Shown piece after piece: positions 1 to 41,803 of a stretch of DNA of 41,803 nucleotides. Numbering within the stretch: the stretch's first letter is position 1; each line of letters opens with the position of its first letter. The position numbers were made by a program, and so were the translations under genes. This DNA is from a virus: positions 1 to 41,803 of IMG/VR virus record IMGVR_UViG_3300001749_000008; one strand, 5' to 3'. The notes beneath the pieces were generated by a model. It saw only the letters and a list, made by a program, of their open reading frames with translations. It was not told the DNA's origin and did not search any database.

Positions 1-2068
1 TATCATCTGTATCGAAGTGGATACTTGACATTTTACCTTCTTTAAGACGATTGCGACCTTTTACGAAGTCAGAATATTTGAGTTTCTTGTATTCTTTCTT
101 CTTGGCTTTCCAAGTTTTACCCGAGTGATATTTGTATTCGCCAGCGTGGTAATCGTGTTCGGATTTATGATGATCTGCTTTCCTCTGCTCAAGGGCAGCT
201 TGATGGGCAAGTTCTTCTTCTGCACCTCGAGCATGTTCTTTACTCTCAAATCCGTGATTTTTCCATTCGCCGTTACTTAGATCGCGCTGGATGCTGCGGC
301 TATCATTGGCTAATTCTTTATGCATCACGTGTTGATTGTGGTGGCTGTTAGCTTTTTCTAAATGATGCTCAGCCTTTTTCGTCTTTTCAGCTTTATCATG
401 TGCCTTACTCTGACGTTCTCTTTCTCGTTTAGTTTTACCACCGGAAGCTAGATCGGCTGCATTTGCTGAGGCTCTCTTGCGTAAAGCCTGAAGTTCTTCA
501 GGTGAATATCTTCCCTCTTCAATTTGCACAAAGTCTTCCTTCGTGCAACGAGGTACCTCTTTACCGTTTACAACAGTGACACCTTTTTGCCTGAAACCCT
601 TTTTACATGGACTTTTCGGATCAACGATTCTCTTGCCGAACTTATCAACAGTGTCAGTCCATGCCTCTTTCATAGATTTCTGGGCACGGTAAATTCCGTC
701 ATCTCTGTTAACGGCTTTACGTCCTATTTTAGCCATGTTTGGAGTATCTTCTGAATGTTCCCCATCCCTTTTGTTTTTATTATTACGGAGTACATTATAC
801 CTATCGTATTTTTTATCCATTTCTGGCTTGGCTTTTTTAATGTATCTATTTTTAAGATCGTCAGAAACTTCATTTAGCTTTTCATTTTCTTTTAATTGGA
901 GATGCTTCTTATGGACTGACACCTCTTTATAGGTAGTTGGATTACTTTTGGTGCGAATACCCGTACTAGTCGGAACACTAATAATCACATGGTCTTTTTT
1001 ATTGCTATCATGGCCTTGTATATAACCATTACCGTGTGGGGTCTTCTGGAAATATTTATATTTGCTCTGAGTGGCTTTACTCTTTGCAACTTCGTCTGAA
1101 GAGTGCTTATCCTTATCAAAGGAACCTCCAAGCTTCTTGGTTGCTCTTTTTACACCATCTTCGCGGTTCTGTCTTTTCTTTTCCCAGCGGTCATAGGTTT
1201 TAACTTCTGGGTCATCGTCACCGTAATCTTTTTTAATTTGGGCATGATAATCTTTATTCCAATGTGGCTTTGATTGACCATCAGCCTTTGAAATGTAATT
1301 CTTTAAGACACGATTAGAAACTTCCATAATATCACCAGACTCGAACTCATGTAAATCGCGATCCTCAGCGAAGTATGATTTACCGCGGTTAACATATGAA
1401 TTGACTCTTGCGAATGCATATTGTTCTGGAGAGTATTTGTATTGTTCTTTCCACACTTCAAGTCCTCGAGTGAACACTTCACCGAGAACATTGATATCGA
1501 TTCCACTTTTGTCTGATTTCTTCTGAAGTGCTCTATAAGCAGACGAATCTTCATTTACTATATCAGAAAATTTCTTGTAAAATTTGATGTATTTGTTCTT
1601 CTTGTTTGTAGCATCCTTAACACGAGCATCTTTACGACCGGTAAGTAATTCGTCGAAAGATTCATTGAATCCTTCTCTAACGTGTTCTTTCTTACCTAGA
1701 TTGTCGAGCTTCGCACCTCTAAGGAAAGATTGTAGCCTTTTAGCTTCAGCTTGTTGAATGCGCGGCATCAACCGCATAGCAATCTTTTTAATAATCTTTT
1801 GCTTTCCGGCAATCTGTCTGTCGACATTAATTTTCTGTGAAGGGGAAAGATTTTCATAATCAGCACCCAACTTGCCAGCAAACTTACGTCTTACGATTTT
1901 GCGTGCTGCGGCGAAGGCTCTCTTATGGATAATCCTCTTTGGCGCTTTCTTGCGTTGAGCAATTTTCCTTGCAATTCTTAATTTGTTCTTGTTTTTCTTT
2001 ACGATCATAGCTCTTTTCTTACGTTGTTGTAAGTCTAAAACTTCGTCGATATGTTCTTCTTCGTGCAT
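1..2068 (-). CDS. Long Lys/His-rich phage protein, C-terminus cut by window edge
   Basis: The minus-strand frame starts with ATG at 2068 and stays open for 689 codons to the left edge, so the C-terminus is missing. Residues about 18-120 are very basic and rich in KK, RK and KR pairs, followed by a segment reading LSPSQKINVDRQIAGKQ. The middle has mixed charged sequence with an EVSDDLKNRYIKKAKPEM stretch. The last 150 codons are rich in His, Lys and Glu and look helical. From memory, the basic N-terminal module recurs in large T4-like phages without a known role; the EVSDDLK...RYIKKA motif recurs in phage virion-associated proteins. A late promoter and a roughly 230-nt leader precede it, which fits a structural or DNA-packaging role. 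The exact function is unknown. Confidence 0.8.
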   Translation of the reverse strand, partial: MHEEEHIDEVLDLQQRKKRAMIVKKNKNKLRIARKIAQRKKAPKRIIHKRAFAAARKIVRRKFAGKLGADYENLSPSQKINVDRQIAGKQKIIKKIAMRLMPRIQQAEAKRLQSFLRGAKLDNLGKKEHVREGFNESFDELLTGRKDARVKDATNKKNKYIKFYKKFSDIVNEDSSAYRALQKKSDKSGIDINVLGEVFTRGLEVWKEQYKYSPEQYAFARVNSYVNRGKSYFAEDRDLHEFESGDIMEVSNRVLKNYISKADGQSKPHWNKDYHAQIKKDYGDDDPEVKTYDRWEKKRQNREDGVKRATKKLGGSFDKDKHSSDEVAKSKATQSKYKYFQKTPHGNGYIQGHDSNKKDHVIISVPTSTGIRTKSNPTTYKEVSVHKKHLQLKENEKLNEVSDDLKNRYIKKAKPEMDKKYDRYNVLRNNKNKRDGEHSEDTPNMAKIGRKAVNRDDGIYRAQKSMKEAWTDTVDKFGKRIVDPKSPCKKGFRQKGVTVVNGKEVPRCTKEDFVQIEEGRYSPEELQALRKRASANAADLASGGKTKRERERQSKAHDKAEKTKKAEHHLEKANSHHNQHVMHKELANDSRSIQRDLSNGEWKNHGFESKEHARGAEEELAHQAALEQRKADHHKSEHDYHAGEYKYHSGKTWKAKKKEYKKLKYSDFVKGRNRLKEGKMSSIHFDTDD

Positions 2069-2130
2069 CTGTTTCTTTCCCTAATAAAAAATGCCCCTTG
2101 ACAAAGTCAAGAGACAGCTAAATCGTAAAA

Positions 2131-2264
2131 CCAAAACAATCCCATTTCTCCGACGAATTATCTAGCTCGGGAGAAGTAGTAATTGTATCGTGGGTGTTTA
2201 ATATTTGTAAATCCATCAAAGAGTTTTCCTAAGACTTATCTTTGTTAAAACGGGATTGCCTTGG
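2131..2264 (-). other. Structured leader region with a long-range stem
   Basis: Between the nucleotidyltransferase and the long left-edge gene lie about 230 bases without an ORF. Positions 2131-2143 (CCAAAACAATCCC) can pair with 2252-2264 (GGGATTGCCTTGG): 11 of 13 bases pair, with one 2x2 internal loop. Inside, 2147-2152 and 2172-2177 (TTCTCC/GGAGAA) can form a second stem. The region would be the 5' leader of the late transcript. It may be a structured untranslated leader or a processed RNA; no known RNA family was recognised. Confidence 0.35.
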
Positions 2265-2278
2265 CCTTACCGCCGCAC

Positions 2279-2298
2279 AGAACTGCCTGTACAGTTCT
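2279..2298. repeat. Inverted repeat, 7-bp arms
   Basis: AGAACTG at 2279-2285 and CAGTTCT at 2292-2298 form a perfect 7-bp stem with a 6-nt loop. It lies at the stop codon of the nucleotidyltransferase gene and directly downstream of the TATAAATA late promoter on the minus strand. The hairpin would therefore sit at the 5' end of the late transcript. There is no U-run, so it is more likely a 5'-end stabilising hairpin than a terminator. Confidence 0.45.
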
Positions 2299-2908
2299 AT
2301 TTATAAAAGGAAAATTCTTGAGTCTTTAAACCTAAACCATGGCGTACTTCGTAGTATAATGCTTGAGCGAGTTTAATTTGGTTAGTTGGGCACATGTCGA
2401 TAAATGTGCCCATATCGTCACGTAAAGCTGCTTCTCGCATTTTAGTAGCGCTAGAGCCATGAACACCTAGACCACCCTCTGAACGAGTGCCCGCAGACTT
2501 TACTTGAATAGTATCAAAAGTAAAATCCTTGCCATTATAAAGATTAACAATCCGCGTATATTCTTTAACTCTATCTTCACCACAAATCATCGTCACGTGA
2601 TTATAACCATCATTGCATATATTTTTCAGATGCGCAATAAAGTCTGGACTTTTTTTGGTTGCGGCAACGAAGTTTATTTCTGGGAAAAATAGATTGAGAT
2701 ATTTCATCTTAGTGAAAATGTCGAGTGGATTTTTTTTCTTACTAAAAGTTTTAGACACGACGACCATATGATCAGCATCTGAATAATATGCCAAGTCGAG
2801 AATGTAATTTAAAACCTTCGCGTGACCTATTGTCGGCGGATTAAATCTACCAAAACTAAATATGATTTTCTTATCAGCTTTAACCACTAAACTTCTCAAA
2901 GTTTGCAT
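2297..2908 (-). CDS. HIGH-type nucleotidyltransferase (cytidylyltransferase-like)
   Basis: This 203-residue protein belongs to the cytidylyltransferase/NMN-adenylyltransferase superfamily, which couples NTP to a phosphorylated substrate. The sequence shows GRFNPPTIGHAKV near the N-terminus (the HxGH-like T-I-G-H signature) and SSATKMR near residue 160 (the ISSTxxR-type phosphate-binding motif). Homologues occur in many T4-like phages, usually annotated only as nucleotidyltransferases. I chose ATG at 2908; an in-frame TTG lies upstream at 2932. The start overlaps the upstream ligase-like gene by 29 nt, so the two are probably translationally coupled. The substrate is unknown: NAD metabolism or a cell-surface nucleotide sugar are both possible. 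Confidence 0.8.
   Translation of the reverse strand: MQTLRSLVVKADKKIIFSFGRFNPPTIGHAKVLNYILDLAYYSDADHMVVVSKTFSKKKNPLDIFTKMKYLNLFFPEINFVAATKKSPDFIAHLKNICNDGYNHVTMICGEDRVKEYTRIVNLYNGKDFTFDTIQVKSAGTRSEGGLGVHGSSATKMREAALRDDMGTFIDMCPTNQIKLAQALYYEVRHGLGLKTQEFSFYK
2298..2305 (-). promoter_or_regulatory. T4-type late promoter TATAAATA
   Basis: The minus strand reads TATAAATA exactly, the consensus -10 element used by the gp55/gp33/gp45 late machinery of T4-like phages. It overlaps the end of the nucleotidyltransferase ORF and points to the long gene at 2068. Transcription would begin about 6-10 nt downstream, at the 2279-2298 hairpin. Confidence 0.6.
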
Positions 2909-3860
2909 GACTAAAGATGTCTCTATTAACAAGTTTCACAAAGGTACCACCAGATCGCGTTACGTATCCTTCATGACCTACTTGGTCGTCGCCAATATAC
3001 ATTTCAAGATCACCGCAACTTGAGCGTTTGTCGAGATAGTCGATGAGACTCCGTTTGTATCTTAATAAGGCGAGGTAAACTCGTAATATCTCATAAGGAT
3101 AATTGTATTTATAAACAATGTCCCCTAGAGTTTGTTCATTTATTTCAATTCTATTTCTAACAAGACTATTAATTTCCTTTAACAGTACATTAATATTAGT
3201 TAATGAAGTTTTTTCATATGACTCATCTGAAATGTGACTAAAAGCTTCTTCCAAATCATAATATTCTTTTGGGGATATTAAACCATTGTTATCAAATCTC
3301 GTTATAGTTTTATCCGGGATATAATATCGCCCGCATAGAGTATTTTCATCACAATGGTGACCCATCGGGTGCGCATTACCGTGTCTATCATAGCGGGTAT
3401 GTATAGCTAGAACCATCTCATAATCTACTGAATGAGCGCGCTTCTTAAATTTGTACGTAATGTTATTAGGCGTGCGGGAGCCGTCTTCTATATCTTTATG
3501 AAACAGCAAATCTGCCTGGAAGATATTACTATCTTTGTGGAGACTGGGATAATTTTTATAAAACTCATTCATCGTAGGCCAAAGTTTCTCAAGTTTTTCT
3601 ACCAAACCAGGACTCCTAGCTCCATGATTTTTATGAATGTCTGATACGGAGTAATTAATTTTAGGTGTCTTATTAAAATAAGATTTAGAAGAAAGAAAGA
3701 ACTTTTGCTCGACTGGACATATGCCGAATACTAATGCTGGCATTCCGTCGTATTTGATAGAATACGATTCTTGTTCCAGCGCGACCAAAGAAGACTTGGC
3801 ACTCTGATAGTTCATTAATGCCAAGTCTTCTAAGTGGTGTATATGACTAACTTTCTGCAT
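2880..3860 (-). CDS. DUF6267-like phage protein with a KxDG ligase-type motif
   Basis: This is a 326-residue conserved phage protein, resembling what I know as DUF6267. At residue 36 it reads SIKYDGMPALVFG, matching motif I (KxDG) of covalent nucleotidyltransferases such as DNA and RNA ligases. Near the C-terminus GTFVKLVNRDIFS could be the Lys-containing motif V, and IFQADLLF lies between, where motif III or IV would be expected. I infer a ligase/capping-enzyme fold, but no activity is established. It overlaps the nucleotidyltransferase downstream, and the pair is consistently adjacent in spirit: both would handle nucleotidyl groups. Confidence 0.7.
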   Translation of the reverse strand: MQKVSHIHHLEDLALMNYQSAKSSLVALEQESYSIKYDGMPALVFGICPVEQKFFLSSKSYFNKTPKINYSVSDIHKNHGARSPGLVEKLEKLWPTMNEFYKNYPSLHKDSNIFQADLLFHKDIEDGSRTPNNITYKFKKRAHSVDYEMVLAIHTRYDRHGNAHPMGHHCDENTLCGRYYIPDKTITRFDNNGLISPKEYYDLEEAFSHISDESYEKTSLTNINVLLKEINSLVRNRIEINEQTLGDIVYKYNYPYEILRVYLALLRYKRSLIDYLDKRSSCGDLEMYIGDDQVGHEGYVTRSGGTFVKLVNRDIFSHANFEKFSG

Positions 3861-3868
3861 TGTATATC

Positions 3869-4138
3869 CTAACTGTTCTTGAGACGATCCAATGCTATGA
3901 CAACTTCTCCTACTGCAGCATTCACTTCAGCTCCCATAATTTTAGCCAAGCCGTTGCGGTCAGATAGGTGCATACTTTCTTCAAGTCTTTCAATATCGAC
4001 ACCTATACTAAGTTTTTCCTTTGACATCGGAACCCATTTTTGCCCATTAAACTCTTCGCCTTCAGAGTTTGTTAAACAATCTAAGACATTTTCCAAATGA
4101 TTAATTAAAGCTGTCTTAAGTTCCGCATCGATACTCAT
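3869..4138 (-). CDS. Hypothetical protein, 89 aa
   Basis: An acidic, mostly helical 89-residue protein with no recognised motif. It begins with ATG at 4138, which overlaps the stop of the 55-aa gene upstream as ATGA, and it ends 8 nt before the ligase-like gene. It is therefore part of the minus-strand operon that includes the helicase. A chaperone- or adaptor-like small protein is possible but unsupported. Confidence 0.7.
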   Translation of the reverse strand: MSIDAELKTALINHLENVLDCLTNSEGEEFNGQKWVPMSKEKLSIGVDIERLEESMHLSDRNGLAKIMGAEVNAAVGEVVIALDRLKNS

Positions 4139-4302
4139 GGTCGAACTCCTTGAAAAACAAACCTAGGGGTTCTACCGTTAAACCCACCGCCACCATTTAA
4201 AAACAACTTCATCGTGCGCAACTTCTTCATATTAGGACTTTTCATAAGAGTGTAATTGGTGTTAGTTTCGATTACAGCATTTTCGATGATTTTATATTTC
4301 AT
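4135..4302 (-). CDS. Hypothetical small basic protein, 55 aa
   Basis: A 55-residue ORF fills the gap between the helicase C-terminal part and the 89-aa gene. Its ATG (4302-4300) overlaps the helicase stop as ATGA, and its own TGA (4137-4135) overlaps the ATG of the next gene. Double stop/start overlap is strong evidence that it is translated. The protein is basic, with a glycine run (LNGGGGFNGRTP) in the C-terminal half. No family was recognised. Confidence 0.7.
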   Translation of the reverse strand: MKYKIIENAVIETNTNYTLMKSPNMKKLRTMKLFLNGGGGFNGRTPRFVFQGVRP

Positions 4303-4853
4303 TTAAAGTCCTTGATCTTGTGTTTAAATTCATCATTAGTTCTTTTACCCATCGGTGTATTATCCGTTGTTGATGGTTCACCGATTAGATTTTGGGCAGT
4401 TTCTTCCACGTCATACAATTTCATTCGTGATCGATCAATACCGATTGTAAAACGTCGGTTAGTTGTTGTATCACAGTATCGATTTTTCAGCTGTTTTACC
4501 ATAACCTGATTTACACTTTCAAGTTCTTCTGACGATATAAGTGCTAACATTAAATCAGCGGTTGCTGGAAGACCAAAACTGTTCTTGGTCAATACACCAT
4601 TACAATAGAATAGATTATCACCTGAAGTAGAAATATCCACAGTTTCCATTTCTCCCATCGGTTCAATCGCCATAATACGTTCATTGTAATCAATTTCAGA
4701 ATCAGACAACTTTTGTTTATCAAGCTTTTCAGTTTCAAGCTTATACAACAAGTCAGTTAGAACATCGACAGGCATATCTCCAACCGGGTATTCATTTAGC
4801 ACTAACCATTCTGCTTTCGCGAGACATTGCAAATATAGATTATCAGTTGGCAT
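4299..4853 (-). CDS. 41: Helicase gp41, part 3: C-intein of second split intein plus C-extein
   Basis: Residues 1-91 are the C-terminal half of a split intein, with block F at DISTSGDNLFYCNGV and block G ending LTKN. The remaining 93 residues are the helicase C-terminus, beginning SFGLPATADLM as in T4 gp41. Extein joining occurs at TDTSE/SFGLP. ATG at 4853 is preferred because GGAG lies 7 nt upstream; another in-frame ATG at 4868 has no such site. The start overlaps the stop of part 2 by 11 nt in another frame, with no endonuclease between. Two oddities: the C-intein has about 50 extra N-terminal residues compared with known gp41 C-inteins of about 40, and the usual penultimate His is Lys. 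Confidence 0.85.
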   Translation of the reverse strand: MPTDNLYLQCLAKAEWLVLNEYPVGDMPVDVLTDLLYKLETEKLDKQKLSDSEIDYNERIMAIEPMGEMETVDISTSGDNLFYCNGVLTKNSFGLPATADLMLALISSEELESVNQVMVKQLKNRYCDTTTNRRFTIGIDRSRMKLYDVEETAQNLIGEPSTTDNTPMGKRTNDEFKHKIKDFK

Positions 4854-6075
4854 TAGTTTTCTCCACATTTAAATAATCGCCAACACTTAGCATTCCACTT
4901 TCAATAGAAATTCTACCACGCTTAGTTGGAAACACATGTTCAGCCGAAACGATAATAGTTTTGCCTGACTCGAGCTTAATCTCATAACACTGTTTGAGCT
5001 TGGAATGATGCACCATGTGGACAGTCTTATAGCGATCATTAGATGTTATCTGGTCGCCGACTTTTACATCTTTAATTTTCTTCTTACTACCATCAATTAG
5101 AGTCACTTCTTCCTCGGCATAGATACACTCTGAGGTGTCAGTCAACTCAACATCAGAGTTGTTAAATCCAGAACGCGTAACTTGGGTAGCTGAAAAAATG
5201 GGAACATCATATTCAACAGCTAGACCACGAATTTCTTCAGCAATAGATTTAATGTATGTGTATGAGTTTACATTTGAACCAGTTTTAACACGAGACGATG
5301 CACAGATGTTGATATAATCAATATAGATCATATCTGGCACGAAACGCTTTTTGATCTTCAACTCATTCAAAAGGTGACGGAAGTGACCAGCATGAGCAGA
5401 AGATGTTGGATATTCTTTAACAATCAGTTTACCAAGAGTTCTGGATTTTACTTTCTCGATTTGCTTAGTGTAATAATCCTTTGGAGCATTTTCCAAATCT
5501 TGAATCTTGATGTTGAGTAGATTTGCATCGATACGTTCTGCAATCTTTTCTTCAGCCATTTCCATAGTGATATAAAGGACATTTTTATTATCCATCAAGT
5601 TGGCTGCAGCGAAGTGACACATTGCCAAACTTTTGCCAACACCTGTATTGTGAGATTCAATTCCAGCAGTATAATACCTATGATTGTCATGATTAACCTG
5701 AATATCTACAATTGGAATTTTTTGACCAGTCAAATTTACAGATACATTTGAAACGCCATCCTTAGTCATGATTTTAGGTAAAGAGTTTTCTGAAACCGTA
5801 TGACCACCCATCCGATTTTGCTTAAAGTGCATGCATTTTATTTCCAAATCACCTGCGGATATCCATTCACCTAAAGGAGTTTTGAATAAGTGATCAGAAT
5901 TACATCTGACAGTATAACCGTTTTCAGTTTCTACAAAATATTCTTCGTGCTCACCCTTATCTACAAAGGTATTAACACCTACCCAACCATCGGGCGAATC
6001 TACTTCAATTTCATATCCGTCTTTTAACAACTGATCAATATCACCAATTGGCATTTCTTTTTCAACCCAATTCAT
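4843..6075 (-). CDS. 41: Helicase gp41, part 2: C-intein 1, middle extein, N-intein 2
   Basis: This 410-residue ORF has three zones. Residues 1-143 are the C-terminal part of intein 1, with block B at GYTVRCNSDHLF, block F at VDIQVNHDNHRYY and the end IESHN. Residues 144-316 are the central RecA-like helicase core, opening with TGVGKS, which completes the Walker A loop, and including DMIYIDYINI (Walker B) and SATQVTR. Residues 317-410 are the N-terminal part of intein 2, starting Cys-317 (CIYAEEEVTL) with block B at TIIVSAEHVF. The hexameric helicase unwinds DNA at the fork with gp61 primase. Start ATG 6075 has a GAGG site 5 nt upstream. Two protein-splicing reactions would be needed to use this piece. 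Confidence 0.9.
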   Translation of the reverse strand: MNWVEKEMPIGDIDQLLKDGYEIEVDSPDGWVGVNTFVDKGEHEEYFVETENGYTVRCNSDHLFKTPLGEWISAGDLEIKCMHFKQNRMGGHTVSENSLPKIMTKDGVSNVSVNLTGQKIPIVDIQVNHDNHRYYTAGIESHNTGVGKSLAMCHFAAANLMDNKNVLYITMEMAEEKIAERIDANLLNIKIQDLENAPKDYYTKQIEKVKSRTLGKLIVKEYPTSSAHAGHFRHLLNELKIKKRFVPDMIYIDYINICASSRVKTGSNVNSYTYIKSIAEEIRGLAVEYDVPIFSATQVTRSGFNNSDVELTDTSECIYAEEEVTLIDGSKKKIKDVKVGDQITSNDRYKTVHMVHHSKLKQCYEIKLESGKTIIVSAEHVFPTKRGRISIESGMLSVGDYLNVEKTNAN

Positions 6076-6089
6076 AAAAACCTCAATTT

Positions 6090-6097
6090 AATAAATA
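6090..6097 (+). promoter_or_regulatory. Candidate late-type promoter box AATAAATA
   Basis: The plus strand has AATAAATA in the 48-bp gap before the HNH gene, one base off the TATAAATA late consensus. The same box with similar flanks (CTCAAT before, AATnCTA after) precedes the other isolated plus-strand gene, the muramidase, at 13550. An AGGAG ribosome binding site follows at 6112-6116. Confidence 0.35.
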
Positions 6098-6123
6098 ATT
6101 CTAACAGGAACAGGAGTCTATAC

Positions 6124-6771
6124 ATGAATATTTATAAGAAAATATACGATAAACTGTGCAAAAATGGAAAAAACTTAAAAGAGCATTATGCTCCTAAATC
6201 TAATATACATAAACACCACATCAGACCAAAGCATGCTGGCGGATTAGATAAAAATTCTAATTTTACCTATCTGACAGTAAGAGAGCACATCATAGCACAT
6301 TTTCTACTTTGGAAAATATACCAAAGCCCAAACGATTTAAGAGCTATGAAAATGTTAGGTGCAGAGCTTACACCTAAACAAAGATCAATTGTTGGTAAAT
6401 ATTGTCATGAAAATGGAATAGGATTTCATTCTAAAAAATATCAAAACAATAAACAGTGGCATTTAGATAGAGCTAAAAAATCAAGTGAAACCCAAAGGAA
6501 AAATAAGATTGGAGCTTTTTTTGATCCTGAGCTTAAAAAGGAAATAGCTTCTAAAGGTGGTAAAGAAGGCGTAAAAACCCAAAGGAAAAATAAGATTGGA
6601 GCTTTTTTTGATCCTGAGCTTAAAAAGGAAATAGCTTCTAAAGGTGGACAGGCGCTTAAAGGTTTAATATGCGTAACCAATGGAAAGCACAGGACAAGAA
6701 TTAAACCAGAGCTCCTAAACAAATATATCTCGGAAGGATATAAAAAAGGTTTTACACTTTACGATATCTGA
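6124..6771 (+). CDS. HNH homing endonuclease in the gp41 split-intein gap
   Basis: A free-standing homing endonuclease of 215 residues. The HNH core lies at residues 28-60: HKHHIRPKHAGG followed by NFTYLTVREHIIAH, a common phage HNH signature. The C-terminal half has two copies of a Lys-rich 29-residue unit and probably binds DNA. It starts at ATG 6124, 7 nt after AGGAG. The gene is on the strand opposite the helicase and its 3' end overlaps the helicase part 1 stop by 20 bp, so the last codons of the N-intein are antisense to the end of this gene. It presumably cuts intein-less helicase genes near the insertion site; the target is inferred from position only. Confidence 0.85.
   Translation: MNIYKKIYDKLCKNGKNLKEHYAPKSNIHKHHIRPKHAGGLDKNSNFTYLTVREHIIAHFLLWKIYQSPNDLRAMKMLGAELTPKQRSIVGKYCHENGIGFHSKKYQNNKQWHLDRAKKSSETQRKNKIGAFFDPELKKEIASKGGKEGVKTQRKNKIGAFFDPELKKEIASKGGQALKGLICVTNGKHRTRIKPELLNKYISEGYKKGFTLYDI
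6488..6647 (+). repeat. Perfect 73-bp direct repeat inside the HNH gene
   Basis: Positions 6488-6560 and 6575-6647 are identical over 73 bases, with a period of 87 bases (29 codons). The repeat keeps the reading frame and doubles a Lys-rich segment containing KIGAFFDPELKKEIASKGG. Perfect identity points to recent duplication. The unit resembles the short DNA-binding modules (NUMOD type) found at the C-termini of phage homing endonucleases. Confidence 0.9.
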
Positions 6772-7372
6772 CTTTTACCTTCGTTTCCGGGTGCACGCAC
6801 CCTGCGAGGATGATTGTTAGAGTTTTACGTGATATGCCGCCTTTAGTGATATCATTCAGTTTAGCGATATCGAAAGGTACTTTGACTTCATCAAGGTGGT
6901 AATAATCGAAACGCCTATCAGCATCTTCGAGAAAGTCGTGACCAATATTCGTGTCAAATGATACTGCAAGGGCATCACTTAACATCTGTGGGATTGCGCC
7001 CTTCGATAAGTCTTTCTCCTCATCCATGACTTTAATCGATTCCATAATAGCGTTATGGAGAGCTTTATCTTGACAAAACTTTTCAGTAGAGTCTGACAAC
7101 CATTGGATTTGCTGTTCGCACTTTTCGAGTCCATCTAACGTTTCAGTGCATTCTTTAAACACCGCTTCTTCAATAGGAATTTTCTCGAGATCGAGATACA
7201 GTGCTTCTTTTGTTGGTGATGCGCTATACTTAGCTATATATCGTTCGATTAATTTATAAACGACTTTGTCTGCATTCCTGTGAAAATACTCAGGCTTTAA
7301 GAATGCAATCGTCTTACGGACGAATTCATCATTATATAATAGATTTGATAATATAATCTTCTCAATATTCAT
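6752..7372 (-). CDS. 41: Helicase gp41, part 1: N-extein plus 15-residue N-intein
   Basis: Residues 1-191 are the N-terminal domain of the DnaB/gp41 helicase and the start of its RecA-like core, ending ...RKTLTIILAG. Residue 192 is Cys, the first residue of an intein (CVHPETKVKVRYRKV, block A), and the ORF stops after only 15 intein residues. The rest of this intein (143 residues) starts part 2, more than 680 bp downstream. The insertion lies inside the Walker A loop (LAG / TGVGKS), a conserved site favoured by inteins. Adding parts 1-3 gives 191+173+93 = 457 extein residues, close to the roughly 475 of T4 gp41, so a complete helicase can be assembled by trans-splicing. Confidence 0.9.
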   Translation of the reverse strand: MNIEKIILSNLLYNDEFVRKTIAFLKPEYFHRNADKVVYKLIERYIAKYSASPTKEALYLDLEKIPIEEAVFKECTETLDGLEKCEQQIQWLSDSTEKFCQDKALHNAIMESIKVMDEEKDLSKGAIPQMLSDALAVSFDTNIGHDFLEDADRRFDYYHLDEVKVPFDIAKLNDITKGGISRKTLTIILAGCVHPETKVKVRYRKV

Positions 7373-7394
7373 TCAATCTCCACTTACTAATGTT

Positions 7395-7423
7395 GAGAGC
7401 AGCTTTATTTTGATACTGCTCTC
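7395..7423. repeat. Hairpin, 8-bp perfect stem, before helicase part 1
   Basis: GAGAGCAG (7395-7402) and CTGCTCTC (7416-7423) form a perfect 8-bp stem with a 13-nt loop, between the 38-aa ORF and the helicase start at 7372. On the minus strand it is followed by mixed sequence, not a U-run. It may attenuate readthrough or control helicase translation. Confidence 0.5.
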
Positions 7424-7428
7424 GATTT

Positions 7429-7545
7429 CTACATATCTACAAATTTTCGCCAATGCGCTTTTTCTTCTGGAGTTTTTGCAGCATGCATCTTTTGACTATT
7501 TACCTGTATACCTCTATGTATACGAACTAAACCGAAATGTGACAT
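7429..7545 (-). CDS. Hypothetical small protein, 38 aa
   Basis: A 38-residue basic ORF starts at ATG 7545 with AGGAGA 8 nt upstream. It lies between the 82-aa gene and the helicase in the same direction. The C-terminal half reads KTPEEKAHWRKFVDM and looks helical. No family was recognised. The strong ribosome binding site and correct strand are the only support. Confidence 0.55.
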   Translation of the reverse strand: MSHFGLVRIHRGIQVNSQKMHAAKTPEEKAHWRKFVDM

Positions 7546-7587
7546 ATTATTCGTCTCCTATATTTGTTTATTTGCAGTGGGATGTCG

Positions 7588-7836
7588 TTATTCTTTAACA
7601 TACTCGAGAACTTCGACTTTTCGTGTAAATTCTATGGAAACTTTCACGATCCTATACCTCTCATCTATTCGCGTTAAATGTCTAAAAAAAGATGTGGCCG
7701 TCAATCGGTCTTCAATAATAAAAGCTTCATCAGCTGGCACCCATTCTGGAGAAATATATTTCTGCTGATATCTATCAGTAAAACCTTTTCTCTTTAGAAA
7801 ACAATTAGTTTGAGTATCTATTAGGGCGTAATACAT
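7588..7836 (-). CDS. Hypothetical protein, 82 aa
   Basis: A basic 82-residue protein directly after UvsX; its start codon overlaps the uvsX stop region, so it is translationally coupled. It contains alternating beta-type segments (YRIVKVSIEF, KVEVLEYVKE) but no motif I recognise. It may be a small partner of the recombination or helicase genes, an inference from position only. Confidence 0.65.
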   Translation of the reverse strand: MYYALIDTQTNCFLKRKGFTDRYQQKYISPEWVPADEAFIIEDRLTATSFFRHLTRIDERYRIVKVSIEFTRKVEVLEYVKE

Positions 7837-8903
7837 TATTCGTCTTCTATATTTTCAAATACTTCCGCGACTTCATCTTCTTCAACAAGTTTACCATGCG
7901 ATACTTGATATGTTTTCTTCACAAAATCTTGAAACTTTTCACATGCTATAATTGGTTCCCAAAATTCGGCGGTATTGGTCTCTTTTAACCTTAAGTTTTT
8001 TCCTATAATTTCACCTGTATCCATATTTACTCGCTGGTACCAACCCATTTTAGGCTTTATCACATGACCAGCTTCTAAAGCTAAATCTAAAAGACCAGAC
8101 CATTTAGAAATACCACCAGTAAACTTGACAGTAATAGGAATTTTAGATTTTTCTTTAACATATCTAGATTTTTCTACGTTAATAATGAAGTTATAACCAA
8201 GAAGTTCTTTTCCGTCTTTATCTTGCTGTCTACCGATAATAAACACATTGTCGGACGAATACATTCCTCCAGACCCGCCGGATACGATGGGCTTACTGAA
8301 CATTTCCATAGTCATGTAAACATGATTAACTACCAACATTGGAATATTTTTTAGATTTAAGTGTGGAGTTACCATTCTAAAGAATGACTTTAATTGTTTA
8401 GCTCTAGTCATATCAGCTACAGATTTTCCATCAATTGCATCATCTACTTCCTTTTTAGAAGCCATATTACCAATAGAATCTATAGCGATTACGAGCTTAT
8501 CTCCTCTAACAACGTCTTTTAGTTGCGTCATAACATCAAATTTCATTTGTTCAATGTCAGTCAGTGGTGTATGGACCACTCTTTCCATATCTAAACCTAC
8601 AGCATCAAAATACCCCTTTGGAGTACCAAATTCTGAATCATAAAACAAACATACTGCATCTGGATATTTGTCCATGTAGGCTTTTACTGAAATTAAGGTG
8701 AAAAGTGTTTTAAAGTGACGAGATGGGCCGGCCCACTGAGTAAGTCCCGGTGTTAAACCACCATGTAAGTCGCCAGAATACGCGACATTAATAGCAGGAA
8801 TAGATGTCGTAATCATATCTTTAGCATTAAAGAATTCAGATTCAGATAGAACTGCAGTTTCTTTAATTGTTGAATTTTTTTTAATTTTATCCAATAGTGA
8901 CAT
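7836..8903 (-). CDS. uvsX: UvsX RecA-like recombinase
   Basis: A 355-residue RecA/UvsX family strand-exchange protein that drives recombination-dependent replication in T4-like phages. The Walker A equivalent is GPSRHFKT at residues 59-66, matching the GPSxxxKs form of phage UvsX. Walker B is LVIAIDSIGN at 137-146, and SGGSGGMYSSDNVFIIGRQQ is the loop/DNA-binding region near 205-225. T4 UvsX is 391 residues, so this copy is slightly shorter but has no internal gap. It lies upstream of the helicase in one transcript, matching their joint role at D-loops. Unlike gp41 and gp43, it is uninterrupted. Confidence 0.95.
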   Translation of the reverse strand: MSLLDKIKKNSTIKETAVLSESEFFNAKDMITTSIPAINVAYSGDLHGGLTPGLTQWAGPSRHFKTLFTLISVKAYMDKYPDAVCLFYDSEFGTPKGYFDAVGLDMERVVHTPLTDIEQMKFDVMTQLKDVVRGDKLVIAIDSIGNMASKKEVDDAIDGKSVADMTRAKQLKSFFRMVTPHLNLKNIPMLVVNHVYMTMEMFSKPIVSGGSGGMYSSDNVFIIGRQQDKDGKELLGYNFIINVEKSRYVKEKSKIPITVKFTGGISKWSGLLDLALEAGHVIKPKMGWYQRVNMDTGEIIGKNLRLKETNTAEFWEPIIACEKFQDFVKKTYQVSHGKLVEEDEVAEVFENIEDE

Positions 8904-8907
8904 GGTA

Positions 8908-9126
8908 TTATCCTTTTAAAATTGTATTTAGTTTATCAATGAATTCGTCAATTTTTTCTGCTCGACCAGGCCACTCTATGATTGGCTTCGTTTCGGCATC
9001 TTTTCTTAAATTGTTAAGTAATGGCATAACGGCGTCGTAGATTTGTTGAGCTTTGTCTGTTTTTACAAGTGTCTTCTCGGCCTCGCCAGCAGTGTAAGCG
9101 CTAAAGCCAAAATCAAAATCATCCAT
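8908..9126 (-). CDS. Small acidic protein next to UvsX, 72 aa
   Basis: The likely start is ATG 9126 (MDDFDFGFSAYTAGEAEK), because it overlaps the TGA of the upstream gene and matches the MxDFDFGFxA start of small uvsX-adjacent proteins in other T4-like phages as I remember them. The longer in-frame extension upstream reads through the previous gene. The C-terminal half has WPGRAEKIDEFIDKL. Its constant position suggests a recombination-associated role, but none is known. Confidence 0.75.
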   Translation of the reverse strand: MDDFDFGFSAYTAGEAEKTLVKTDKAQQIYDAVMPLLNNLRKDAETKPIIEWPGRAEKIDEFIDKLNTILKG

Positions 9127-9478
9127 TCCGTGGTTTCCTTTTATGCGGTGGTTCTTTTTCCCATAAATTTCCACTATTAATTATGTCTTGACGATGTTCA
9201 TCTAATGTTTTAGGTTTAAATTCTTTTTCCATCTCTTTAAAATACAGAGGTTTGAGATCAATTAGAAAAGTTCTGAGGCGGTCAGCCAAGTCAATATCAT
9301 TTTCAGATCCGTCTACATTATCGAGCAGTTCAATCAATCTATTTACCGTAAACTCATCTAGAGGTAATTGTTTAGAAATTCTATTATAATAGTATGCTTG
9401 CTCCCAAATGTGCATTCGTTGGGCGCTCTGTTCAGCACAAGTTTCATAATTTGTATAATATTCATTTAAATTGATCAT
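9119..9478 (-). CDS. Hypothetical protein, 119 aa
   Basis: ATG 9478 overlaps the gp43 part 2 stop as ATGA, so this ORF is coupled to the polymerase; a TTG 9 nt upstream is less likely. The protein is acidic and helical, with EFTVNRLIELLDNVDG in the middle and a basic tail. No family was recognised. It sits between polymerase and uvsX, in a block of replication genes. Confidence 0.7.
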   Translation of the reverse strand: MINLNEYYTNYETCAEQSAQRMHIWEQAYYYNRISKQLPLDEFTVNRLIELLDNVDGSENDIDLADRLRTFLIDLKPLYFKEMEKEFKPKTLDEHRQDIINSGNLWEKEPPHKRKPRNG

Positions 9479-10410
9479 GAGAACCAATCCTCCAACGTTG
9501 ATACCTTTTCAGCATTCCATCCGATAGCTTTCAGTATAGATTGCAGGGGATCAATAAACGACTTTTCAAACTGTAAATCGTAATCAATGTATCTCTCTAT
9601 CTCGAACTCAGGCGGCAGATTGTCTGGACATGCTACAACGTTCGAAAAGTATGGATTTGGCTGTTTAAGTTGAGCATACCGAATTTTATCGCCGCTGCCT
9701 ATCTGCTCATATTTATCACCAATATCGTGTTCTTTTAGCAATCTATTAAATAAAATTGAACCTTTTACATGGATGGGAGTACCGCTTACGAATCCTTCTT
9801 TCGAAGCCCATTTATCTATATCCGAGATACCTCGGGGAAATGCGATTTGTTCGAAGTCGAACTCTGTAAATTCATCTCTAAATTTCTCAACATATTCTTG
9901 AAGATCACTTTCCTCTTTCAACATGATAATTTTCAGGGCATTTTTAATTGCATTTCTACAGACCGCAGGAGTAGATGATTTGATCGCTTCGATGCCAGAC
10001 ATTTTAAGTTTAGGCTCTGAGTATTCGACTCCTTCTTGGTTGAATACGTTGAGAATGTATCTCTTCTTCGCAGTCCAAATTCCCTTGTTGGCTATGCATT
10101 CTCTCTTCATTTGCATTTTCTGTTGAGATGCCTGCATCATTTCTGCGAGTTCTTCGTAATAACGATCGATAGCTGGCTCAAGCTTCTTTTCACAGTATTG
10201 ATCAAGAATTCTAGATATTTCTTGATCGGATTTGCCTTCAGGAATTACCTTCTTGACAAGTTCATCTAGAGTAATGTAAACTGAATTATGCACGCATATA
10301 TCATTAGCAAAAAAGTTATGATTATCTTCAACTTCTATATCATAAACATAATCTTCAATCTCACCTAAATCTTCTACTGTATAGTTTAAATCAAATTTTA
10401 GTTCTGACAT
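9475..10410 (-). CDS. 43: DNA polymerase gp43, part 2: C-intein plus C-extein
   Basis: Residues 1-42 are a canonical C-terminal split intein: block F at YVYDIEVEDNHNFFANDI and block G ending CVHN. Ser-43 is the +1 extein residue, and SVYITLDELV continues family B polymerase directly after the DTD catalytic motif. The next 269 residues hold the KxY-type motif (AKKRYILNVFN) and the thumb, ending in a short clamp-binding-like tail LEDWFS. With part 1, the spliced enzyme would be 562+269 = 831 residues (T4 gp43 is 898). The start overlaps the end of the endonuclease upstream by 20 nt in another frame. Confidence 0.93.
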   Translation of the reverse strand: MSELKFDLNYTVEDLGEIEDYVYDIEVEDNHNFFANDICVHNSVYITLDELVKKVIPEGKSDQEISRILDQYCEKKLEPAIDRYYEELAEMMQASQQKMQMKRECIANKGIWTAKKRYILNVFNQEGVEYSEPKLKMSGIEAIKSSTPAVCRNAIKNALKIIMLKEESDLQEYVEKFRDEFTEFDFEQIAFPRGISDIDKWASKEGFVSGTPIHVKGSILFNRLLKEHDIGDKYEQIGSGDKIRYAQLKQPNPYFSNVVACPDNLPPEFEIERYIDYDLQFEKSFIDPLQSILKAIGWNAEKVSTLEDWFS

Positions 10411-11458
10411 GTTTTAAAATTCTTTCAATGGTTTTATTAGGATCTTTTGTATAATCATATTCCCAAATGGTAATGCATTCAATGTTACGCTTTTCTAATA
10501 TTAGTTTTAATTTATAATCGTCTTCTTCCCATCTCTCTTTAGCCTTCACTTTAGTCTGACCCCGCCCCCTTAAGCATTCATTCGGATGATATAATTTTGG
10601 ATTTCCATGATAATGATCTCCATGATATTCTATTGCAAAATTTAGTTCTGGACAAACGAAATCGTATTTTTTATAAGTGTTGTTATCTAAAATGCCATAC
10701 TCACCGCCATTTTCCGCATAATAGCATTTCTTGTGTGTAAATGGTTCTGACCTTATTAGTTTAGAAAATAACCTCTGTGATGCTTTTGAGTATGGCGATT
10801 TTGATTTTCTTACATATTCTTCATATTTAATTTTACCATCATCGCCATATTTTCTGATGAAATTTTCTAAAGTTAATGCCTTTTTAGAATTAATTTCTAA
10901 ATATTTGGATTTTCCTAAGTACTCTTCTGTATTTGTATATGCTTGCTTTTTACAATATTCATCGAATCTTCTTGTACCTTCATATTCGCCGTATTTTGAA
11001 ACTAAATTCTCTAATGTAACTGCTCTAGATTTATTAAATTCATCAAATTTAGTCTTTGTCCATCCGTGTTTTTTATTTTTATACTCAAAGGAATTTGTAT
11101 ATGCTTGCTTTTTACAATATTCATCGAATCTTCTTGTACCTTCATCTTCGCCGTATTTTGAAACTAAATTCTCTAAAGTTATGGCCTTTAGAGAATTTAG
11201 TTTATCATACTTTTGTTTTCCTAATTCTTCACCGTACATTAAAATGCATTTTTCTAGAGATACAACTGATCCTAAGTGTAAACAAGTCTTAACAATATGA
11301 TACAAATCATCTATATTTGGATTTCGGTATTTAATAATATTTTCAACCGAAGATTTGTGTATGTTATTTTCTAAATATTCAATCTGGCTGCATGTTAAAC
11401 TGCATTCAATGTTTACTTCTGAACCGTATTTCTTATATTTTCTTATTATTTTCTTCAT
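10391..11458 (-). CDS. Vsr-like homing endonuclease in the gp43 split-intein gap
   Basis: A 355-residue endonuclease gene lies exactly between the two halves of the polymerase intein, same strand. Its C-terminal 120 residues resemble the Vsr/EDxHD nuclease fold: YDFVCPELNFAIEYHGDHYHG, a conserved W-E-E-D helix and ITIWEYDY. The N-terminal two-thirds contain three or more repeats of a module like ENLVSKYGExEGTRRFDEYCKK, probably DNA-binding. This layout matches the published 'fractured gene' arrangement, where a free-standing Vsr-like endonuclease separates split-intein halves. It overlaps part 1 by 26 nt and part 2 by 20 nt, so all three ORFs are probably translated from one message. Confidence 0.88.
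   Translation of the reverse strand: MKKIIRKYKKYGSEVNIECSLTCSQIEYLENNIHKSSVENIIKYRNPNIDDLYHIVKTCLHLGSVVSLEKCILMYGEELGKQKYDKLNSLKAITLENLVSKYGEDEGTRRFDEYCKKQAYTNSFEYKNKKHGWTKTKFDEFNKSRAVTLENLVSKYGEYEGTRRFDEYCKKQAYTNTEEYLGKSKYLEINSKKALTLENFIRKYGDDGKIKYEEYVRKSKSPYSKASQRLFSKLIRSEPFTHKKCYYAENGGEYGILDNNTYKKYDFVCPELNFAIEYHGDHYHGNPKLYHPNECLRGRGQTKVKAKERWEEDDYKLKLILEKRNIECITIWEYDYTKDPNKTIERILKHVRTKI
10931..11176 (-). repeat. 84-bp direct repeat in the Vsr-like endonuclease gene
   Basis: Positions 10931-11014 and 11093-11176 match at 83 of 84 bases, with a period of 162 bases (54 codons). It encodes the repeated module containing SKYGExEGTRRFDEYCKKQA. A third, more diverged copy of the module precedes the nuclease domain. 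Near identity at DNA level means a recent in-frame duplication, possibly changing target-site length. Confidence 0.85.
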
Positions 11459-13535
11459 CTGTTATCATTGAATCCTTATCTGTTCCTATTATATTTATAA
11501 TACTGTGAATTTTTGGATTCAGTTTATGTGGTTTTATAGATGATATTTTTTTTGTGTTTACGTTCCGTGCTATAATACTATGATCTTCTGTGACAACAAC
11601 AGACTTCCCGTCATTGTTCGTAATCCTAAACATCCTCTTTTTTACTTTATGTTTCATAACATAATTAATACTTTTTGTTTCTAATTTTCCTTCCTTAGAA
11701 ACTGAAGGCGTAGTGTCATTTTCACACAATTTAACATAATTGTGATTAAATTTATCGCACTTTAAGAAAATGTCTTCTTTGAGATTATAATAATCTTCAA
11801 TTGTCATATCTACACCGTTTACATTTATAACAGACTCACCAACGACTGAATCCGTATCAGACGCGATCACATAATCAGCGTTTTCAGTACCAAGAAGTTT
11901 GTTGAAATATTCATTCAAGCGGTCTGCAATCCATCTAATTGAAAGCTGGCCAGACATTGTAATAGCTTCAGCATGATTAATATCATACCAACGGAAATAC
12001 CTGTTGCCGAGAGCACCATAAGCTGAGTTGAGCTGAATCTTTTTAGCCATTTGAAGATTATTGAGCTTAGATATTATTTTCTCTAATTCCCACCTCTCTT
12101 TCTTATCAGAAGTGATCTGAAGCTTCTGTTGAGCGCTGATCATTTGCTTCTTGTAGACTTTACGATCATTATACATTTTCTGCATAAGAGCTGCAAGAAA
12201 ACCTTGTTCGCTCTTGTCGTAAAAGCACCCATTGGCGCAATATGAATATTGGTCGTCTAGGTTCACCTTTCTTTCTAAAAGATCATCAATCGACGGGAAC
12301 CCTGACATCTTACCTCTGAATTTCTCAGGTGAGATATTATATTGCATGATAAGGTGTGGATATAGTGAATTCAAGTCAAATGATATCACCCACTTGTGTA
12401 GACCGGTTTGAGGTGCCTTAACATAACCACCAACTAGTGGAGCATTAAATCCTGGTTCATTTTTCATTGGGATCACGTAACCCTGATCCATCAGATAATT
12501 GTGGATCATGATGTCCCATTGACGAACTGAAGCTAAAGTATCTTGATAGTTTACTTTCGCGTCATACGCTAGAGCAAAAACTAGATCAATGAGTTTAAGT
12601 TTTTCTTCTAATTTGAAAACCAAATCGACATCGTGAATATTGTAGGCTACGTACTTTTGAGGATCTTTTGCATACAAGTCATCAAGGTTGCCATATTCAG
12701 AATAATCAATCTTCTTTTCACCAAGCTCCTCTTGACATATGAAGTCAAGTCTATAACTTTCACGTGGTGTATATATGAATTTCTTATAAAGCTGCATGTA
12801 ATCTAATACAGCGATACCTTCAATTCTAAATGAAGGGCAAGGTTTACCTTTGATATAAACTTCATACTGGTTCAATTTGCCCCAAGGGCTAAGTTCTTTA
12901 GCGAATTTCTCACCAAGAACACGAATAATTCTATTCACTAAATATGGAATATCATAAAATTCACAGTTCCAACCCGTAATTACATCGGGATCGAGATACT
13001 TCCAGATTTCTATAATCTTGATTAGCATCTCTCTTTCACTTTTACAACGATAGTAAACTACGTTTTCATTAGTTTCTTCAAAGTCTTTCACACCAAACAC
13101 GTAACGCATATTACCTTTTCTTAAGGTAACACAAGTGATTTCATTTGGTACTGTTGTAACTGAGGTTGCGATGTCCACTCTTCGAGTCATCGCGTTTTCG
13201 ATATCTATACCTACAACCGAGATATTCTCAGGTTCATAGTTTATAGTGCCTTGGAAATTATCATAGATAAACGCATACTGAAAGGTTGAAAGACCGTAGA
13301 TGGAGAAACCGCCCACATCTTCATATTGTTTAATAAATTGCCGTGCATCGTACATCGTGTTGAAATTTTTCTTTTCAACATACTTACCATCAAGCGTTTT
13401 GAATTGTGTTTCTGTTGAAGCTGGTACGAATAAGTATGGGGAATATGAATAGATTTCTTTATGGGGTTTTCCTGCCTTTACACCTTTAGCATATATTCTT
13501 CCCTTGTTAAGGAAGATGTTTGTGTAAAAATCCAT
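11433..13535 (-). CDS. 43: DNA polymerase gp43, part 1: N-extein plus N-intein
   Basis: A family B replicative polymerase with 3'-5' exonuclease. Exo I is GIDIEN (D111), Exo II is GWNCEFYD (N190-D195) and Exo III is YNIHDVD (Y298-D302). Polymerase motif A is DLNSLYP (D387), motif B is KIQLNSAYGALGN (about 499-511) and motif C is ASDTDS. After D562 the intein begins at Ser-563 (SVVGESVINVNG), which is the pol-c insertion site within the catalytic DTDS. The N-intein runs 138 residues with block B SVVVTEDHSI, then stops. Without trans-splicing to part 2 the enzyme would lack its palm C-terminus and thumb. No other defect is seen. Confidence 0.95.
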   Translation of the reverse strand: MDFYTNIFLNKGRIYAKGVKAGKPHKEIYSYSPYLFVPASTETQFKTLDGKYVEKKNFNTMYDARQFIKQYEDVGGFSIYGLSTFQYAFIYDNFQGTINYEPENISVVGIDIENAMTRRVDIATSVTTVPNEITCVTLRKGNMRYVFGVKDFEETNENVVYYRCKSEREMLIKIIEIWKYLDPDVITGWNCEFYDIPYLVNRIIRVLGEKFAKELSPWGKLNQYEVYIKGKPCPSFRIEGIAVLDYMQLYKKFIYTPRESYRLDFICQEELGEKKIDYSEYGNLDDLYAKDPQKYVAYNIHDVDLVFKLEEKLKLIDLVFALAYDAKVNYQDTLASVRQWDIMIHNYLMDQGYVIPMKNEPGFNAPLVGGYVKAPQTGLHKWVISFDLNSLYPHLIMQYNISPEKFRGKMSGFPSIDDLLERKVNLDDQYSYCANGCFYDKSEQGFLAALMQKMYNDRKVYKKQMISAQQKLQITSDKKERWELEKIISKLNNLQMAKKIQLNSAYGALGNRYFRWYDINHAEAITMSGQLSIRWIADRLNEYFNKLLGTENADYVIASDTDSVVGESVINVNGVDMTIEDYYNLKEDIFLKCDKFNHNYVKLCENDTTPSVSKEGKLETKSINYVMKHKVKKRMFRITNNDGKSVVVTEDHSIIARNVNTKKISSIKPHKLNPKIHSIINIIGTDKDSMITDEENNKKI

Positions 13536-13549
13536 GAATGTTCCTCAAT

Positions 13550-13557
13550 AATAAATA
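13550..13557 (+). promoter_or_regulatory. Candidate late-type promoter box AATAAATA
   Basis: This box lies in the 67-bp divergent gap between gp43 and the muramidase, pointing toward the muramidase. It has the same sequence context as the box before the HNH gene at 6090. A separate AT-rich TATAAT-like stretch follows at about 13563. A muramidase would be expected to be a late gene. GGAGAAG just before 13603 is the ribosome binding site. Confidence 0.4.
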
Positions 13558-13602
13558 ATCTAGTATAATATATATACGCCAAACTCAACATTGGAGAAGT
13601 AA

Positions 13603-14145
13603 ATGGCTGTTAATTTTCGTAAGCATAGTGATGTTTTTGACAAATCACTCGCTGTAATCTTGTATCACGAAGGTGGATATGTTAACCATCCTAAAGATCC
13701 AGGTGGCGCAACCAATATGGGTGTCACAAAAAGGGTCTATGAAAAGTGGATCGGAAAGAAGGTAAAAGATCTTGACATGAGTCTAATCACTCAGAAAGAT
13801 GTTACCCCAATCTATAAGAAAAACTATTGGGACAAGATTAAAGGTGACAAACTTCCCGCAGGTCTAAGCCTTGCAGTTTTTGATTTTGCTGTAAATGCTG
13901 GTGTTAGTCGCGCATCTAAATATCTTCAACAATTAGTTGGAGTAAAGCAAGATGGCGCAATCGGACGTAAAACTCTTAAAGCAGTAGATGAATATGTAAG
14001 CACATATTCAAAAAATGTTGCGGTTAAGAAGTATTCACAATTGAGACTCAATTTCTACAAGCGCCTAAAAACATTCCCTACATTTGGTAGAGGATGGTTA
14101 AGAAGAGTTGATAGTGTAGAACAGTCGGCTTTAAAGATACTCTAA
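13603..14145 (+). CDS. Endolysin: GH108-type N-acetylmuramidase
   Basis: A 180-residue peptidoglycan hydrolase expected to cut the glycan backbone and lyse the host. The catalytic segment near residues 19-35 reads LYHEGGYVNHPKDPGGATN, the E-G-G-Y signature of glycosyl hydrolase family 108. The C-terminal part (VGVKQDGAIGRKTLKAV) is the peptidoglycan-binding PG_binding_3-type helix bundle. There is no signal peptide, so it needs a holin to reach the wall; none is evident nearby. It is one of only three plus-strand genes here and is followed by a strong terminator, so it forms its own transcription unit. Confidence 0.92.
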   Translation: MAVNFRKHSDVFDKSLAVILYHEGGYVNHPKDPGGATNMGVTKRVYEKWIGKKVKDLDMSLITQKDVTPIYKKNYWDKIKGDKLPAGLSLAVFDFAVNAGVSRASKYLQQLVGVKQDGAIGRKTLKAVDEYVSTYSKNVAVKKYSQLRLNFYKRLKTFPTFGRGWLRRVDSVEQSALKIL

Positions 14146-14178
14146 TCAGAAGGGGGAGTTTTAACTCTCCCCTTCTGA
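14146..14178. terminator. Bidirectional terminator hairpin
   Basis: TCAGAAGGGGGAGTT at 14146-14160 pairs with 14163-14178 (one bulge, 2-nt loop), giving a stem of about 15 bp directly after the muramidase stop. It is followed by a moderately T-rich stretch on the plus strand. It separates the convergent muramidase and Hsp20 genes and can stop transcription from both sides. Confidence 0.8.
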
Positions 14179-14183
14179 ATATC

Positions 14184-14618
14184 TTATTTAATTTTTACTT
14201 TCTTCTTTTTGTCTTTCTTCTTAATATAATTAAGAGAAACAATCAGAAGACCGTTTTCAAAATTCGCTTGAATAGATTCATGATCGATATTGTCATTTAG
14301 ACGGAATTTTTTGGCGAATGCTCTTTTAGCAATTCCTTTATGGACATAGTTGGTTTCAGTATCCGGTTCAGATTTATTAGCCTTAACCACAAGCATGTCC
14401 CCATCAATTTCTACGTTGACTTCGTCTTTAGTAAATCCTGCTACAGCAATCTCGACAGAGATACCATTCTCAGTTTTAACGACGTTATGAGGTGGGTATG
14501 TTTCGAAATTGCCTTGTGATAAAAACTTATCAAAGTTCTTAAACAATACATCTGCACCTAGAAGTACTTTATCCATACTATCGATGTTTTTCTCAAAATC
14601 TTTAAAATTAAATGCCAT
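14184..14618 (-). CDS. Small heat-shock protein (Hsp20/alpha-crystallin)
   Basis: A 144-residue holdase chaperone. The alpha-crystallin domain spans about residues 44-130: GISVEIAVAGFTKDEVNVEIDGDMLVVKA is the first sheet and FENGLLIVSLNY the A-x-x-x-x-G-L-L-x-V/I signature near the end, followed by a Lys-rich tail. Hsp20 genes are common in T4-like phages, where a role in folding virion proteins is suspected. It is the last minus-strand gene before the muramidase. The hairpin and late-like box upstream (14647-14686) may give it its own transcript. Confidence 0.92.
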   Translation of the reverse strand: MAFNFKDFEKNIDSMDKVLLGADVLFKNFDKFLSQGNFETYPPHNVVKTENGISVEIAVAGFTKDEVNVEIDGDMLVVKANKSEPDTETNYVHKGIAKRAFAKKFRLNDNIDHESIQANFENGLLIVSLNYIKKKDKKKKVKIK

Positions 14619-14646
14619 TTAATTCTCCTATTAAGCAAGTTTGGTG

Positions 14647-14677
14647 GCTGAGAGTCCAATTATGCAACTCTCAGCCA
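14647..14677. terminator. Hairpin, 10-bp perfect stem
   Basis: GGCTGAGAGT (14647-14656) and ACTCTCAGCC (14668-14677) form a perfect stem with an 11-nt loop, between the phosphoesterase stop and the Hsp20 start. On the minus strand it has no U-run after it. It may act as a terminator for the upstream operon or as a 5' hairpin of the Hsp20 message. Confidence 0.55.
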
Positions 14678-14678
14678 T

Positions 14679-14686
14679 ATTTATGA
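14679..14686 (-). promoter_or_regulatory. Candidate late promoter CATAAATA for Hsp20
   Basis: The minus strand reads CATAAATA, one base from the TATAAATA late consensus, and points to the Hsp20 gene 60 bp downstream. As at 2298, a perfect hairpin follows directly, at the expected 5' end of the transcript. Confidence 0.4.
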
Positions 14687-14692
14687 CGATTA

Positions 14693-15490
14693 TTAGCATT
14701 CGAAAATCCTTTGATCGTCAAAATCCGGATTTTCGCCATTGTAGCCACGGGGGTTACAAATGATTCGAGTTCCACCTATACTATAGTCATTAGATGAATG
14801 CACGTGACCATGTGTCCACATTTTAATTTGTGGGCGCGCTTCGATAAAATCAAATAACTCTGAACAAAAGCCGCCATTCATGTAAATTTGATCTTTAAAT
14901 CGAGGCGTAACACTTAGTCGAGAAGGAGCATGATGGGTACAGACCACAACATTCTCTTCACCTGCACTCTCTTTATCGATGAAACTTAAACTATCACGAT
15001 GTTCCATAAATGTATCGTAAGGATTCAATTTACGATATGCACCTTGTCTATGTCTAGTAATGATTTTGTAATCGTTCATACCAGAGTTTATTGTAGAATA
15101 TGTGATTGGGCAGTCTTTATTCACATCTGTCCACAGACATGTACCTATAAACTTAATGTTATCAATTACAATAGATTGCTTTTCAAGAAGGTGAATGTTC
15201 CTATACGGAGCTACTTCTTTGCGAATGATTTTTAATGTGTCTTCAAATCTTCCGTGGTAATGCTCATGGTTACCAATAACATAAATCACATCTTTCCAGT
15301 TCTGACTACAATGCTGTAAGAAATTTCTGAAGTGATTAGCGACACTATAATATGGGCTATTTACATTGCGCTTAAAATATTCCGCAACTAAGATATCCCC
15401 AGACAAAATAAGAAGATCCGAGCGAGCATTAGTTGGTCTATAAGTGTGTTCAAATTCTAAATGTAAATCACTAACTAATTGTATCTTCAT
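14693..15490 (-). CDS. Calcineurin-like metallophosphoesterase
   Basis: A 265-residue dimetal phosphoesterase with the full set of motifs in order: DLH near residue 8, LSGDILV near 30, VIGNHEH near 70, VCTHHAP near 187 and THGHVHSS near 227. Such phage enzymes may act on 2',3'-cyclic phosphates, cyclic nucleotides or nucleotides; the substrate cannot be told from sequence. With the RNA ligases and kinase in the same region, an RNA-end role is possible. Start ATG 15490 lies within the end of the 87-aa gene upstream (20-nt overlap). Confidence 0.88.
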   Translation of the reverse strand: MKIQLVSDLHLEFEHTYRPTNARSDLLILSGDILVAEYFKRNVNSPYYSVANHFRNFLQHCSQNWKDVIYVIGNHEHYHGRFEDTLKIIRKEVAPYRNIHLLEKQSIVIDNIKFIGTCLWTDVNKDCPITYSTINSGMNDYKIITRHRQGAYRKLNPYDTFMEHRDSLSFIDKESAGEENVVVCTHHAPSRLSVTPRFKDQIYMNGGFCSELFDFIEARPQIKMWTHGHVHSSNDYSIGGTRIICNPRGYNGENPDFDDQRIFEC

Positions 15491-15734
15491 AAATCAAATT
15501 ATTCCTTATCCAGTTTCTCGTGCGGTAGACCCTGTTACCATTTTTAGAGAGCTGATAATACTTATCATTTTTACTAATTCCAATATGTTTGTAAGTGAAT
15601 CTATTACCATTGTAAACGGTAAGACGTTTCATCACACCTTGGATTTTGATAGAGTATAATCGCCCCTCTTCAAGGTTCCAAAAATATCCCGGCAGGCCTT
15701 CAACTGCTGCGTATTTTTCATGAAAATTAATCAT
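15471..15734 (-). CDS. Hypothetical protein with NUMOD4-like pattern, 87 aa
   Basis: The sequence GLPGYFWNLEEGRLYSIKI followed by YRTRNWI faintly resembles the NUMOD4/HNH-accessory pattern, in which a Tyr/Trp-rich segment is followed by G-x-(L/I)-(W/Y)-S. No nuclease motif is present. Its start overlaps the stop of the 77-aa gene as ATGA. It may be a stand-alone DNA-binding module; function unknown. Confidence 0.6.
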   Translation of the reverse strand: MINFHEKYAAVEGLPGYFWNLEEGRLYSIKIQGVMKRLTVYNGNRFTYKHIGISKNDKYYQLSKNGNRVYRTRNWIRNNLIYEDTIS

Positions 15735-15964
15735 AGTTCAACCCATCTAATAGTATGTTTAAATCCGGCTTGTGTCATAGCTGACCAATATATGTATAAC
15801 AGCCCATGTGAGTGAGCACTACCCATGTGGACAGTATCTCTAATAGCATAGGGAACCCAATCTGTAACATATTGTGTAAGAGCATCATCTAAAGATTTCG
15901 CAGATGAGCTTACAATCGTACCTTTAGGACAGATGATGATATGGATTTCGATTTCTTCACTCAT
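15731..15964 (-). CDS. Hypothetical protein, 77 aa
   Basis: A 77-residue protein in a run of small overlapping minus-strand genes. It begins EIEIHIIICPKGTIVSSSA and contains a helix with DALTQYVTDW. No family was recognised. Overlaps at both ends (8 nt upstream, ATGA downstream) support translation. Confidence 0.6.
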   Translation of the reverse strand: MSEEIEIHIIICPKGTIVSSSAKSLDDALTQYVTDWVPYAIRDTVHMGSAHSHGLLYIYWSAMTQAGFKHTIRWVEL

Positions 15965-16160
15965 CGATTGCCACCAAATCTGCTAGAGCACACGTATAGA
16001 ATTGTGATGCTCCGTCTTCGATGACACATACGTGCGGAATACCTGTATCCAGAGTGTCGTCGCTATCAAGACCATACGTATAACCATTATACATTTTCAC
16101 AACAGTTCCAGCTTTCAAGCCGCTTGCCTGATCTTCATTTACAGTATATTTAGTGTTCAT
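15957..16160 (-). CDS. Hypothetical protein, 67 aa
   Basis: An acidic 67-residue protein with a beta-type pattern (GTVVKMYNGYTYGL, HVCVIEDGASQFYTC), possibly a small SH3-like barrel. Its ATG overlaps the TGA of the membrane protein upstream. No family was recognised. Confidence 0.6.
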   Translation of the reverse strand: MNTKYTVNEDQASGLKAGTVVKMYNGYTYGLDSDDTLDTGIPHVCVIEDGASQFYTCALADLVAIDE

Positions 16161-16837
16161 GGTACCAATACATCCTTTGCGTTAGTGTGGCATAGTTTAA
16201 TGCGTTCATTTCGCATGTCTTCAGTAGATTTCCCAAGCTTCTTTTCATTTTCAGAGCTAACGCGAATGCCCCAACCGTTTTTGTGAAGATCACCACCCAT
16301 ACACGTGTTAAACAGCGCTTGATATCGCTTCTCTTCAGGAGCAAGAGTTTCTACGGTTTTAGTTTTAATAACGGTTTTGGTTACTATTTGCGGCGTCATA
16401 TCTATAAAATCTAACGCTTTAGCATCACAATATTCGTGTTGGCCGGCAAGCGGATCAACCTTATGATCATCAAACGCGTACAATGAAACTGATTCCTTAC
16501 ATTTAGCATATGCGTCGCCATATTTGGCCGCAATAGTTTGTACGACTGGGACTTTAACTCTGACAGTTTTGTAGTCCGGAGGAGGAACTGACGATAAGAC
16601 GGCATACACTATCCACATAATCCCGACTCCTTGTGCTGCTGCCCACATACGCCATGTGGGATTACTGTACTCGAGAGAGCCGTATTTGGGGGTAGTACTC
16701 CCATGATCGCGCTGAACCCACGAGATAACACCGACAACGGCACAAACTACCGTCGCAAGTATGAATGGCACAAATAAAGTATCTGCTATGCCATTCGCAA
16801 AATGTCCAATCCAACTAATCATATCAATTCCATTCAT
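16157..16837 (-). CDS. Two-pass membrane protein, 226 aa
   Basis: Two hydrophobic segments, about residues 18-40 (ADTLFVPFILATVVCAVVGV) and 66-85 (AAAQGVGIMWIVYAVLSSV), are followed by a soluble domain of about 140 residues with six Cys. The layout suggests an inner-membrane anchor with a large hydrophilic domain on one side. Comparable phage proteins act in superinfection exclusion or membrane remodelling, but no specific family is recognised. It shares the operon of the two phosphoesterases. Confidence 0.7.
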   Translation of the reverse strand: MNGIDMISWIGHFANGIADTLFVPFILATVVCAVVGVISWVQRDHGSTTPKYGSLEYSNPTWRMWAAAQGVGIMWIVYAVLSSVPPPDYKTVRVKVPVVQTIAAKYGDAYAKCKESVSLYAFDDHKVDPLAGQHEYCDAKALDFIDMTPQIVTKTVIKTKTVETLAPEEKRYQALFNTCMGGDLHKNGWGIRVSSENEKKLGKSTEDMRNERIKLCHTNAKDVLVP

Positions 16838-16845
16838 ATAAGTGT

Positions 16846-17454
16846 TTAATCGGGGCCAGAGTTATTACCCCACGGGTCTTCGTTAGGCGCGTATTTGTAT
16901 TTTTCAAACTGAGCAGTAATCTTCTTTTCCAGTTCATCGAAATGAACTGGGCGATAGTCCTGTTGCTCAACACAAACACTCATATAACGAGGATCGATCT
17001 TATCATTCAACATCACACGATTGCCATGTAGATGACCGTGAACATTTACACGAAAGCGCGCAATTGAATCCGGGTGAATTGGGATATGGGTCATGACCCA
17101 GCGAGCTTTACCGCCAGACATGGTCACATTAACTCCACGCAAAGCTTCAAAGCCAGCTGCATAATAATCTTTATTCTTAAATGGGTCATGATTACCCATG
17201 ATCAAGATTTTACGACCATTAAGACGTTCAAGTGTTTTAAGATTTTTTCGAGCAATGACAACATCACCCAAGTGATATACGGTATCATGCGGTTTTACAA
17301 CTTCATTCCAACGTTCAACCATTGTATTATCCATCTCTTCGTTTGAAGTAAATGGTCGCAATGGCGTGCCATCGGGGTTCTTGAATTTTGCCCAAGAATT
17401 AGCATGTCCGAAATGAGTATCGGAAATTACAAATCTGTTTACATATTTAGTCAT
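16846..17454 (-). CDS. Calcineurin-like metallophosphoesterase, short form
   Basis: A 202-residue phosphoesterase of the MJ0936/YfcE-like or UDP-hydrolase-like type found in many phages. Motifs: VISDTHFGH near residue 9, YHLGDVVI near 61, LIMGNHDPF near 85, MTHIP near 119 and VHGHLHGN near 135. Metal-binding Asp, Asn and His residues are complete. It is not closely similar to the 265-aa phosphoesterase at 14693, so the two probably act on different substrates. The start overlaps the lipoprotein gene by 8 nt. Confidence 0.88.
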   Translation of the reverse strand: MTKYVNRFVISDTHFGHANSWAKFKNPDGTPLRPFTSNEEMDNTMVERWNEVVKPHDTVYHLGDVVIARKNLKTLERLNGRKILIMGNHDPFKNKDYYAAGFEALRGVNVTMSGGKARWVMTHIPIHPDSIARFRVNVHGHLHGNRVMLNDKIDPRYMSVCVEQQDYRPVHFDELEKKITAQFEKYKYAPNEDPWGNNSGPD

Positions 17455-17695
17455 ATCGAATCGTTTTTCCTTTGAACCAACCCTCGCAAACAGTTCCTTT
17501 TACTGCTGCGCCTGTCGCCGTTTTTGCTCGAAAGCCGGTTTTAAATGCGTCATCTTCGCTACACGAGAAGAATTCATATCCAGTAATCTCAATGTCAGTG
17601 TGACCTTGAATTTCGAGCAATTTACTAGCGCTCTCATCACGGGTGCAGGCGGCGATTGAAGCGGTCATTGCTACAAGTAAAATCACTTTCTTCAT
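17447..17695 (-). CDS. Small lipoprotein, 82 aa
   Basis: The N-terminus MKKVILLVAMTASIAAC is a lipoprotein signal with the lipobox S-I-A-A-C (Cys-17). The mature part is small, with three further Cys that could form disulfides in the periplasm. Phage lipoproteins often act in superinfection exclusion or lysis, but this one has no known family. AAAGGAAAAT sits before the ATG. Confidence 0.7.
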   Translation of the reverse strand: MKKVILLVAMTASIAACTRDESASKLLEIQGHTDIEITGYEFFSCSEDDAFKTGFRAKTATGAAVKGTVCEGWFKGKTIRYD

Positions 17696-17708
17696 ATTAT
17701 TTTCCTTT

Positions 17709-17894
17709 TCAATCTTCTAAAATTTCTACAGCATCGCAATTAAACCAGGTTCGGCCATCATCAGTCATTGTAGGAAGTTGATCATGATCAGGATCGTAGC
17801 CTTCACATACTTCTAAAATTTTATCGTGGAATTCTTCATACCAAAAATGACCTTTGCCTGGAATGATTCGAAACTTTGTACCAACACCAATCAT
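17709..17894 (-). CDS. Hypothetical protein, 61 aa
   Basis: A 61-residue acidic protein with KFRIIPGKGHFWYEEFHDKI near the start and WFNCDAVEIL at the end. The arrangement of short strands resembles small host-takeover proteins of phages. Its ATG overlaps the stop of the promoter-proximal 59-aa gene. No family was recognised. Confidence 0.6.
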   Translation of the reverse strand: MIGVGTKFRIIPGKGHFWYEEFHDKILEVCEGYDPDHDQLPTMTDDGRTWFNCDAVEILED

Positions 17895-18070
17895 GTTACA
17901 GCCTTTACAATTTTGTTTTCAGAGTTAAGAACATAACCCTTAATATCAAAAACACGGGTCATTAGAGACTCATATACTTTTTCAAAAGTCGGCTGGCCAT
18001 CCTTCAAACCAAACACAACGTCTTCAATTTCCATTAGGGCGAGTAACGCGTCATCACGATCTATCATCAT
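17891..18070 (-). CDS. Hypothetical protein, 59 aa, first gene after a strong promoter
   Basis: ATG 18070 has AAAGGAG 6 nt upstream and lies about 20 nt after the -10 of a consensus promoter. The stop (TGA 17893-17891) overlaps the next ATG. The 59-residue product is acidic and helical (DDALLALMEIEDVVFGL) with no recognised family. As the first gene of an early-type transcript, a host-directed role is plausible. Confidence 0.7.
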   Translation of the reverse strand: MMIDRDDALLALMEIEDVVFGLKDGQPTFEKVYESLMTRVFDIKGYVLNSENKIVKAVT

Positions 18071-18091
18071 ATCTGCTCCTTTGTTATTATT

Positions 18092-18120
18092 ATAATATCA
18101 AATCTGAGCAAAAATGTCAA
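18092..18120 (-). promoter_or_regulatory. sigma70-type promoter
   Basis: On the minus strand, TTGACA (18120-18115), a 17-bp spacer and TATTAT (18097-18092) match the sigma70 consensus at 11 of 12 positions. It drives the 59-aa gene and the genes to 14693. Strong host-like promoters are typical of early genes in T4-like phages. Confidence 0.85.
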
Positions 18121-18138
18121 CCAAATCCGCGATTTATT

Positions 18139-18345
18139 TTACACGGGACCAATTTCTGCGCAAACGCGGTCAAAAATCCATTGATGTGGATCACCCGTGC
18201 GCGCTTTTGCTGTACCATATGGCATCTCGCCTGAGCTTAAATAATATTCAAAAGCATATGGGTAAAATTCAGGATTATTATACACCATATATTCAGCATT
18301 TTCCAAAGTTATATTAAACTTCACGATTGGGCACTCATTATTCAT
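18139..18345 (-). CDS. Hypothetical protein, 68 aa
   Basis: I chose ATG 18345 because it overlaps the ligase stop (ATGAATAA); a TTG 12 nt upstream is the alternative. The 68-residue product contains aromatic-rich EYMVYNNPEFYPYAFEYYL and no recognised family. It is the last gene before the promoter at 18092. Confidence 0.65.
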   Translation of the reverse strand: MNNECPIVKFNITLENAEYMVYNNPEFYPYAFEYYLSSGEMPYGTAKARTGDPHQWIFDRVCAEIGPV

Positions 18346-19477
18346 AATCACGCACAATCTTAAATTTTGGGAAGCGGGGTTTACCAGCTGGTGTATAGTT
18401 TTGAAACATTACAGTTCCAGGTTTGCCGATAAATTCTTCTTTATTTTCAAGAAGCTTTTGGCAATATTCAAATGTCCCATTCGGCATTGCTGTAAAAGTT
18501 TGACCATCTGGAAGTTTGCATATTACTCTGCTCGCGATACCGGCACGATTGCCTTCTCCTTCAGTAATATCAAGGATTTCAAATTCTTCATCTTGGAATT
18601 CTTTCCATTTCAGAAGCTCTTTCGAACGTTTGTTAAGATACAACATATCAACAAGGCGGATCATTGCACCTTCATACCCGTCTTCGATAAATGATGATGC
18701 AATTTCGGCAACTTTATCTACATCAAATTCGATGAGTAGAGTATCGACCAATTCTACACAATCGGTATTTTCAAAATTATCATAGTAAATGAACTTGAAA
18801 CAAGCTTGTCGCGCACTAAATCCAGCCGGCTTTCCAATATCGGCGTCAAAGATATAAAATTTAAGCTTTTCCTTAGATTCGGCTAAGTCTTCTGTAGTTG
18901 GTTTCTTTTTATTAATAAGCGACGTCAACTTATCGAAATTGTCACGGAAGGTGTGATTGTAAAGCTCGCCGTCCAAGGTCAGATCGGGATACTCTTCAAA
19001 AATAAACTGAACTGCTTCAAAAATGTGAGGAGATGAAAGGATTTCTTTACCAGAACGATAAAACATTCCTTTACTATTAATGATACAACGAATCCCATCC
19101 AATTTTGGTTGAATGTAAACTAGAGATACACCGGCTTTAAGAAGAAACTTTAAGCGATCTTGCCATTTCGAGGCGAGCATAGGTTTAAAATGTCTAACAC
19201 GATCTACGTCATCTCGACTCTTCCAATAATCGCGTTCGAGCCTATGTTCATATAGCGACTCAATTTCTGATGCGGCCTGTTCTTCAGGTGTAGTTTCGTT
19301 TGCTTTACCAACGTTTTTACCTACAGCAGTAGTCCATTTTGAAACAACTTTCTTTCCATCTTCCTGACCAGATGTTGTTCTAAATTCAGAGCCTTGCTGC
19401 TCGGCAAACCAAATTTGTATTTTACCTGCTGAAGTACGCTTATAAAGAGTGTCACTTTTAATATTCATCGTACCCAT
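18338..19477 (-). CDS. 30: ATP-dependent DNA ligase
   Basis: A 379-residue ligase that seals nicks through an enzyme-AMP intermediate. The adenylation lysine is in YIQPKLDGIRCI (K125), motif III is LTLDGELYN, motif IV is DGYEGAMIRL and motif V is LLKWKEF. A C-terminal OB domain follows. The first 80 residues resemble a WGR-like domain (KIQIWFAEQQG...KVVSKWT), as in other short phage ligases. T4 gp30 is longer (487) and of different architecture, so the gene symbol is by role. ATG 19468 is an alternative start because it overlaps the preceding stop as ATGA. Confidence 0.9.
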   Translation of the reverse strand: MGTMNIKSDTLYKRTSAGKIQIWFAEQQGSEFRTTSGQEDGKKVVSKWTTAVGKNVGKANETTPEEQAASEIESLYEHRLERDYWKSRDDVDRVRHFKPMLASKWQDRLKFLLKAGVSLVYIQPKLDGIRCIINSKGMFYRSGKEILSSPHIFEAVQFIFEEYPDLTLDGELYNHTFRDNFDKLTSLINKKKPTTEDLAESKEKLKFYIFDADIGKPAGFSARQACFKFIYYDNFENTDCVELVDTLLIEFDVDKVAEIASSFIEDGYEGAMIRLVDMLYLNKRSKELLKWKEFQDEEFEILDITEGEGNRAGIASRVICKLPDGQTFTAMPNGTFEYCQKLLENKEEFIGKPGTVMFQNYTPAGKPRFPKFKIVRDYE

Positions 19478-19680
19478 GTCTTTCTATTCGAATATTGCAC
19501 GATATCTACATCCGTTCCAAAACCTTCGTCAATAATTACCCATTCTACCACCTCATGTTCGATACACAATTTTCCCCACCAAGTCTTACCGACCCGCTTA
19601 TTCTCAGTAACCTCATATTCGATGGCAACTACATCAGTGTCAGTTAGATCGCCTACGAATGGTTTTTCAGACGTTTTCAT
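19465..19680 (-). CDS. Hypothetical protein, 71 aa
   Basis: The likely start is ATG 19680, 7 nt after GGAG; ATG 19683 and an upstream TTG are alternatives. The product has beta-type segments (VVAIEYEVTENKRV, HEVVEWVII) with a Gly-Trp-rich turn GKTWWGKL. Its start lies inside the 21-aa lipoprotein-like ORF in another frame. No family was recognised. Confidence 0.6.
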   Translation of the reverse strand: MKTSEKPFVGDLTDTDVVAIEYEVTENKRVGKTWWGKLCIEHEVVEWVIIDEGFGTDVDIVQYSNRKTWVR

Positions 19681-19732
19681 CATCGCACTCCGCAAATACC
19701 ACAGTTAAACCAATTGCAAGAAGCTTCTTCAT
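19667..19732 (-). CDS. Tiny lipoprotein-like peptide, 21 aa
   Basis: ATG 19732 overlaps the TGA of the 48-aa membrane protein upstream. The 21 residues form almost only a signal peptide with a lipobox-like end: MKKLLAIGLTVVFAEC followed by DDENV. This resembles entericidin-like or Rz1-like mini-lipoproteins. It overlaps the start of the 71-aa gene in another frame. Short length makes this tentative. Confidence 0.45.
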   Translation of the reverse strand: MKKLLAIGLTVVFAECDDENV

Positions 19733-19875
19733 AGCAAGCATCCAAAAATAAATCCAGCCGCTAAAGAAAGAGGAAACAGCCAAATGCCATGGGAAAACTG
19801 AGACATAAATCCATTCCAAAATGCATTTTCAATATTCTTACCAATTCCTAAAAAATGTTTCTTATATAGCATCAT
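19729..19875 (-). CDS. Small membrane protein, 48 aa
   Basis: ATG 19875 follows a GGA-containing leader and is directly downstream of the RNA ligase stop (13 nt). Residues about 28-48 form a hydrophobic helix (GIWLFPLSLAAGFIFGCLL). The TGA overlaps the start of the next mini-ORF. Together with the mini-lipoprotein it could be a membrane-acting pair, such as lysis or exclusion peptides; this is inference only. Confidence 0.55.
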   Translation of the reverse strand: MMLYKKHFLGIGKNIENAFWNGFMSQFSHGIWLFPLSLAAGFIFGCLL

Positions 19876-19888
19876 ATTATTTTTTCCT

Positions 19889-20923
19889 TTAACCCTGTCG
19901 AATAAGATATTTATTAGAAATTACTTTAAAACTAAATTCGCTTTTCATATCCTTAAAAACCAATCCTTCACGATATTTAGCATTGATAGACTTACCGTCC
20001 GCATAAGCAATAAGCTTATCCATGGTGTCAATACCAAGATTTTCTAAAGTATCATCTAATCCTATTACAGGAACATGATTAATCTTTTCTAATAGGCCAT
20101 TACGTTCAAAATATTCAGCGGCTTCATGTGGAAGCATGTAGCGATATTCATCAATTAGAAAAATATTGAAAGCGTAGAAGCTAATCGCAGAAAGGCTTTC
20201 GATATTACCCTGAACACCAGGACCCATCATTTCGCCCTGAATGGCAATGTTGTCTTCACAATGATTTTCCATCCAACCTCTCATACCACTTTCATTAAAC
20301 AGTTTAACGAAAGCATTACCGACATCATCAATCTTAAGACTTAGATTACGAGAACATACACCGACATCGCCGCGATTGTGATACATGGTCATGCTACTAC
20401 CTTCAAGCTTGACTGTAACTTCATATTGGCGATCTAGATTAGCGAAAATATCGCTGCCGATATTTTGACAACGTTCTTGATCAGTCTTACGGAGAAATTC
20501 AGGAAAGTTACCTCTAATTTTACCAGCAAGCTGGGCAGGAATAATTGGCTCCCACTTATGAACATCCAATAATTCAGCAAAATCTTGATCTTGATGAAGA
20601 CCATTAAATTGTTGGGCAGCCTCAGGAAAGCTCGCAATCGGTAGAGCTAGACCTTGTGATACTTGACCGCGCAATCTAATAGTCTTCAGACGTGCACCAT
20701 GATGACCTTGCCAACTGATTTTATTATTCATTAGAAATTGGAAACGATGATCACTTTCTGGAAGGAAGCTATCGATTTCAAAATAAAGACAATCGTCTCC
20801 CTCTTTGAACTCGCCCTTTTTAGATACTACATCCCAGCCACCTACTCGCACACATTCGATCGCATCTGCATTTTCGATAGGACGAACTCCATCGATTTTT
20901 CTAATTGTCGCCATTTTTCTCAT
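19889..20923 (-). CDS. RNA ligase of the Rnl5/DraRnl type
   Basis: This 344-residue RNA ligase has an N-terminal OB-like domain (residues 5-130) followed by the nucleotidyltransferase domain, the order seen in Deinococcus DraRnl-type ligases. The AMP-accepting lysine is in VTVKLEGSSM (K172). Motif III is FYAFNIF, motif IV is YREGLVFK and motif V is SFKVISNKYL. It repairs nicked or broken RNA, perhaps host tRNAs cut by antiphage nucleases. It is the first gene after the promoter at 20978 and shares the genome with an Rnl1-type ligase and a polynucleotide kinase. Confidence 0.85.
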   Translation of the reverse strand: MRKMATIRKIDGVRPIENADAIECVRVGGWDVVSKKGEFKEGDDCLYFEIDSFLPESDHRFQFLMNNKISWQGHHGARLKTIRLRGQVSQGLALPIASFPEAAQQFNGLHQDQDFAELLDVHKWEPIIPAQLAGKIRGNFPEFLRKTDQERCQNIGSDIFANLDRQYEVTVKLEGSSMTMYHNRGDVGVCSRNLSLKIDDVGNAFVKLFNESGMRGWMENHCEDNIAIQGEMMGPGVQGNIESLSAISFYAFNIFLIDEYRYMLPHEAAEYFERNGLLEKINHVPVIGLDDTLENLGIDTMDKLIAYADGKSINAKYREGLVFKDMKSEFSFKVISNKYLIRQG

Positions 20924-20977
20924 GGTGTTTCTTTCTTCTTGTGTAATATTTTATTTGATGAAATTCTTATAATCTTT

Positions 20978-21005
20978 CTTATAACTTTTTGGTTGGAATT
21001 GTCAA
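20978..21005 (-). promoter_or_regulatory. sigma70-type promoter
   Basis: TTGACA (21005-21000), 16-bp spacer, TATAAG (20983-20978) on the minus strand. It lies in the roughly 100-bp gap upstream of the RNA ligase gene and downstream of the small lipoprotein gene. Confidence 0.7.
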
Positions 21006-21024
21006 CAATGACTTTCATGAGCCG

Positions 21025-21330
21025 TCATTGATCCAGCTCTACCCCGTCTATACTATAGCTCTCGCCAGGCGTTCCACACATAGGTTTACCGTTCCTATCT
21101 AACCGCGGAATCGTATTACTTTCAAGGGTATTAATAATATAATTGCAGCGCGTTGCAGGATCTACCCAAATTCGTATAAACTTTACGTTAGATTCTGAGT
21201 AAAGACCGCCGTATCCACTGATGGAACTTCCATCAACTGGAACTGGGTCGCGCCCTTCCGTACAAGCTGCTGTGACTAAGACAAGAGCTGCTACAAGAGT
21301 AACTTTAATATTCTTCGAATAGCAATACAT
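21025..21330 (-). CDS. Small lipoprotein, 101 aa
   Basis: ATG 21330 is chosen because AAGGA lies 7 nt upstream; ATG 21345 is also in frame. The signal region ends in a lipobox (LVTAAC). The mature part contains KFIRIWVDPATRCNYI and KPMCGTPGES, a pattern I have seen in small phage periplasmic proteins without known role. It overlaps the end of the kinase gene. Confidence 0.7.
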   Translation of the reverse strand: MYCYSKNIKVTLVAALVLVTAACTEGRDPVPVDGSSISGYGGLYSESNVKFIRIWVDPATRCNYIINTLESNTIPRLDRNGKPMCGTPGESYSIDGVELDQ

Positions 21331-21823
21331 CAATAAATCCTTCATCAGTTGTTGGTTGTTGATATGAGGTGGCCATATTCTTTAATACCTTGTTAGGTAT
21401 AGTTTTGCCAAGTCTTTCATTTAATCGTCGATAATGTTCCTCGGCATCAGGTGTAGGAAATACAAAAGCTCTAAGTTCATGCGTATTTTCAAAGATCTTT
21501 ACAAATCGTGCTCTTGATTTCGGTGTCAAATTTGTACGATCGATTACAACTATTTTATGTTGAATCTTAGCAAGAACTTTCGCTACATTGAATACATACG
21601 CTTGAGCTGCTTTACCGTATTTGGTAAATCCTTCATTATAAGTGATGCCGTCTTTATCTGCCTTTTCTTTGATATAGTTATCGGAAGACACTACGCGAAT
21701 ATCTTCATCCGGATTGAGTTTAAATAATTCTTCAATCCAAGTAGACTTACCAGACGCTGGCATTCCAACTAAAACCCAACACTGCGGTTTTGATACGTCC
21801 ATTTCATTTATTTCAGCCGTCAT
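21305..21823 (-). CDS. Polynucleotide kinase (kinase domain only)
   Basis: A 172-residue P-loop kinase like the N-terminal half of T4 Pnkp. The Walker A motif is VGMPASGKST at residues 19-28, the Asp base region is VVSSDNYI and the lid follows VIDRTNLTPKSRARFV. The phosphatase half of T4 Pnkp (301 residues) is missing, but other phosphoesterases and a HAD nucleotidase are encoded nearby. It would phosphorylate 5'-OH RNA or DNA ends so that ligases can seal them. It lies two genes downstream of the Rnl1-type ligase. Confidence 0.85.
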   Translation of the reverse strand: MTAEINEMDVSKPQCWVLVGMPASGKSTWIEELFKLNPDEDIRVVSSDNYIKEKADKDGITYNEGFTKYGKAAQAYVFNVAKVLAKIQHKIVVIDRTNLTPKSRARFVKIFENTHELRAFVFPTPDAEEHYRRLNERLGKTIPNKVLKNMATSYQQPTTDEGFIDVLLFEEY

Positions 21824-22086
21824 TCTAATTTCCTAGTTTCGACCATACCTCGAAACTCCCAGTTCCAAAATTTAGTCTTCTTAAAATTGCTTCTTGTAGC
21901 CTCATAATCAATTTCATAAGGTATGCTTGCAGAGCTTGTCATCCATTTTGCAGCTTTAGTGTGTTTTAAGTGCAAATCTTCAGATTTCAAATACTCTTCA
22001 AAATTCTTCTTACGTAGAGTTTTAAGACAAATATAAAAAGAAAGTGCGAAAGCTGACACAATTCCTACCATTATTTCAATAAGCAT
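21820..22086 (-). CDS. Single-pass membrane protein, 88 aa
   Basis: Residues 1-24 form an N-terminal membrane anchor (IEIMVGIVSAFALSFYICL), followed by a basic soluble domain of about 60 residues. It is coupled by overlap to the RNA ligase upstream and the kinase downstream, so it may tether RNA-repair enzymes, though this is only positional inference. Confidence 0.6.
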   Translation of the reverse strand: MLIEIMVGIVSAFALSFYICLKTLRKKNFEEYLKSEDLHLKHTKAAKWMTSSASIPYEIDYEATRSNFKKTKFWNWEFRGMVETRKLE

Positions 22087-23287
22087 TATACTTTACTCCT
22101 TGTAACCAAGCATCTCTCAACACTTCGTATTTAGCAGTTTTAGAAAGAGTCTTTCTAATCGTGCCCATCACATCGCGGCATAGGCTTTCACGTGAATAAC
22201 CGTCAAAGGTGCGGAAAAGCATTTGCGCATCATATTTATCTAGTTTAGGAACATGTTCAAGAGCAAATCTTTTTCTATCAACATTACTCTGGTGAATTGT
22301 TTTTGCAGTAAGTTCTATAGCAGAAACTTTATTCGCAATTGCTTCTAAAATTTTCTTCTCGAATTCAGATAGGCGAACACGTTCAACATCAGTCACGTTC
22401 GCTTTAATATCGTCTAGATTGTTATCTAAAATTAACTGAACAATATTACGGTCTTGAAGGATTGCTTCTTTCGCCTTATGAATTTGAACATACCAATGAC
22501 ACTTAAGCTTAGTCATGTGGCCGCCATCAAAACGAACAACGAAACCTTCGACATCTTCCATATCGTGAACATGCTTCACAAAATCATCAATACCATTTGA
22601 GAAGTTGAAAGCTTTCACGACCGGAATATTAAAGTGCTTTTCATTTTTTTCTAACCACAAATGATCTGTATATGTGCCGGTTTCTATATTGCGGATGGCC
22701 GTCAAAATAAGTCGATCTTCGGGCTGATCTAGAACAATACGTTGTTTGTTAGAACACCATTCGAAGATCGGAGTTGCGCCTCTTTCAATATACCATTTAG
22801 CCATTTCATCATACTGAGGATTGTTTTTCACAAAGGTCTGGACTGGCTTTGCCACATCAGTATCACCCATTTTTGTTCCCCAGATTAGGTTGTCACCAAC
22901 CATAAATGGAGCGATCATCGAACCGTCAAGTTTATCCAAAATGACATGATCGTTGGAAAGGTTAACATTATTCTGTAGTGTCTCATCGCGCTCATTCACA
23001 TTAAAGAATTTGTGATAAGGTCGACGAATGATAGCACGAGTTTCAGTATCAAAGATAATGCCACGGCATTCACGGCGAAGCGCATTCGCAAGCGCACGCT
23101 CTGCTCGCATTTTCGCGCTTCCACCAGTGACCTTTACCGGTGGAAAAGTGTCTTCGAAGTTTACATTATAGTTTACTACAGTGTAACCTTCCTTCTCAGC
23201 GACAACAAATTCATCGCGACCTTCGATTGCTGGAAGCAAATCATCAAGAGTTCTAATGGTTGGAAATTCATATTCAAATTTCATCAT
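22076..23287 (-). CDS. rnlA: RNA ligase, T4 Rnl1 type
   Basis: A 403-residue tRNA-repair ligase. The adenylated lysine is in VILDKLDGSM (K119), preceded by the conserved RRECRGIIFD segment (about residues 71-80) typical of Rnl1. Motif III is TPIFEWCS, motif IV is EGFVVRF and motif V is TKLKCHWYVQIHK. The C-terminal 150 residues are the Rnl1-specific helical domain. T4 Rnl1 is 374 residues. With the kinase downstream it rebuilds the T4 Pnkp/Rnl1 pathway that repairs tRNA cut by host anticodon nucleases. Confidence 0.9.
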   Translation of the reverse strand: MMKFEYEFPTIRTLDDLLPAIEGRDEFVVAEKEGYTVVNYNVNFEDTFPPVKVTGGSAKMRAERALANALRRECRGIIFDTETRAIIRRPYHKFFNVNERDETLQNNVNLSNDHVILDKLDGSMIAPFMVGDNLIWGTKMGDTDVAKPVQTFVKNNPQYDEMAKWYIERGATPIFEWCSNKQRIVLDQPEDRLILTAIRNIETGTYTDHLWLEKNEKHFNIPVVKAFNFSNGIDDFVKHVHDMEDVEGFVVRFDGGHMTKLKCHWYVQIHKAKEAILQDRNIVQLILDNNLDDIKANVTDVERVRLSEFEKKILEAIANKVSAIELTAKTIHQSNVDRKRFALEHVPKLDKYDAQMLFRTFDGYSRESLCRDVMGTIRKTLSKTAKYEVLRDAWLQGVKYNAY

Positions 23288-23505
23288 GTCAATACTTCCT
23301 CAGTAATAGGATTACGGATACCATTGGTTTTAATCTTTACCTTTTCGTATGCTTGACCGGAAATGCCCCATTCACCCAGCTTCTCAATCAAAGCATCAGC
23401 TTCCTCGCTAGTATATGGGCCATATGCATCTTCAAAATTCCGGGTCCAACATTGGCAATCGCCTTCGTTGTATGTGTCGAGTTCTATGATTAAATAGTTT
23501 TTCAT
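23284..23505 (-). CDS. Hypothetical protein, 73 aa
   Basis: A 73-residue acidic protein with a ferredoxin-like strand-helix pattern: YLIIELDTY, CQCWTRNFEDAYGPYTSEEADALIEKL and VKIKTNG. Similar small proteins are frequent in phage early regions and lack known function. Its stop overlaps the RNA ligase start. Confidence 0.65.
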   Translation of the reverse strand: MKNYLIIELDTYNEGDCQCWTRNFEDAYGPYTSEEADALIEKLGEWGISGQAYEKVKIKTNGIRNPITEEVLT

Positions 23506-23817
23506 TTATTGAACTTTCTCAAAACCGCAAATTGCAACCTCATATGATAGATCATTTACAACAAACCTATCACCTACCATCGCTGAGCGATGACCATAGA
23601 TATGGCCGTCATGCTCTTCAAGCGGCTTGATAACTTCAATAGAAGGGTGATAATCATAATTTGGTGTACCATCTTTAAACTCTGGTCCACGACTCCAACT
23701 ACCCCCAACATTTTGGATACGGCGCCATGCTTGTTCAAGAGCATCTTCAACACAATTAGTATCGATCACTGCAACGTTTGCAACATGTTCTTTAGCGAAA
23801 TAAACAGCAACTTTCAT
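23506..23817 (-). CDS. Hypothetical protein, 103 aa, first gene of a transcript
   Basis: ATG 23817 follows GGAG by about 8 nt and lies about 18 nt after the predicted start of transcription of the 23842 promoter. The 103-residue product starts KVAVYFAKEHVANVAVIDTN and resembles a small alpha/beta fold. No family was recognised. Confidence 0.65.
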   Translation of the reverse strand: MKVAVYFAKEHVANVAVIDTNCVEDALEQAWRRIQNVGGSWSRGPEFKDGTPNYDYHPSIEVIKPLEEHDGHIYGHRSAMVGDRFVVNDLSYEVAICGFEKVQ

Positions 23818-23841
23818 AATCAATCTCCATTTGATAAAATT

Positions 23842-23870
23842 ATCTTACTCTATTTCAAACAAAATGTCAA
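23842..23870 (-). promoter_or_regulatory. sigma70-type promoter
   Basis: TTGACA (23870-23865), 17-bp spacer, TAAGAT (23847-23842) on the minus strand. A short dyad, GATAAAATTATC at 23833-23844, spans the likely transcription start. The promoter begins directly after the terminator of the upstream operon and drives the RNA-repair operon. Confidence 0.75.
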
Positions 23871-23872
23871 CC

Positions 23873-23903
23873 AAAAAAAGGGCCCAGGCATAAAGCCCGA
23901 GCC
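23873..23903 (-). terminator. Rho-independent terminator
   Basis: On the minus strand GGCTCGGGC (23903-23895) pairs with GCCTGGGCC (23889-23881) across a 5-nt loop: 9 pairs, two of them G-U. A run of seven T follows after one C. It ends the operon that finishes with the HAD nucleotidase and abuts the next promoter. Confidence 0.85.
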
Positions 23904-23940
23904 TGAGTCTTAGGGAGAAGTGAGTAATTTAACCCATTAC

Positions 23941-24501
23941 TCAGTGGGATGCGAGAAACTCTTTAACTGATTCAATCGTCTTCTTAACAATCTCATCATC
24001 TTCGGGTAAATAGACGAAGCCGTAACCATTTGCTGATTTAAAGTTATCAATGTTCTTATAGTGGTCATCAATAAGAAAGGCTTTGTCATGGGCAAGAATG
24101 GCTTTATCTCTACCTGAAGTGGTAGTGCAAAATGGAACATCAATCAATGATGGGAAATGCTTCTCGATAAAGCGTGATTTTTGATCACGAACTGTAGAAA
24201 TTGGCCGATAAAAATATCCAGTAGAAGTCAGAATTGCAATATTAATTAGGCCTTGTTCTTTAAGATCATTTAAAGATGCTACAAGCAGCTTCGAATTGAT
24301 CACCGTTTTCTGGTCTTCAAACATATTCTGTTTGACATAATCAGGTAGATATTCATTAAACAATTGTGACTTTGATACTAAATGCTCTTCTAATCTTGAA
24401 GTATTGATACCATAAAGATTAAACATACCTCTGTCCATGTCGGCAATCACACCGTCCATGTCGAGATACACAATAGGTAAATTTAGTTTACTTTGTTTCA
24501 T
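23941..24501 (-). CDS. HAD-family 5'(3')-nucleotidase
   Basis: A 186-residue HAD phosphatase. Motif I is YLDMDGVIADMD near residue 12 (nucleophile and acid Asp), motif II is LTSTGYF near 87 and the acidic motif is FLIDDHYKN near 130. The closest general family is the NT5C-type deoxyribonucleotidase found in phages, which removes phosphate from dNMPs. ATG 24501 is chosen over upstream starts because it follows the previous stop by one base with GGA in front. It could alternatively serve as the missing phosphatase partner for the kinase. Confidence 0.85.
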   Translation of the reverse strand: MKQSKLNLPIVYLDMDGVIADMDRGMFNLYGINTSRLEEHLVSKSQLFNEYLPDYVKQNMFEDQKTVINSKLLVASLNDLKEQGLINIAILTSTGYFYRPISTVRDQKSRFIEKHFPSLIDVPFCTTTSGRDKAILAHDKAFLIDDHYKNIDNFKSANGYGFVYLPEDDEIVKKTIESVKEFLASH

Positions 24502-24502
24502 A

Positions 24503-25174
24503 TTAATTCCATAGTGCTCCATAATATTTGGCGAAAAGCTGTAGACCATTCTCTTTTCTTTTTCTATATTCTGACAGACCCACATCATCAACCCAATATT
24601 TAAGCTTATCTGGGTCTTTTTGATGATTGAATGTCAATGTTTTCGCATTGTCTAGTTTACTATCATTGTAGACCAATTCTAACTGATCACTATTATGGCG
24701 AAATTGGTCTTCGCCTTCGCCATCTTTAGCAAGCTCAGTGAATGTCCAAATCATTTCACCGAGTACGAATTTCCACCTCTGTTCACCAAGATCCTCCATT
24801 ACGGCATCGTAACCTCCATCATTTGATTCATAATGGAGGTTAGGCGGAACATCTTCGTTAGACACGGACGGGATGCCGTTTTGCTGGTCTCTCAATTCGA
24901 CGAGTATAGGTGCAACTATAAGAGCAATTGTATGATCTGCACCCCAAACATCAAAACCATCGACTTTAATTTTGATTTTGCGTTTTCTATTTCTAGACAC
25001 CCTGTTGATTGGTTCGAAAGCGATATCAAGGACATCGAAAAGACGATAAATTACTTTATCATACCACAAATAATTATCTTCTGTCAGATTGCCTCGACGA
25101 TTATTGTAAAGACGTTCCCACCTATTAATGCGAATTAGATCACGCGGATATGGTCCAATGTCAATCTTCATCAT
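24503..25174 (-). CDS. Conserved phage protein of unknown function, 223 aa
   Basis: A 223-residue protein of a family seen in many marine and T4-like phages, as I recall it. Diagnostic parts are KVDGFDVWGADHTIALIVAPIL in the middle, a set of acidic residues (SNEDVPPNL), and KFVLGEMIWTFTELAKDG. The conserved D-x-W-x-x-D-H-T core suggests a metal-binding enzyme or structural fold, but no function is known. It overlaps the membrane protein upstream. Confidence 0.75.
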   Translation of the reverse strand: MMKIDIGPYPRDLIRINRWERLYNNRRGNLTEDNYLWYDKVIYRLFDVLDIAFEPINRVSRNRKRKIKIKVDGFDVWGADHTIALIVAPILVELRDQQNGIPSVSNEDVPPNLHYESNDGGYDAVMEDLGEQRWKFVLGEMIWTFTELAKDGEGEDQFRHNSDQLELVYNDSKLDNAKTLTFNHQKDPDKLKYWVDDVGLSEYRKRKENGLQLFAKYYGALWN

Positions 25175-25481
25175 CTACCTTATAGAATTTTATAAACAGT
25201 ATGCTACTAAATATAGCACCAAGGCCGATAGACCCAATTAAGGGATTGTTAGAAAGTATCGCAAAGTATATAAGACCGAGCAAGAAGCATCCGAAAAGAC
25301 CGAGAAGAGTACCCGACATTACTAGTATCTTCGCGGGGATACTGATAATATTCCAGTTGGGTTCAACATATGTAGGTCCGCGACCGTATTTTTCGCGAAG
25401 TTTTGGAGGTAAATTTTGTGTATTCACCCTTGACATGAAACACTTCATATACCAATCTAAATACTTATCAATAATTTTCAT
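25161..25481 (-). CDS. Two-pass membrane protein, 106 aa
   Basis: Two adjacent hydrophobic segments at about residues 48-72 and 78-97 follow a basic N-terminal region with KLREKYGRGPTYVEPNW. Positive charges before the first helix suggest the N-terminus stays in the cytoplasm. Its ATG overlaps the stop of the 68-aa gene as ATGA. No family was recognised; it could be a holin-like or exclusion protein, without direct support. Confidence 0.6.
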   Translation of the reverse strand: MKIIDKYLDWYMKCFMSRVNTQNLPPKLREKYGRGPTYVEPNWNIISIPAKILVMSGTLLGLFGCFLLGLIYFAILSNNPLIGSIGLGAIFSSILFIKFYKVDDED

Positions 25482-25684
25482 GTCGCAATATTCTCCAAAT
25501 ATGATTTTACTTTATTCAACAAGTCTTCTCTTCGCTGAAGCATATCACGAAAATGTGATTTACTATTTTCGCTTAAATCATCGTAGGCTTCTGATTGAAT
25601 AAATATTTTTGTAGTCGAAACACCTTGTTCGACAAGAGTTAAAAGAGTAACGACTTCCAGATTGGTAAGCTCTAAATTATCCAT
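25478..25684 (-). CDS. Hypothetical helical protein, 68 aa
   Basis: A 68-residue, mainly helical protein (LEVVTLLTLVEQGVS, FRDMLQRREDLLNKVKSYL) with AGAGGA before its ATG. No family was recognised. Confidence 0.6.
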   Translation of the reverse strand: MDNLELTNLEVVTLLTLVEQGVSTTKIFIQSEAYDDLSENSKSHFRDMLQRREDLLNKVKSYLENIAT

Positions 25685-25694
25685 AATAAATCCT

Positions 25695-25906
25695 CTATTT
25701 GTTTAATTCAATGCCATCAGTGTTTGTTTGTTTAGTAGGTATAGGTTTACATTTGACTATGGCGCCATGTTTCTTAGTGCAAATGATCAACAGACCGTCA
25801 TCTTCAACATAAGTTTATCATCAACACAATGTTTTGTGCCTCTAAGGGGTGCTTACACCGAAGCACCCAGACAAAAAACTGCTACAACTAACATCACAAA
25901 TTTCAT
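25695..25906 (-). pseudogene. Possible broken gene for a small secreted protein
   Basis: ATG 25906 opens a signal-like peptide (MKFVMLVVAVFCLGASV), then TAA. The same frame continues as APLRGTKHCVDDKLM before it ends. In the next frame a well-formed tail follows, beginning EDDGLLIICTKKHGAIVKCKP and ending at TAG 25697-25695. One nonsense codon plus one frameshift would reconnect them to a Cys-containing exported protein of about 70 residues. It is either a decayed gene or a sequencing problem. Confidence 0.45.
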
Positions 25907-25911
25907 AATAA

Positions 25912-26142
25912 TTATCCTGTGTTAGAGTCATCAGAATAAGTAAATTTTGCTTTGCCCTCAATTGCTACACATGGTTCAGAGTTGGGAATATGCACCAATC
26001 GATCACCATCCTTTTCATAATACTGTTTACCCAAATAACAATGAATGCTGTCGGGTTCATTAAACTGAGTAGACACGATCCACATGGACAATCCACCCAC
26101 CATTATACCGATTAGCGCTCCAAAAATAAAATCACCTTTCAT
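25912..26142 (-). CDS. Membrane-anchored protein, 76 aa
   Basis: An N-terminal helix, about residues 5-25 (FIFGALIGIMVGGLSMWIV), anchors a small acidic domain with two Cys. The glycine-rich helix suits an inner-membrane anchor. Its start overlaps the SLOG-protein gene. No family was recognised. Confidence 0.6.
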   Translation of the reverse strand: MKGDFIFGALIGIMVGGLSMWIVSTQFNEPDSIHCYLGKQYYEKDGDRLVHIPNSEPCVAIEGKAKFTYSDDSNTG

Positions 26143-26644
26143 ATATCACCTCATTCAAAAGTTTTGAACAATCGTCGCGATTGTATAAGTTGTAGACTGG
26201 AATACCGGCATCCCATGCCATTCTAATAGCAAAACCAGTTCCACCAACATCTTTACCATTCTTAGTCCAACATACAACGAACTCTGAAGGGTCGACCAAA
26301 TCTATTCCAAGAATTTGGTGGGCATTTCTTTGCATCATACATTGTGCGCCATAAGAAAGTTTATCGAAAACTGGATGAAATTTTCTACCGTATTCTTTCT
26401 GTTTTTCTTGAATTTCTGTTGAAAATGCTTTTACGAAAAGATCACTGGCCGAATTATTAAACCCTTTCCATGGGAGATATATCTCTTTTAATCGCCCAGC
26501 GGCGCCTTCAAAGGCAGTATCAGCGCCTTCGGCTGCACCAGAACGGAGTATGTATCCTCTACCATGAAGAATTGCTGCAAAAGACCTCATAGCTTTCGCA
26601 ACATCTGGTTCAATAACTCTTGAACCTATTCCTGTATAGAACAT
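26132..26644 (-). CDS. SLOG/DprA-like Rossmann protein
   Basis: A 170-residue protein with the DprA/Smf-type Rossmann (SLOG) pattern: FYTGIGSR at the start, ILRSGAAEGADTAFE near residue 33 and GKDVGGTGFAIRMAWDAGIPVYNL near 130. SLOG proteins bind nucleotides or nucleic acids; DprA loads RecA on single-stranded DNA, but phage forms of this length are often uncharacterised. A link to UvsX-dependent recombination is possible. Alternatively it senses a nucleotide-derived signal. Confidence 0.8.
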   Translation of the reverse strand: MFYTGIGSRVIEPDVAKAMRSFAAILHGRGYILRSGAAEGADTAFEGAAGRLKEIYLPWKGFNNSASDLFVKAFSTEIQEKQKEYGRKFHPVFDKLSYGAQCMMQRNAHQILGIDLVDPSEFVVCWTKNGKDVGGTGFAIRMAWDAGIPVYNLYNRDDCSKLLNEVIYER

Positions 26645-27013
26645 TCAAGTTGTCCCTTTATGAGCTCTCAAATACGCTATTAAGCGTGCGCTGGCCTCAC
26701 TCTGAGCATGACCATAATATTCTTTAAATGGAACAGCAATACCATTTTCCAATTGAACATGCCAACCTGCATTCGCCGAGTCATAGCAAGTATGTGGAAA
26801 TGCCCATGGGAAGGAAAATGTTTTCTCTACAGCATCGACCGAATTGTAATAGTCGGGTTCGCAAACAGTTTTAGGAGAAGGAGCAAATTCATGAATAAGT
26901 TTATTCACAACACGAATCTCATCCTCCTCAAACACTGGGTCAGCAATCGCGGTGATTGCCATAATGAGTTGATCAATCTTTTTTGATTGTTTCTTCACTG
27001 AGATCATAGACAT
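26645..27013 (-). CDS. Hypothetical protein, about 122 aa
   Basis: The start is uncertain. ATG 27013 has AAGGA about 8 nt upstream and overlaps the 55-aa gene; ATG 26962 is the next option after that gene's stop. The C-terminal 90 residues include CEPDYYNSVDAVEKTFSF and GWHVQLENGIAVPFKEYYG. No family was recognised. Confidence 0.6.
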   Translation of the reverse strand: MSMISVKKQSKKIDQLIMAITAIADPVFEEDEIRVVNKLIHEFAPSPKTVCEPDYYNSVDAVEKTFSFPWAFPHTCYDSANAGWHVQLENGIAVPFKEYYGHAQSEASARLIAYLRAHKGTT

Positions 27014-27140
27014 TCGCGTCATCCTTATATTCATAATTAAAATCAAGACCGCTAAAGCTAATCTTTTTCAATTCTCTCACAATTAAAGACACACCAGCGA
27101 AAGCAATTGCTCCAGCAACCATAATTTTCTCATGTGTCAT
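26973..27140 (-). CDS. Small membrane-type protein, 55 aa
   Basis: A 55-residue ORF with a hydrophobic N-terminal segment (KIMVAGAIAFAGVSLIV) and an acidic tail. Its ATG 27140 is 9 nt inside the end of the 56-aa gene, and it overlaps the next gene in another frame. Overlaps in a strictly co-directional run support it; function is unknown. Confidence 0.55.
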   Translation of the reverse strand: MTHEKIMVAGAIAFAGVSLIVRELKKISFSGLDFNYEYKDDANVYDLSEETIKKD

Positions 27141-27300
27141 AATTGCTATCCATTAACCAAGAGTTGGCCGTATCCATCCAATCTTTTTCTTCATTATCCA
27201 ACACTGCTTCACGGCGAAGTGTTAGAAGACGGCAGTACTCACTTTCAATAGCGGTGCGACCGTCTTCTAATGTTGGAAAATCATATACTTTGATTTCCAT
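27130..27300 (-). CDS. Hypothetical protein, 56 aa
   Basis: An acidic 56-residue helical ORF (YCRLLTLRREAVLDNEEKDW), 9 nt after the 111-aa gene with a weak GGATATTTT leader. It is co-directional with all neighbours and overlaps the 55-aa gene downstream. No family was recognised. Confidence 0.6.
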   Translation of the reverse strand: MEIKVYDFPTLEDGRTAIESEYCRLLTLRREAVLDNEEKDWMDTANSWLMDSNYDT

Positions 27301-27309
27301 AAAATATCC

Positions 27310-27645
27310 TTAAGCTGAAAAGCGGAGCTGAGCTTCTTCAATCGAACACTTATAAAGCTTACCATCAGCGGTAGACTTATAGATGACGGGATATTTATGT
27401 TTACGTTGATCGTAACGAACAATCTGTTTTCCATTACGAACATCAGTAGAGAGACCGAAAACGCGGAGAGCATTTTGGAGCGCAGCATTATTATGACGTT
27501 CATCCATTGAAGATGAACCACTAAGCTTCAAAGTAAGCTTGTTTAGAGTTAAATCAGTATCACTGAACGATCCACGAGCACCTTCGCAAAGTTCCAAACC
27601 GTGAGCTTCAGCATAAGTTTTTACAAGCTCATTAACTTCAGCCAT
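27310..27645 (-). CDS. Hypothetical protein, 111 aa
   Basis: A 111-residue basic protein, second in the transcript from the 27720 promoter. It contains ALQNALRVFGLSTDV and GKQIVRYDQRKHKYPVIYKS. Its ATG overlaps the TGA of a 16-aa leader ORF. The family is unknown; its position after a strong promoter suits an early host-takeover role. Confidence 0.65.
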   Translation of the reverse strand: MAEVNELVKTYAEAHGLELCEGARGSFSDTDLTLNKLTLKLSGSSSMDERHNNAALQNALRVFGLSTDVRNGKQIVRYDQRKHKYPVIYKSTADGKLYKCSIEEAQLRFSA

Positions 27646-27688
27646 AATCTTTTTGAACGTTTTTCTTATCCATTGAAGTGTAAGTCAT
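27638..27688 (-). CDS. Leader peptide, 16 aa
   Basis: ATG 27688 follows GGAG by 10 nt and sits about 25 nt after the predicted transcription start. The 16-residue ORF (MTYTSMDKKNVQKDYG) ends in a TGA that overlaps the next gene's ATG. The layout fits a translationally coupled leader. Confidence 0.45.
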   Translation of the reverse strand: MTYTSMDKKNVQKDYG

Positions 27689-27719
27689 AATGTAGAGTCT
27701 CCGTTTTGATTATGATACT

Positions 27720-27748
27720 ATTATACCATAGTATCAGACAAATGTCAA
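27720..27748 (-). promoter_or_regulatory. Consensus sigma70-type promoter with dyad
   Basis: TTGACA (27748-27743), 17-bp spacer, TATAAT (27725-27720): a perfect consensus. GATACTA and TAGTATC (27714-27720, 27729-27735) form a 7-bp inverted repeat centred on the -10, a layout typical of operators. Confidence 0.9.
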
Positions 27749-27777
27749 CTTTATTTTGAATTTATTTCTAATTAATT

Positions 27778-28113
27778 CTAGGTAATTGGAAAAGGACCGC
27801 CGACGATGAGATGTTCGTTCTCATCCCAGATAGTGTCGAGATATTTCCAGGCTTCAGTAGAAAGACAGTCACTAGTCGATCCAGGAGTGTCGTCAACTTC
27901 CAAATCGATGAAACCTTTGTCTGAAAGAGAAGACCAAAACCCGGCAGCTTCGTGTTTACTATAGCCATTTAAGATAAGATCATCGGGGCTAATCCACGTC
28001 ATTTCGTCATTCTCAAGATCGCTAGGACGTGAGCCACCCATAGCCGAAAGACACTCGTTTACGAGCACTAGAGAAACATGAAGTTCTCGACGTGTAAGGT
28101 TCGTATTTAACAT
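27778..28113 (-). CDS. Hypothetical protein, 111 aa
   Basis: A single-gene transcript between two promoters. The 111-residue acidic protein has RRELHVSLVLVNECLSAMG near the start and SKHEAAGFWSSLSDKGFIDL, a pattern resembling a small winged-helix domain. No family is certain. The gene starts about 25 nt after the -10 at 28143. Confidence 0.65.
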   Translation of the reverse strand: MLNTNLTRRELHVSLVLVNECLSAMGGSRPSDLENDEMTWISPDDLILNGYSKHEAAGFWSSLSDKGFIDLEVDDTPGSTSDCLSTEAWKYLDTIWDENEHLIVGGPFPIT

Positions 28114-28142
28114 GTAGTATCTCCATTTGTTTTGATATTCTT

Positions 28143-28171
28143 TTTATATCAAATAACCACAGAACTGTTAA
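28143..28171 (-). promoter_or_regulatory. sigma70-type promoter with dyad, copy 1
   Basis: TTAACA (28171-28166), 17-bp spacer, TATAAA (28148-28143). Positions 28132-28164 are identical to 28454-28486 at the next promoter. The shared block contains TTGATAT-N7-ATATCAA, a 7-bp inverted repeat over the -10. Confidence 0.8.
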
Positions 28172-28188
28172 CTTTTTTGAATTTATTT

Positions 28189-28437
28189 CTAGTTTTTACG
28201 TTTTCCGTGAACTGGAAAACTCCAACCGGTTCCTGAGTTTTCATTCCAGCCTACCATTCTACCTGATTCCAAAAGCCACCAATTCATTACGTTTTTATGT
28301 ATTCCGGGCCATGATCTCCATGATTTCATGTCCATTAAAGAATATTCTTTAATGACATCTTCTTCTAGAAGAGAAGCAGCTCTCGTATTATAAAAGCTTT
28401 GAAAAAATTCTGGGGGCAAACAATCTTTAAGTTTCAT
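28189..28437 (-). CDS. Hypothetical protein, 82 aa
   Basis: An 82-residue Trp-rich protein (SWRSWPGIHKNVMNWWLL) in its own promoter-to-gene unit. No motif was recognised. The basic C-terminus (FPVHGKRKN) might bind nucleic acid. Confidence 0.65.
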   Translation of the reverse strand: MKLKDCLPPEFFQSFYNTRAASLLEEDVIKEYSLMDMKSWRSWPGIHKNVMNWWLLESGRMVGWNENSGTGWSFPVHGKRKN

Positions 28438-28464
28438 TTTACATTTCCGCTAATTGATATTCTT

Positions 28465-28493
28465 TTTATATCAAATAACCACAGAAGTGTCAA
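28465..28493 (-). promoter_or_regulatory. sigma70-type promoter with dyad, copy 2
   Basis: TTGACA (28493-28488), 17-bp spacer, TATAAA (28470-28465). It shares a perfect 33-bp block with copy 1, including the inverted repeat over the -10. It begins only 4 nt after the peptidase stop and drives the 82-aa gene. Confidence 0.85.
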
Positions 28494-28496
28494 CTT

Positions 28497-29060
28497 TTAA
28501 ATAAGAGATTTGTCAGTAACATGGATTTCTTTTAGAGGATAGTCTTGAAAAACTGTAAGAGGACTAAACCTATTACCCAAACCGAGGCCTGCCCACAGGC
28601 TTGTTCGAATTTCAAAGTGTAAATGAGAATCTGATCCTCGCATACCTTTCGCATTTCCACTGTCTCCGACGGTACCTACAACGTCACCCATCTTAACTAC
28701 CTGTCCTTTTTTAACAGTAGCCTTTGATAGGTGACAGTAGGTCGCGTATAGAATTTCTTTGGAGCCATCGTTTCCAATATCAAATTCGAACTTGAGCAAT
28801 ATGTGCAATCCGAGTGCACCTCTATTTCTAACATCGGCAATTACTCCATCAGAAATAGCATAACATCTATATCCGATAGGGGCATAAAAATCCCAGCCCT
28901 GATGCGGTTTCTTCTTGCCATTAGCTTTACGTCTCACCATACCGTATGTGTTGTTTGGTGACATTCGTCTGATGATCGAGTATTTTACAGGATACACAAT
29001 ACCCTTTGGCAAATCGACATGTTTCACATCAACATCATATAGCGATGTGAATTCTTTCAT
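28497..29060 (-). CDS. M23 (LytM-type) peptidase
   Basis: A 187-residue zinc metallopeptidase expected to cut peptidoglycan cross-bridges. The zinc ligands are visible in HQGWDFYAP (H-x3-D, near residue 54) and HLHFEIR (near 146), with GxxG loops (VVGTVGDSGNAKG) between. There is no signal peptide. It could be a virion-associated lysin or an endolysin complementing the GH108 enzyme. It sits oddly among replication genes; the start of regA-side translation is coupled by an ATGA overlap. Confidence 0.88.
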   Translation of the reverse strand: MKEFTSLYDVDVKHVDLPKGIVYPVKYSIIRRMSPNNTYGMVRRKANGKKKPHQGWDFYAPIGYRCYAISDGVIADVRNRGALGLHILLKFEFDIGNDGSKEILYATYCHLSKATVKKGQVVKMGDVVGTVGDSGNAKGMRGSDSHLHFEIRTSLWAGLGLGNRFSPLTVFQDYPLKEIHVTDKSLI

Positions 29061-29464
29061 TGCTTCTTTGCTCCGATATTATACTTTTGGACAAGAGTCC
29101 ACTCTTCTTTTTCTTTATAAGGAAGAATTTTAATCTGACTGAGCGGGGCGATTGGTGCCTCAGAGGCGTCTACGTTATGTATCTTTACAAGACCCCAATC
29201 TTGAAGAAGATTGGTAATAGTATTTCTTCGACCGCGATCTTCTTCTGAGAAGTTTGACGGTTTACCATCAAGCTCAAAGAGTTCCTTGAAGTGTACAATA
29301 GCATATCTACCCTGCTTATGCAGAATATGACACGATTGGTATAAAGCTTTTTCTTTTCTTGAAGCGACACCAATACGTGTAAGTGTTTCTCTGATTTTAA
29401 GGAAGTCGTCTTCTTCACTGATTACGATCTCAACGCCCTTACCATTAAAAATATCATTTTCCAT
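29057..29464 (-). CDS. regA: RegA translational repressor
   Basis: A 135-residue mRNA-binding protein that represses translation of early phage genes. It matches T4 RegA closely: DFLKIRETLTRIGVASRKEK, LYQSCHILHKQGRYAIVHFKE and EEWTLVQKYNIG near the end. ATG 29464 is chosen, with AGGGTGG in front; a GTG lies 12 nt upstream. As in T4 it is downstream of gene 62, completing the 45-44-62-regA order. The 5' extension before DFLKIRET is about 10 residues longer than in T4. Confidence 0.95.
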   Translation of the reverse strand: MENDIFNGKGVEIVISEEDDFLKIRETLTRIGVASRKEKALYQSCHILHKQGRYAIVHFKELFELDGKPSNFSEEDRGRRNTITNLLQDWGLVKIHNVDASEAPIAPLSQIKILPYKEKEEWTLVQKYNIGAKKQ

Positions 29465-29468
29465 AGTG

Positions 29469-29669
29469 TTATCCACCCTTATTCATTTTTGTTTTATTTT
29501 TTTCTATATCGTCAGGTGATAGTATAGACAATGCTGATCTAGCTTTTTCGATGTTATAGTTATAATATTCCATCACAAACTTTAGATTTTTATTATCATC
29601 TTTCTTCGCCCATTTACTAAACCTCTTACGAGGTCTAATGATATTTATCAAATCATAATAATCCATCAT
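29469..29669 (-). pseudogene. Partial second copy of gp62 C-terminus
   Basis: About 66 residues repeat the C-terminal half of the clamp-loader protein at 29784: YDLINIIRPRKRFSKWAKK and FVMEYYNYNIEKARSAL. The N-terminal half is missing. ATG 29669/29666 or GTG 29678 could start it. DNA identity with the full gene is high in the centre (about 29532-29640), so the duplication is recent. It may be a pseudogene or be translated as a fragment. Confidence 0.7.
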
Positions 29670-29678
29670 AAACTTCAC

Positions 29679-29783
29679 TTTTCATAAATAAATTATGGTT
29701 CGCGAGACGACAATCTCCAACCACACTAGAAACTTTCAAGGAGTTATAATGATTGGTAGATGGCACAATGAGAAATGTCGGAA
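29679..29783. other. 105-bp spacer between the two gp62 copies
   Basis: This spacer holds no minus-strand gene. On the plus strand AAGGAG precedes an ATG at about 29749 for a 12-codon ORF (MIGRWHNEKCRN) that ends at once. It looks like a remnant of a deleted insert, flanked by the full and the partial gp62 copies. Confidence 0.35.
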
Positions 29784-30155
29784 TTAACCGCCTCTATTCA
29801 TCTTTTGCTTAATGTTTTCGAGATCACTTTCGTTCAATATCAACAATGCTGATCTAGCTTTTTCGATGTTATAGTTATAATATTCCATCACAAGCTTTAG
29901 ATTTTTATCGTCTGTCTTCTTCGCCCATTTACTAAACCTCTTACGAGGTCTGATTGAATTGATTAAATAATCATATTTGATATCGTCATCTAGATCGCTT
30001 AATAGATTGACTTCATTGGCGTACATTATAGTGTCAGGGAAATAGCTCAGGCCTCGATTGATCATAAAGCTGTTGTAATCTGACTTAAAATTGATTTCGT
30101 CTTTATTGTCCTTTTTGTTAAAGGTGATATTATTCAGAATATTCCACAAACTCAT
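29784..30155 (-). CDS. 62: Clamp loader small subunit gp62
   Basis: A 123-residue homologue of T4 gp62, which forms the 4:1 clamp loader with gp44 and opens gp45. Matching parts are DYNSFMINRGLSYFPDTIMYANEVN (T4: DYSKFMVENALSQFPE) and YLINSIRPRKRFSKWAKK (T4: YLMAAVPRGKRYGKWAK). It is shorter than T4 gp62 (187), as in many distant T4-like phages. It lies five genes downstream of gp44 instead of adjacent, because accessory genes occupy the space. A partial second copy follows it. Confidence 0.85.
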   Translation of the reverse strand: MSLWNILNNITFNKKDNKDEINFKSDYNSFMINRGLSYFPDTIMYANEVNLLSDLDDDIKYDYLINSIRPRKRFSKWAKKTDDKNLKLVMEYYNYNIEKARSALLILNESDLENIKQKMNRGG

Positions 30156-30624
30156 TACTTACTACTCTCTCAATCATATCAAAAAATTCTTCTTTGGTGT
30201 CAGTTAATTCCATACTGTATTTATCACAAAGTATCTGAACATTGCCCTTTCTCCAAAAACCATCTGGACAACATACTATTACAAAGCAGTTCATCATAGA
30301 AATTAAACCTAGTTCCATAAGTGTGATAGGACTTTTAGTTTCAGGGTCAAAATATACTACAACCAAGTTTGAATTTTCTAGACCATTTAACTCCCACGAA
30401 ACCTGTTCATTAAAATTCGTGTTCAAAGTATCTTGAACCCAAGAGGAGTCCCAATCATCTCTACGTGGATTTAGAATAGTCCAGTCGTCTTTACCCTTTT
30501 CAGTAATAAGGCTGGTAACAGTTTCCTGCCACTCTTCAGCAACGCCCATTTCAATGCTTCCTGCTAGAAATACAGTTTTACCAGATTTAGAATATTCACC
30601 GGGCGCTTTTACTTCCATAGTCAT
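30130..30624 (-). CDS. Nucleoside 2-deoxyribosyltransferase-like protein A
   Basis: A 164-residue protein with the nucleoside deoxyribosyltransferase fold pattern: VFLAGSIEMG at the start, WTILNPRRDDWD, NEQVSWELNGLENSNLVVVYFDPETKSP and ITLMELGL. These enzymes swap bases on deoxynucleosides or hydrolyse them; related phage proteins may remake nucleotide pools. The catalytic Glu in MELGL is retained. It is followed by gp62 and preceded by a diverged paralogue. Confidence 0.8.
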   Translation of the reverse strand: MTMEVKAPGEYSKSGKTVFLAGSIEMGVAEEWQETVTSLITEKGKDDWTILNPRRDDWDSSWVQDTLNTNFNEQVSWELNGLENSNLVVVYFDPETKSPITLMELGLISMMNCFVIVCCPDGFWRKGNVQILCDKYSMELTDTKEEFFDMIERVVSNEFVEYSE

Positions 30625-31064
30625 ATCAATCTTCCTTTAATTGCTAGGGACGCTTTCTCTAAACTGTCAAAAATGGGTACATTGAATTCAATGCAAGCCG
30701 ATTCAATTAAAGCCTTTTTCCAAAACCCAGCATCCATACATATATATGTGTCTTTATACTTGCAGAGATCAGCTAAATCCAACAACGAAACTGGACTCTC
30801 AGTGTCTTCGGAAAAGTGTAATAATACAATATCAGCATCTTGGAGTGCTTCGTTTACCCACCTAACGCTATTGACAAACGCTTCAGATGTTTCATCTGCG
30901 ACTTCTTTAATGTTGTCTCCCTTAGGATTAAGTAAAGCGACATCATAATCATTAAAGAGCTTAACAAATTCGTCTCTCCAATCTCTTTCTACTGTCAATG
31001 ACCCACCTAAAAATACAGACTTGACATCAGTCGGATACGGATTTGGCGCTTTTACTTCCAGCAT
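30621..31064 (-). CDS. Nucleoside 2-deoxyribosyltransferase-like protein B (paralogue)
   Basis: A 147-residue tandem paralogue of protein A: LEVKAPNPYP matches MEVKAPGEYS, SVFLGGSL matches VFLAGSI, and ADIVLLHFSEDTESPVSLLDLADL matches the SPITLMELGL part. The catalytic Glu of ELG is replaced (LLDLADL), so the enzyme may be inactive or altered. The start overlaps the Zn-finger gene by 38 nt in another frame. Confidence 0.75.
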   Translation of the reverse strand: MLEVKAPNPYPTDVKSVFLGGSLTVERDWRDEFVKLFNDYDVALLNPKGDNIKEVADETSEAFVNSVRWVNEALQDADIVLLHFSEDTESPVSLLDLADLCKYKDTYICMDAGFWKKALIESACIEFNVPIFDSLEKASLAIKGRLI

Positions 31065-31248
31065 CTTTTTTATTCCTCAATATTTCTGCGCTTGCATTCC
31101 ATAAACCTGCGCACTCATTACATAATTTCATCTCAATTGGTCCTTCGGCTGTGTCGAGTTTAAGTATAGCATCCTCGGACTTTTTCAATCGCTTATCACA
31201 ACCACCGCATTTGGGTTGGCGACCTAATCCTAGCTTTTTACTTATCAT
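31027..31248 (-). CDS. Small zinc-ribbon protein, 73 aa
   Basis: Four cysteines in CGGC (residues 14-17) and LCNEC (near 43-46) form a likely zinc ribbon. The C-terminal 25 residues are Lys- and Ser-rich. Such proteins often bind nucleic acid or host RNA polymerase in phages; nothing more specific can be said. Confidence 0.65.
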   Translation of the reverse strand: MISKKLGLGRQPKCGGCDKRLKKSEDAILKLDTAEGPIEMKLCNECAGLWNASAEILRNKKDAGSKSAKSVSD

Positions 31249-31462
31249 AAATTTTAACCGAAACCAACTCGACCTCTACAATAATATATTCATCTATATC
31301 TGATTGGTTCGCTGCATTCACCGCAGCGCTTTTTTGAGTAAACACTCTAGCATTATGTTTATCCGGCCCCCAAACCGTCCTAGACTCATACATATTACCA
31401 GTATTTCGACGGTGATACATGTACTGGCTCATGTCACTGTTTACTGCAATAAAATGACTCAT
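31238..31462 (-). CDS. Hypothetical protein, 74 aa, paralogue pair member
   Basis: It shares the motif ARVFTQKSAAVNAAN with the next gene (ARVYNTKSAAVNSYN), so the two arose by tandem duplication. The pattern (WTxDLxKARxFxTKSAA) is common in small phage proteins that I recall only as hypothetical. Both may have a small beta-alpha fold. Confidence 0.65.
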   Translation of the reverse strand: MSHFIAVNSDMSQYMYHRRNTGNMYESRTVWGPDKHNARVFTQKSAAVNAANQSDIDEYIIVEVELVSVKIYDK

Positions 31463-31668
31463 ACTAATTCAACTTTCAATATTGCTTCAACAATTTCAAC
31501 GTCTGTTCCATTTTCTCGTTGTCTGTGCCCTTCGAAGTTGTAATTATATGAATTTACAGCAGCAGATTTTGTATTATATACTCTAGCCTTTTGAAGATCC
31601 TCAGTCCATTCAAAATACCCGCCAGCAGCTTTCACATAACCTTTCGGCCCACTAATTAAATATTTCAT
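31459..31668 (-). CDS. Hypothetical protein, 69 aa, paralogue pair member
   Basis: Tandem paralogue of the 74-aa gene, with EWTEDLQKARVYNTKSAAV and an acidic C-terminus. Its ATG overlaps the gp44 stop as ATGA, and its own stop overlaps the next ATG. Function unknown. Confidence 0.65.
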   Translation of the reverse strand: MKYLISGPKGYVKAAGGYFEWTEDLQKARVYNTKSAAVNSYNYNFEGHRQRENGTDVEIVEAILKVELV

Positions 31669-32609
31669 TGAAACTCTCCTTCTACCATGATTTCAGTCAA
31701 GCAGCAGACAAAATTGATTTCGGTATCTGCTGCAAAGGCATGTTGATATTGATACTTACCAATAATCAAAACAATATATGGAATAGTTTCTTTTGTAAAG
31801 AATTGAGAGGCCTGGTCATAAATTTTGCGATACAGAACGTCTGCGTCATTATCAACGTTTTGACCTGCCCATTTGCGAACTCCAGTGAAATTCTTATCTT
31901 TAAGAAGTTTCATCAGATCTTTAAGATTTGCTTCTTGGAAATTTGCCAGAATACCTGAGTCAATCTTACCAGTTGCAGCATATCTTTGCAAGTCATTAAG
32001 AGTCTTTCTCCAATCAGGATAATGTTTCTTAATGACTTCAGCGATCACGGGCTTTTCAAATTCTACATTTTCCTTCTCAAGAATGATAGAAACTCTATTT
32101 AAGAACTCCATTGCCAGTTTACTAGCATCAGCTTTCTTAATGTTGAATTTGATCAGTGAACATCTCGACTTCAATGGGTCGATAATTCTATTTTCGTAGT
32201 TGCACGTTAAAATGAACCCGCAATTCTTAGAAAATTCTTCCATAAAATTACGAAGCGCTGGCTGGGTTGAGTTTGGGTTTAGATAATCAGCCTCATCGAG
32301 TATGACATATTTGCGACCACCAGAAAGAGATACTGAGCTAGCAAACTGTTGGATATCATTTCTTAGTGTGTCGATATTTCCCTTCATCGAACCATTGATA
32401 ACGATATAATCGCATCCTAATTGTTCTAGCATCGCCCGAGCAATTGTGGTTTTACCTACGCCAGCTCCACCCGAAAGAATAAGATTAGGAATACTTTCTT
32501 GGTTTACGAACGTCTGAAAGGTTTCTTTTAAATCTGTAGGTAGGATAGTTTCCTCTACAGTCTTTGGTCTATACTTTTCAACCCATAGTGGGTTATCATC
32601 ATTAATCAT
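31665..32609 (-). CDS. 44: Clamp loader large subunit gp44 (AAA+ ATPase)
   Basis: A 314-residue AAA+ ATPase (T4 gp44: 319). Walker A is SGGAGVGKTT (about 46-55), Walker B is VILDEADYL (DEAD 105-108), sensor 1 is ILTCNYENRI, and the arginine finger is PLKSRC (148-150). With gp62 it loads the gp45 clamp for replication and late transcription. It sits one small ORF after gp45 and is uninterrupted, unlike gp41 and gp43. Confidence 0.96.
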   Translation of the reverse strand: MINDDNPLWVEKYRPKTVEETILPTDLKETFQTFVNQESIPNLILSGGAGVGKTTIARAMLEQLGCDYIVINGSMKGNIDTLRNDIQQFASSVSLSGGRKYVILDEADYLNPNSTQPALRNFMEEFSKNCGFILTCNYENRIIDPLKSRCSLIKFNIKKADASKLAMEFLNRVSIILEKENVEFEKPVIAEVIKKHYPDWRKTLNDLQRYAATGKIDSGILANFQEANLKDLMKLLKDKNFTGVRKWAGQNVDNDADVLYRKIYDQASQFFTKETIPYIVLIIGKYQYQHAFAADTEINFVCCLTEIMVEGEFQ

Positions 32610-32805
32610 TCATCACCTCAATCACATTATGCATTTGGAACAATTTCCAAAATCCACGATTCATATTTCCACCGTCAGACCTTTTAACTATATATCCCAT
32701 AAAAACGTTATTTCTGCACGAAGAATAAACTTTTTCACAAGAATATTCAAATACACCAAATGGGGTGATGCTATATGCAACATCACCCTTAATCACAATT
32801 TTCAT
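32602..32805 (-). CDS. Hypothetical protein, 67 aa
   Basis: A 67-residue basic protein between gp45 and gp44. It has beta-type segments (IVIKGDVAYSITPFGVFEY, VFMGYIVKR). Its stop overlaps the gp44 start by 8 nt. No family was recognised; its presence between clamp and loader is unusual relative to T4, where 45 and 44 adjoin. Confidence 0.65.
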   Translation of the reverse strand: MKIVIKGDVAYSITPFGVFEYSCEKVYSSCRNNVFMGYIVKRSDGGNMNRGFWKLFQMHNVIEVMND

Positions 32806-32821
32806 AATATACTACCTTCAA

Positions 32822-33487
32822 TCAGCTTCCGTACGAAGAAGATGCCTCGACCGCGATATAATATTCTACAAGTGGTCCTTTAAAGTGTGAAAGACCTTTT
32901 GATGAGATTTCGACTTCATAATCACCTGGCAAGACTTTTAAGTGTTCCGCTTTAATAATCATTTGGAACTTGTCAGATGTTTCTGACTTACCAACCGCAA
33001 CACTATATCTGTCGGCAGATGGGTTTTTACTATCGATAGCATCAAGAGTAATATTTTCTCCGTCGCCGACGATGGCCATTTCTGGTAGGCTTAGAACGTT
33101 CAATGCTTTCATAAAATCATTAAGCACTTCAGCTTCAAGCTTGAAAGAGATTTCCGGTGCTGGAAATTTAATGTCCTTTTGTGGAGGAACAATAATCGTA
33201 TTTGGATCTGCGAAGGTGTAATTGATCCTGCGACGACCTTCCTTAAGTGTAAGGTTCTTGTCTCCAATCTCCACATCTGCATTTTCGAAGAGTGAAAGAG
33301 TAGACAAGAACCTTGATAAATCGTAAATTGCAAAGCTTGATGCAATATTGTGTTCAATAGTCGCTTTTGCCAAAATGGTTTTATTGGCTGAGATTGTTGA
33401 AAGGGTATTACCAGCTTGGAACATGATTCCATGGTTAATGCCCGAATAGTTTTTCAAAATCTGTAGTGTTACATCATCAAATTTCAT
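32822..33487 (-). CDS. 45: Sliding clamp gp45
   Basis: A 221-residue trimeric processivity clamp (T4 gp45: 228). It begins MKFDDVTLQILKNYSGIN, as is typical for these clamps. The start ATG 33487 overlaps the stop of the endonuclease upstream (ATGA), and the end of that endonuclease gene supplies a GGA-type ribosome binding site. gp45 also activates late promoters of the TATAAATA type. The gene is complete, but its translation now seems coupled to a selfish gene. Confidence 0.93.
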   Translation of the reverse strand: MKFDDVTLQILKNYSGINHGIMFQAGNTLSTISANKTILAKATIEHNIASSFAIYDLSRFLSTLSLFENADVEIGDKNLTLKEGRRRINYTFADPNTIIVPPQKDIKFPAPEISFKLEAEVLNDFMKALNVLSLPEMAIVGDGENITLDAIDSKNPSADRYSVAVGKSETSDKFQMIIKAEHLKVLPGDYEVEISSKGLSHFKGPLVEYYIAVEASSSYGS

Positions 33488-34911
33488 AATATTTTCCATT
33501 TCGTAGTTCCACAATTCCAATAACGTCTATATCCGTTATTGAACATATTTTGTGCTTCAGTTAATTCATTATTAAAGTGATCTAATAATTTATGTTGTTT
33601 ATGTTTCTGGGCGGCAAGTCTATTTATCGTACCAATATCCTTTCTCCAATAATAATAACTTGGTGAGTTTACATGTTCTTCGCTAAAGCCACATTGAAGA
33701 TATGATTTGCCATCAAACTTATCATTATCGGAATATGATATAAGATTATCTGAATATGTCCTTAAAAAATGCTTTATCAATTTAGAGGTTCCTCCGACAA
33801 CTGACGTATCCAATTTATGACACATTCTTATAAGTTCATATGTTTTATCTTTTGTATATCTACTTATGCCAAATGTTGCAACAGACACAAGATTATTTTT
33901 ATAAAAAAGACCAATTTTTATAGAGGAATTTGTATATCCTTTAAGGTGATTTTCATTAATAAATCCTCTAGCAATATTTGTGTCTAATTTTTTAATATCT
34001 GTATTTCGACCATATATTCTGATGTTTGATAATCCTAATCTACTTTTAATGATAGATTTTATAATATCTTGTTTTTCGTACCATTCATAGTCGGTAAAAC
34101 TCAAAAACTTTAAACCCACATCTCTACATTTTTTATATTTTGTAAAGTGTTTGTTTTTTTCGTCTTGATCTTCTCTATAATTATATGAGTGCCAATAAAT
34201 TCCATTAACTTCTATTGCCAAATCATTTACTAAAATGTCTATCTCTAAAGGAGGTATGCGAGTCCTATCATTCTGTTTAGTTTCAAGTCCTAATGATTCT
34301 ACATAATCATTTACTTCTCTTTGGGGAGTTGATACATCATGTGAAGGAAATTCTAAATCAAATTCATTTATTCTTTGACACAAGAATGAATAACTTATTC
34401 CATATTCAGAGCAAATATCATATAACCTAGGTTTCTTTAATAATAATTCTTCTACAAATGACTTATCACGAAAAAACTGTGTATTGTTATCGCGCTGCAT
34501 TGGGTGGCCACCATTTGAATTCCAAGTATCTATTCTTTTTTGTATAGAAACACTAGACTTTGACGGGTGATCTACACCATATTTTTCCATGCAAGTCGAT
34601 TTAATTTTTTCTTGAACGTTATTATCTAAAAATACATTTTTTACACCATACTTTTTATATGATGTATTTTCTCTAGATTTTTCCATACAAGATCTATCAC
34701 CACACGTCTTTAAATACCCTTTAATGAATGATTTAAAAATTTTTGGCTTTTCACAAAAACATTTCTGTATATCAAAATTGTTATGATAACAATAAGCAGC
34801 TTCTACAATGTTTTCTGTATTATATTTAGATGATAGTTTTTCTGTAAGTTTACTATCTTTTAATATAGCAGACTTTCTTATTGAACCATCACCTAAAATG
34901 GGAAGTTTCAT
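33484..34911 (-). CDS. Long homing endonuclease with Zn-finger, nuclease and GNAT-like domains (copy 1)
   Basis: A 475-residue protein with four parts. Residues 51-75 hold paired Cys (CFCEKP...CGDRSC), likely zinc-binding. About 80-130 contain two KYGV-type repeats. Near 160-190 is a helix-turn-helix. At 221-245 the nuclease core EIDILVNDLAIEVNGIYWHS resembles Vsr/PD-(D/E)xK enzymes, followed by FLSFTDYEW. From about 305 to the end, a GNAT-like module appears: SIKIGLFYKNNLVSVATFG and LISYSDNDKFDGKSY. It sits between the glycosyltransferase and gp45 with ATGA overlaps on both sides. Confidence 0.85.
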   Translation of the reverse strand: MKLPILGDGSIRKSAILKDSKLTEKLSSKYNTENIVEAAYCYHNNFDIQKCFCEKPKIFKSFIKGYLKTCGDRSCMEKSRENTSYKKYGVKNVFLDNNVQEKIKSTCMEKYGVDHPSKSSVSIQKRIDTWNSNGGHPMQRDNNTQFFRDKSFVEELLLKKPRLYDICSEYGISYSFLCQRINEFDLEFPSHDVSTPQREVNDYVESLGLETKQNDRTRIPPLEIDILVNDLAIEVNGIYWHSYNYREDQDEKNKHFTKYKKCRDVGLKFLSFTDYEWYEKQDIIKSIIKSRLGLSNIRIYGRNTDIKKLDTNIARGFINENHLKGYTNSSIKIGLFYKNNLVSVATFGISRYTKDKTYELIRMCHKLDTSVVGGTSKLIKHFLRTYSDNLISYSDNDKFDGKSYLQCGFSEEHVNSPSYYYWRKDIGTINRLAAQKHKQHKLLDHFNNELTEAQNMFNNGYRRYWNCGTTKWKIL

Positions 34912-36019
34912 TTTTTCTTCTTCATGGTATTCATATCAACGGTTGCCGCTTGACCAATAGACGCTAAGTCCTTTAAGCTACCACCAAAGATATACATTCC
35001 AACGTGTTGTAGTTCCATCCAAGGGCAGAGCCACACTTTCATTCCTGCTTTACGTGTCCATTGGCAAAACATATAATCTTCACTTAAGTATCTATTCGAA
35101 TCTTCACAAATCGGAGTATCAAAATACGCCATAATTTGTCTAGAACCGTCAAAATGTTCTGTTCGCACGTGATCTGGCTTATAAAGTTGTTGTGGATATG
35201 CTTCTGCAAACTTTACAAAAGTATTTTTCCTAATCATCATAAACCCTGTTCCAGACTCTAGAACCTCTACTGGCTCGTCAATTCTGATCGTCTGTTTGCC
35301 GCCGGCTGGATTAAAGACATAATCACCTACAAACTTATCAAGAGTATTTGGATCTTCATCCGCAACACCTTTATCTACAGCAGCCTTAATCTTTTCCCAA
35401 GAAATGCTTTTCTTAGGATATGGACCACAGATAACGTCATATTCATCGTTGTCTGGGTTTTGATCTTGTAATGCTAATAGTGCAATTACGTCATTAGCAT
35501 TAAAACCAATATCCGAATCGATAAACATCATATGAGTGCAGTCTGATCTTATAAATTCATCCGCACAATAATTTCTAGCTCTAGTGATTAAACTTTCATT
35601 AAATAGAAAGTAGTGTTTAAGCTCAATTCCGTAGTGAGTGCAAAGTGTTGATAAATCTGCAATTGATCTAGTATACATTCCAGCACATTGTCCCAAAATA
35701 TTCGTATTAATTCGCAAAATTAATACCGCATCAAATGCTGCTTTATATCACTATAAAGATTAGACTATATCTTCATCCTCTTTAAGAGGAGCTGGGCGCT
35801 TCGGAAAACATAAGCTTTTTTCCTACTCCTTTCGGATAGTCGTTGAACCTTCTCTTTCGAGCTTGGCTGCTGATAATCTCTTTGAGACGTCCCAGCAATT
35901 CACCCAGTTATCATTTCTAAATTACTTTAGAATGAGGCAGATTTACCATACATAGGGGTCGCAACCATCAATTTTCGTGTTTTTAGTGTTTCAATTGGTA
36001 CATTAATGTTTACTGCCAT
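34908..36019 (-). CDS. Glycosyltransferase (GT-A type), interrupted by a group I intron
   Basis: Exon 1 (36019-35945) encodes 25 residues beginning MAVNINVPIETLKTR and ending PMYG; exon 2 (35693-34908) encodes 261 more, beginning GQCAGMYTRSIADL. The spliced protein is 286 residues. MMFIDSDIGF near residue 77 is the DxD metal/sugar-nucleotide motif of GT-A enzymes, and SEDYMFCQWTRKAG is typical of the acceptor half. Target may be a cell surface or virion component. Exon 1 has its own ribosome binding site, formed by the last codons of the upstream endonuclease. Without splicing the frame stops within the intron. Confidence 0.85.
35694..35944 (-). ncRNA. Group I intron, 251 nt, without internal ORF
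   Basis: The minus strand shows group I core elements in order: P4/P6 at about 35905-35860 (TTGCTG ... CAGCAG), R element GTTCAACGACTA (35848-35837), S element AAGATATAGTC (35773-35763) that pairs with R to form P7, and a P8-like hairpin CCTCTTAAAGAGG between. The 5' exon ends in U (GGU) and can pair with GCC nine bases later (P1 with the conserved U-G pair). The intron ends in G (35694). Splicing joins MYG to GQCAG, as in uninterrupted homologues. Confidence 0.9.
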
Positions 36020-36021
36020 AT

Positions 36022-36651
36022 TTATTTTCCTTTTCTGTTTTTACTAATTAACATTTTTGTTTTGTTAGTATGTTTTTTCCCATAAAACGGATTATTTTTA
36101 CCTGATTTATCGTAATTTCCGAATTTTGAATCCTTTGGTATTATTCTACCTTTATTCCAAGTTGAATATTTTTCATCAAAAACTTCTTTTGTAACTCTTT
36201 TATTTTTTAAGCCATCATTTATCCAAATTTTGTTTTTGTGATTACCATCCGCCGAAAGAAAAGCTTCCAAGTGTTTTTTTCTATTTTCTTTACATAAAAA
36301 TTGATTAGTTGCACTTTCTCTTAATTTTTCTTTTAGAGCATCATCCATTATTATAGCAAAACCGCCAACAGATTTATTTAACCAAAAATCCCAATTGCCA
36401 GAATTATATAATTCTTTAAGATAATGGTGTTCATATTTAATGGCATTCGTTATATTCTCAAATCTTTCATCTATAATAATCATGTCTGGCTCACCATTTT
36501 TATCTCTAAAATAATGAACATATTTAGATGATGTGAAATATTTTATCCACAGATCATCTTCTGGTGCACATTCATTAGCATATCGAACACCATAATAATA
36601 AACATTAAATTTTGACCAGCCTATTATATATGTATACGCTTCGTTATTCAT
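36022..36651 (-). CDS. GIY-YIG homing endonuclease with NUMOD3
   Basis: A 209-residue endonuclease. The N-terminal segment YTYIIGWSKFNVYYYGVRYA is a GIY-YIG variant (YII...YYG) with the conserved Arg in GVR, and the Glu of the family is likely in IKYEHHYL near residue 73. The C-terminal NPFYGKKHTNKTKMLIS is a NUMOD3 DNA-binding motif. It lies between a truncated copy of glycosyltransferase exon 1 and the complete gene. Its last codons (R-K-G-K) create AAAGGAAAA, which serves as ribosome binding site for the glycosyltransferase. A late promoter is upstream. It is likely to cut near the intron site. Confidence 0.85.
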   Translation of the reverse strand: MNNEAYTYIIGWSKFNVYYYGVRYANECAPEDDLWIKYFTSSKYVHYFRDKNGEPDMIIIDERFENITNAIKYEHHYLKELYNSGNWDFWLNKSVGGFAIIMDDALKEKLRESATNQFLCKENRKKHLEAFLSADGNHKNKIWINDGLKNKRVTKEVFDEKYSTWNKGRIIPKDSKFGNYDKSGKNNPFYGKKHTNKTKMLISKNRKGK

Positions 36652-36668
36652 TTTTATACTCCCATGTA

Positions 36669-36676
36669 TATTTATA
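36669..36676 (-). promoter_or_regulatory. T4-type late promoter TATAAATA
   Basis: TATAAATA exactly on the minus strand, 18 nt before the GIY-YIG start codon. Late promoters directly before homing endonuclease genes are common in T4-like phages. The spacing is tight: transcription would start only about 10 nt before ATG, close to the GGGAG site at 36660-36664. Confidence 0.5.
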
Positions 36677-36693
36677 CATAGAAGTATTTAAAG

Positions 36694-36765
36694 CTACATT
36701 GGGGTCGCAACCATCAATTTTCGTGTTTTTAGTGTTTCAATTGGTACATTAATATTTACTGCCAT
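36694..36765 (-). pseudogene. Truncated duplicate of glycosyltransferase exon 1
   Basis: ATG 36765 opens a 23-codon frame identical in protein sequence to residues 1-23 of the glycosyltransferase, then stops with TAG. Positions 36695-36765 match 35949-36019 at 69 of 71 bases; both differences are silent (AAT/AAC and CCA/CCT). AAAGGA precedes it. It is the original or displaced 5' end of the gene, cut off by the endonuclease insertion. Confidence 0.9.
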
Positions 36766-36815
36766 TTATAGTATTCCTTTATTATATATAGTATATTACT
36801 GGAGATTAGTTAATC

Positions 36816-38423
36816 ATGAAGAATTTTATTCAAGAAAATTGTATGACAAAGACTGGCAGAATTGGTTTCAATAACAGATGCCATAATAGTATTTGGTGGG
36901 AAAATAAGAATTTTCATAATCAACTCAATAAAATTGTATCTCTGACATCATTTTTGAAAGATGCGTCTTCAACAGTGCCACAAAGATGTTGGCATATTCT
37001 CAATGATATTTATATAACTCCTACATGTAAGAATAATAAATGTAATGAAAATACAAATTTTAAATCTTTCTCTAAAGGTTATTATAACTATTGTAGTAAG
37101 AAATGTTCTTCACAATGTGAAGAACGCAATAAAAAAATAGTTAATAATACTAATCATGCAGAGATGGTTAAAAATCTTAAGAGGTCAAATTTAGAAAGAT
37201 ATGATGTAGAATATAGTTTTCAGAGAAAAGACGTAAAGAATAAATCAAAAAAGACTAAACTTAAAAAATATGGTGATAGTAATTATTGTAATTTTGAAAA
37301 GGCAAAGAAAACTAACATTAAAAAATATGGCTCTGAGTTTTATTTTTCATCAGATATCGGTAAAGGTGTGTTAGAAAAGATGCGAATTCAAAATAATGGT
37401 TCTTTAAAATTAGATAAGGCTACAAACACCCTTTTAAATGATATTAATTATCTTAAAGAAATGAATAAGAATTTAAATATTGATGAGATAGCTGATGAAC
37501 TAAACGTGACTAGAACAGGTCTCAAAAATATTTTAGTAAAAAATGATATAGAATTAAAGAAACATAAAAGAAAAACTAAGCTACATACTCAGGAAGAAAT
37601 TTATGATTACTGTAAACATCTTACTGATAAAGTTGTGTGGAATGATAGGAAAGCAATTAATCCAAAAGAATTAGACATCTATTTCCCAGATCATAGCGTT
37701 GCTATAGAATTAAATGGTTTATATTGGCATTCATATAATTATATAGAAAATTCTGAAGAGAAGATGAAACATTATGCAAAATATCAAGAGTGTAAAGACA
37801 AAGGAATTAGATTAATACAATTAACAGACCGTGACTGGTCGAATAAGAAAGATATATGCAAAGGAATAATTGCTAATTCGGTTGGAGTATGTAGTGAAAA
37901 AATTAGAGCCTCTAAATGTGTAATTCGAAAAATGAATACAAAGGAAGCTAAGGAATTTCTAAATGATAATCATATACAAGGGTATTCAGCATCATCAATA
38001 AAACTGGGTCTTTATTATAAAGAAACCTTAGTTTATATCATGACATTTTCTAAACCAAGATTCAGTGTTAAATATGATTATGAGCTCATTAGATGTTGTT
38101 CTAAATTAAACACAAAAGTATATGGTGCAGCATCTAAGATATTAAAATATTTCAATAAAAATTCTATCATTAGTTATTGTGATATATCAAAATTTGAAGG
38201 TAAATTATATGAGAGTCTTGGTTTTGAATATAGTCACGCATCTAAACCAAATTATTTCTACTTTAAGAAAGATGTAATTATTCCAAGATATAAGGCTCAA
38301 AAAGCCAACCTTCATAAAATTCTTGATGTTTTCGATTCAAATAAAACAGAAGCTGAAAACATGTTCATTAACAATTATAGAAGATATTGGGATTGTGGGA
38401 ACAGTGTGTTTATTCTGGAATAG
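36816..38423 (+). CDS. Long homing endonuclease with GNAT-like C-terminus (copy 2, plus strand)
   Basis: This 535-residue protein is related to the genes at 33484 and 40063 but lies on the opposite strand. Paired cysteines (CKNNKC ... YCSKKC) lie near residues 70-100, followed by RYDVEY/KYG-type repeats, an HTH-like LNIDEIADELNVTRTGLK, the nuclease core KELDIYFPDHSVAIELNG with YWHSYNY, and the GNAT-like end with ISYCDISKFEGKLYESLGF. The stop lies 14 bp inside the convergent 58-aa gene. GGAG at about 36800 precedes the ATG. It splits the operon that leads to the glycosyltransferase. Confidence 0.83.
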   Translation: MKNFIQENCMTKTGRIGFNNRCHNSIWWENKNFHNQLNKIVSLTSFLKDASSTVPQRCWHILNDIYITPTCKNNKCNENTNFKSFSKGYYNYCSKKCSSQCEERNKKIVNNTNHAEMVKNLKRSNLERYDVEYSFQRKDVKNKSKKTKLKKYGDSNYCNFEKAKKTNIKKYGSEFYFSSDIGKGVLEKMRIQNNGSLKLDKATNTLLNDINYLKEMNKNLNIDEIADELNVTRTGLKNILVKNDIELKKHKRKTKLHTQEEIYDYCKHLTDKVVWNDRKAINPKELDIYFPDHSVAIELNGLYWHSYNYIENSEEKMKHYAKYQECKDKGIRLIQLTDRDWSNKKDICKGIIANSVGVCSEKIRASKCVIRKMNTKEAKEFLNDNHIQGYSASSIKLGLYYKETLVYIMTFSKPRFSVKYDYELIRCCSKLNTKVYGAASKILKYFNKNSIISYCDISKFEGKLYESLGFEYSHASKPNYFYFKKDVIIPRYKAQKANLHKILDVFDSNKTEAENMFINNYRRYWDCGNSVFILE

Positions 38424-38586
38424 TAATAATCTGCGATTCACTGCTTGTCGGAATAAACACAATGGAGTCATTCTCTGTCAAAAACCCATCTTTAAGCAGC
38501 TTGTTTTTAATTTTGCGCGACGTACTCACAAAATCTTTATCTAGCGGATTATTATTCTCGCTATTTAGACGATATACTAGTTTCAT
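38410..38586 (-). CDS. Hypothetical protein, 58 aa
   Basis: ATG 38586 has AAGGA 8 nt upstream and overlaps the DUF3310-like gene by 26 nt in another frame. The 58-residue product (VYRLNSENNNPLDKDF, LLKDGFLTENDSIVFIP) has no recognised family. Its 3' end overlaps the convergent endonuclease by 14 bp. Confidence 0.65.
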   Translation of the reverse strand: MKLVYRLNSENNNPLDKDFVSTSRKIKNKLLKDGFLTENDSIVFIPTSSESQIITIPE

Positions 38587-38854
38587 TTTTATTATCCTTA
38601 GTTTGTTGTATTAATCTCTTCGCAAAGAATTCAATTTTCTCTGCGTCATAGAGATATGAATTTCCAGGCTTACCATTTCCTTGGCGAGCTGCGGTCATTC
38701 TCCACACAGCTTTAAGAATGTTTCCCTCAGCAAAAGACATGCCGAGCGCTTCGATAATATCGTTACACTCGGCATCATATTCTTCTCCTAATGTAGTAGG
38801 ATGTTTAACGTGAACTCGATAATAATCGTTTGATCCGCCAGACAATCTCTTCAT
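38561..38854 (-). CDS. DUF3310-like small protein, 97 aa
   Basis: The central segment ECNDIIEALGMSFAEGNILKAVWR followed by YDAEKIEFFAKRL follows the DUF3310 pattern (E-x-I-E...F-x-x-G-N-x-x-K-Y-x-x-R...D-x-x-K-A). Such proteins are common in phages and sometimes fused to nucleotide-metabolism domains; the exact role is unknown. It directly follows the methyltransferase with no gap. Confidence 0.7.
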   Translation of the reverse strand: MKRLSGGSNDYYRVHVKHPTTLGEEYDAECNDIIEALGMSFAEGNILKAVWRMTAARQGNGKPGNSYLYDAEKIEFFAKRLIQQTKDNKNETSISSK

Positions 38855-40066
38855 TCAAAAAAACCCCATAACTGAACTTTCATTTCTATTGATTTCTTCC
38901 AGAACTTCTCTCGAATTGTTGTTCTGGAGTAGATATTTAGCCTCGACCCAGTTTCTGTTTCCCTGTAAAGATTCTTTAATTTCAGTCGCCATATCCATAG
39001 CAGTTTTTACTGGAACATTTTGGCATATGTGGTTGATTGATTTTCGAGGGCTTAACAGTTCAAAGTCTGCAGGCATTCCCATAATAGTCATCGCTTCTCT
39101 AAAAGTAATGTAGCGATCTTCGACTGGATGGGTTAAGCGCTTCGGGTAAAGACCTACAAAAGCACCGATATGATCTTTTGGAATGATCACACCTCGCCTC
39201 ATAATATCTTTTCCACTCTGCAACTTATTGTATTTATACACACATTCATCATATTCTTTAGAAAAGTTATGTTTTTTCATCCATTCTGCTACATCCATAT
39301 AAGAATATCCCATCTTCTCGATGTAAGCGAAAGTGTCATTTTCACGAACAGATTTGGCAGGCTCTACTAGTTTAGAATGTTCTGTATGTGATCTTCCATT
39401 GTGGATTACTTCTAATATAAACCGATAATATGGATTAACTGATGGTGCTTTGCGGTTAATAGGCTCTTGTTGAGAATTAATGCTGGCTGCAGATTTGATT
39501 TCCTCTTCAATTGTAGTTCTAGGTCTAGAATAATAATTGAAGATCGGAACCTTATTCCCTTTCCAAAAGAAATAGAACGATCTTTCTCTAACTTGAGATA
39601 TACCATGCAGTAGACTTTTGGTTCTATAAGCGGACATCGAATATCCGAACTCATCGGCAATATCAATCATCTCTTCTCTAAATGTCTTGCCGATTTTACC
39701 AACAAATCCTGGTGCATTTTCAGAAAAGAAAACTTTTGGTTTAATTTTTTCTAAAACAAATTTTGTTGTTTTTATCATCCAATCGTTATTAACGTTAGAA
39801 TCGCCATATTTATTGCTTAATTGAGATAAACCCGCGCACGGACAAATACTACCAACAATATCTACATTATAGTTTATACACGGTATACCATCATCTAAAT
39901 TGTAATATGGAATATTATTATTATAGTAGTTTAATAAATGGCTATCATTCTCTTTAAATGCACTATAACTCAAAATATATTTAGGTTTTTGGTTTAAAAC
40001 TTTACCTATAGCTATGTCTAATCCGCCTATTAAGGGAACAATAGAAGCGTATGTTATATTTGTCAT
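38855..40066 (-). CDS. DNA cytosine-5 methyltransferase
   Basis: A 403-residue C5 methyltransferase. Motif I is IVPLIGGLDIAIG (residues 9-21), the catalytic PC loop is SICPCAGLSQLSN (Cys-77), motif VI is SENAPGF (116-121), and motif VIII is SQVRERSFYF (157-166). FREAMTIMGMPADF near residue 330 is motif IX/X. It may protect phage DNA from host restriction. Recognition sequence is unknown. ATG 40066 overlaps the upstream endonuclease stop (ATGA), so it is coupled to a selfish gene. Confidence 0.88.
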   Translation of the reverse strand: MTNITYASIVPLIGGLDIAIGKVLNQKPKYILSYSAFKENDSHLLNYYNNNIPYYNLDDGIPCINYNVDIVGSICPCAGLSQLSNKYGDSNVNNDWMIKTTKFVLEKIKPKVFFSENAPGFVGKIGKTFREEMIDIADEFGYSMSAYRTKSLLHGISQVRERSFYFFWKGNKVPIFNYYSRPRTTIEEEIKSAASINSQQEPINRKAPSVNPYYRFILEVIHNGRSHTEHSKLVEPAKSVRENDTFAYIEKMGYSYMDVAEWMKKHNFSKEYDECVYKYNKLQSGKDIMRRGVIIPKDHIGAFVGLYPKRLTHPVEDRYITFREAMTIMGMPADFELLSPRKSINHICQNVPVKTAMDMATEIKESLQGNRNWVEAKYLLQNNNSREVLEEINRNESSVMGFF

Positions 40067-41691
40067 AGTGAATATTTCCAAAGAGTTGTTCCGCAATCCC
40101 AATATCTTCTATATCCAGCAGAAAACATATTTTCGCTTTCTGTTTTATTTTCATCACAGTTATCCAATAATTTTGGCAACTTATGTTTTTGGGCATTCAT
40201 GCGATTTAACACTTTCCCCGACTTCCAATAATAATACCCTGGCAGATTTTCGTGAACTTTCTCAAAGCCACATTTTTTATATGATTTGCCTGAGAATTTA
40301 TTATTAGATGTATATGATATTAAGCTGCCTGTATGATATGTCAAAGCACCTTTGAGCAATTTACTAAATCCACCAACTATATTTGTATTTAACTTAAATG
40401 CTAATCTAGCAATTTCCCAATCGTATAATTTAGAAAATCTACATTTACTAATACAAATTACACCAACTAAATCATTATCATAATATAGACCATATGCACT
40501 ATTAAGTGGGCATTTGCCTTTAATATGATTAGACTCTAAAAATTCATTGGCAGCTAATTTGTCAATTAAGGCAAATTTAGTTTTCCTAGCAAAAATCTTA
40601 TTTGACAAATTTAGTCTGGATCTAATAATAGATTTTAATACGTCTTTTTTGTTTTCCCACTCGTAATCTGTAAATGATATAAAATCCAAACCCAAATTGC
40701 GACACAATTTCATTTTGTTATAATGTTTTAGCTTCTCTTCTTTAGTTTCTAATTTATCATACGAGTGCCAATAAATTCCATCTACTTCAATAGCCAGATT
40801 ATTAACCAATACGTCGATTTCATAGGGAAATATAGTTTTTCTGTCTTCACACAGAGGCGAAAAGCCAATACTTTTAACAAATTCAGCAACTTCATAATGA
40901 CATTTTGAAAAATTCGAATGGAGAGGATTAAATCCATATTCTTTTATCTTTCTACCCAGCCAATTCGGATCTACATCATATATACTTGCCAAAAGATTTA
41001 AGTTTACCTGCCTATTGTGTACCAGCTCCTTAAGAAATAAAGGATCGTTTAATTTTACTCTACCCGGCCTTTTATTATCTTCTAAATGTTGACGAGTTTT
41101 GATGGATCTTCTGCGGTTGCTTTCTAGCATAGAAGGATATTCTGCACCATATCTTTCTAGGTTAGTTTTTTTAGTTTTTTCTTTAACCTTTTCTAACTTG
41201 CTAGGGTCACATCCATATTTTTTAATATTGTTTTCACTTCGGATGCTAATAATATGTGTGTTTTGTGTTGGATATTCTACTCCATATCTCTCTAAATTGG
41301 TCCTTTTAATTTTATTTTTGATAGTTTTAGACTTTAAAGGATGATCAGTTCCATATCTCTCTAAATTGGTCTTTTTAATTTTATTTTTAGTTTTTTCTAA
41401 TTGATATGAATTTTTTACCCCATATCTTTCTATCATAGTTTTTTCTGTAGCTTTTTTCTTACAATCTAAAGAACCGCACGATTTACTATATCCTTTAGCA
41501 ACACCTTTAAATTTGAGTTGTGCACCACAAAAACATATAGCTTTTACACTATCATGAATGACGTGATAAATATGTTGATTAATATTATCAGATTCTATAT
41601 TAGATCTTTTCTTTATTTCTAAGACCAATACTTTATCTTTTAATATTGCAGCAGTATTAATTGCTCCGTTTTTCCGCCTTGGTAGTTTCAT
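40063..41691 (-). CDS. Long homing endonuclease with GNAT-like C-terminus (copy 3)
   Basis: A 542-residue relative of the genes at 33484 and 36816. CFCGAQ ... CGSLDC near residues 57-77 is the Cys pair; then at least four YG-type repeats (RYGVKN, RYGTDH, RYGVEY, RYGAEY) within about 100 residues, the nuclease core EIDVLVNNLAIEVDGIYWHS, and the GNAT-like region with LISYTSNNKFSGKSYKKCGF. It starts 35 nt inside the end of the mutase-like gene and ends on the methyltransferase ATG. The C-terminal CGTTLWKYSL closely matches copy 1 (CGTTKWKIL). Confidence 0.85.
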   Translation of the reverse strand: MKLPRRKNGAINTAAILKDKVLVLEIKKRSNIESDNINQHIYHVIHDSVKAICFCGAQLKFKGVAKGYSKSCGSLDCKKKATEKTMIERYGVKNSYQLEKTKNKIKKTNLERYGTDHPLKSKTIKNKIKRTNLERYGVEYPTQNTHIISIRSENNIKKYGCDPSKLEKVKEKTKKTNLERYGAEYPSMLESNRRRSIKTRQHLEDNKRPGRVKLNDPLFLKELVHNRQVNLNLLASIYDVDPNWLGRKIKEYGFNPLHSNFSKCHYEVAEFVKSIGFSPLCEDRKTIFPYEIDVLVNNLAIEVDGIYWHSYDKLETKEEKLKHYNKMKLCRNLGLDFISFTDYEWENKKDVLKSIIRSRLNLSNKIFARKTKFALIDKLAANEFLESNHIKGKCPLNSAYGLYYDNDLVGVICISKCRFSKLYDWEIARLAFKLNTNIVGGFSKLLKGALTYHTGSLISYTSNNKFSGKSYKKCGFEKVHENLPGYYYWKSGKVLNRMNAQKHKLPKLLDNCDENKTESENMFSAGYRRYWDCGTTLWKYSL

Positions 41692-41803
41692 TTATAAATC
41701 TTTTCGATATCTGTAAAGCTTGATTTATTGCCATATCCATATCTATATATACATACTTACCACAACGACCAACGAAAGTAGTTTTAGCATTTTTAATTTT
41801 AGC
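41657..41803 (-). CDS. UDP-galactopyranose mutase-like protein, C-terminal end
   Basis: The last 48 residues of a protein that enters from beyond the right edge. TTFVGRCGKYVYIDMDMAINQALQ matches the C-terminus of UDP-galactopyranose mutase (G-R-x-G-x-Y-x-Y-x-D-M-D). The enzyme makes UDP-galactofuranose with FADH2. With the glycosyltransferase nearby, surface or virion glycan synthesis is suggested. The final residues (ETTKAEKRSN) overlap the endonuclease start and may be altered from the ancestral end by that insertion. Confidence 0.75.
   Translation of the reverse strand, partial: AKIKNAKTTFVGRCGKYVYIDMDMAINQALQISKRFINETTKAEKRSN

What the first reader, a model, noticed from the sequence alone, without database searches (positions are those of the whole stretch)
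4299..7372. One helicase gene broken by two different split inteins into three ORFs
gp41 is encoded in three pieces: N-extein 191 aa, middle 173 aa, C-extein 93 aa. Seen directly: intein block A, B, F and G motifs flank each break (LAG/C...HN/TGVGKS and TSE/C...KN/SFGLP). The extein sum of 457 aa matches a full helicase. The middle ORF carries the C-half of one intein and the N-half of another, so two trans-splicing reactions with correct pairing are needed. Fractured gp41 genes with split inteins are known from metagenomes; two orthogonal split inteins in one helicase, one of them inside Walker A, is unusual and would be a natural two-step, three-piece protein assembly.
Basis: partly seen in the sequence, partly recalled or inferred. 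Interest (0 to 1): 0.92.

Follow-up and report, generated by a model that had tools for sequence, protein, structure and literature searches.

The report
Helicase spliced from three protein pieces
A T4-like phage encodes its DNA-unwinding enzyme in three separate genes whose products carry matching halves of two unrelated self-splicing tags, so the working enzyme must almost certainly be stitched together from three proteins in the right order, and several other phages do the same.

Summary
Confirmed and extended. On the minus strand gp41 (T4-type replicative helicase) is encoded as N (191-aa extein + 15-aa IntN), M (143-aa IntC + 173-aa extein + 94-aa IntN) and C (IntC + 93-aa extein). The joined exteins (457 aa) align to T4 gp41 without a gap at either junction (E 4e-99). 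Break 2 (TSE/SFGLP) is a gp41-1-like intein at a different site, with penultimate Lys instead of His and an IntC lengthened by a predicted helical hairpin. A third split intein breaks the DNA polymerase in the same window. In IMG/VR, three-piece gp41 recurs in at least four other alleles; one carries gp41-1 itself. Intact, empty and split versions of site 1 coexist; 48 of 55 split alleles hold the antisense HNH, 43 of those behind a T4 late-promoter box. Invariant splice residues and purifying selection argue for active splicing, which was not tested. Both inteins belong to known families, and two cis inteins in one helicase are known. The two-split, three-piece state is a new variant of a known kind.

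The parts
6800..7372 (-). gp41 N-extein, 191 aa, ends ...TIILAG
   Evidence: phrog_19 DnaB-like helicase E 8e-39; boundaries
6752..6799 (-). IntN1, 15 aa CVHPETKVKVRYRKV plus stop (block A only)
   Evidence: aligns to the start of the contiguous intein of L010; 14-19 aa in 54 of 55 split site-1 clusters
6124..6771 (+). HNH homing endonuclease, 215 aa, antisense inside intein 1, overlaps the end of gp41-N by 20 nt
   Evidence: phrog_655 E 1e-19; 63% identical homologue in the same place and orientation in L084
6090..6097 (+). AATAAATA, one-base variant of the T4-type late box TATAAATA, upstream of the HNH gene
   Evidence: perfect box in 43 of 48 antisense-HNH relatives, 2 of 48 in the opposite sense; the window has only the variant
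5647..6075 (-). IntC1, 143 aa (blocks B, F, G), ends ...SHN|T
   Evidence: VidaL-like: 6vgv E 2e-12 for the contiguous homologue; Foldseek of the AF2 model of gp41-M hits VidaL E 9e-9
5128..5646 (-). gp41 middle extein, 173 aa, TGVGKS...DTSE
   Evidence: PF03796 E 4e-13; phrog_19 E 1e-52
4843..5127 (-). IntN2, 94 aa plus stop (blocks A and B)
   Evidence: TIGR01445 intein_Nterm above cut-off; gp41-1 6qaz E 9e-12
4704..4853 (-). N-terminal extension of IntC2, predicted two-helix hairpin
   Evidence: AF2 helices 6-19 and 29-48, block pLDDT 64-88; IntC of 86-113 aa in all 42 measured site-2 clusters
4581..4703 (-). IntC2 core (blocks F and G), ends ...LTKN|S with penultimate Lys
   Evidence: gp41-1 IntC matches at E 0.0017; KN in 45 of 45 site-2 clusters
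4299..4580 (-). gp41 C-extein, 93 aa plus stop, SFGLP...
   Evidence: phrog_19 E 8e-15; T4 gp41 8dtp E 2e-10
11433..13535 (-). DNA polymerase N part with IntN (138 aa, Ser1, starts SVVGES after ...SDTD) at 11433-11849
   Evidence: phrog_262; TIGR01445 above cut-off; boundaries
10391..11458 (-). Free-standing endonuclease-like ORF, 355 aa, between the polymerase parts
   Evidence: phrog_22677 E 6e-55 (unknown function); weak PF18741 REase hit E 0.006, below cut-off; Vsr/EDxHD-like by motif reading only
9475..10410 (-). DNA polymerase C part with IntC (42 aa, ...CVHN|SVYITLDEL) at 10285-10410
   Evidence: TIGR01443 intein_Cterm above cut-off; phrog_262

Best explanation
gp41 is made as three precursor proteins and joined by two protein trans-splicing reactions. 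IntN1 (15 aa on N) pairs with IntC1 (on M) and rebuilds the Walker A loop LAG-TGVGKS, with Cys1 and Thr+1 as nucleophiles. IntN2 (on M) pairs with IntC2 (on C) and joins DTSE to SFGLP, with Cys1 and Ser+1. The product is a normal 457-aa hexameric helicase. M has the order IntC-extein-IntN, which would cyclise its own extein if the two halves matched; correct assembly is therefore thought to depend on the two inteins being unrelated and split at different positions (after the second beta strand versus the canonical position). The breaks probably arose when homing-endonuclease genes inserted into contiguous mini-inteins: an antisense HNH gene at site 1, and an EDxHD-like gene at site 2 that this lineage has lost or never had. 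Shown: anatomy, homology, conserved splice residues, purifying selection, and the empty, contiguous and split states. Inferred: splicing, order of joining, lack of cross-reaction, homing activity, and the direction of evolution from contiguous to split.
For: Joined exteins match T4 gp41 with no junction gap, E 4e-99. Intein 1 matches VidaL; its two pieces tile the contiguous 140-aa intein of L010, where helicase and intein are one open frame. Intein 2 matches gp41-1. Splice residues do not vary in the clustered census: site 1 ends SHN with Thr+1 in 66 of 66; at site 2 Ser+1 in 44 of 44 and KN in 45 of 45. Where measurable, intein halves and associated endonucleases show dN/dS of 0.05-0.25. Further three-piece alleles: L084/L085, L004 group, L272, L295, with L374 and a truncated L325 classed likewise. 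Empty site-1 alleles: L086-L088 beside L084, L011 beside L004. The L004/L011 site-2 cassette has dS 0.14-0.25 against 0.9-2.9 in the exteins, as expected for recent transfer. No Rfam intron family matches in the region.
Against: No splicing was measured. IntN1 (15 aa) is among the shortest natural ones. The penultimate Lys of intein 2 is unusual, although it is constant in this family. The AF2 models are only moderate overall (mean pLDDT 60), with IntC1 the better part of gp41-M. The evolutionary direction was not tested with a tree. Synonymous sites between window and L084 are saturated for several segments, so those ratios are not usable.
Confidence: 0.9

Rival explanations
1. The three pieces are stable subunits that assemble without covalent splicing (genes in pieces, as reported for a ribonucleotide reductase interrupted by a homing endonuclease gene).
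For: Such unspliced gene-in-pieces enzymes exist (Friedrich et al. 2007, cited in PMC3322345).
Against: Every splice residue of both inteins is conserved in dozens of relatives, intein halves are under purifying selection, and the break lies inside Walker A, which would otherwise carry 15 and 143 foreign residues.
Confidence: 0.05
2. Decaying pseudogene or assembly artefact; another intact helicase does the work.
For: The window is a 41.8-kb fragment, so a second helicase elsewhere cannot be excluded.
Against: Same layout in independent contigs, low dN/dS in exteins and inteins of related pairs, no frame damage.
Confidence: 0.03
3. The N/M break is removed from the RNA by a group I or II intron rather than by protein splicing.
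For: T4-like phages carry group I introns with homing endonucleases (PMC2988022).
Against: No intron family reached E 1 in Rfam over 2200-14200; the pieces read as intein blocks and tile a contiguous intein; the endonuclease gene is antisense.
Confidence: 0.01

Closest known systems
VidaL split intein (PDB 6vgv/6vgw; ultra-short IntN)
   Same: Hint fold, Cys1, IntN of about 16 aa, split after strand beta-2 (PMC13014065); relation found by sequence and by fold
   Different: The window intein sits in helicase Walker A and is remote from VidaL; the crystal sequence is much closer to the UvsX-type IntC of phage MIJ3 (E 1.7e-35)
gp41-1 split intein (PDB 6qaz)
   Same: Best PDB match of intein 2, same host gene family, canonical split position, Cys1 and Ser+1
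   Different: Inserted 12 residues downstream of gp41-1's own site; penultimate Lys instead of His; IntC about 90 instead of about 37 aa
Fractured genes with split inteins and free-standing endonucleases (Dassa et al. 2009, NAR 37:2560; recalled, text not held)
   Same: Phage replication genes broken by split inteins with an endonuclease gene in the gap
   Different: By recollection of its abstract, each locus there is broken in two; here one gene is in three pieces, the site-1 endonuclease is antisense, and site 2 has no endonuclease in this window
Two cis inteins in Mycobacterium smegmatis DnaB (PMC6195587)
   Same: Two unrelated inteins in one replicative helicase, one in the P-loop
   Different: There both are contiguous and splice in cis; here both are split and act in trans
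Split UvsX intein of jumbo phage MIJ3 and relatives
   Same: P-loop ATPase split by a VidaL-like intein after 17 residues with an endonuclease-like gene in the gap
   Different: Recombinase gene, two pieces, endonuclease in sense orientation

Membership tests
T4 gp41 replicative helicase | Full-length homology after removing the inteins | tested here: met
   8dtp, residues 5-426, E 4e-99, no gap at either junction
T4 gp41 replicative helicase | Helicase activity and hexamer formation | not testable with these tools
   needs protein
Split intein, VidaL-like (intein 1) | Sequence and fold homology to VidaL | tested here: met
   phmmer E 2e-12 with the contiguous homologue L010; Foldseek E 9e-9 on the gp41-M model
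Split intein, VidaL-like (intein 1) | Very short IntN, with IntN and IntC completing one Hint domain | tested here: met
   15 + 143 aa tile the contiguous 140-aa intein
Split intein, VidaL-like (intein 1) | Cys1, block B His, terminal HN, nucleophile at +1 | tested here: met
   alignment; SHN|T in 66 of 66 and block B N..H in 65 of 66 clusters
gp41-1-like split intein (intein 2) | Homology and canonical split position | tested here: met
   IntN2 E 9e-12 and IntC2 E 0.0017 to 6qaz
gp41-1-like split intein (intein 2) | Penultimate His | tested here: not met
   Lys here and in 45 of 45 site-2 clusters; hence described as gp41-1-like, not as gp41-1
gp41-1-like split intein (intein 2) | Same insertion site as gp41-1 (TRSGY/SSS) | tested here: not met
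   inserted at TSE/S; gp41-1 itself lies at the other site in L272
Fractured gene locus | Split intein with an endonuclease gene in the gap | tested here: met
   met at site 1 (HNH) and, by weaker annotation, in the polymerase
Fractured gene locus | Endonuclease gene in the gap at site 2 | tested here: not met
   ORFs M and C overlap by 11 nt; an EDxHD-like gene is present in 29 of 45 site-2 clusters
Any split intein | Trans-splicing activity | not testable with these tools
   needs co-expression

The most novel reading that the evidence does not exclude
Natural three-piece proteins assembled by two mutually non-reacting split inteins are a recurrent phage gene architecture. Cross-reaction is avoided because each intein was broken at a different place by a different endonuclease gene, and the helical hairpin on IntC2 is an added association module that brings its pair together.
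Probability: 0.35. Interest if true: 0.75.

Novelty: new variant of a known kind. Interest (0 to 1): 0.62.

Why it matters
It offers natural pairs of split inteins that must work together without cross-reacting, including a family with an unusual catalytic residue and an extra predicted domain; these would be useful parts for multi-fragment protein assembly. The coexistence of empty, contiguous and split alleles at one site, together with the antisense endonuclease, makes the origin of ultra-short split inteins directly testable. It also shows that the widely used gp41-1 intein can live in a helicase that is broken a second time.

Tried and rejected
Group I/II intron origin: no Rfam match. A search with intC1 alone plus TGVGKS found nothing by patterns; an alignment query later gave 212 relatives. 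The +1 Thr was first thought to mark occupied alleles; most empty alleles also have Thr, so that idea was dropped. The hairpin extension has no match in Pfam or the PDB. How often both sites are occupied relative to chance was not tested, because the loci were collected with intein queries. The match of phage Sf-CH11 into intC1 was spurious: its helicase is continuous.

Full report
OBSERVATION. The three ORFs are real and at the stated places on the minus strand. N (6752-7372) holds a 191-aa extein and CVHPETKVKVRYRKV. M (4843-6075) holds a 143-aa C-intein, 173 aa of helicase and a 94-aa N-intein. C (4299-4868) holds a C-intein and 93 aa of helicase; its likely start is ATG 4853 behind GGAG. 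The joined exteins align to T4 gp41 over residues 5-426 with no gap at either junction, E 4e-99.

WHAT WAS MISSED. A 215-aa HNH homing endonuclease (phrog_655, E 1e-19) lies between N and M on the opposite strand and overlaps the end of N by 20 nt. The DNA polymerase in the same window is also split, with a Ser1 N-intein, an endonuclease-like ORF and a C-intein. The window thus has three split inteins, sharing 22-27% identity pairwise. It also has three large homing-endonuclease-like ORFs.

INTEIN 1. It is related to VidaL by sequence (E 2e-12 with a contiguous homologue) and by fold. Phages L009/L010 carry the same intein uninterrupted in one open frame, and the window's two pieces tile it without loss. 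In a census clustered at 95% identity of the middle extein, 55 clusters have a split site 1 and 6 a contiguous one; 48 of the 55 hold an HNH gene in antisense, 2 in sense, 1 an EDxHD-like gene, and 4 none recognised. The N fragment is 14-19 aa in 54 of 55. The region before the antisense HNH gene holds the T4-type late box TATAAATA in 43 of 48, against 2 of 48 in the opposite sense and about 1.5% in shuffles. The window itself has only AATAAATA. I infer that the HNH gene is expressed late from its own promoter.

INTEIN 2. It is gp41-1-like (E 9e-12) but sits 12 residues downstream of gp41-1's site. All 45 site-2 clusters have penultimate Lys, whereas 7 of 8 at the neighbouring sites have His. 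Its C fragment is 86-113 aa in all 42 measured clusters; the extra part is predicted as two helices and matches nothing in Pfam or the PDB. Its function is unknown; I suggest that it helps the halves associate.

RECURRENCE. The same double-split state is seen in L084/L085, the L004 group, L272 and L295, with L374 and a truncated L325 classed likewise. In L272 the second intein is gp41-1 itself: 36 of 36 C-fragment residues are identical to 6qaz. Some alleles combine a contiguous site-1 intein with a split second one (L187, L300, L387). Near-identical phages lack site 1 (L086-L088 beside L084), and L011 lacks it beside the more distant L004. The site-2 cassette of L004/L011 is much less diverged than the flanking exteins, as expected after recent transfer. 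L084 and L086 differ at 12 positions in the first 123 nt after site 1 and at 1 in the next 405, which fits, but does not prove, co-conversion.

FUNCTION. Splice residues are invariant and, where synonymous sites are not saturated, dN/dS of intein halves and endonucleases is 0.05-0.25. Splicing is therefore very likely but was not tested. M has the arrangement used to cyclise proteins (IntC-extein-IntN), so mutual non-reactivity should be under selection; this is inference.

KNOWN OR NEW. P-loop inteins are classic (PMC5050341), two cis inteins in one helicase are known (PMC6195587), natural IntN fragments of 15-16 aa are known (PMC10189870, PMC13014065), and fractured phage genes with split inteins are known (Dassa et al. 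2009, recalled; not readable here). I found no description of one protein assembled in nature from three pieces by two split inteins in the searchable papers, but most subscription papers are not held. Verdict: new variant of a known kind.

LIMITS. The census was collected with intein queries, so its counts describe the inteins, not their frequency among phages. Clusters are related sequences, not independent events. The endonuclease label EDxHD is by motif reading and by recollection of the family, not by a curated model.

Noticed in passing
window 9475-13535: DNA polymerase B fractured by a third split intein (Ser1) at ...SDTD/SVYITL with an endonuclease-like ORF between the parts.
   Followed up: partly
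window 33484-34911, 36816-38423, 40063-41691: Three large homing-endonuclease-like ORFs (phrog_3339), one overlapping the start of a DNA methyltransferase ORF.
   Followed up: no
window 30130-30624 and 30621-31064: Two adjacent ORFs of the same family (phrog_30579), a likely tandem duplication.
   Followed up: no
window 6124-6771: The HNH protein contains an almost exact tandem repeat (TQRKNKIGAFFDPELKKEIASKGG twice).
   Followed up: no
L098 766-3772: Jumbo phage MIJ3 UvsX is split at its P-loop by a VidaL-like intein with an endonuclease-like ORF in the gap; Salicola phage SCTP-2 (L100) has the intein contiguous at the same site.
   Followed up: partly
L002 3401-6381: Shigella phage ESh36, a T4 relative, has gp41 fractured at the same site 2 with an endonuclease-like ORF; the GenBank record is marked UNVERIFIED.
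   Followed up: partly
L012 1-4404: uvsX and gp41 are both fractured, side by side.
   Followed up: no
L086-L088, Walker A: Empty site-1 alleles have Ile at the +1 position where the occupied sister has Thr; other empty alleles have Pro or Val. Possibly resistant sites; a Pro at +1 is discussed in that sense for an archaeal MCM intein (PMC10643990).
   Followed up: no
L300, L296, L297, L292: Helicases with a contiguous VidaL-like intein in Walker A and a split gp41-1-type intein downstream.
   Followed up: partly
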